Source: Desulfobulbaceae bacterium
Lineage (GTDB): Bacteria > Desulfobacterota > Desulfobulbia > Desulfobulbales > VMSU01
Direction: 5' to 3'
DNA length: 33,235 bases
Assembly: GCA_013792005.1 (NCBI GenBank)
Contig: VMSU01000032.1
Span: 1 to 33,235 of the forward strand
The notes below the pieces were generated by a model that saw only the letters and a list, made by a program, of their open reading frames with translations, ran no database searches and had not been told where the DNA came from. Below, in pieces: positions 1 to 33,235 of the stretch (positions are counted from its first letter, which is position 1; each line of letters starts with the position of its first letter). A program made the position numbers and the translations under genes.

Positions 1-126
1 ATGAATTTGAGGCGAATAGCAGGGCTATTTAACGAAAATCCATGGAGATATGGGCCGGTTTTATGAATTTGCAGTAGATTTATGTCTAAGTCCGACAGAC
101 TCCTAGTGGGCTTTGATTGAGGAAGT

Positions 127-786
127 TTATGATACGTCCCCTAGTAAACCTAGTTTGGCGGCATAGTGAACCAAGGCTGCGGTGTTGTGGAGATCAAGTT
201 TAGTCATGATATTCATTCGGTGGTTGGCGACGGTTTTGGTGCTGATGGTGAGTTTGTCGGCAATTTCCTTAGTGGGCATCCCCTTGGCCAGGAGTCGCAA
301 TACCTCCTGTTCCCTGGGGCTGAGGTCGCCGTATGCGGAATTTGTACCGTTGTCCTCCTCAGTTACATCAATAAGTTTAGGTGCAATTTCCTGGGACAGG
401 GCTGGATCCAGAAAATACTCGCCGTTGATTGTTGCTTGCAGACAGTCGTTAAGAGATTTTGCTACCGAATCTTTGACAACATAACCAAGGGCTCCTGCCC
501 GTAGGGCCTTGATGATATAGTCTATTTTCGTGTGCATGCTGACGATGACGACCTTGAGTTCTGGTAATAGGGTGGTCAAGGTGCGGGTCAGTTGGAGGCC
601 GCTTTTGTCTGGGAGGGAGAGATCAACAATGGCGAGATCCGGTTTAAGGGACATCACCAGTTGCTCTCCCTCCTTGGCGTCACCTGCCATGCCGACTACC
701 TCAAAGGCGGTCAGGCGATCAACCATCTGTTTGGTGCTTTCCCGAAAGAGCGGGTGGTCATCAATGATTATGATTTTTTTCTTCAT
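127..786 (-). CDS. NarL/FixJ-family response regulator
   Basis: A two-domain cytoplasmic response regulator of 219 residues. The N-terminal receiver domain carries the acidic pair in IIIIDDHP and the likely phosphoacceptor Asp55 in IVDLSLPD. The C-terminal LuxR-type helix-turn-helix begins LSPREQEVLRLLAKG and continues through STKTVANHR. It should bind DNA after phosphorylation by the histidine kinase encoded just upstream. The ATG at 786 is preferred over an in-frame TTG at 816 because a GGAG lies 8 bases before it. The start lies 26 bases inside the kinase gene, so the pair is probably translationally coupled. The regulon cannot be read from the sequence. Confidence 0.93.
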   Translation of the reverse strand: MKKKIIIIDDHPLFRESTKQMVDRLTAFEVVGMAGDAKEGEQLVMSLKPDLAIVDLSLPDKSGLQLTRTLTTLLPELKVVIVSMHTKIDYIIKALRAGALGYVVKDSVAKSLNDCLQATINGEYFLDPALSQEIAPKLIDVTEEDNGTNSAYGDLSPREQEVLRLLAKGMPTKEIADKLTISTKTVANHRMNIMTKLDLHNTAALVHYAAKLGLLGDVS

Positions 787-2338
787 GTTTTTCTCCAGTG
801 TTCCAGGGGATTTCAATAAAGAGTCTGGTGCCTGCTCCAGGTCGCGATGATATTTTAAACGATCCAGCCAGAAGGTTCACCCGTTCTTGCATTCCGAGCA
901 ATCCGAAACGTTTTTCGTTTAAGGCTTTTTCCCGAATTTTGTCGAGGTCAAAGCCCTGGCCGTTGTCTTCGATTTGTAAAACTATATTGGGTCCTGATGC
1001 CACCAGCTTCACCTGGACTTCGCTGGTTGAAGCGTGATTTTTGATGTTATTGAGCGCCTCCTGTACCAAGCGGTAGAGGTTGATTGCGATGTCGTAGTTG
1101 AGGCCAATCGAGATTTTTTCCATCCCCGCAGCGGTGAATTCAACAGGGATTTTATTGTTTTTTGAGAAGTCCCGGCAAAATTCTGCAAGGGCAGTTTTTA
1201 TGCCCATTTGCTCGAGACTGGAAGGCCAAAGATTATAGGAAAGCTCTCTCACGGTTCTGATTGAGTGTTTCAGGACTTCGGTCCATTCTGCGGCTTTGTC
1301 CTGCAGTTGGACCTGGTCCGTGGAGGGATCCGCAAACAGGGTTTCACTCATTACCTTTAATGCGGAGAGTTCTTGAGCGACATTGTCATGCAGGTCGAGT
1401 GAGATTCTTTTCCGTTCAATCTCTTGTATTTTGAGTAACTCTTGGGTTAGGAGGTGGACCTGGGTTTCGGCTTTATGCTGCTCCTCTTCCGCTTTTATCC
1501 GTTCTCCAACCTCTTTTTTTAGATAGCTAATTGCTTGAGAGAGTTCGTGTGTCCTGGCTAGGATTTTGCGATCGAGTTCATTGCATGAGTCTGCCAATTT
1601 TCTGGCCATTGATTTGAACTCCCCTGCCAGTTCTTCAAATTCGTCGCCGGTGGTTACGGAGAGGTCGTGGTCAAGATTGCCATTGCCTATGTGCTTGGCA
1701 CCTTCACGGAGTACCGAGATTGGGGTGAGAACGGTTTTGGCCATGTATAGTGTCATGTACAGAGCGATGAGCATGCCGGAGATGATAGAACTCCAGAAAA
1801 TGGCCTTGATCTGGCGATATTTATTGGTAATGATCTGTTTGGTCGTGGCCAGTTCCTGGAGGTGGAGAGCGAGGTGTTCGTCGAGTATCGTGTTGAGAGC
1901 GATTTGTTCCTGATGAATTTTGGAGTGGACTTTATTCATCTCTTCCGTGTCCTTCCATCCATATTCCGTAAGGTTTAGAAGGTAGCGGGCATGTCCCATG
2001 ACCTTGATGGCTCGATCCCGGATGTCATACGCTTTTTTTTGAACCGGGGTATTGCTGTGTTCGGCTTGGGCCAGGTGTTGCTTAACTAACATTCTGAGTT
2101 TATTTATATTTTCCTCGGTGCTCAAACGGTCGATCCTTTTGGCCATGATCTCGCCGTCCAGGGAGGTGAGGACTTTCTTGAGCTCAAGCATGCTTTGGGC
2201 GTTGGGCGCTATTTTGTCTTGCAGGCCTGAAATGAGCTGATTGATGGAGAAAAATGCTCGAATGCCAATTGTACAGAAAATTGCGATGAGGATGAGAAGT
2301 GGTAAGAATCCGAGAATGAATTTGTTTCTTAGTTTCAC
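761..2338 (-). CDS. Membrane sensor histidine kinase, HisKA_3 type
   Basis: From the GTG at 2338 the protein has 525 residues. It has a first membrane helix (about 7-29), a periplasmic helical sensor region (about 30-178), a second helix (179-201), HAMP (202-254), a coiled coil, and the HisKA_3 phosphoacceptor motif RISLDLHDNVAQE with His317. The HATPase_c domain shows the N box (LVQEALNNIKNHA), G1 (EDNGQGFD) and G2 (FGLLGM) boxes. This is the NarX/DegS-like class that pairs with NarL-type regulators such as the adjacent one. The reading frame stays open to a TTG at 2545, but those extra 69 residues look unlike kinase sequence. The GTG places the first helix right after a short basic start, so it was chosen; no strong ribosome site supports it. 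Confidence 0.88.
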   Translation of the reverse strand: MKLRNKFILGFLPLLILIAIFCTIGIRAFFSINQLISGLQDKIAPNAQSMLELKKVLTSLDGEIMAKRIDRLSTEENINKLRMLVKQHLAQAEHSNTPVQKKAYDIRDRAIKVMGHARYLLNLTEYGWKDTEEMNKVHSKIHQEQIALNTILDEHLALHLQELATTKQIITNKYRQIKAIFWSSIISGMLIALYMTLYMAKTVLTPISVLREGAKHIGNGNLDHDLSVTTGDEFEELAGEFKSMARKLADSCNELDRKILARTHELSQAISYLKKEVGERIKAEEEQHKAETQVHLLTQELLKIQEIERKRISLDLHDNVAQELSALKVMSETLFADPSTDQVQLQDKAAEWTEVLKHSIRTVRELSYNLWPSSLEQMGIKTALAEFCRDFSKNNKIPVEFTAAGMEKISIGLNYDIAINLYRLVQEALNNIKNHASTSEVQVKLVASGPNIVLQIEDNGQGFDLDKIREKALNEKRFGLLGMQERVNLLAGSFKISSRPGAGTRLFIEIPWNTGEKHEEKNHNH

Positions 2339-2762
2339 GTTGGCCGTCAGAGTTTGTGCGGTGGTGTTGGTTGGATACGTTGTTCGTATGATGTTTATTG
2401 GTTCAGCTGACGTTGGGTAACGTTGTAAAAGGTGAAAGTCTGCTCTGATAAGGGGAGGAGTATTTCTGGTTGGGTGTTGCAGAGCTTTATCCTTGGAAGA
2501 ACATATAAATACTCGAGAAAAGATCATCTGCCAAGTAAAAGGCAATTGTCTGGTCTCTTGATGGTTTCATTGATCTGAAAGCAAGGAGCTGCTTTAGGTT
2601 TCGAGGGTTTATTTTTAAGTTTCAAGCTCTGTGATTCGGCTTGCTAAAATGGAGGGGATGGGACACTATTATGCCGTCATTAGGATGGATTAAGAGAATT
2701 TATTTGATTTTCAAAGAGGACAAGGTGGAGAAGAAACATTGTGTGAATGAGTTGGAGAGGCA
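2339..2762. other. Divergent intergenic region, kinase / xseA
   Basis: About 420 bases between the oppositely oriented kinase and xseA genes, so it should hold both promoters. I see no convincing -35/-10 pair. A short frame at 2648 would encode only about 14 residues and is not credited. Immediately before xseA there is a GGAG ribosome site. Confidence 0.5.
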
Positions 2763-4106
2763 ATGGTGACGTCACTTTTGTCAAAGGTACAGTCCGTTAC
2801 CGAGATTACCCGTTCAATTAAGGGGCTTTTGGAGACCAGTTTTTCTTTTGCCGCCGTATGTGGGGAAGTTTCAAACTTGAAGCAACCTTATTCCGGGCAT
2901 CTATATTTTACCCTCAAGGATCAAGGCGCTCAGCTTAGAGCTGTGATGTTCAAGACTCAGCGGCGATATCTTTCTGAGGCCTTTGCTGATGGCGCTCGGA
3001 TTATCTGCCGGGGGAGGCTCTCTGTTTACGAACCCAGGGGTGAGTATCAGCTGATTGTTGACTCGGTAGAGGGCGCTGGACTGGGGGATAGGCTTGCCGC
3101 CTACGAACAACTTAAGGAGAAACTGTTTAGGGAGGGGCTGTTCGACTCGGAGCGAAAAAGGAAACTCCCACTACTGCCAGAGGGGATCGCACTGATAACT
3201 TCGCCTCGCGGGGCTGCGGTCCATGATTTTCTGACAATAGCGGCCCGTAGGTTTCCCTCAGTGCCGATTGAAATTGTGCCGGTTGCTGTTCAGGGAGAGG
3301 GCGCTGTCGCAGAAATTATTGCTGCCATCAGGCTCACGTGCCAGAGAGCACGGGCTGGGGTGATCGTTATCTGCCGTGGTGGCGGTTCGGTTGAGGATCT
3401 TTCTCCATTCAATTGCGAGGAACTTGCCCGCACTGTTGGTCAAGCGAGCATTCCTGTAGTCTCTGCAATCGGCCATGAAATCGATTTTACTATTCTTGAT
3501 TTTGTGGCTGATTGTAGAGCGCCTACCCCAACAGCTGCTGCAGAAATGGTGTTGCCTGACCGGGGACAACTGTGTACGACAGTTCGACAGTATACCGCCC
3601 GGCAACGTGCTGTTGTTGTCGGTTCGATGGCTCAGCTACGTCATCGGCTTACGCTGCAGACTCGGCTTTTGGGAGATCCGACACGGGTTGTTGAGACATT
3701 CAGGATGAGGATTGATTTTCTTGTGTCCCGAATGCGGAGAGGGGTTGACAGTCAGCTGAAGCAAGGGGTACAGCGGGTGGAAAAGATGCGGGGTGTTGTG
3801 GTTCGGTATGATCCTAATCTCCTGGTCGCTCGACATGAGACGGCGGTGGCAATTCTGCGGCAGCGTCTTTTGGACCTGGAACAACGGTTTCTGGAGCGAA
3901 GGAGGGCGCGACTTGAGCAATGTACCGCTATTTTAAGGTCGGTCAGTCCCCAAGCTGTGCTGGAGCGAGGGTATGCCATTGCCCAGATGCTCCCTGGTGG
4001 GGATATTGTGAAATCAGTTGGCACTGTCAGTTGTGGTGATCGGTTGTCGCTGAAATTGTGCGATGGGTCGGTGGTGTGTCGTGTCGATGAGGATCTGGTG
4101 CCATAA
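2763..4106 (+). CDS. xseA: Exodeoxyribonuclease VII large subunit
   Basis: Catalytic subunit of the single-strand-specific exonuclease VII, which degrades single-stranded DNA to oligonucleotides in repair. The 447-residue length is usual for XseA. The N-terminal OB-fold domain covers roughly residues 8-105 (VCGEVSNLKQPYSGHLYFTLKD). The catalytic region contains ITSPRGAAVHDF, VIVICRGGGSVEDL and SAIGHEIDFTILDFVAD, and an arginine-rich coiled-coil segment precedes the conserved C-terminal LERGYAI. The ATG is preceded by GGAG. The small subunit gene xseB, which often follows, is not here; the next gene is a convergent PilZ gene. Confidence 0.96.
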   Translation: MVTSLLSKVQSVTEITRSIKGLLETSFSFAAVCGEVSNLKQPYSGHLYFTLKDQGAQLRAVMFKTQRRYLSEAFADGARIICRGRLSVYEPRGEYQLIVDSVEGAGLGDRLAAYEQLKEKLFREGLFDSERKRKLPLLPEGIALITSPRGAAVHDFLTIAARRFPSVPIEIVPVAVQGEGAVAEIIAAIRLTCQRARAGVIVICRGGGSVEDLSPFNCEELARTVGQASIPVVSAIGHEIDFTILDFVADCRAPTPTAAAEMVLPDRGQLCTTVRQYTARQRAVVVGSMAQLRHRLTLQTRLLGDPTRVVETFRMRIDFLVSRMRRGVDSQLKQGVQRVEKMRGVVVRYDPNLLVARHETAVAILRQRLLDLEQRFLERRRARLEQCTAILRSVSPQAVLERGYAIAQMLPGGDIVKSVGTVSCGDRLSLKLCDGSVVCRVDEDLVP

Positions 4107-4122
4107 CCTGTGTATTGTTCTG

Positions 4123-4159
4123 CTACGAGTGTTTGCTGAAGAAGTGTTTCCTCTCGTAG
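4123..4159. terminator. Weak hairpin between convergent xseA and PilZ genes
   Basis: CTACGAG at 4123-4129 is complementary to CTCGTAG at 4153-4159, giving a 7 bp stem with a 23-base loop between the two convergent genes. There is no T tract, so a terminator role is only suggested by position. Confidence 0.25.
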
Positions 4160-4189
4160 GTGCTGATATGGCGTTGTGAAAAGTCAGTT

Positions 4190-4594
4190 TCAGGCAATGC
4201 CTAGGGTATGGTTCTTGATAAAAAAGTCAATTCGTTCCTTTTGCGCGGGGGTCAGGCTGGCAAAGCTCAATCCGACTTTTCTGATCATAATGGTGCTCAG
4301 GGCTGAATTTTCAGGCTGGTCTTGCCATGCCATGGCAATTGGCACTTCCTCCAAATAGAATCCGGCATCGTTTGCTAGGATGTCCATGACTCCTTCCGTG
4401 GGTAAATGGCCGTTGTTGTCAATGTACTTTAATTCACAGCCTCCAGCACTGATGTCAATAATCTGACCGATGATGTTTGGTGTTATAGCGAGTGTTTTTT
4501 CCGGAGCTTTGAAACGCTGGTGCCGTCTCCGTTCTGTCATTGTGGGCTTTAGGCTGGGCGGAGGCTCGGTGTGTGTCATTTTATATAGTGTCAT
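4190..4594 (-). CDS. PilZ-domain protein
   Basis: A 134-residue single-domain protein. It shows the two c-di-GMP-binding signatures of PilZ domains: an arginine motif RxxxR in RRHQRF, and DxSxxG in IIDISAGGCELKY about 20 residues later. PilZ proteins bind c-di-GMP and pass the signal to a partner; the partner cannot be told from this stretch. Three ATG codons (4594, 4579, 4540) are possible starts, none with a clear ribosome site, and all keep the binding motifs. The first was kept. It is not obviously in an operon. Confidence 0.8.
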   Translation of the reverse strand: MTLYKMTHTEPPPSLKPTMTERRRHQRFKAPEKTLAITPNIIGQIIDISAGGCELKYIDNNGHLPTEGVMDILANDAGFYLEEVPIAMAWQDQPENSALSTIMIRKVGLSFASLTPAQKERIDFFIKNHTLGIA

Positions 4595-4824
4595 TGTGCT
4601 CGGCGTTTGTGCTGTCGGCGTTGTTATGTATGTGAATAGGGTGAATGCATTATTATCTTTTATTTATGAAAAAGCAAGATACGTACCTGTAAGACAGTTA
4701 AAATTGGTTCTTTAATATAATAAGGAGGTTGAGATTTTTTTTTGTTTTTTGATTAAGGGATAAGGAGAGTTTTTTTCCGGAAATCTGTCTTTTTGTCCGG
4801 AAATTGACAGGGTTAGTAACAGAT

Positions 4825-4866
4825 TAAAAAAAAAGGGTTACCGCTTTTTAGCGGTAACCCTTTTTT
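4825..4866 (-). terminator. Rho-independent terminator of tRNA-Pro
   Basis: A perfect 10 bp stem (GGGTTACCGC at 4835-4844 with its complement at 4851-4860) and a 6-base loop. It is flanked by ten A residues on the left and six T residues on the right. Read on the minus strand it follows the tRNA by only a few bases and ends in a T tract. The symmetry could let it stop transcription from both sides. Confidence 0.9.
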
Positions 4867-4874
4867 GACTATAT

Positions 4875-4951
4875 TGGTCGGGATGAGAGGATTCGAACCT
4901 CCGGCCCCTTACTCCCGAAGCAAGTGCTCTACCAGACTGAGCCACATCCCG
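4875..4951 (-). tRNA. tRNA-Pro, anticodon CGG
   Basis: A 77-base cloverleaf read on the minus strand. The acceptor stem CGGGATG pairs with CATCCCG, the D arm contains GGCTCAGTCTGGTAGAGC, the anticodon loop is TTCGGGA, and the T arm contains GGTTCGAATCC. The CCA end is encoded. The CGG anticodon reads proline codon CCG. A strong terminator follows directly. Confidence 0.96.
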
Positions 4952-5000
4952 ACACCATTGCGTATTCATTTTGGCCATGCCTTCGGACTATATGTAAAAG

Positions 5001-5804
5001 TCACGACAAAATACTCTCTCTCTCTGAAAGGTCAAGAAAAACTTTTTTTGCCCCTAGTGAGAAGAGGAAATCTCGAATTTGAGCTAATTGATTCTTATGT
5101 GTTATCGTGAAGATATCTCCTGACGCCAGCTCGATGGTAAAAGCTATCCCGTTGAATCGGACGCGGCAGCCATGGTAGTCTAACTCATGGAGATACCGCT
5201 CAGCTTGCTCAATGAGGGATAGTCGCTCAAGGGTTATTGGTGTGTCGGTTGTAATCCGTGTTGCCAGGCATGAGGCTGAGGGTTTGTTCCATGTCGGAAG
5301 GTCAAGGGCTCTGCTTAAGATCCTGATTTCTCGTTTGGTTAGACCAGCTTCGGCGAGAGGACTCTGCACTTTAAGCTCAATTACTGCCTGCATCCCTGGG
5401 CGGTCTGTGCTTAAGTCATCAAGATTGGTGCCGTCGATCATTATGGAGAAATTTTGTTGACGGGCTAAGTTGGTGAATACGGAAAAAATATATTTTTTAC
5501 AATAATAACAACGTCTTGATTCGTTGTTGGCGAACTCTGGAATGGCAAGTGGGTCAAATGCAATAACTTGAATAGGGGCACCGATAGCCTTGGCCGTGTC
5601 GAGGGCGCTCTGTCGTTCCTCGATTGGTTGGACGGCTGAGTCGGCGAAGAGTGCCAACGTATTGTCGCCTAAGGTGTCATGGGCGACTTTGAGCAGCAGG
5701 GAGCTGTCCACTCCACCTGAAAAGGCGATGGCGACACGGCTGTAGTGGGATAGAGTCTCTTTCAATCGCTGGAATTTTTGTTCGATCTCAGGGGGAATGT
5801 TCAT
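5001..5804 (-). CDS. larE: LarE-family ATP-dependent sacrificial sulfur transferase
   Basis: A 267-residue PP-loop ATPase. The nucleotide-binding motif SGGVDSS is at residues 29-35. LarE proteins adenylate and add sulfur to the pyridinium dicarboxylate precursor of the nickel-pincer cofactor of lactate racemase and related LarA-like enzymes. Family marks include ESRRCYYCKK and KPSASCLATRI. There are three candidate cysteines (Cys99, Cys102, Cys179) rather than only the single sacrificial cysteine of the Lactiplantibacillus enzyme. This suggests the version that holds an iron-sulfur cluster. larA, larB and larC are not in the window, so the exact substrate is inferred. The start is ATG with no clear ribosome site. 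Confidence 0.85.
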   Translation of the reverse strand: MNIPPEIEQKFQRLKETLSHYSRVAIAFSGGVDSSLLLKVAHDTLGDNTLALFADSAVQPIEERQSALDTAKAIGAPIQVIAFDPLAIPEFANNESRRCYYCKKYIFSVFTNLARQQNFSIMIDGTNLDDLSTDRPGMQAVIELKVQSPLAEAGLTKREIRILSRALDLPTWNKPSASCLATRITTDTPITLERLSLIEQAERYLHELDYHGCRVRFNGIAFTIELASGDIFTITHKNQLAQIRDFLFSLGAKKVFLDLSERESILS

Positions 5805-5926
5805 CTGTTGTGACCGGTGTCCTTGGTTCTTGTCAAGAGCGTTTTGCTTTTACACATCCTCTAAGTTATTTAACTGGTTGAGATCTTTTTGTCACTCCTG
5901 CAAGTTGTTGGCAGAAAAATAGCCGC

Positions 5927-6111
5927 GTAAGCGATCACAGGACACCCCATCTGCTTCGCAGTCTCGCTGCGTTCGTTTAGCTGTCATGATGCTGCTCACA
6001 TACCAAATTATAGTTCGCAGCCCCATTTCACGCATCTGGGGTACCCTGCAATCGCTTACAGTTCTGAGGCAGAGCGCAGTTTCTAGTTTTTACCCCGTGA
6101 TCACTTACATA
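5927..6111. repeat. Degenerate inverted-repeat cluster between larE and the transpeptidase gene
   Basis: Three related copies of a motif close to GTAAGCGATCACAGGGTACC lie in about 190 bases. One is on the plus strand (5927-5950), and two are on the minus strand (about 6038-6060 and 6088-6111). The first two form an imperfect terminal inverted repeat of about 24 bp around a roughly 90 bp centre with no credible coding frame. This fits a small non-autonomous mobile element or a palindromic intergenic repeat. It fills most of the 330-base gap. Confidence 0.6.
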
Positions 6112-6135
6112 GCCGCTGTAAAGAGCTGCCCCTTG

Positions 6136-7290
6136 TTACAAGGGCGGATTCAGATTATAGACGTCTGGTCGGAATTGGATGGTGCCTTCATGATCGACCC
6201 AGGCGGTCATGTAGACTACATGGACAGGGATGGGTGATGGGATCATGATCCGCCGAGTCTTTTTGCTGGAAATCACCGTATTCAGGGAATCAAGGGAGTC
6301 CAAAGATGTACCCTTCAAGAGGTAAAGGGCCAGCTCCAGGGGGGCTTCGAGTCGGATACAACCGGAGCTGAAGGTTCGGGAGTCTTTTTGGAACAACTCA
6401 CGGGCTGGTGTGTCGTGGAGGTAGACATCATGGGGGTTGGGAAGGAGGAACTTTATGCGCCCGAGGACATTGCTTGGGCCGGGATCTTGGATGAATCGGT
6501 AAGCCAATCGCTCAGGAGAGAGGTTTGCCCAGTCGATAGTGGTGTGGTTGATCGCTTCGGTGGAGGTCCAGTCTTTGAATACCCGGAATTGCATCCGATC
6601 CAGGTACCCTAGGTCTTTTTTTATCTTTGGGAGAAGGTCTTCTGTTGCAATGATGTGCGGCACCTTCCAGCTCGGGTTGACAACCAGGACCGAGAGGCTT
6701 CCATTGAACACCGGGGTTTGCCGGGATGTCTTTCCGACAATCACAGGCATAGTGAGCATGAGTTTTTTGTCCTCGAACAGCTTAAGTGAAAAGTCGGCAA
6801 TGTTTATGAGGATATGCCGACGCTCCAAAATTTGCGGTAGTGTCTGACACCGTTGAAGATTTGCTGAGAGTTGTCGGATGCGTTCGTCGAGGGGTACATT
6901 GAGTTCTTTTAAGGTGCTGGCTCCGACGAGACCATCGACTTTCAGCCCATGGCGACGCTGGAATTTCTGTACAGCTTCCCTGATGGTTCTGTCAAAATAC
7001 TCATCCTGACGTGCTGGCGGAGTTATATCTGAGCTTGCGATAAGGCGTTTTTTCAGAATGGAGATTCGTTTATCGGTAGCACCTTCGCGCAGCGTCGGGC
7101 CGCCAGGAACCTGTGGCCAGCCACCGTGTGTGGCAAGTTCCTGTAATTGGGTAATAGATGAGTTCATTGCGGGCAGTAAGCAAAGTTTTTCCAATGCCGA
7201 AGGGTCAGGATTTGCCGACGCAAAAACTGGCAGCAGGAAAGTGACAAACGTAACGCAGAATAAGAGAAGGAGTTTGAGAGTAAGGGGCAT
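6136..7290 (-). CDS. Secreted L,D-transpeptidase with peptidoglycan-binding domain (YcbB-like)
   Basis: A 384-residue exported enzyme that should cross-link or modify peptidoglycan in the periplasm. Residues 1-26 form a signal peptide ending VFASA. A peptidoglycan-binding domain spans about 95-135 (IREAVQKFQRRHGLKVDGLVG). The YkuD catalytic domain spans about 158-330 and has His292 and the nucleophile Cys311 in the motif SSGCIRL. The layout resembles E. coli YcbB (LdtD) but is shorter than that protein of about 615 residues. Directly upstream is the remnant of a DUF882/MepK-type gene; ycbB and ycbK are also neighbours in E. coli. The ATG at 7290 has no strong ribosome site, so it may have depended on translation of the lost upstream gene. 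Confidence 0.9.
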   Translation of the reverse strand: MPLTLKLLLLFCVTFVTFLLPVFASANPDPSALEKLCLLPAMNSSITQLQELATHGGWPQVPGGPTLREGATDKRISILKKRLIASSDITPPARQDEYFDRTIREAVQKFQRRHGLKVDGLVGASTLKELNVPLDERIRQLSANLQRCQTLPQILERRHILINIADFSLKLFEDKKLMLTMPVIVGKTSRQTPVFNGSLSVLVVNPSWKVPHIIATEDLLPKIKKDLGYLDRMQFRVFKDWTSTEAINHTTIDWANLSPERLAYRFIQDPGPSNVLGRIKFLLPNPHDVYLHDTPARELFQKDSRTFSSGCIRLEAPLELALYLLKGTSLDSLDSLNTVISSKKTRRIMIPSPIPVHVVYMTAWVDHEGTIQFRPDVYNLNPPL

Positions 7291-7316
7291 GGGGTACGGT
7301 TTTTTGATGGTTCAGA

Positions 7317-7466
7317 CTACCAGGCGCGGATTGATCCCGAGTCAATATGGATGAAATCTTCTCTTGGATAATAGCCTACGCCGCCAAGGTGGAGTGAGAG
7401 TGCTGCGCGATGGAGGATGGAGAGGTCCTTGTCTGGGATGCGTATGTCGATGGCACGTAAGATCAT
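7317..7466 (-). pseudogene. 3' remnant of a YcbK/MepK-like (DUF882) peptidoglycan endopeptidase gene
   Basis: Read on the minus strand, this stretch encodes MILRAIDIRIPDKDLSIL and, 11 residues further on, LGGVGYYPREDFIHIDSG, ending SIRAW-stop. This is the C-terminal signature of the DUF882/peptidase M15-like family (E. coli YcbK has AIDFYLPG and GGVGYYP, followed by VHLD and RAW). The frame opens at a TAG near 7495, so the N-terminal two thirds, including the first metal ligands, are missing. The stop lies 26 bases before the L,D-transpeptidase start, as expected for a former ycbK-ycbB operon. The truncation coincides with the end of the neighbouring toxin gene. Confidence 0.8.
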
Positions 7467-7480
7467 AATAGAGCTAGTCC

Positions 7481-7796
7481 TCACACGAACAAACTAGGGT
7501 TCAGACAGACGCGAATCAAATCCATACGTCCGTGCAGAATACGAACAATCTCTATTGAATCCCCGGACTTTTGACGATAAAGTCATTATGTAACTGCCAG
7601 TATTTAATTTCCGGTAGCCATTCCGAATGTCGCTGCAATCTTTACCTTCAAGGGGATTTACGGCAAGTTGTTGAAATGAAGCATCCAGCATGGTTAGATA
7701 CAGATTGCGCTGTTCTCGCCCCCAACGTTCTTTTGTGTAATGACCAATCTCTTTTAAATCGGCTTTCGCCAAGTTAGTGAGGGTAAAAGATGCCAT
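7481..7796 (-). pseudogene. parE: ParE/RelE-family toxin gene with a frameshift
   Basis: The first 70 or so residues are ParE-like (LTNLAKADLKEIGHYTKERW, then PLEGKDCSDIRNGYRKLNTGSY). After SSKVRG the frame drifts into unlike sequence and stops at 7494. The expected ParE ending, SIEIVRILHGRMD, is intact in the +1 frame from about 7558 on and runs to a TGA at 7481. One extra base in the GGGG run at 7561-7564 explains the break. The gene may be inactive, or the base may be a sequence error. The ATG at 7796 overlaps the antitoxin stop as TGATG. ParE toxins poison DNA gyrase; RelE relatives cut mRNA. Confidence 0.75.
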
Positions 7797-8038
7797 CAAT
7801 TAAGACCTTCACCATCAAGTTCATTAATTAACCCCTTGAGGGAATAATCAGCCGTGCCGCTTTCTTCTCCTTCCAAAAGGGCTCGACGCAGCAATGATAG
7901 TTTAGTCTCACGTTCCTCCAAAAGGCGCAAACCAGCTCGGATAGCCTCGCTGGTAGAACCATAACGGCCTTGGCCAATCTGCTGAGAAATGAACTTTTCG
8001 TAATGAACGCCAAGCGTAACGCTGGTATTTTTTTGCAT
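7796..8038 (-). CDS. parD: ParD-like type II antitoxin
   Basis: An 80-residue protein. The ribbon-helix-helix N-terminus (VTLGVHYEKFISQQIGQGRYGSTSEAIRAGLRLLEERE) matches the ParD/CopG family, and the acidic C-terminus should wrap the toxin. The ATG at 8038 has a GGAGG seven bases upstream. A strong promoter lies just before it, and ParD proteins commonly repress such a promoter together with the toxin. The coding region shares one base with the downstream toxin start. The antitoxin appears intact while the toxin is broken. Confidence 0.9.
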   Translation of the reverse strand: MQKNTSVTLGVHYEKFISQQIGQGRYGSTSEAIRAGLRLLEERETKLSLLRRALLEGEESGTADYSLKGLINELDGEGLN

Positions 8039-8070
8039 GATATGACCTCCATTAATACGTTTATGATAAT

Positions 8071-8101
8071 ATTATATAATATCTGTTGGTATTGGTGTCA
8101 A
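8071..8101 (-). promoter_or_regulatory. Promoter of the ParDE-like operon
   Basis: On the minus strand TTGACA (8101-8096) is followed after 17 bases by TATATA (8078-8073), or after 19 bases by TATAAT (8076-8071). The antitoxin start is about 35 bases downstream. AT-rich symmetry around the -10 region would suit autorepression by a ribbon-helix-helix protein. Confidence 0.75.
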
Positions 8102-8360
8102 CCGAGGCTAAAACTAAAAAATACCTGTCGAACGCCTCATCGCCTATCTCACGATGTAACGATGCACCCCCATTGTGCTGGTAAATGGTATGTCATAAGT
8201 TGGTGTATTATCGGTAATAATCAGTGTTGTCCGGTTAGAAAATTGCACAAGCAATTGTTCCTAAAAATAGTCCCCTCGCCCCTTGACGATGACTTTTACA
8301 CATTATTTTTTACGTTAAACGGGTAGAAGTCAACGGATGCGCCCGGACTGCAGTGGACAC

Positions 8361-8395
8361 AAAAAAACCCGCAAGGCTAATAGCCAAGTGGGTTT
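8361..8395 (-). terminator. Terminator-like hairpin at the island's left end
   Basis: AAACCC (8365-8370) and GGGTTT (8390-8395) close a stem that continues with GC/GT pairs and an inner GGC/GCC pair around a TAATA loop. Seven A residues at 8361-8367 give a T tract on the minus strand, so it would stop transcripts coming out of the island operon. Confidence 0.65.
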
Positions 8396-8428
8396 CTGGA
8401 TGTTTCCTGACCCTACCGGAAGTTAATA

Positions 8429-8445
8429 TGGTGGAGGCCCCGGAG
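8429..8445 (-). repeat. Imperfect copy of the ssrA 3' end (candidate attachment site)
   Basis: TGGTGGAGGCCCCGGAG here matches TGGTGGAGGCGCCGGGAG at 25504-25521, the CCA end of tmRNA, apart from one substitution and a one-base gap. Both copies have the same orientation, and both are followed on the minus strand by a terminator hairpin. This is what insertion of an element at the 3' end of ssrA would leave. The T loop is not conserved, so chance similarity is possible. Confidence 0.4.
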
Positions 8446-8583
8446 CCTTACCCCAATTCGTTCTCCAAACCGTTCATCATCCACAAAACCTGTTTATTCA
8501 ACATCTTGCGCAACGCCCAACCCCTTCAGACTGCCGGACGCCGAGAGAAATTTAATTCTCTACATTTTCCCGAAACAGAGAAC

Positions 8584-8604
8584 GGACGCGGGTTCGATTC
8601 CCGC
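8584..8604 (+). repeat. tRNA/tmRNA-like T arm fragment
   Basis: A perfect T arm, GCGGG-TTCGATT-CCCGC, preceded by GGAC as in many tmRNA 3' regions, lies on the plus strand. The sequence after the stem does not form a CCA end, and I could not fold a complete tRNA around it. It is probably a fragment of a foreign ssrA or tRNA gene carried by a past integrative element. Confidence 0.4.
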
Positions 8605-8742
8605 TCGAATACCCGGCGGTGTGTTTTTCAACTCATGTCTGTATGAGCCAGTGTCACAAGTTGTGTCGTGAGTTTGTCGTAAGTTTTTGTCACAGCAGAT
8701 GTCATAATAATGTCACAGCTCCGTGTTGCAAACCTGAACGGG

Positions 8743-9813
8743 TCAGTCATCATCCGTGTGTTCAATCTGTTTGAGCAGCCGGTCGAAGTCACTTTCAAAG
8801 AGTCGATCCTGAACAATGCGGTATTTTTCAAATTCACTTTCGGCATGAGCCTTGGCCAGCTCTGCGGTCACCTTTCCAGCGTCTTGTAAAATTTCCCTAT
8901 CCCAGAGTTTCAGGAACCCAGCCAAACGTTCTTCCCAGTCAGCCATGGTCATAGGGACTTTGCGCATGGCCTGCATTTCCGCCATATCCAGATAGGCCGA
9001 CACGATTCGCTGCATCTGCCCAAGTTCGAATTCCGACAGGTAATTCTTGGCAATAGAAACATCATATTTATGGATTTTCCCACTGGGAGCACCATCCCAA
9101 CTGGTCAGCCCCATGTTTTCTTTCTTGTGATCAGCGCGATCCACAAGGATCTCTGATGCAGTATTGCCATGGATGGCATAATGCATCTTATTCTGGACAG
9201 CCGCAAAGAACCGCTTGGTGGCTGTGGCGGATGGGTCGTAGTCCAATGCGGTGGCATAAATATCCGTAATCTTTTGGTAGAACTTACGTTCAGAAAGCCG
9301 GATCTCGCGGATCTTCTCCAACTGCCGCTCAAAGAAATCGTTCGTTAGAACACTACCGCCATGTTTCAGACGTTCCACATCCATGGTCCACCCCTGAATG
9401 GTGAAGTCCTTCACAATCTGGTTTGCCCACTTGCGGAACTGGATGGCACGCTCGTTTTCAATCTTGAAGCCCACAGCGATTATGGCCTGTAAACTGTAGT
9501 GATCTACCTCTCGTTTCACCTGCCTGTTACCCTCGGTTTGAACTATTAAGCATTTCTTAATAGTTGCCTCATGGGTCAACTCGTTATCAGAGTAAATGCG
9601 CTTAAGATGCTGATTTACAGCCGGAACCGTAACATCATAAAGTGTTGCCATCATCTTCTGCGGCAACCAGATATTTTCGTCTTCATACCGCATTTCCACG
9701 CTGGTTTCGCCGCTGCCGGTTGCCGCAACAAAAGTCAGATATTCAGCTGCTGAGGACCGAACGATAGAGGTCTCTTTTTTCCCGGACTTCTGAAGTTGCT
9801 TGTTCTTCTTCAT
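8743..9813 (-). CDS. RhuM-family protein (copy 1)
   Basis: A 356-residue member of the RhuM (virulence protein) family, named from Salmonella pathogenicity island 3. Its biochemical role is not established; members are frequent passengers in type I restriction loci. Typical stretches are ENIWLPQKMMATLYDV near the N-terminus, then IKKCLIVQTEGNRQVKREVDHYSLQAIIAVGFKI, and SERKFYQKITDIYATALDYDP in the middle. The N-terminal half resembles phage-type DNA-binding modules. It is clearly paralogous to the gene at 15459-16514. The ATG has GGAG seven bases upstream. It is the last gene of the island operon, 12 bases after the metallopeptidase gene. Confidence 0.88.
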   Translation of the reverse strand: MKKNKQLQKSGKKETSIVRSSAAEYLTFVAATGSGETSVEMRYEDENIWLPQKMMATLYDVTVPAVNQHLKRIYSDNELTHEATIKKCLIVQTEGNRQVKREVDHYSLQAIIAVGFKIENERAIQFRKWANQIVKDFTIQGWTMDVERLKHGGSVLTNDFFERQLEKIREIRLSERKFYQKITDIYATALDYDPSATATKRFFAAVQNKMHYAIHGNTASEILVDRADHKKENMGLTSWDGAPSGKIHKYDVSIAKNYLSEFELGQMQRIVSAYLDMAEMQAMRKVPMTMADWEERLAGFLKLWDREILQDAGKVTAELAKAHAESEFEKYRIVQDRLFESDFDRLLKQIEHTDDD

Positions 9814-9825
9814 CTCATATCTCCA

Positions 9826-10551
9826 TTAAACCATACTGAGTTCGAGTTTGTGTTTTATCTTCTCCCAGCCCGGGATGACAGAGTCGAGGAGCTTATAAAA
9901 TTCTGGGCTATGATCATGATATTTCAGGTGACACAGCTCATGCATAACAACATAGTCAATGCACTCTTTAGGCGCTCTGATCAGGTCTGTATTAAGGGTT
10001 ACCGTGCCCTTATCTGAAAGGCTGCCCCATCTCTTTTGCATTCGCTTAATGGATAGTTTAGGCTGGCCGATGCCCAGACCATTGAATTTTTGCCAGCAGC
10101 GCTCCATACTCACCGCAAATTGAAGCTGTGCCTTTTCCGAATACCATTGGTTTAAAAGTTTCTTGGCAGCATTTGGAGTCGGCTCACTCCGGCAAGTGAT
10201 ATGAAAAAAGCCGCGAGACAATTTCACTGAGTTTTCCGTGCCTTCAGCTAATTTCAATCGGTATTGCTTTCCAAGATACAGGTGGGTCTCACCGTTCACG
10301 TAGCAACGATCAGGCGTCTTTGGATTAAACTGCTTGAAATAATTCAGCTGCCTGAGAATCCAACGAGCCCGCTTTATTATTTTCTTCTCTATCACTGTGA
10401 TATCGGACTGCACGGGTGCCTTGATAAGAACCGTACTGTCAGGATGCACAGCAATTTCCATCGTTTTTCTGTCACAGTACAACAGACTGAAATCGATGGT
10501 CTTCCGGCCGTAAACAACCGAGTGTTTGTTGTTATGAATTAATGCCTCCAT
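9826..10551 (-). CDS. YgjP-like (DUF45) zinc metallopeptidase-fold protein
   Basis: A 241-residue protein of the YgjP/DUF45 family, often encoded next to hsdR. The zinc site appears as HELCH in YVVMHELCHLKYHDHSPEFY (HExxH type with a third His downstream). WGSLS and the conserved LIRAPKECIDYV are typical of the family. The family is presumed to hydrolyse a peptide or other substrate, but no role in restriction is established. The ATG overlaps the hsdR stop codon as TAATG, so the two are translationally coupled. The start is fixed by this overlap and by alignment with family length. Confidence 0.88.
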   Translation of the reverse strand: MEALIHNNKHSVVYGRKTIDFSLLYCDRKTMEIAVHPDSTVLIKAPVQSDITVIEKKIIKRARWILRQLNYFKQFNPKTPDRCYVNGETHLYLGKQYRLKLAEGTENSVKLSRGFFHITCRSEPTPNAAKKLLNQWYSEKAQLQFAVSMERCWQKFNGLGIGQPKLSIKRMQKRWGSLSDKGTVTLNTDLIRAPKECIDYVVMHELCHLKYHDHSPEFYKLLDSVIPGWEKIKHKLELSMV

Positions 10552-13500
10552 TATTTATAGCTCCTGTGCTTTGCCACCTGCAGAACCTTCTCGATGATGT
10601 CATCCATCTGATCAAGCGTCAGTTCGATCCCTCTTTCCGTCTTGAGCTCATCATAGAGGTAATCGTCAATCTCATTAACCGCCTGTTTCTGAGCGTCTTC
10701 ATCATCCCAGAAGTGAACCTTCTTGTGTTTTTCCAATATGCCATGAATAGCAATTGCCGTATCTGCAGCAGCGGATTCAAGGTCTTCTTCACCTAATTCG
10801 TGCTTTTCCAGGAAAGGCTTAAGTACACCGAAGTAGGCCATGGCATCTTCATTCCCGGAAAGCTTATCCGGTATGTCATCATGCACCTTGCCGACAACCT
10901 TGTTGCGGATATCCACGACTTTGTTCAGATAATCCAGGTCGGATATCCTTTTCGCCCTGAAATCTTCAATCGCCTGCTGGATCAGTTTTGAGAACTTCTC
11001 GTAAAACGCAGGGTCTTCATCCATCTTTTCGGTGATAACTTTCCTCAAAGCGTGTGCAATCGTATCAGCCTTTGAAGCCGTTGTTTTCTTGGTTTGGTAG
11101 ACGCCTTGCTCCTCTTTGACCTGATTAAACATTTTGTCGTCAAAGATATTGACCGGCTCATTCAGTTGAACAACTTCACTGGCTTGAATGTGGGTATCCA
11201 GCAGCTTTTTGATCTTTGGCTCATAATCCCGGTAGTCAATGGCCTCTGCATATCGGAGCTTGACAGACGCCTTGAGCGACTGGAATTTTCGAAGATCTGC
11301 CTTGTATCTGGACAAGGTTTTCTCATCGGTTTCGGTCAGGAAATTTTCGGAAGAAAGTGCAATGCCAAGGGTTTTCCAGAATTCCGAAAGACGGCCGTAA
11401 AACTCTTCTCTGAGCTCATCATCGGCAAGCAGCACTTCATAGGCTTCCTCATCGTAGGAGTGCTTAACCGTTTTGAATAGATCCCAAAGATCGGAATACC
11501 GGCCTGGCAGTTTTTCGATTTCGCTATTTATGGATGTCAAGGTGCCGACCAGATCGGATTCATCGAAACCTTCAAATGCGCTGTACATGGTAAGTGCTTT
11601 GTCCAGTTCACCGAGGACGCTTGCATAGTCGACGATAAAGCCGAACTCCTTACCCTCATGAAGACGGTTGACCCGGGCAATTGCCTGAAGCAGCGTGTGC
11701 TCCCTCAGCACCCTGCACAAATAGAGAACCGCGTTTCGCGGGGCGTCAAAACCCGTGAGCAGCTTATCAACAACAATAAGGATTTCAGGTTCACTACCAT
11801 GTTTAAACTGGTTGATGAGCTGCTTGGTATATTCGTCTTCACTGCCATAACGCTTCATCATTTTTTGCCAGAATTTCACGACCTCATCCGTTGTTTCATC
11901 ATCGGTCTCTTCATAGCCTTCACGCATATCCGGCGGCGAGATAACAACCTCGGAACTGACAATAGCAATCTCATTCAGGTACGCATTGTACTTAAGCGCG
12001 GATGCTTTATTCGGGGCCACCAGCTGTGCCTTGAATCCTGTTCCCTGCCAGTTGGACCGGAAGTGCTCACTGATGTCAAAGGCTCTCATGTATATGACCT
12101 GTTCCGCTTTGTTCAGCATTTCCGCTCGTGCATATTTCCGTTTCAGATCCGCCTGTTGCTCCTTGGTCAAGCCTTGAGTGTGTCGCTCAAACCACAAATC
12201 AACAGCGGTCTGGTTCTGTGTCATCTCTACATGCCGTCCCTCATACAGAAGCGGAACCACCGCGCCATCTTCAACGGCCTGTGTAATGGAATAATGGGGC
12301 TCCACCAGTTCACCGAATTTGGTAAAGTTGTTCTTTTCTTTTTTTAACAGCGGCGTGCCGGTAAATCCCAAATAACAGGCATGAGGAAACATCTGTCTCA
12401 TCCGGGCGGAAAAGGAACCGAACTGGGTACGGTGGCTCTCATCCACCAGGATGAAAATATCGGGCGATTCATCCTGATATTTCTTTACCGCGTAAGCCTT
12501 GTCGAACTTGTGAATGAGGGTTGTGATAATTCCTGACTTCTTTTCAGCAACCAACTCAAGCAGGTTTCTGCCCGATGTTGCCCGGTTCGCGTCAAGACCA
12601 CAGGCGGCAAAGGTGTTCCCAAGTTGTTTGTCGAGGTCATCACGGTCTGTCACCAGAACAATTCGCGGGTTCAGAATTTCAGGATCTAAGGCCAGGTTCC
12701 GGGCCAGCATCACCATGGTCAGGGATTTCCCTGAACCCTGAGTGTGCCAGATCACGCCGCCTTTACGCGAGTTGGTGCTATCAAAATGCTTTACCCGATT
12801 CAGGGTAGACTTGATGACGAAATACTGTTGATAGCGGGCAACCTTTTTGATTCCCCCATCAAATACCGTAAACTTCCACGCCAGCTCAAGCAACCGCTCG
12901 GGGCGACACAAAGAATACAAAGCGATATCCTGCTCCGTTACTAAGCGGGTTTTTGAAACCACTAATTCACACGAATTTTCACTAATATCAAAAGAAGCTG
13001 GGTTTACTTCATAGCGAAGCGACTTATCCACAATTGTTTTCAGCTTATTATATTCGTGTTCATTCGTGTCCATTCGTGGTTCCTTCCACATGGACCAGAA
13101 TTTTGCAGCGGTTCCCGTTGTTGCGTACATGGCGCTGTTTTTATTCATAGCCAGCACCATCTGGCTGTAGATGAAGAGCTTTGGAATATAGTCATCATTC
13201 TGATTTCTGATCGATTGCGAAACAGCCTGTTCCACTTCAATCTGCGGCGCTTTACACTCAATCACGCAAAACGGAATACCATTAACGAAGAGAACAATAT
13301 CCGGACGGGCCGTCTCTGTACTTCTGGAACGTTCAACACTATATTCGACCGTAACATGAAACTTGTTGCGACCGGGATTCCGCCAGTCGATATAGTTCAT
13401 GTTGAAGCTTTTTGAGTCGCCCTCAATGGTCTGCTCCATGGCCGTCCCAAGCGTAATCAGATCGTAAATGGACTCGTTGGTCTTCAGCAGGCCGTCGTAT

Positions 13501-13757
13501 TTGATGTTTTTCAGCTTCTGGATGGCCGACTGCACATTCTCCTCGCTGAAGAGATACTCACTGCCATCATGGCGACGGATGCGGTTTATCTCTTTGAGCT
13601 GGTTGCGCAGTATGCTCTCCAACAAGACATTGGAGGTGCGACCCTGGCGTTCGGCTAGTGCTTCTTCAGGAGAAATGTACTCGTAGTCCATCGCAATCAG
13701 CAATTGCAGGGCAGGGATTTGGCTCGTCAGTTTTTCGTTGGTTGCAAAATCACACAT
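10551..13757 (-). CDS. hsdR: Type I restriction enzyme R subunit
   Basis: The 1068-residue motor and nuclease subunit, which translocates and cuts DNA lacking the host methylation pattern, in complex with HsdM and HsdS. The PD-(D/E)xK nuclease motif is at Asp153 and Glu167-x-Lys169 (RPDIVLFVN, VIECKAP). The helicase part shows Walker A at about 339-346 (TQGSGKS), then DESH, GFTGTP and LLTGFDAP with downstream arginine motifs (QAIARVNRLHEGKEFG). Residues about 226-268 (beginning EPRMDTNEHE and ending SENSCELVVSK) are encoded by a repeat insert that keeps the frame; see the 12957-13083 feature. AAGGAA precedes the ATG. Its stop overlaps the next gene. Confidence 0.95.
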   Translation of the reverse strand: MCDFATNEKLTSQIPALQLLIAMDYEYISPEEALAERQGRTSNVLLESILRNQLKEINRIRRHDGSEYLFSEENVQSAIQKLKNIKYDGLLKTNESIYDLITLGTAMEQTIEGDSKSFNMNYIDWRNPGRNKFHVTVEYSVERSRSTETARPDIVLFVNGIPFCVIECKAPQIEVEQAVSQSIRNQNDDYIPKLFIYSQMVLAMNKNSAMYATTGTAAKFWSMWKEPRMDTNEHEYNKLKTIVDKSLRYEVNPASFDISENSCELVVSKTRLVTEQDIALYSLCRPERLLELAWKFTVFDGGIKKVARYQQYFVIKSTLNRVKHFDSTNSRKGGVIWHTQGSGKSLTMVMLARNLALDPEILNPRIVLVTDRDDLDKQLGNTFAACGLDANRATSGRNLLELVAEKKSGIITTLIHKFDKAYAVKKYQDESPDIFILVDESHRTQFGSFSARMRQMFPHACYLGFTGTPLLKKEKNNFTKFGELVEPHYSITQAVEDGAVVPLLYEGRHVEMTQNQTAVDLWFERHTQGLTKEQQADLKRKYARAEMLNKAEQVIYMRAFDISEHFRSNWQGTGFKAQLVAPNKASALKYNAYLNEIAIVSSEVVISPPDMREGYEETDDETTDEVVKFWQKMMKRYGSEDEYTKQLINQFKHGSEPEILIVVDKLLTGFDAPRNAVLYLCRVLREHTLLQAIARVNRLHEGKEFGFIVDYASVLGELDKALTMYSAFEGFDESDLVGTLTSINSEIEKLPGRYSDLWDLFKTVKHSYDEEAYEVLLADDELREEFYGRLSEFWKTLGIALSSENFLTETDEKTLSRYKADLRKFQSLKASVKLRYAEAIDYRDYEPKIKKLLDTHIQASEVVQLNEPVNIFDDKMFNQVKEEQGVYQTKKTTASKADTIAHALRKVITEKMDEDPAFYEKFSKLIQQAIEDFRAKRISDLDYLNKVVDIRNKVVGKVHDDIPDKLSGNEDAMAYFGVLKPFLEKHELGEEDLESAAADTAIAIHGILEKHKKVHFWDDEDAQKQAVNEIDDYLYDELKTERGIELTLDQMDDIIEKVLQVAKHRSYK
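12957..13083. mobile_element. In-frame MITE-like insert inside hsdR
   Basis: The ends are inverted copies of the dispersed repeat: AACCACTAATTCACACGAAT from 12957 and ATTCGTGTCCATTCGTGG from 13062, extending to 13083. The arms match at about three quarters of positions over nearly 40 bases. The roughly 125 bp between the outer ends is read through in frame by hsdR as about 41 codons. The arms match those around the GxxExxY gene at 23877-24304, including 22 identical bases on the right arm. It resembles a short, internally deleted form of that element. Confidence 0.65.
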
Positions 13758-13759
13758 GA

Positions 13760-14167
13760 TTATTCCTTAACTTCACAGTGACCACGAGTACCGCCAATTC
13801 GTTTTATCAGGCCATGGTCTCGCAGTTGCATAATATTTTTCTCAATAGCCGTTGTACTGACATCCAGCAATTCAGCCAGCTGGGCACCTGAAATCTTGGG
13901 ATTGGATTTCATCTCAACGAGAATCCGTTCTTTGGTATTACCCAACTGATTACCCAACTCTTCGGAAGTCGGTGCTTTCACCAGCTCAACCGCCACACCG
14001 CCTGTATTTTCCTCAATAACCGGCTCCGGCAGTCCAGCCGCTTTGCAGGCATCGGTGATCTTTTCAATGCCCCGTCCCCAAGAATCAATATAGCCGACCC
14101 AATAACAAACCTGGGCAGAAGCTTTAAACCATGGATGGAAACGGATACACACAGATGGATCACTCAT
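13760..14167 (-). pseudogene. C-terminal fragment of a RecG/AlbA-type ATP-binding transcriptional regulator
   Basis: The frame encodes about 135 residues. The stretch YIDSWGRGIEKITDACKAAGLPEP followed by a hydrophobic strand is the C-terminal signature of the HATPase_c_4 part of AlbA_2/RecG-like ATP-binding proteins. It is followed by a winged-helix segment (KISGAQLAELLDVSTTAIEKNIMQLRDHGLIKR). The AlbA domain and most of the ATPase are missing. The replaced N-terminus (SVCIRFHPWFKA) is encoded by a degenerate dispersed repeat (about 14127-14160, pattern ATGGATGGAAACGGATACAC). The start overlaps the DUF1016 stop by 8 bases. A short translated product is possible, but it cannot be a complete regulator. 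Confidence 0.75.
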
Positions 14168-15302
14168 GATCGGATTCCTCCAGTTTTTTGAAGTCATCCT
14201 CGATTTCCTCCACCGTAGGGAGTGAACCCTTTAACTCATCGGGCAACACTTCGGTCAGAGTGAATTCACTGACGCCCATGGGCTTGTTGATGTCGCGCAG
14301 AGCAAATTTCGTTTCAATCTTGTTTTTGTCACGGCAGAGCAGAATCCCGATGGTGGGATTATCGCCGTCGCTCTTGAGCAGGCTATCGACCGCCGAAAGA
14401 TAGAAATTAAGCTTTCCGGAGTATTCAGGAATGAATTTTGTGTTTTTGAGTTCAATCACCACATAACATTTCAGCCTAATATGGTAAAACAGCAGATCCA
14501 GGTAATAATCGCTTTCGCCAACTTCCAAATGATATTGCCGTCCGACAAAAGCGAAACCCTTGCCAAGTTCCAATAGAAATTTGGTGATATGTTCGATCAG
14601 CTGATTTTCAATATCCCGCTCATTATAAGGGTGAGTCATGCTCAGGAAATCAAAGGTGTACGGGTCTTTGATGGTTTGTTGCGCCAGATCCGATTGTGGG
14701 GAAGGTAGGGTTGCCTTAAAGTTGCTGATTGCCGTACCCTGCCGGGCAAAAAGGTTGGATTTAATCTGCAAGGCCAGAACATCCCGGCTCCAGCCGTTTT
14801 CGATAGTCTGTTGAATGTAAAACCGGGCTTGCTGGCAGTCAGAGACTTTATCCAATAAAATCTTGATATGACTCCAAGGCAATTGTCCCCCGATCTGCTG
14901 GACAATTGACGGAACCGTTTGTGCCCCGCTTCGAGGCACTATTTCAGATTCCAATTGTGCCCCCGACTGGGGCACAATTAGCTCTTGATCAGAAAAGGAG
15001 CTAAAAACTTCATAAAACTTCTTGGTATAGTAGAGGTTGCGGCGAGAGAATCCCTGCGTATCCGGAAATTCAGAGCTTAAATCCTTTGCCAGTTGATCTA
15101 TAACCTTGGCTCCCCAGTCCGTCTCCGCCAGCTTGCGGGAAATATCTCCTCCAAGCTCCCAATAAAACAAAATCAGCTCACGACTAGCCGCCAAGGCCGC
15201 CCGAAGCTGTGTTATACGAATCTTCGCTTTCAATTCTTTCAGCCACAAAGCGTAATCGCCTTTGGTAGGTGCTGTGTTTTTTTTTAATTCATCACTCATC
15301 AT
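14160..15302 (-). CDS. DUF1016/YhcG-family PD-(D/E)xK nuclease-domain protein
   Basis: A 380-residue protein of the YhcG family. The N-terminal DUF1016_N helical domain (residues about 15-105) includes LILFYWELGGDISRK and FSRRNLYYTKKFYEVF. The C-terminal nuclease fold has Asp269 in YYLDLLFYH and Glu284-x-Lys286 in VVIELKNTKF. Members occur in restriction and defence loci and are thought to be nucleases; the target is unknown. The linker carries a short internal repeat (IVPQSGAQ at 109-116 and IVPRSGAQ at 121-128, with a third weaker unit at 133-140). The ATG at 15302 takes its ribosome site (GAGG) from a copy of a dispersed 21 bp repeat. Confidence 0.9.
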   Translation of the reverse strand: MMSDELKKNTAPTKGDYALWLKELKAKIRITQLRAALAASRELILFYWELGGDISRKLAETDWGAKVIDQLAKDLSSEFPDTQGFSRRNLYYTKKFYEVFSSFSDQELIVPQSGAQLESEIVPRSGAQTVPSIVQQIGGQLPWSHIKILLDKVSDCQQARFYIQQTIENGWSRDVLALQIKSNLFARQGTAISNFKATLPSPQSDLAQQTIKDPYTFDFLSMTHPYNERDIENQLIEHITKFLLELGKGFAFVGRQYHLEVGESDYYLDLLFYHIRLKCYVVIELKNTKFIPEYSGKLNFYLSAVDSLLKSDGDNPTIGILLCRDKNKIETKFALRDINKPMGVSEFTLTEVLPDELKGSLPTVEEIEDDFKKLEESDHE

Positions 15303-15303
15303 T

Positions 15304-15324
15304 CATACCTCATCATTCGGCGAA
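15304..15324 (+). repeat. 21 bp dispersed repeat, copy A
   Basis: On the minus strand this reads TTCGCCGAATGATGAGG followed by TATG, and it directly precedes the DUF1016 start codon, supplying its ribosome site. Identical copies are at 16519-16539 (same orientation) and 19355-19375 (inverted). Confidence 0.85.
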
Positions 15325-15403
15325 CCTGCTTCGACTGTTTCCATTCGATATTTTGGGATTCTTTAGTCATGAGACAGACCTCTTATTAATCGCGAAAAAG
15401 GTT

Positions 15404-15440
15404 GGAACCACTGAAGACACGGATAGGCACGGGACGGGGC
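15404..15440 (+). repeat. Degenerate copy of the CACGAAT-type dispersed repeat
   Basis: GGAACCACTGAAGACACGG and the following bases repeat the spaced pattern CAC-GGA seen at other junctions of the island. It lies between the second RhuM gene's stop and the DUF1016 start and encodes nothing recognisable. Confidence 0.55.
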
Positions 15441-15458
15441 ATACTCATGAGAATTCCC

Positions 15459-16514
15459 TCACGCATCGCTTTTTCCTTTCTTTTTGGTGGATTCGATCTG
15501 TTTGACAGCATTATCAAAATCATTGAGTGACTTTGCCGAATCCACAAGGCGTTTGCTGTGAAACTTCTCGTATTCGTATTCTGCCAATTGCTTCGCCATC
15601 TCATGGGAGATTTTACCGGCATGGGTGAGAATGTCGCGGTCGTTTAGCGTCATAAAGCTGTCCAGCTTTTTAATCCAGTGGCTCATATACATCGGGATAC
15701 GACGCATGGCCTGTCCCTGTGCAAAAATCAGATATTGTTCAACCAGATTATTCAGTGCCGCCAATTCATCCTCATTCAGATAATTTTTGGCAATAGGCAC
15801 ATCCTGTTTGCGGACTTTTGCACCACGGTAATTGGTGAGACCCATGTTCGGCTTGTCGGCATCCGCTCTGGAATGAATGATCTCCGCCGCCGTCTGGCCG
15901 GTGATGGCCCAGTGCATTTTGTTCTGAACGGTTTTGAAGAATTCAATGCTGATGTCCAGGGTTGGGTCATAGTCGATACTGGTCGCATAGATATCAGTAA
16001 TTTTCTGATAAAAACGACGCTCCGAAGTGCGAATATCCTGAATGCGCCGTTCAAGCTCTTCAAAATAGTCAAAGGGCTGATCGGGGTTTTTCAGTCGCTC
16101 ATCATCCAGCAAAAAACCCTTCTTAATAAATTCTGTCAGTTGCTGGGTTGCCCAGATGCGGAAACGAGTCGCCACATGGCTTTTAACCCGATAGCCGACG
16201 GAGATAATCATGTCCAGATTGTAGAAGTCCACCATTCGGGCAACTTGTCGATTCCCCTCCATTCGAACTATCCGGAATTTCCGGATAGTTGCCTCTGGAG
16301 TCAGCTCTCTTTCTTCATAAATATTCTGAATATGCTCACTTATGGTTCGAACATCCTTCTGAAAAAGCTCTGCCATTAACCCCTGAGAAAGCCAGACAGA
16401 CTCATCCTCAAACCGAACATCCAGCTTCAGTTTGCCGTCTTCAGCCTGATAGACCAAAAACTGTCCTTTGGGTTCTTCCATATTTCCATCTTTGGCTTTT
16501 AAATCATCATTCAT
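15459..16514 (-). CDS. RhuM-family protein (copy 2)
   Basis: A 351-residue RhuM-family paralogue of the protein at 8743-9813. Shared marks are SVWLSQGLMAELFQKDVRTISEHI, ATIRKFRIVRMEGNRQVARMVDFYNLDMIISVGYRV (interrupted positions differ), and ERRFYQKITDIYATSIDYDP. The two copies share order and length but differ at many residues, so they are old paralogues or separate acquisitions. Function is unknown; the genomic company of hsd genes suggests a link to restriction or its control. The ATG at 16514 lies eight bases after a GAGG supplied by repeat copy B. Confidence 0.88.
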   Translation of the reverse strand: MNDDLKAKDGNMEEPKGQFLVYQAEDGKLKLDVRFEDESVWLSQGLMAELFQKDVRTISEHIQNIYEERELTPEATIRKFRIVRMEGNRQVARMVDFYNLDMIISVGYRVKSHVATRFRIWATQQLTEFIKKGFLLDDERLKNPDQPFDYFEELERRIQDIRTSERRFYQKITDIYATSIDYDPTLDISIEFFKTVQNKMHWAITGQTAAEIIHSRADADKPNMGLTNYRGAKVRKQDVPIAKNYLNEDELAALNNLVEQYLIFAQGQAMRRIPMYMSHWIKKLDSFMTLNDRDILTHAGKISHEMAKQLAEYEYEKFHSKRLVDSAKSLNDFDNAVKQIESTKKKGKSDA

Positions 16515-16516
16515 AA

Positions 16517-16543
16517 CTCATACCTCATCATTCGGCGAAGCCG
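16517..16543 (+). repeat. 27 bp inverted repeat, arm 1 (dispersed repeat copy B)
   Basis: A 27-base sequence containing CCTCATCATTCGGCGAAGCC. Its perfect inverted partner is at 19351-19377. The pair brackets the AAA-ATPase gene and hsdS. On the minus strand this copy supplies the ribosome site of the downstream RhuM gene. Confidence 0.9.
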
Positions 16544-16547
16544 TTTT

Positions 16548-16603
16548 GGAACCACGAATGCACACCAATGGTTGAACCACGGAAGACACGGAAGGGCACG
16601 GGA
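16548..16603 (+). repeat. Tandem degenerate CACGAAT-type repeats
   Basis: Two repeat units in tandem: GGAACCACGAATGCACACC and then GAACCACGGAAGACACGG with a GGGCACGGGAGG tail. They fill the space between the AAA-ATPase stop and the RhuM start. Confidence 0.65.
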
Positions 16604-16611
16604 GGAACAGG

Positions 16612-18141
16612 CTAAACATTTTGTTTTCTAATGATAAAGGTTCGCATTTCACCTATGGATTGTCCTAATTCATTGGTTGTGAATCTCTGGTTTTGAGTGT
16701 TTTCAGGATGATGAATTTGGTGTCGGATATATTCACTCGAAATTATCTGTATTTCCGAAACACTTCCGTTCCGCTCTTTTTTGTAAGCACGATTAGGCTT
16801 GCCGTTTTTGTAGTCAGTTAGCCACCCTTCACTTTCAATGTAGCCATACAATTCATTGTGATAACCATCGTCAGATTCGTTGAAGGCAAGGAAGTTTACT
16901 TCGTTAAGTGAGGGATAAGGCAAATTATGCTTTTCAATATTTACAATCTCTTTGGCCTGACTCCCTTTGATCAGCTTCAGGTGCTCAAAATTCAACATTT
17001 TGACAATCGCAGGGCTATGAGTCGTCAAAATGATTTGAGTGTGTTGGCTCTTCGACAGTTCAATGAAAGCATCAATGAGTTTTTTCTGATGATCAGGGTG
17101 CTGAGATGTTTCTGGCTCCTCAATTGCGTAAATAATATCAGAAACATTTTTTTCACTTCTTCTTCTCTCTGCCTCAGCCCTGAAAAAGTTTAGTAGAACA
17201 AGCCTTTTCACACCGCTTCCACGCTTATTTATCGGAATATCTTCATCCCCTGAAATAGAGACATTCTTGAAAACGTCTGCCCATTTTAGGCTTTCAACCA
17301 AAGGAATGACGGGATTCAGGCTGTTGGCAATTTCCGGATTCATCTCTTTCAGTTTTTCCAACGTCCGATCAGCTACCTCTTTAAGTTTAGAACCAACTTC
17401 TGTCGCTATTTGCTTGAGCGAAGATTGAATACTTGCGTCCTTCAAGATTTCTTGAACAGCCCACTTCATCGGGTCTTGTATCTCGCTGTCACCATCACTG
17501 TTCTTTCGATCAGATTGAAAGAGAGAATACAGCGGCATGTAGTTTTTGAGCTGGTCCCAAATATTCTTAGCGTCTTCTTTGGTTACATCTATTGTAACTT
17601 CGCTAAGTTGAAGATTGTCCGAATAATGCGCCCAAATGGCTTTGCGCATGACGGCATTTTTCTTTTCATCATCACAGGTAATCGAGTCTTTTTTAATGAT
17701 CGACTGCAAGTCCTTCTGCTTTTTTAGAAGAAGGTCTGCGCAGGCTGGATTAGAGGGATGGTTTGCCTTTACAGACACTTTTTCCTTGCCAGCATTCGGG
17801 TAGATTTTGACGATCTCCAGCTTGCTGCGACTATTTAAGAGATATTCATCTTGAAGCGTCGTTCCGTTTGTGCTGTCAATCACCAAGCTGACCGGCAAAT
17901 CCTCAAAAACGACAGCAATGCAGATATCATTATTTCCCTCTGCAAGCCCTTGTTTGTTGATATCTTCCTTATCCAGTTTTATGACTCCTTTGCCATCATT
18001 AAAGAACACATCAAGAGCCTCAAGCACCGTTGATTTTCCCACATCATTTTTCCCAACGAATACAGTCAGATTGTTGAAATCAATAGTGGTTTCATCTTTG
18101 TAACCACGAAAGTTTGATATTTAAATCTGTGATATTTTCAT
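16612..18141 (-). pseudogene. OLD-like AAA/ABC-type ATPase with nonsense codon 7
   Basis: The full frame from the ATG at 18141 would give 509 residues: MKISQI, then TAA (18121-18123), then ISNFRGYKDETTIDFNNL and VFVGKNDVGKST (Walker A at 30-38). The family normally has a lysine where the TAA stands (AAA to TAA). Downstream are an ABC-like signature (RGSGVKRLVLLNFF), Walker B (YAIEEPE) and an H-loop (TTHSPA), so the ATPase is otherwise intact. I see no TOPRIM domain of true OLD nucleases. The C-terminus carries RHQIHH (from Arg473), an Rx4H pattern like HEPN ribonucleases. The ATG lies two bases after the hsdS stop. A GTG at 18042 would start inside Walker A and give a crippled protein. Confidence 0.75.
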
Positions 18142-18143
18142 GA

Positions 18144-19328
18144 TTACGCCTCCATGTATTGCTTAACGATTTCAGGTTTTACCCGCCACTCGCCCGTCAG
18201 CATTTTCTGCATCAGTCCGCGTTTCTGGTTTTTGTATTTATCTGCGAGCTGTTTCAGTAGTTCGATTTCCTGCTGGCAAACGGACAGAGTTTCAGCAATT
18301 TCTTTTTGTTCTTCGAGAGGAGGAACTGGAATCTTAATGCTCAGGAAATCTGGTATGCTTATCTGTTTCCCGTCCCGGATACCGATTACGGCGAGGTTCA
18401 AGTACTTCTCAATGAAGATGTAGGACTTAAAAAATAGCCGGTAAAAGTCACTGTTCAATTCAATTTTCGGTCTCAACACGGTATACGCAGGGCTGATGAT
18501 CCCTTGGTAATTCGAGTATTCAATGCCTCCCTGGAATGAACGAAGACTTATCGCAAAATCTCCATGCTTTATGAGTTTATAGCTGGCTGTCGTACCATCG
18601 GGTGACATGACTCGGCCTTCCAACATGCTGCGAGGAATAACGCCACGATCTTGGGTAACCGACAGAAGCTCCTCATCGGGAAAATTCTTTTCTGTTATCG
18701 TGTCGAATATTTTCTTCGGTTTGATATGGGGCCAGGTATCGCACCGCTGGCTAATCAGTTTTTGAATCTGGCCCTTTAAGCGGGCTTCTTTCGCCTGAAT
18801 CAACCGTTCGGTTTTCTCGATGGCCTCATCCCAGGTGGACAGCAGATCGGCAATGGCCTTTTGTTCGGGAAGTGGAGGGAGAAGAACCGGAATAATTCCA
18901 ACCAAGCCAAGGTTTAGGTTCCCCTGTCCACTACTATTGCTTAACGCTCTGATATTTGTGTAATTGAACAGCAAATACTGGAAAATGTACCAGCTGTCGC
19001 ATTGCTCGCCACAAACGATCGTTGCGGCATTCTGGTTTGTGCAGGCTTCAAAATTCAAATACCCGACTTGGCCACGTGTCTTTCCCTGTCCGATCATACC
19101 GAGAAGAATTGTATTTTGGGGAACCATCTTTGCTGATGATTTTTTCAATCCCTCTTCCGTGATCCATTCATCTATATCTTGCTTATTTATGATGCAGTTC
19201 TGAATTTGCGTTGTCTTTACCCATGGTACATTGCCATCCCAGTATGCAGGGTTTGTCCGTGAAGGTGTGCCGCCTGAAGAAATGTCTGCGATGTCTCCAA
19301 GAACAACCCGTTTATGCTTAACACTCAT
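18144..19328 (-). CDS. hsdS: Type I restriction-modification specificity subunit (full length)
   Basis: A 394-residue HsdS with two target-recognition domains, which set the bipartite DNA sequence recognised by the HsdM/HsdR complex. The first repeat begins RVVLGDIADISSGGTPSR and ends in the coiled coil LPEQKAIADLLSTWDEAIEKTERLI. The second ends LEEQKEIAETLSVCQQEIELLKQLADKYKNQKRGLMQKML. The ATG at 19328 is chosen over an in-frame TTG at 19349 because AAGGAG lies just before it. The gene is separated from hsdM by three satellite genes and is directly followed by the AAA-ATPase gene. The gene and its partner lie between 27 bp inverted repeats. Confidence 0.92.
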   Translation of the reverse strand: MSVKHKRVVLGDIADISSGGTPSRTNPAYWDGNVPWVKTTQIQNCIINKQDIDEWITEEGLKKSSAKMVPQNTILLGMIGQGKTRGQVGYLNFEACTNQNAATIVCGEQCDSWYIFQYLLFNYTNIRALSNSSGQGNLNLGLVGIIPVLLPPLPEQKAIADLLSTWDEAIEKTERLIQAKEARLKGQIQKLISQRCDTWPHIKPKKIFDTITEKNFPDEELLSVTQDRGVIPRSMLEGRVMSPDGTTASYKLIKHGDFAISLRSFQGGIEYSNYQGIISPAYTVLRPKIELNSDFYRLFFKSYIFIEKYLNLAVIGIRDGKQISIPDFLSIKIPVPPLEEQKEIAETLSVCQQEIELLKQLADKYKNQKRGLMQKMLTGEWRVKPEIVKQYMEA

Positions 19329-19350
19329 CGCTGAATCTCCTTGAGCCAAG

Positions 19351-19377
19351 CGGCTTCGCCGAATGATGAGGTATGAG
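19351..19377 (-). repeat. 27 bp inverted repeat, arm 2 (dispersed repeat copy C)
   Basis: A perfect inverted copy of 16517-16543, lying just upstream of hsdS. In this orientation the GATGAGG is on the plus strand and does not serve a gene. Confidence 0.9.
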
Positions 19378-19400
19378 GGCTAAGTGCTGAATTCATTTTC

Positions 19401-19507
19401 AACCGCGAAACACGCGAAAATCGCGAAAGCAAGTCGCTAACTTTTCGTGTATTTCGCGCCTTTCGCGGTTCCAAAAAATATTGGTGTAAATTCGTGTTCA
19501 TTCGTGG
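19401..19507. repeat. Complex inverted and direct repeats between hsdS and ORF6N gene
   Basis: AACCGCGAAACACGCGAAAA at 19401 and the reversed TTTCGCGCCTTTCGCGGTT ending at 19470 form an imperfect palindrome of about 27 bp arms (units CGCGAAA). A CACGAAT-type copy follows (19482-19507), whose last part holds the stop codon of the upstream ORF6N gene at 19498-19500. Confidence 0.75.
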
Positions 19508-20418
19508 CTTCCTCCCAGCTTTTTAAGCATCTCAACCGCTCCAACTTCAAATTTTGAGAAGGCAAACCACTTTTTGCCGAGATCTTTTAAAGACGCTCCA
19601 ATGTGGTAAATTTCCTCTTCATCAATAATCAGGAAGCGGTCGTGTGCTTTTTTGAAAACTTCAATAATTATTGGCGGGTATTGTTCATTGTGTTTTTTTA
19701 GATCCAAAGCAAGCTGTTTTGAAATGGTTTTACTATATACGGTTGCCTGCACGCCTTTTTTGCGTTTGCCGAGAAGCGTCAGGACAGAATCATCGACATA
19801 ATTGTCAATGAGAACCAGACTACTCTTTGCCTTGCTGATGAGATCTGCGAAAAAGACGTAGGCGTCATAAACCTGTCCATCATAGAAGATTCCCTGCTTG
19901 GGCAATTCTCCAGCTTCCAAAGCATGAAATATTTTCTCGAAATTCTTTTCTGTAGCGGATTCAAAGGTGATCTGCCGACGCTCTACCGAATCCAGTCGGG
20001 CAAAAACATTGGCGTTATGCTGGAGAAATCGCCGCATTTCTACAAAGGCATTGATAATCTGAATACTGGCTTTAATGGCGGTTTCACTTCGCAGAACGGC
20101 GGAAAGCATGGACACCCCCTGTTCGGTGAAGACATAGGGAAGGTACCTTCTACCTCCGTGCCCACTTGAAGTCACAATTTGTGATCTTAAGTCGGACCGG
20201 TCGCAATTTGCGACCAGTTGTTGTTTCTCCTCCACTGTGATCTGAAACCTGAAAGCTTCAGGGAAACGATCAATATTTCGTTTAACGGCTTGGTTGAGCA
20301 CTCTGGTTTCAACTCCGTAGACGGTTGCCAAATCCTGGTCGAGCATCACCTGAATTCCTCGAACGGTGAAAATCATTTTTTGAAGATTTTCCATTGGCGC
20401 AAGCTCTTGCTTGTTCAT
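19498..20418 (-). CDS. ORF6N-domain protein with C-terminal PLD-like region
   Basis: A 306-residue protein. Its N-terminal ORF6N domain (IFTVRGIQVMLDQDLATVYG, RVLNQAVKRNIDRFPEAFRF, FTEQGVSMLSAVLRS) is a phage-type DNA-binding module. The C-terminal part (SKAKSSLVLIDNYVDDSVL, KKAHDRFLIIDEEEIYHIGASL) resembles phospholipase-D-like folds, with HDRFLIID reminiscent of an HxK/HxxxxxxD site, though catalytic residues are incomplete. It is often found in restriction loci; its function is unknown. The ATG at 20418 overlaps the upstream stop as ATGA. Its last residues GGSHE and stop come from the dispersed repeat. Confidence 0.85.
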   Translation of the reverse strand: MNKQELAPMENLQKMIFTVRGIQVMLDQDLATVYGVETRVLNQAVKRNIDRFPEAFRFQITVEEKQQLVANCDRSDLRSQIVTSSGHGGRRYLPYVFTEQGVSMLSAVLRSETAIKASIQIINAFVEMRRFLQHNANVFARLDSVERRQITFESATEKNFEKIFHALEAGELPKQGIFYDGQVYDAYVFFADLISKAKSSLVLIDNYVDDSVLTLLGKRKKGVQATVYSKTISKQLALDLKKHNEQYPPIIIEVFKKAHDRFLIIDEEEIYHIGASLKDLGKKWFAFSKFEVGAVEMLKKLGGSHE

Positions 20419-21221
20419 CTTTCCACTTCCAATACTAGGCAATTTGTCTGTCCTTCGGGAGGCAGTTCTTCCGGTTTAATGCCGCGCTCATCCAGCATAT
20501 TGCGGACGCTGGTGTTGTTTTGAACATGTTCGCCGGTGATTGCAGGTTCACCTTGCAGATCATTCTGGCGGACATTGTGATTGGTGATTTCCGTTGCCAG
20601 ATTTTTCGCTGCAATGGTCACGGTTGGTAGAAAGTCTGCTAAGGGGCGATTGGAAGGTATGGCAAGTTTGTCTTTCATCCGGGCGGTGGTATTTCCGCCG
20701 AACAGGGCAGCATCACCTTTGGAACGGATTCGCCCGAAGCCCTGATCATCGACACCTCGCTCATAAATATTTCGAGAAAGTTCCGTTTCCGATTCGGTCA
20801 ATTTCTGCCTGGCCTGAAGGCGTTCTTGCAAGCGCAGCCGTTCTTCAATCAGCTCCTGTTTTCGTGTCTGCACCGCGAAATAGGTCTGGGCAAAGGCAAT
20901 GGCTTCCTTGCGAGGGTCGCCGTTCTGGGCAATCAGGTAACAGGCATAACGGGTGAGCATGATGTCCTCAACCGGACGCTCCGCCCCGGAACCGATCTGG
21001 ACCATTTTCGTGACGCCACGAAAATGGTTGGCAACCACCCCGCCTGAGGTCTCACAAGCAATGGATGCTTTGTGGATGACTTTGCTGAAATTTTCCCATC
21101 GGTCATACCCGAGAGTTATCATAATCTCTCTTGCATACCAAAACTCTGTTGATTCATCAGGAATCTGGCGAACGAGAGCATCAAATGAGATTGTCAGTTT
21201 GGTAATCGTATTTTTATCCAT
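20415..21221 (-). CDS. dinD: DinD-like protein (copy 1)
   Basis: A 268-residue homologue of E. coli DNA-damage-inducible protein D, which is reported to antagonise RecA filament activity. Typical stretches are STEFWYAREIMITLGYDRWENF, GSGAERPVEDIMLTRYACYLIAQNGD and AIAFAQTYFAVQTRKQELIEERL, and the C-terminus is the usual SVRNMLDERGIKPEELPP. In type I restriction islands this family is a common satellite, possibly moderating DNA damage from restriction (inference). No LexA-type box is visible upstream. The start ATG follows GGGG after 8 bases; the stop overlaps the ORF6N start by four bases. Confidence 0.9.
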   Translation of the reverse strand: MDKNTITKLTISFDALVRQIPDESTEFWYAREIMITLGYDRWENFSKVIHKASIACETSGGVVANHFRGVTKMVQIGSGAERPVEDIMLTRYACYLIAQNGDPRKEAIAFAQTYFAVQTRKQELIEERLRLQERLQARQKLTESETELSRNIYERGVDDQGFGRIRSKGDAALFGGNTTARMKDKLAIPSNRPLADFLPTVTIAAKNLATEITNHNVRQNDLQGEPAITGEHVQNNTSVRNMLDERGIKPEELPPEGQTNCLVLEVER

Positions 21222-21274
21222 TTGATAATCCCCATTTTCTAAACCCCTCGAATTCGATAGGTTTAAAACATTTT

Positions 21275-21340
21275 TGTGAATTTCGTGCCTTTCGTGGCTC
21301 CCTAAACCATTGGTGTAAATTCGTGTTCATTCGTGGTTAC
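21275..21340. repeat. CACGAAT-type repeats between the two dinD genes
   Basis: Two reversed units, GAATTTCGTGCCTTTCGTGG (from 21278) and AAATTCGTGTTCATTCGTGG (from 21317). The second contains the stop codon of dinD copy 2 (21327-21329) and sets its last residues NHE. Confidence 0.75.
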
Positions 21341-22178
21341 CTCCCAACTGTTTCTTCGTCTGCCGTTCCAGCTTCTTCAGATCTTCATCCGGTGTTGGCA
21401 GGTCTTCCGGCATGGTGCCGCCCAGCTCTTCGATGGTCTGACGCACTTTCTTACCGACCTCAAAATGGGTTGTATTGGCTTTGGTTTTGCCCTGAATATT
21501 TTCCCGGCGGAGTTTTTCTTCGGTTTGTGTGGCACGAAAGAGGTTGGCGGCCAGTTCTGTGCTGCCCATGTTATCCAAAATCTGCTGGCTCTTTTTCAGC
21601 CCTTTATGCTGATGAATACCCTTGGCATCCAATCCGCCGTAAAGTCCCTTGTAACCGTGGTTCTGGAAGATGGCAAAATCCAGATTGGATTCCACACCGG
21701 CCTGCTGCGCAGCTTCGACCAGCATTTTGTTGTGCTCCTTCATCTCATTGCGGAGAAACAGCCGCTTTTCATCCTCTTTCAGGCGCTGAAAGGCTTCATT
21801 GTCGGATAGTTCCTGACGTCGGGTCTGGATGGCGAAATAGGTCTGTCCGTTGGCAATGACCGGTTTGGATGGGTCGCCATTCTGGACGATCAGGTAACAG
21901 GCGTAGCGGGAGAGGGCGTAGGACTCCATCTTGCGTTCAGCCCCGGAGCCAATCAGGACCATCTCGTGCATCTCCACGAAATGATCCGACACCGGCTGGT
22001 CACTGTTGGCACAGGCCTTTTTGGCCTTTTCAATCACCGGCAGAAAATTTCTGAACTCCGCATAATCCAGTATCTTGCCAAGCCGTCTTGCCAGCCAGAA
22101 CTCTGAACCGTCATTTCCGGTCTGTTTGATATTCTCAAACGTCTGATGATGCCGCTTTTCTATGTTTTTATTACTCAT
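21327..22178 (-). CDS. dinD: DinD-like protein (copy 2)
   Basis: A 283-residue second DinD paralogue with GSEFWLARRLGKILDYAEFRNF, GSGAERKMESYALSRYACYL and YFAIQTRRQELSDNEAFQRL. The C-terminus is FEVGKKVRQTIEELGGTMPE, as in the family. It differs strongly from copy 1 in the N-terminal half, so the two are not a recent duplication. The ATG at 22178 lies 82 bases after hsdM, with a 28 bp perfect palindrome in between. Its last residues GGNHE are encoded by the dispersed repeat. Confidence 0.9.
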   Translation of the reverse strand: MSNKNIEKRHHQTFENIKQTGNDGSEFWLARRLGKILDYAEFRNFLPVIEKAKKACANSDQPVSDHFVEMHEMVLIGSGAERKMESYALSRYACYLIVQNGDPSKPVIANGQTYFAIQTRRQELSDNEAFQRLKEDEKRLFLRNEMKEHNKMLVEAAQQAGVESNLDFAIFQNHGYKGLYGGLDAKGIHQHKGLKKSQQILDNMGSTELAANLFRATQTEEKLRRENIQGKTKANTTHFEVGKKVRQTIEELGGTMPEDLPTPDEDLKKLERQTKKQLGGNHE

Positions 22179-22197
22179 GACCAGCCTCCCGCACTGA

Positions 22198-22225
22198 CCA
22201 TTTTCCTGACGTCAGGAAAATGGTT
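22198..22225. promoter_or_regulatory. 28 bp perfect palindrome between hsdM and dinD
   Basis: Two 14-base arms without spacer, centred on CCTGACGTCAGG (outer part ACCATTTT and AAAATGGT). As RNA it would form a strong hairpin without a following T tract; as DNA it could bind a dimeric regulator. It is the only long perfect palindrome in the operon. Confidence 0.7.
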
Positions 22226-22232
22226 CGACTGT

Positions 22233-22260
22233 ATTCGTGTAATTTGGTGTGCATTCATGG

Positions 22261-22263
<3 letters not shown>
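22233..22263. repeat. CACGAAT-type repeat at the end of hsdM
   Basis: The reversed unit ATTCGTGTAATTTGGTGTGC plus CATTCATGGTT lies immediately behind the hsdM stop codon and overlaps it by a few bases. Confidence 0.6.
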
Positions 22264-23853
<1,590 letters not shown>

Positions 23854-23876
23854 AATGATGCTCCTTAATAATTTTT

Positions 23877-24304
23877 AACCACGAATGGACACTAATTTTC
23901 ACGAATGGGGTTAGAGAACAATTCGCTCCCATTCCAGTTTTGCATGCTTAAAATTCAGTAATAGCCCGACTCGCAGACCCGTTATTTTGAGATAATTGAT
24001 TAATTGTGCTCTTTCATTGTTGCCGATCGCTTCGATGATTTTGGCATCTATCACAATCTGATCAAAGGCGATCAGGTCGGGAATGTATTCTCCAACCTGA
24101 ATGGTTTTGTAGATGACCGGGAAACGAGCTTGTTGCTTGTAGGGAATACCTTTCAATCCAAACTCAACGACCAATGCATTTTCATATGGTTTTTCCAGCA
24201 AGCCATGCCCAAGCGTGTTCAATATCTCCATGGCACAACCCACAATCTGATACACCTCATCTTTCAGTAATAATTCGTGTTTATTCGTGTCCATTCGTGG
24301 TTCC
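23877..24304. mobile_element. Putative inverted-repeat element carrying a GxxExxY gene
   Basis: AACCACGAATGGACACTAAT at 23877 and the reversed AATTCGTGTTTATTCGTG from 24272 to 24304 form terminal inverted repeats around a single GxxExxY gene. The outer arms match those of the insert inside hsdR, including 22 identical bases at 24283-24304 and 13062-13083. The left arms of both share the pattern TTTTCAC-AAT. There is no transposase gene, and target-site duplications were not resolved. Confidence 0.55.
23911..24294 (-). CDS. GxxExxY protein (PD-(D/E)xK nuclease-like)
   Basis: A 127-residue protein of the GxxExxY family, named for the motif seen here as GLLEKPY (Gly31, Glu34, Tyr37). The later stretch YIPDLIAFDQIVIDAKIIEAI has the layout of a PD-(D/E)xK nuclease core, with Asp-Ala-Lys at the usual ExK place; activity is not proven for the family. 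The start MDTNKHE, its ATG, and most of the ribosome site (AAGGAACCACGA) are supplied by the terminal repeat. The gene overlaps the end of the half-size hsdS. It may be cargo of the bracketing repeat element rather than part of the restriction system. Confidence 0.85.
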   Translation of the reverse strand: MDTNKHELLLKDEVYQIVGCAMEILNTLGHGLLEKPYENALVVEFGLKGIPYKQQARFPVIYKTIQVGEYIPDLIAFDQIVIDAKIIEAIGNNERAQLINYLKITGLRVGLLLNFKHAKLEWERIVL

Positions 24305-24874
24305 TTTTGCAAACTGCATTAGCAGTGTTGAAATGTATTGTTCCCGCTTGTCGGCCAGCGTATGAAGCAGGGTTTGTTCTCTCGCGATAAGCGTGGCCAG
24401 CTCTACGATGTTTTTCTGCTTTTCCAGGCTTGGCAGCGCCACCTCCAGATCTTCAATTGCCTGCTTGCTGATCATTTTCTGAACCGTCCCCTTGGCCCGG
24501 CTGGTCAAAAAAATCTGCGCATCCCGCTGGCTGATGTACCAGTTCAGATACTCGGGCAAAATCTTGTCCGGCTTGGTCACCCTTATCCTTAATAAAGGAG
24601 CGGCGACAACTGCCTTGCCCGGATCTTCAAGAAGAACCGCTGCTGTGGTCACATGACCGCGAGACCTGAATACCAGATCGCCTCTTTGCGCGAGGTGGTG
24701 CTCTTTCATGGCCTCCATATTGATTCTGACCAAATCATCACAGCCGACCGTGTTGTCATCCAGAAGATCCTTCATCTGAATAACTGCAACTCCGCCATCT
24801 TCAGAGGCTTCGAGACGAGACCTGAACGAATATCCCATCTGCACGGTTGCCATTTTTTTTATTTTCATCTTCAT
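24281..24874 (-). CDS. Half-size HsdS-like specificity protein
   Basis: A 197-residue protein with one target-recognition domain. MATVQMGYSFRSRLEASEDGGVAVIQMKDL opens it, GTVQKMISKQAIEDLEVALPSLEKQ is the central conserved stretch, and the C-terminal coiled coil (ELATLIAREQTLLHTLADKREQYISTLL) would pair it with a second copy or with HsdM. Half-size subunits can act as dimers. Its last residues NGHE and stop codon lie within the inverted repeat of the downstream GxxExxY element, so the original C-terminus may have been altered by the insertion. AAGGTG precedes the ATG. It is the first gene of the operon. Confidence 0.82.
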   Translation of the reverse strand: MKMKIKKMATVQMGYSFRSRLEASEDGGVAVIQMKDLLDDNTVGCDDLVRINMEAMKEHHLAQRGDLVFRSRGHVTTAAVLLEDPGKAVVAAPLLRIRVTKPDKILPEYLNWYISQRDAQIFLTSRAKGTVQKMISKQAIEDLEVALPSLEKQKNIVELATLIAREQTLLHTLADKREQYISTLLMQFAKGTTNGHE

Positions 24875-24913
24875 TTAATCACCTTGCAATATGCTGTAAT
24901 GTTATTTCTGCAT

Positions 24914-24942
24914 AATATGTGAATATGCGAGATGTTTGTCAA
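24914..24942 (-). promoter_or_regulatory. Likely promoter of the island operon
   Basis: On the minus strand TTGACA (24942-24937) is followed by CATATT (24919-24914) after 17 bases, or TATTAT after 19. The half-size hsdS starts about 40 bases downstream. Two direct copies of TGCAGAAAT on the minus strand (24971-24963 and 24912-24904) flank it and could be operator half sites. Confidence 0.65.
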
Positions 24943-25141
24943 CCACAATTTGCAAAAATACCATTTCTGCACTTTTGGCGCCATTTGCCGGAGGCAATCC
25001 GTTCCGCATTATGGCCAAGGTTATAATGGTACAGCCAAACGGGCCTGATCAAGTCGTTCGACAGTCCGATAGACCCGGATACTGGACGGTAAGTAATACC
25101 AAATGAGGAAGATTCAAAAAAGTGTGGGTAAATCCCGACAC

Positions 25142-25184
25142 GTTCTCTGTTTCTCCGGCAAGTAAGGTGCAGAGAAACCAGAAC
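25142..25184 (+). promoter_or_regulatory. Leader hairpin before the 78-residue gene
   Basis: GTTTCTC (25149-25155) pairs with GAGAAAC (25172-25178), and GTTCT (25142-25146) with AGAAC (25180-25184), separated by a small internal loop. The hairpin ends three bases before the ribosome site CAGGAGA, so it could control access to it. Confidence 0.4.
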
Positions 25185-25197
25185 ACAGGAGAACCTG

Positions 25198-25434
25198 ATG
25201 GATATTAATGATTTGTTTGACGGTATTACTGAGGCGTTTCGGCAGTATCAGGCGGAAATAGCGGAGCAGACACAGGCTTCCGCCAACCAGGCTCCCGCTG
25301 GACTTGAGTTGGAAACAGCAGCTGAGAAAACGGAGAACAAAGTGGCAACAGAGAAGAGAGAAGAAGGAAATTTCCCGAAACGGGAGCGATTTAGAAGCAT
25401 TCGGCTGAATGCTCAACTCGACGTAAGTCTCTAA
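25198..25434 (+). CDS. Hypothetical 78-residue acidic/charged protein
   Basis: Not recognised. The frame encodes MDINDLFDGITEAFRQYQAE and then a Glu/Ala/Lys-rich middle, ending RFRSIRLNAQLDVSL. There are no cysteines, no membrane segment and no signal peptide. GGAG lies six bases before the ATG, and a strong hairpin terminator follows 15 bases after the stop, which favours a real gene. It is the only plus-strand gene in the island and lies between the operon promoter and ssrA, so it may be an island-encoded regulator or a leftover. Chance open frame is the alternative. Confidence 0.5.
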   Translation: MDINDLFDGITEAFRQYQAEIAEQTQASANQAPAGLELETAAEKTENKVATEKREEGNFPKRERFRSIRLNAQLDVSL

Positions 25435-25449
25435 TTTATAAAAAGATAA

Positions 25450-25490
25450 AAACCGATCCCGCGTGCCGGACTCGGCAACAGGATCGGTTT
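25450..25490. terminator. Bidirectional terminator between ssrA and the 78-residue gene
   Basis: A 10 bp stem AAACCGATCC (25450-25459) with its complement at 25481-25490. An inner TGCCG/CGGCA stem sits in the loop. A and T tracts lie on both sides, so it can serve ssrA on the minus strand and the small gene on the plus strand. Confidence 0.85.
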
Positions 25491-25503
25491 GTTTAAAATT
25501 GAT

Positions 25504-25863
25504 TGGTGGAGGCGCCGGGAGTTGAACCCGGGTCCGAAAATACTCCCCCTCAAGCGTCTACATGCGTGTTCCTGATTAATTGCTTATCGCGCCTCAGCCC
25601 TTCCAGGACCAAAAGGCTTTTAGCGCTATCCAGCTAAGTTTCGCCAGGCGGCGGCAGGAGCACCGGGAGGCTATCCCATGAAGTCGGCGTCCGCATCCCA
25701 CCCCATGGGAGAGGGCAAGAGAAGACGGTAGCAGTGATTAAGCTGCTACGGCGTAATTATAGTCGTCTGCGACTGTGTTTATGTTCAACCTGTTTAACGA
25801 GTGTGAAGAGAACTCGGCATGCAGCCTGGGCTTATGTACCCCCGTCGAAACCGTTTCGCCCCC
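25504..25863 (-). ncRNA. ssrA: tmRNA (10Sa RNA)
   Basis: A 360-base transfer-messenger RNA that rescues stalled ribosomes together with SmpB. The 5' end GGGGGCG pairs with CGCCTCC at the 3' end, and the CCA is encoded (25506-25504). The T arm reads CCGGGTTCAACTCCCGG, and the 5' part contains CGGTTTCGACGGGG. The tag reading frame at 25770-25738 gives ADDYNYAVAA followed by TAA, with GTC just before the resume codon as in other tmRNAs. The 3' end is the probable integration point of the neighbouring island. Confidence 0.95.
25738..25770 (-). other. tmRNA proteolysis-tag frame
   Basis: Resume codon GCA at 25770-25768, then GAC GAC TAT AAT TAC GCC GTA GCA GCT TAA. The tag ADDYNYAVAA ends in the AVAA type of degradation signal recognised by ClpXP-like proteases. 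Confidence 0.85.
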
Positions 25864-25907
25864 ATAGTGTTAAGTTTGTGTGATGTAACCGGCAATATCG
25901 ATCTTGT

Positions 25908-26399
25908 TTACTTACTGAATCTGTTGCCTTTGTTGAGTCGGTTCAACTCCCGATCGTTTTCCCGCTGTTTGATGGAATCGCGTTTGTCGTAGAGTTTTTT
26001 ACCGCGGGCCAGACCTAACGCCACCTTGGCCTTGCCGTTAGCCTTAAAGTATATCCTTAAAGGGATTAAGGCAACCCCCTTTTCCTTGACCTTGCCGATT
26101 AATTTCTTGATCTCGCTTCTGCGAAGTAAGAGTTTGCGTGGCCTCATCGGGTCAGGAGCTGAGTTGGTAGTGAAGGCGTAAGGTGTGATGTGCACATTAT
26201 AGAGGAAGACCTCGTCTTTGACGATTTTGGCGTAGCCATCACCGAGATTGGTCTTGCCCTCACGCAGGGATTTGACTTCCGGGCCAAGAAGGGAAATGCC
26301 TGCCTCGATGGTTTCTTCAATGAAAAAGTCATGGGTTGCCTTTCTGTTGGAACCAATAACTTTGCCGGGTGTTGGTGTTTTCTTGGGATGTTTGGTCAT
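25908..26399 (-). CDS. smpB: SsrA-binding protein
   Basis: A 163-residue SmpB, which binds the tRNA-like part of tmRNA and delivers it to stalled ribosomes. The OB-like barrel contains RKATHDFFIEETIEAGISLLGPEVKSLREGKTNL and YNVHITPYAF. The basic tail includes LGLARGKKLYDKRDSIKQREND, which enters the empty mRNA channel. The ATG at 26399 with GAGAG upstream is preferred over an in-frame TTG at 26414. It is next to its RNA partner ssrA (44 bases away) and follows the GspE/PilB gene by 11 bases. Confidence 0.96.
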   Translation of the reverse strand: MTKHPKKTPTPGKVIGSNRKATHDFFIEETIEAGISLLGPEVKSLREGKTNLGDGYAKIVKDEVFLYNVHITPYAFTTNSAPDPMRPRKLLLRRSEIKKLIGKVKEKGVALIPLRIYFKANGKAKVALGLARGKKLYDKRDSIKQRENDRELNRLNKGNRFSK

Positions 26400-26410
26400 A
26401 ACATGTGCTC

Positions 26411-28222
26411 TCAACAGGATCCAGTGATCCTGATAGCTTCCTCGTAAGTCGTGATGCCCTTTGTGATTTTTTGCCAGGCATCGGTCATCAGCGGAGTCAT
26501 CCCTTCGCGGATGGCCATGGTCCTGATTTCTGACACTGGGGCGTTGATGCTGGTCATTTGCTTGATTGATTCACTCATGGGGAAGATTTCGAAGATGCCG
26601 CAGCGCCCAAGGTACCCTGTCCCCCGGCATTGCTGGCACCCCTTGCCCCGTTTCAGAGTTAGGGGACCGCTGGGGGGGGATGGGAATCCGAAGCCGCCGA
26701 GTTCACTGGCATCAATGATAAAGTCCTCGATACAGTGAGGGCAAATGGTTCTCACCAGGCGTTGAGCCATGGCTCCGAGCAGGGTTGAGGCAATTAAGAA
26801 CGGCTGCAGGCCGAGATCGGTCAGCCGAGTGATGCTCGATACGGCGTCGTTAGTGTGCAGGGTAGAGAAGACTAAATGTCCGGTTAGCGCTGCCTGGACG
26901 GCATAGTGGGCGGTGTCAAGGTCGCGGATCTCACCGATCATGATGATATCCGGGTCTTGACGGAGGATGTTGCGCAGGATGGTTGAAAACGTTACATCGG
27001 CTGAGCTTTGCACCGAAATCTGGTTGAACTCCTCATGAATCATCTCCACCGGGTCTTCGACAGTAATGATGTTTTTTTCGGGGGTGGCGATGTTCTTGAG
27101 GGTGGAATACAGTGTTGTCGATTTGCCACTGCCGGTGGGGCCGGTGACCAGTACCAGTCCATGAGGGGCAGAGATGAAGTCCTGGTAAATGGCAAGATCA
27201 TGAGCGGAAAAGCCGATATGGGTGAGATCCTGGAATAGAATGTGGGGGTCAAGAATTCGGAGTACCGCCTTTTCGCCAAAAGCTACCGGGACTGTGGATA
27301 CCCGGATCTCTGCTTCATCTCCGCTGCGGTTGACTTTGATCCTGCCGTCCTGCGGGCGTCGTTTTTCGGCAATATCAAGCCTTGACAGGGATTTGATCCG
27401 GGAAATGAGGGCAGGGTGCACTACCTTGGGCAGATTGTAGATGGTGTGCAGGACTCCGTCGATCCGTAGCCGGATGACGCTGGTGTTACGTTTTGGTTCG
27501 ATGTGGATATCACTTGCCCGCTGTTCAAAGGCGTAATTAAAAAGATGATCTACTGCTCCCTTGATGTGTTGGTCCGAGGAGGCGATCTCAGCTGACGAGG
27601 AGATGTTGACATACTGTTCGAGGTTGCCCAAGTCAACTTCCGGGCCTTTGAGGTTGGTCTCAGCAGCTGAGATCGAGGACTGGAACCCGAAAAATTCGCC
27701 TAGGATTTTCTGGATATCACTCTTGGTGGTGAGGTGAGGCTGAATTTTGATTTGGTTGGCTCGTTCGATATCCTGCAACAGTTGGATATTTGCTGGGTCA
27801 TAGATGGCTACGTCCAGGACGCCGTTTTTGATCGCAAAGGGTAAGAGCAGATGCTTTAAGGCAAAGGGTTGGGGGATGGTCTTGGTGACCGTCTTTAGAT
27901 CAAGTTCCAGGGGGTCGAGTTTCTTGAATGGCAGGTTTTGGTCTTTACCGACCTGGCGGATGATGGTCTCTTCGGTTAGCTCCTGTCCCGGTGACGCCTT
28001 AATGTCAAAGTGTAGGGAGACGATAATATCGATTAAGTCCGGAGGGGTGGTCCTTTGCTTGTTGGTCGTTTGCTGCTGGCGGAGCAATTTGGTCCGTTGT
28101 TGATGCTTCTTGATGGTGATCTGCTCTATCTGTTGTGCTGTGAGCAGGCCATGGGCCTTGAGTAGGTCCAAGAGGTAGGCTTCGTTATGAATTGAGGGGT
28201 GGCCGGGTGTTGTTGGTTGCAT
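26411..28222 (-). CDS. GspE/PilB-family secretion or type IV pilus assembly ATPase
   Basis: A 603-residue cytoplasmic hexameric ATPase that drives pilin or pseudopilin assembly. An N-terminal MshEN-like domain (about 60-180) precedes the ATPase core: Asp box around EDPVEMIHEE, Walker A GPTGSGKST at 361-369, Walker B DPDIIMIGEIRD at about 423-434, and His box ALTGHLVFSTLHTND. A four-cysteine zinc motif is split as CPHC and CQQC near the C-terminus. No other pilus or type II secretion genes are in the window, so the system it serves is unknown. The GspE and PilB alternatives cannot be separated from one protein. Confidence 0.92.
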   Translation of the reverse strand: MQPTTPGHPSIHNEAYLLDLLKAHGLLTAQQIEQITIKKHQQRTKLLRQQQTTNKQRTTPPDLIDIIVSLHFDIKASPGQELTEETIIRQVGKDQNLPFKKLDPLELDLKTVTKTIPQPFALKHLLLPFAIKNGVLDVAIYDPANIQLLQDIERANQIKIQPHLTTKSDIQKILGEFFGFQSSISAAETNLKGPEVDLGNLEQYVNISSSAEIASSDQHIKGAVDHLFNYAFEQRASDIHIEPKRNTSVIRLRIDGVLHTIYNLPKVVHPALISRIKSLSRLDIAEKRRPQDGRIKVNRSGDEAEIRVSTVPVAFGEKAVLRILDPHILFQDLTHIGFSAHDLAIYQDFISAPHGLVLVTGPTGSGKSTTLYSTLKNIATPEKNIITVEDPVEMIHEEFNQISVQSSADVTFSTILRNILRQDPDIIMIGEIRDLDTAHYAVQAALTGHLVFSTLHTNDAVSSITRLTDLGLQPFLIASTLLGAMAQRLVRTICPHCIEDFIIDASELGGFGFPSPPSGPLTLKRGKGCQQCRGTGYLGRCGIFEIFPMSESIKQMTSINAPVSEIRTMAIREGMTPLMTDAWQKITKGITTYEEAIRITGSC

Positions 28223-28498
28223 GGATTGCCATTGACGGTGATGCGAATGTCTTCGGTGCCGGGGACATGGTGGAAGAGAGGATCATTTGCCGGCAGCATA
28301 AACTTAAGTTAAGGACTCAGGTGGGTTGCCCTATTGAATCAGTTAGTATCATACTATGAATTTCAATATTTTTCTCGGTAAAATTCTTTTCCGGGGAGAA
28401 GTCCATTATCTTCCGTTTCCATATTGGCATATATGGTTTATATGTATTAGCCTTGCGTGCTGATCTTTTGTGTCCTAACCAGCTCTTGGTTGCAGGGG

Positions 28499-28694
28499 AA
28501 CATTGATGGCGTCGCAAAAAGTGCGATCTACTGCGTCCCCGTCCAACACCAGCGGGGATTGAACTGAATTGCGTGGCGGTTTTGCTCGTTCGGCATACCA
28601 TATGTATGGCCTCACTCACAAAACACACCCCGCTCCTTGTATATCGCACCTTTTGCTTAGCCATTCCCGGACTTTTTGCGAGATTGTCAACATT
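28499..28694. repeat. MITE-like inverted-repeat element
   Basis: The ends AACATTGATGGCGTCGCAAA (28499) and the reversed TTTTTGCGAGATTGTCAACA (ending 28692) match at most of 25 positions, sharing TCGCAAAAAGT. A second inner pair (GTGCGATCTA and the reversed TATATCGCAC) strengthens the symmetry. A 115-codon open frame on the minus strand across it (28317-28664) has no protein-like pattern. The element accounts for the middle of the 560-base gap between the ATPase gene and the YhaM gene. Nothing else is recognised there. Confidence 0.6.
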
Positions 28695-28780
28695 AGCACG
28701 ATGTAATCCATATAATTATCGTAATTTGGGGTAGATTGTCAGGCTGCAACTCAATGTTAATTTGGCACATGTGATGTTCC

Positions 28781-29821
28781 ATGACTCTTGAAAAAAATCT
28801 TTTTGTTACCGATATCCAGGATAACCAGGAGGTAAAGGGTCTCTTTCTGGTTAAAATGGCGCGTTTGTCCGAAACCAAAGCCGGCAAACCGTTTTTAACT
28901 CTTGAGTTGATGGATCGGACAGGAGAGATTTTGGGCAGGGTCTGGGATAATGCCGAACGGCTGGCCTCTGTCTGTCCTGGTGGGTCAGTGGTGATGATCA
29001 GTGGCCGGGCTCAGTCGTATAAAGGAGTCCTGCAGCTGAGTGTGAACGGCGTTGAAGGCATAATTGTTGAAGGTGCGGACTGGGGGCTGTTTATTCCTGC
29101 GACGTCGGCTGATATCGAGGTGATGGCCGCTGAACTCATTGCCCTGATTAAGAAAATTGAAGATAAGGATATCCGGAGACTCTTGCAGGCCATAGTCAAG
29201 GATCAACCTTTATGGGCAGCATTCAGAACGGCTCCGGCGGCGAAGACCATGCATCACGCCTATATCGGTGGGCTCCTTGAGCATACCTTGGGGTTGTGCC
29301 GTCTGGCCTGTTCGGTGTGTGTTCTTTATCCGGCGCTTAATAAGTCGTTGTTGTTGGCCGGGGCCATTCTCCATGACCTGGGCAAGATTAAAGAATTTTC
29401 ATTTGACGTGCCGCCTTTCGATTATTCCGAGCAGGGCAGGTTGCTTGGACATATGACGATTGCCCTGGATATTATTCAGCAGAAGTTATCCGGATTGCGT
29501 GATTTCCCCGAGCGCACCGCGACTATGATTAAGCATCTGGTGGTTAGCCATCATGGGAGTCATGAGTTTGGCTCGCCTGTATTGCCGATGATTCGTGAAG
29601 CCTTTGTTTTGAATTTTCTTGACGATCTTGATGCCAAGATGAATTATCTCGATCGGTTGAGTAGTCAAACACCTGTCGGGGAGTATCAGTTTACGGAGTA
29701 TCAGCGGAATATGGCGCGGTTCCTCTTTGTCACCGGTCATCCGGCTCAGAGTGATGAGAGGTCCGAGTCCGAGACCGTTCAGACAGAGGAGGGGCAGCGT
29801 CAACCCTCACTTTGGGGTTAG
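28781..29821 (+). CDS. YhaM-like 3'-5' exoribonuclease (OB fold plus HD domain)
   Basis: A 346-residue protein. The N-terminal OB fold (about 10-95: VKGLFLVKMARLSETKAGKPFLTLELMDRTGE) binds nucleic acid. The HD domain contains MHHAYIGGLLEHTLG, AILHDLGKIKEFSFD and HLVVSHHGSHEFGSP with the metal-binding His and Asp residues. YhaM of Bacillus trims RNA 3' ends and can act on single-stranded DNA. The C-terminal tail is divergent. The start ATG lacks a clear ribosome site. It lies 4 bases before holB, so both belong to the same operon. Confidence 0.9.
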   Translation: MTLEKNLFVTDIQDNQEVKGLFLVKMARLSETKAGKPFLTLELMDRTGEILGRVWDNAERLASVCPGGSVVMISGRAQSYKGVLQLSVNGVEGIIVEGADWGLFIPATSADIEVMAAELIALIKKIEDKDIRRLLQAIVKDQPLWAAFRTAPAAKTMHHAYIGGLLEHTLGLCRLACSVCVLYPALNKSLLLAGAILHDLGKIKEFSFDVPPFDYSEQGRLLGHMTIALDIIQQKLSGLRDFPERTATMIKHLVVSHHGSHEFGSPVLPMIREAFVLNFLDDLDAKMNYLDRLSSQTPVGEYQFTEYQRNMARFLFVTGHPAQSDERSESETVQTEEGQRQPSLWG

Positions 29822-29825
29822 CGCC

Positions 29826-30833
29826 ATGGCCCTGATCCGGTTTTATGATATCGCAGGACAAGATAAGGCCAAGCGATTGTTACGCCTTGCCTCTGAACGT
29901 CGTAAGATCAGTCATGCCTATATGTTCCAGGGGCCTGCCGGGGTAGGGAAGAAGATGACTGCCAGGGCTTATGCTGCCTTCCTTCTCTGTCTGGGGGTCG
30001 AAGATCGGGACGATAGTTGCGGCCAGTGCCCGTCCTGTCGAAAGATAGCTTCGGGAAATCATCCCGATTTTTTGGTGATTGAGCCGGATGGCGTTCAGAT
30101 CAAAATCGATCAGATCCGGGCATTAAAAAAGGAATTGTCCTATCCGCCGGTGGAGGGAGGTTGGCGTGTAGTGCTGCTCGCTGATATCCACCTGACCATG
30201 GCTCGGGCGGAAGTGGCAAACAGTCTGCTCAAAACCTTGGAAGAGCCTCCTGCCCAGACTGTCTTTATCTTGACCGCAGTTGAGGCTGCGGGTATTTTAC
30301 CCACCATTGTTTCTCGGTGTCAGGTGGTCCCTTTTTATCCCTTAGCCTTCGATATTGTGGCAGCGGCCTTGTTGGTCTCAGGTGATGTGTCTGCTGAGCG
30401 AGCACGCACTCTGGCCTCCATTGCTGAGGGCAGTCTTGGCAGGGCAATGGAGTTGGCTAGCACTGAGCTGCTTGAGGTTCGGAAGAGTATCGCCGAGGGG
30501 TTGACTGGAATCACACCTGCCCAGTCTGGGGCGGTGGAGCGGGTCTTTGCCTTGGCCGAGCGGGCTGCCGTGGCCAAAGATGAATTGGAGAACTTGCTGG
30601 AGCTGTTGATCTTTTGGGTGAAGGATTTGATGGTACAAGGGGCTGGTGGACCAGTCGAGGCCCTGGTCAACCAGGATTTGTGTCATCTTGGTGATGAGGC
30701 TGGCCGAAGGTGGAATTTTTCGCAGCTCGGCGAGCGGCTTACCATGATCCGGCAAGCGCAGAAGCAGTTGCGTCACAACTGTAACCGGGCGTTTGTCTGT
30801 GAGGTTTTGTTTTGGAAGTTCGTGCAGTTATAG
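29826..30833 (+). CDS. holB: DNA polymerase III delta' subunit
   Basis: A 335-residue clamp-loader subunit. Residues 1-50 give the AAA+ fold start (HAYMFQGPAGVGKKM), a degenerate Walker A as expected for delta'. The zinc module uses Cys55, Cys65, Cys68 and Cys71 (CGQCPSCRKI). SLLKTLEEPPAQTVFILT and ILPTIVSRCQVVPF follow as in the family. The ATG at 29826 was chosen; the frame is open further upstream into the YhaM gene but that part is not conserved. Delta' works with DnaX and delta to open the sliding clamp. Confidence 0.92.
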   Translation: MALIRFYDIAGQDKAKRLLRLASERRKISHAYMFQGPAGVGKKMTARAYAAFLLCLGVEDRDDSCGQCPSCRKIASGNHPDFLVIEPDGVQIKIDQIRALKKELSYPPVEGGWRVVLLADIHLTMARAEVANSLLKTLEEPPAQTVFILTAVEAAGILPTIVSRCQVVPFYPLAFDIVAAALLVSGDVSAERARTLASIAEGSLGRAMELASTELLEVRKSIAEGLTGITPAQSGAVERVFALAERAAVAKDELENLLELLIFWVKDLMVQGAGGPVEALVNQDLCHLGDEAGRRWNFSQLGERLTMIRQAQKQLRHNCNRAFVCEVLFWKFVQL

Positions 30834-30886
30834 ATGCTGATTACCCCCGTAGTTGAAGGCAAAGATATTGTTTAAGGTGTTGATAT

Positions 30887-32083
30887 ATGGATGAACCTAA
30901 GGAAGAGGTTGTTGAGAGCGATTTGCCGGAGATAGCAGCGGCAACGGAACAGTTGAAGTTATATCATCTCAGTTTCAGGAAAAAGCTGCAGCCTAAGGCA
31001 GCCTCTTCAAAAATTTTGGACTTGGTCGCCGGCGAGCTTGTTATGGTCCACACTGATCATGGGCTGGAACCTGCTTATGTTTGTGGCAGTGGGATTGAAC
31101 TGACTCCGATTAATCCTGGAAAAAAGGCAGACTTGTTGCCTATTCTCAGGAGAGCCAATAATGATGAAGTCTCTCGGTATCATAATTTAATTCAGCGTGA
31201 AACAGAGGCAAAGACCTATTGCCAGCGAAGAATTCAGGATTTAGGTTTGGAAATGAAACTGCTTCAGGTGGAGCGCTTCTTTAATGGCAGCAAGGTTATC
31301 TTCTATTTTAGCGCTGAGACACGAGTGGATTTTCGTGATTTGGTCAAGTCCTTGGTTCAAGAGTTCCGTACCCGGGTAGAGATGCGGCAGATTGGAGTTC
31401 GGCATGAAACTCAGATGCTGGGTGGTATTGGCTGCTGTGGCCGGGAATTATGTTGTGGTCTGTTTATGAAAGATTTTTCCCCTGTTTCGATCAAGATGGC
31501 CAAGGAACAGGATCTGCCTTTAAATCCGGCCAAAATATCGGGTGTCTGTAATCGCTTGCTCTGCTGTTTGACCCATGAGTACGAGACCTATAAGGCGCTG
31601 AAAAAGGGGATGCCTAAGGTTGGCCGGGTCATCACTTTTGAGGAGCGGCCGTTTAAGGTCACCCAGTGTAAGACCTTAGATGGTAAGGTGACCGTGACAT
31701 CAGTTGATACTCCAGGAGATACCAGGGTGTTAACCCGTGATGAATGGGAAAAGGGGATTTCGGCAGTCAAGGAGAAACTGCCTTCTGAAGATCGTCAAGA
31801 GGCGAAAAAGCCTACTGCCCCACCCGTGGACGCAAAAACTCCAGCGTCAATAGCTGCCCCGGCGGGAAAGCTATCGTCATCCGGCAAACACCATCCTCGC
31901 GCTAAACAGCCGGCGCTGGGTAAATCTCCCCAGTCCCAAAAGCCTCTTGCCGGTAGGACCCCAGGCGAAAAGCCTCAGGGAGGAAAACCCGAGCCAGCCA
32001 GGACTGAAGGGGCAAAGCCCAGTGGGGGTAAGTCGCATCGTTCACGGAGATCCCGGGGGTCGAAAAAAGGAAAGACGCCATGA
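30887..32083 (+). CDS. ricT: RicT/YaaT-family protein (PSP1 domain)
   Basis: A 398-residue PSP1-domain protein. In Bacillus the RicT-RicA-RicF complex carries iron-sulfur clusters and acts with RNase Y; here the partners are unseen and the function may differ. Typical stretches are RHETQMLGGIGCCGRELCCGLF and ISGVCNRLLCCLTHEYETYK, giving a cysteine-rich cluster site. The last 110 residues are low-complexity Lys/Pro/Gly-rich (repeated KP and GGK units), unusual for the core family, and could bind RNA. The ATG at 30887 follows AAGGTG. Its stop overlaps the metG start as ATGA. Confidence 0.92.
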   Translation: MDEPKEEVVESDLPEIAAATEQLKLYHLSFRKKLQPKAASSKILDLVAGELVMVHTDHGLEPAYVCGSGIELTPINPGKKADLLPILRRANNDEVSRYHNLIQRETEAKTYCQRRIQDLGLEMKLLQVERFFNGSKVIFYFSAETRVDFRDLVKSLVQEFRTRVEMRQIGVRHETQMLGGIGCCGRELCCGLFMKDFSPVSIKMAKEQDLPLNPAKISGVCNRLLCCLTHEYETYKALKKGMPKVGRVITFEERPFKVTQCKTLDGKVTVTSVDTPGDTRVLTRDEWEKGISAVKEKLPSEDRQEAKKPTAPPVDAKTPASIAAPAGKLSSSGKHHPRAKQPALGKSPQSQKPLAGRTPGEKPQGGKPEPARTEGAKPSGGKSHRSRRSRGSKKGKTP

Positions 32084-33235
32084 CAGTGTATGTAACAACC
32101 CCGATTTTTTATGTTAATGCCGAGCCCCATTTGGGGCATGCCTATACCACCATTGTCGCTGACACCTACAGTCGATTTCAGCGTCTGGCAGGGCATGAGG
32201 TCCGGTTCCAGACTGGAACGGATGAGCATGGTGACAAGATTGCTGCCGCGGCCGCTGCTGCAGGCGTTACTCCCCAGGAGTATGCCGACAGGATCAGCGG
32301 GATGTTTCGGCAAGTGACGGGGCCGCTGCAGATCAGTTTCGATACCTTTATTCGCACCACTGATCCCGCCCATAAGCAGGTGGTGCAGGCAGTGTTGCAA
32401 AAATTGTATGACCAGGGCGATATCGTTCTGAGTGAATATGCGGGGCTCTATTGCCAGGGCTGCGAGCGGTTTCTGACCGAAAAGGAACTGGTGGGAGGAC
32501 TCTGCCCTGATCACCAGAAGGCGCCGACAGCCATCACCGAGCAAAATTATTTTTTTAAGATGAGCCGGTATCAGCAGTGGCTGCTGGAGCATATCAACGC
32601 TAATCCGGGATTTATCACTCCGGAGCGTTATCGTAATGAGGTCCTTTCTTTTTTGAGCGAGCCCCTGGAAGATCTATGTATCTCCCGGCCAACAGCGCGT
32701 TTGACCTGGGGTATTCCTCTGCCCTTTGACCAGAATTTTGTCACTTATGTCTGGTTCGATGCTCTGATCAACTATCTGAGCGGTATTGGCTATCGACCCG
32801 ATGGGGAGTCGAGTCCTGATTTTTCTCGTTTCTGGCCGGTGTCAGAGCATGTGGTGGCCAAGGATATCCTCAAGCCTCACGCCATTTATTGGCCGACCAT
32901 GCTTCAGGCTATGAGGGTCGGTCCTTACTCGAAGTTGCATGTTCATGGGTATTGGAATGTCAACGATACCAAGATGTCGAAGAGCATCGGCAATGTGATC
33001 AAGCCACTGGATCTGGTATCTTCGTATGGTGGCGATGCAGTGCGCTATTTTCTGCTCAGGGAGATGTCTTTCGGGCTTGATTCCTCCTTTTCTGCAGAGG
33101 CCATTGATGCACGCTATAACTCAGATCTTGCCAATGATCTAGGTAACTTGGTGAGTAGAACTCTGGCGATGGTTCAGAAGTTTACCTCAGGGCAGATTCC
33201 TTCCCCGCACGGTGAAGAGACCGACCTTGATCAAC
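32080..33235 (+). CDS. metG: Methionyl-tRNA synthetase (5' part, cut by window end)
   Basis: The first 385 residues of MetRS, which charges tRNA-Met. The class I motif HLGH is at 17-20 and KMSKS at 298-302. A zinc knuckle of the CxxC...CxxH type (Cys125, Cys128, Cys142, His145) lies in the connective peptide, like that of the Thermus enzyme. The tRNA-binding alpha-helical region begins at the end and the rest lies beyond 33235. The ATG overlaps the ricT stop as ATGA. The ricT-metG order is common in Deltaproteobacteria-type genomes (from memory of the family, not computed). Confidence 0.96.
   Translation, partial: MTVYVTTPIFYVNAEPHLGHAYTTIVADTYSRFQRLAGHEVRFQTGTDEHGDKIAAAAAAAGVTPQEYADRISGMFRQVTGPLQISFDTFIRTTDPAHKQVVQAVLQKLYDQGDIVLSEYAGLYCQGCERFLTEKELVGGLCPDHQKAPTAITEQNYFFKMSRYQQWLLEHINANPGFITPERYRNEVLSFLSEPLEDLCISRPTARLTWGIPLPFDQNFVTYVWFDALINYLSGIGYRPDGESSPDFSRFWPVSEHVVAKDILKPHAIYWPTMLQAMRVGPYSKLHVHGYWNVNDTKMSKSIGNVIKPLDLVSSYGGDAVRYFLLREMSFGLDSSFSAEAIDARYNSDLANDLGNLVSRTLAMVQKFTSGQIPSPHGEETDLDQ

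Follow-up and report, generated by a model that had tools for sequence, protein, structure and literature searches.

OLD proteins are described in the literature as carrying a Toprim nuclease, either fused to the ATPase or encoded separately. The tRNase of PARIS, AriB, is restrained by the OLD-type ATPase AriA and set free when an anti-restriction protein of a phage is sensed (PMC12409363, PMC12839542). The anticodon nuclease PrrC is kept in check by a type I restriction enzyme and is released by the phage peptide Stp; PrrC and RloC have the catalytic triad R-x3-E...H, and only 8 of 73 RloC cases mapped to restriction loci (PMC2610378). Fusions of ABC ATPases with HEPN domains are also known, including APECO1_4465 and ERFG_01251, some of which lie in restriction-modification loci with RhuM (Anantharaman et al. 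2013, PMC3710099). HEPN domains are 100 to 120 residues long and have four helices, an insert between helices 2 and 3, and a motif ending helix 3 (Rx4-6H, with N, D, or H right after the R), as well as a conserved acid in helix 2, often in the form Ex3[KR] (PMC3710099).

We analyzed a 33,235-nucleotide stretch of a Desulfobulbaceae genome (the window), in which a broken gene for an OLD-type ATPase lies directly behind the type I specificity gene hsdS. We think it somewhat probable that this gene represents a one-gene antiphage (abortive-infection) ATPase-RNase effector, which was acquired horizontally and recently inactivated in the window genome.

A broken gene directly behind hsdS

The gene occupies positions 16612 to 18141 of the minus strand (codons 1 to 509 and a stop) and encodes an OLD-type ABC ATPase (AAA_15; E value, 1.8e-90) with a HEPN-like C-terminal domain. 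Its ATG (18139-18141) follows the hsdS stop codon (18144-18146) after a two-base gap, and a ribosome-binding site graded good, GGAGG, is found 7 bases upstream of the ATG. Codon 7 is TAA (18121-18123), whereas codons 8 to 509 (502 codons) are open up to the terminal stop at 16612-16614. The early nonsense codon reported in the earlier note is thus present, and the start region is lost by this one codon. For comparison, relatives were collected from one genome per species; 146 were found, 80 were kept, and 78, all intact, were aligned with the window copy (79 sequences in total). Because codon 7 is a sense codon in all 78 homologues, the TAA is private to the window genome, and because the frame behind it is 58 to 85% identical to these 78 proteins, it is not a chance reading frame.

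Besides the ATG, the frame offers a single usual start up to the end of the P-loop, a GTG at codon 34 (18042), which sits within the Walker A motif GKNDVGKS (codons 30 to 37; 18031-18054). A mechanical gene caller begins the gene at this GTG and thereby loses the first half of the motif. Since Walker A would be cut in half, reinitiation at codon 34 would give no working ATPase. Rescue by read-through, a downstream start, or a frameshift was considered and rejected, as there is no usable start and nothing in its support. A working protein is therefore not expected from this gene in the window genome.

The nearest homologue, from a lake metagenome genome (L003), is 85% identical and intact. The dN/dS of the window copy against it is about 0.055, with dS near saturation, and the window copy shows 1 departure across 170 near-invariant columns, where the family mean is about 2. 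These observations indicate that the loss, if real, is recent, in agreement with the earlier note, and together with the intact ATPase and C-terminal motifs the low dN/dS rules out a long-dead pseudogene. Two further copies are each broken by a single TAA, one from a Campylobacterota genome (L141/L151) at codon 15 and one from Billgrantia desiderata (L060, about 4980-6500) at codon 120; the rest of the frame is intact in both. Nearly all copies in the family are intact, with 3 broken in about 87. This is within the range of ordinary bacterial pseudogenes, so that no special mechanism is needed. With three cases (codons 7, 15, and 120), we do not claim that stops are concentrated toward the 5' end.

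We infer that the TAA is a true mutation. It is possible, although rather doubtful, that it is instead an artifact of sequencing or assembly, or that it stems from a minority strain in a mixed assembly, and that the organism keeps a working gene. A single substitution in an otherwise fully open and conserved frame would fit such an artifact, as would a genome in 252 contigs and a species represented by one genome; however, substitution errors are seldom found in finished consensus sequence, and the Campylobacterota and Billgrantia copies, which are unrelated, also carry a single TAA. That the stop is read through or bypassed and a full product still made is highly improbable. The constraint on the remainder of the frame is in its favor, but TAA is the stop codon with the least leakiness, the only available start lies within Walker A, and none of the 78 aligned relatives keeps a stop at codon 7. 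The suggestion in the earlier note of a read-through site is unsupported.

The ATPase and the C-terminal domain

Pfam assigns residues 8 to 380 to AAA_15 (over the cutoff) and nothing past residue 380. The ATPase motifs are intact and invariant in the window copy and in the family; in the alignment of 79 sequences, Walker A is followed by the near-invariant ABC signature-like stretch NKRGSGVKRL (codons 305 to 314; 17200-17229), the Walker B/D-loop YAIEEPET (codons 338 to 345; 17107-17130), and the H-switch TTHS (codons 373 to 376; 17014-17025), all on the minus strand. The first profile and Foldseek matches are OLD nucleases, namely, that of Thermus scotoductus (TsOLD; 6p74) and GajA, and Retron-Eco8, Septu, and SMC heads appear among later matches. 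The nearest relatives outside the family are plasmid-borne and 41 to 44% identical across residues 1 to 391. They are about 610 to 650 residues long, and in two of the three that were scanned the ATPase is followed by an OLD-like Toprim domain (PF20469). Relatives sharing only the ATPase, from viral contigs and other genomes, likewise have frames of mostly more than 600 residues. The Pfam scan of the window protein gave no match to PF20469, and its frame ends about 110 residues past the ATPase. In the tree, a long, well-supported branch parts the family from two longer ATPase-sharing relatives. We conclude that an OLD-type ATPase has here had its effector domain exchanged. Judged by its sequence, the window protein is without Toprim and so, strictly speaking, falls outside the OLD nucleases; with a HEPN-like domain in the place of Toprim, an RNase rather than a DNase would be expected, and for a true HEPN domain the RNase activity should be metal-independent.

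The C-terminal domain (codons 395 to 509; 16615-16959, minus strand) carries an R-[HND]-x3-H motif. In all 79 aligned sequences, R473, I476, H477, and H478 of RHQIHH (codons 473 to 478; 16708-16725) are invariant, as is Glu430 (16852-16854) in predicted helix 2. The conservation of Arg473 and His478, the residues to which the earlier note had pointed, is thus complete, and these two and the acid fall among just 20 invariant columns of the domain. The residue after R473 is H in 77 of the 79 and N in the other 2, and it is D in one copy outside the alignment (L139). The homologue set is biased toward the motif, since HQIHHPEN was one of six peptide search patterns; the R and the H are also kept in copies that were found by whole-profile search or ATPase patterns (L130, L137 to L141, and L153 to L155).

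An AlphaFold2 model of the 115 residues (mean pLDDT, 92.2) has helices at residues 18 to 26 and 31 to 43, a hairpin at 56 to 73, and helices at 74 to 83 and 95 to 114, with the motif at 79 to 84. The predicted order (helix, helix, beta-hairpin insert, helix, helix, with the motif ending helix 3) agrees with the HEPN description (PMC3710099) as far as the order of elements is concerned. Position +4 from Glu430 is F or Y, however, and Ex3[KR] was not seen in helix 2. No significant HEPN match was obtained by Pfam, PADLOC, PDB sequence and profile searches, Foldseek (PDB and viral), VIA-align, or hhalign. The best VIA-align Z score was 3.6, in a comparison without a HEPN row, which does not speak for the absence of HEPN. 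Against the Abi_C, Apea, and RiboL-PSP HEPN alignments, hhalign gave nothing significant, although it aligned RHQIHH with the RiboL-PSP family's HEPN motif; because these accepted HEPN families did not match one another either, the test is low in power. Of the HEPN-type end proposed in the earlier note, the Rx4H motif and a compatible predicted topology have held up, and a significant match to a solved HEPN fold has not been obtained. HEPN is the best reading of the domain from its sequence and predicted structure, likely but unproven.

The domain might instead be a small interaction or nucleic-acid-binding domain and no nuclease, and the ATPase might work by itself or together with an unlinked partner; we consider this reading unlikely. 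The lack of a fold match would be explained, noncatalytic HEPN domains have been described (PMC3710099), and E. coli YbjD is reported to need its ATPase domain while its Toprim domain is dispensable (PMC13261556). However, the placement of R, H, and the acid within so few invariant columns is as expected of an active site, and no recurrent partner gene is found next door in the relatives.

Restriction linkage and mobility

The restriction region comprises hsdM, two DinD-like genes, ORF6N, hsdS, the broken gene, RhuM, YhcG, a relic, and hsdR, and those with positions given below are on the minus strand. The type I genes are hsdM (22261-23853; TIGR00497; E value, 6e-88, over the cutoff), hsdS (18144-19349; Methylase_S; E value, 2.3e-36), and hsdR (10551-13757; TIGR00348; E value, 8.8e-143). 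Besides the full-length hsdS, a gene upstream of hsdM (24281-24874) encodes an HsdS of half length that has one target-recognition domain. The DinD-like (Bro-N) genes are in tandem (20415-21221 and 21327-22178). A RhuM-like gene lies directly downstream of the broken gene (15459-16514; PF13310; E value, 6.7e-112), and a second RhuM-family gene is present in the region (8743-9813); in Sulfurospirillum (L006), a RhuM gene is likewise found directly behind the ATPase-HEPN-like gene. The relic (13760-14197) is the C-terminal part of a RecG-like/AlbA_2 ATP-binding regulator (HATPase_c_4 and HTH), a sign that decay in the island extends beyond the broken gene. On the low side, the region is accompanied by a ParDE toxin-antitoxin pair (7494-8038, minus strand). 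On the high side, it is flanked by the tmRNA gene (25504-25863) and smpB (25908-26414), also on the minus strand. Integration often takes place at ssrA, the tmRNA gene; a search of the window for a direct repeat of its 3' end that would bound an island found none.

An insertion behind hsdS recurs in the family. We found hsdS or a remnant of it directly upstream in about 10 of 87 copies (the window, L003, L004, L046, L051, L070, and four Campylobacterota loci), a count that is a lower bound, as the gene lies close to a contig end in some cases. In the four Campylobacterota genomes, the order is hsdM-hsdS-gene-hsdR, which is the prrC position, with short gaps or overlaps between the genes in most of these loci. 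The broken Campylobacterota copy lies within such a complete operon. The position behind hsdS that the earlier note had stressed is therefore confirmed in the window and has counterparts in these operons. The tree groups the window copy with L003 and L004 in one supported clade and the four Campylobacterota copies in another, and the Bacteroidota cases stand apart. Since hsdS-linked copies fall in separate clades, the type I link probably arose more than once and is stable in some branches. The immediate neighbors in relatives are very diverse and include many restriction or defense genes. Because most relatives do not adjoin restriction genes, control by such an enzyme is not a feature of the family as a whole; the restriction link proposed in the earlier note applies to the window and to a minority of relatives.

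The gene has a patchy distribution, with related copies across many phyla, and of the 395 genomes sampled from its phylum, the window genome alone has this version. The GC content at 17001-18000 (0.42) is the lowest of any 1-kb segment in the window. A mobile, horizontally acquired gene is the best reading of these data.

Proposed mechanism and comparison with known systems

By analogy with PARIS and PrrC, the intact protein may combine a sensor and latch with an RNase domain. Its N-terminal OLD-type ABC ATPase would dimerize or oligomerize on ATP and restrain the C-terminal HEPN-like domain. Upon infection, perhaps signaled by DNA ends or by inhibition of the neighboring type I enzyme, pairing of the HEPN-like domains would lead to cleavage of RNA, possibly of tRNA, and translation would be halted before phage is made. 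For copies flanked by hsdS and hsdR, the restriction enzyme could plausibly serve as an additional latch, and stand-alone copies must have their own trigger. We regard as evenly poised the broader view that these proteins are a widespread class of OLD ATPases with a HEPN RNase for Toprim, repeatedly placed at the prrC position. On this view, they would parallel PrrC independently, answer to a trigger of their own, and owe their occasional silencing by single nonsense codons to their cost. If true, the existence of a large, highly conserved sister family with an RNase-type domain would imply that the ATPase is a general sensor for varied effectors, and domain swaps between relatives could part sensor from effector. 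The recurrent place behind hsdS would make coupling between an RNase and a restriction enzyme testable in a second case.

The window family resembles PrrC and RloC in joining an ABC ATPase to a C-terminal domain of RNase type, predicted in the case of the window family, and in its place between hsdS and hsdR in some loci. Like RloC, it is linked to restriction genes in a minority of cases, and the invariable type I linkage of PrrC holds in the window but not across the family. These likenesses would fit a true PrrC/RloC anticodon nuclease kept silent by the type I enzyme, as would the low frequency of restriction linkage in RloC; nevertheless, we consider this very unlikely. The ATPase of PrrC and RloC is AAA_13, whereas the Pfam scan of the window protein lists AAA_15 and not AAA_13. 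No R-x3-E before the invariant His is found among the invariant C-terminal residues of the 79 aligned sequences, and the protein, at 509 residues, is without the long zinc-hook insert of the PrrC/RloC group. Membership in PrrC is ruled out by the ATPase family and the triad, and the kinship suggested in the earlier note is not borne out.

The AriA models of PARIS match the ATPase of the window protein (PADLOC PDLC02979; E value, 5e-78), and the logic of an ATPase sensor with an RNA-cutting effector may, by analogy, be shared. PARIS differs in its Toprim/DUF4435 AriB, whereas the effector domain of the window family is fused and of another type. AriB was not found in the window protein, in the scanned window neighbors, or among the listed neighbor families of relatives, and an assignment to PARIS was rejected. 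PADLOC 2.0.0 has no model covering the whole protein; because AAA_15-based AriA models match its ATPase, the family can be misfiled as PARIS, and in practice a detector using the AAA_15 model alone would mislabel it.

No OLD ATPase with a HEPN domain was found described in the literature searched, although the ABC-HEPN groups of Anantharaman et al. (PMC3710099) could include the family. Compared by description only, those fusions share with it the domain logic and the restriction-locus and RhuM neighbors, the latter in the window and in Sulfurospirillum. The OLD nucleases of class 1 (P2 Old and Thermus scotoductus OLD) and the plasmid AAA_15-Toprim proteins have an N-terminal ABC ATPase of the same family, and OLD nucleases, too, are mostly single, mobile genes; where they carry a C-terminal Toprim domain, the window family has a HEPN-like domain of about 110 residues.
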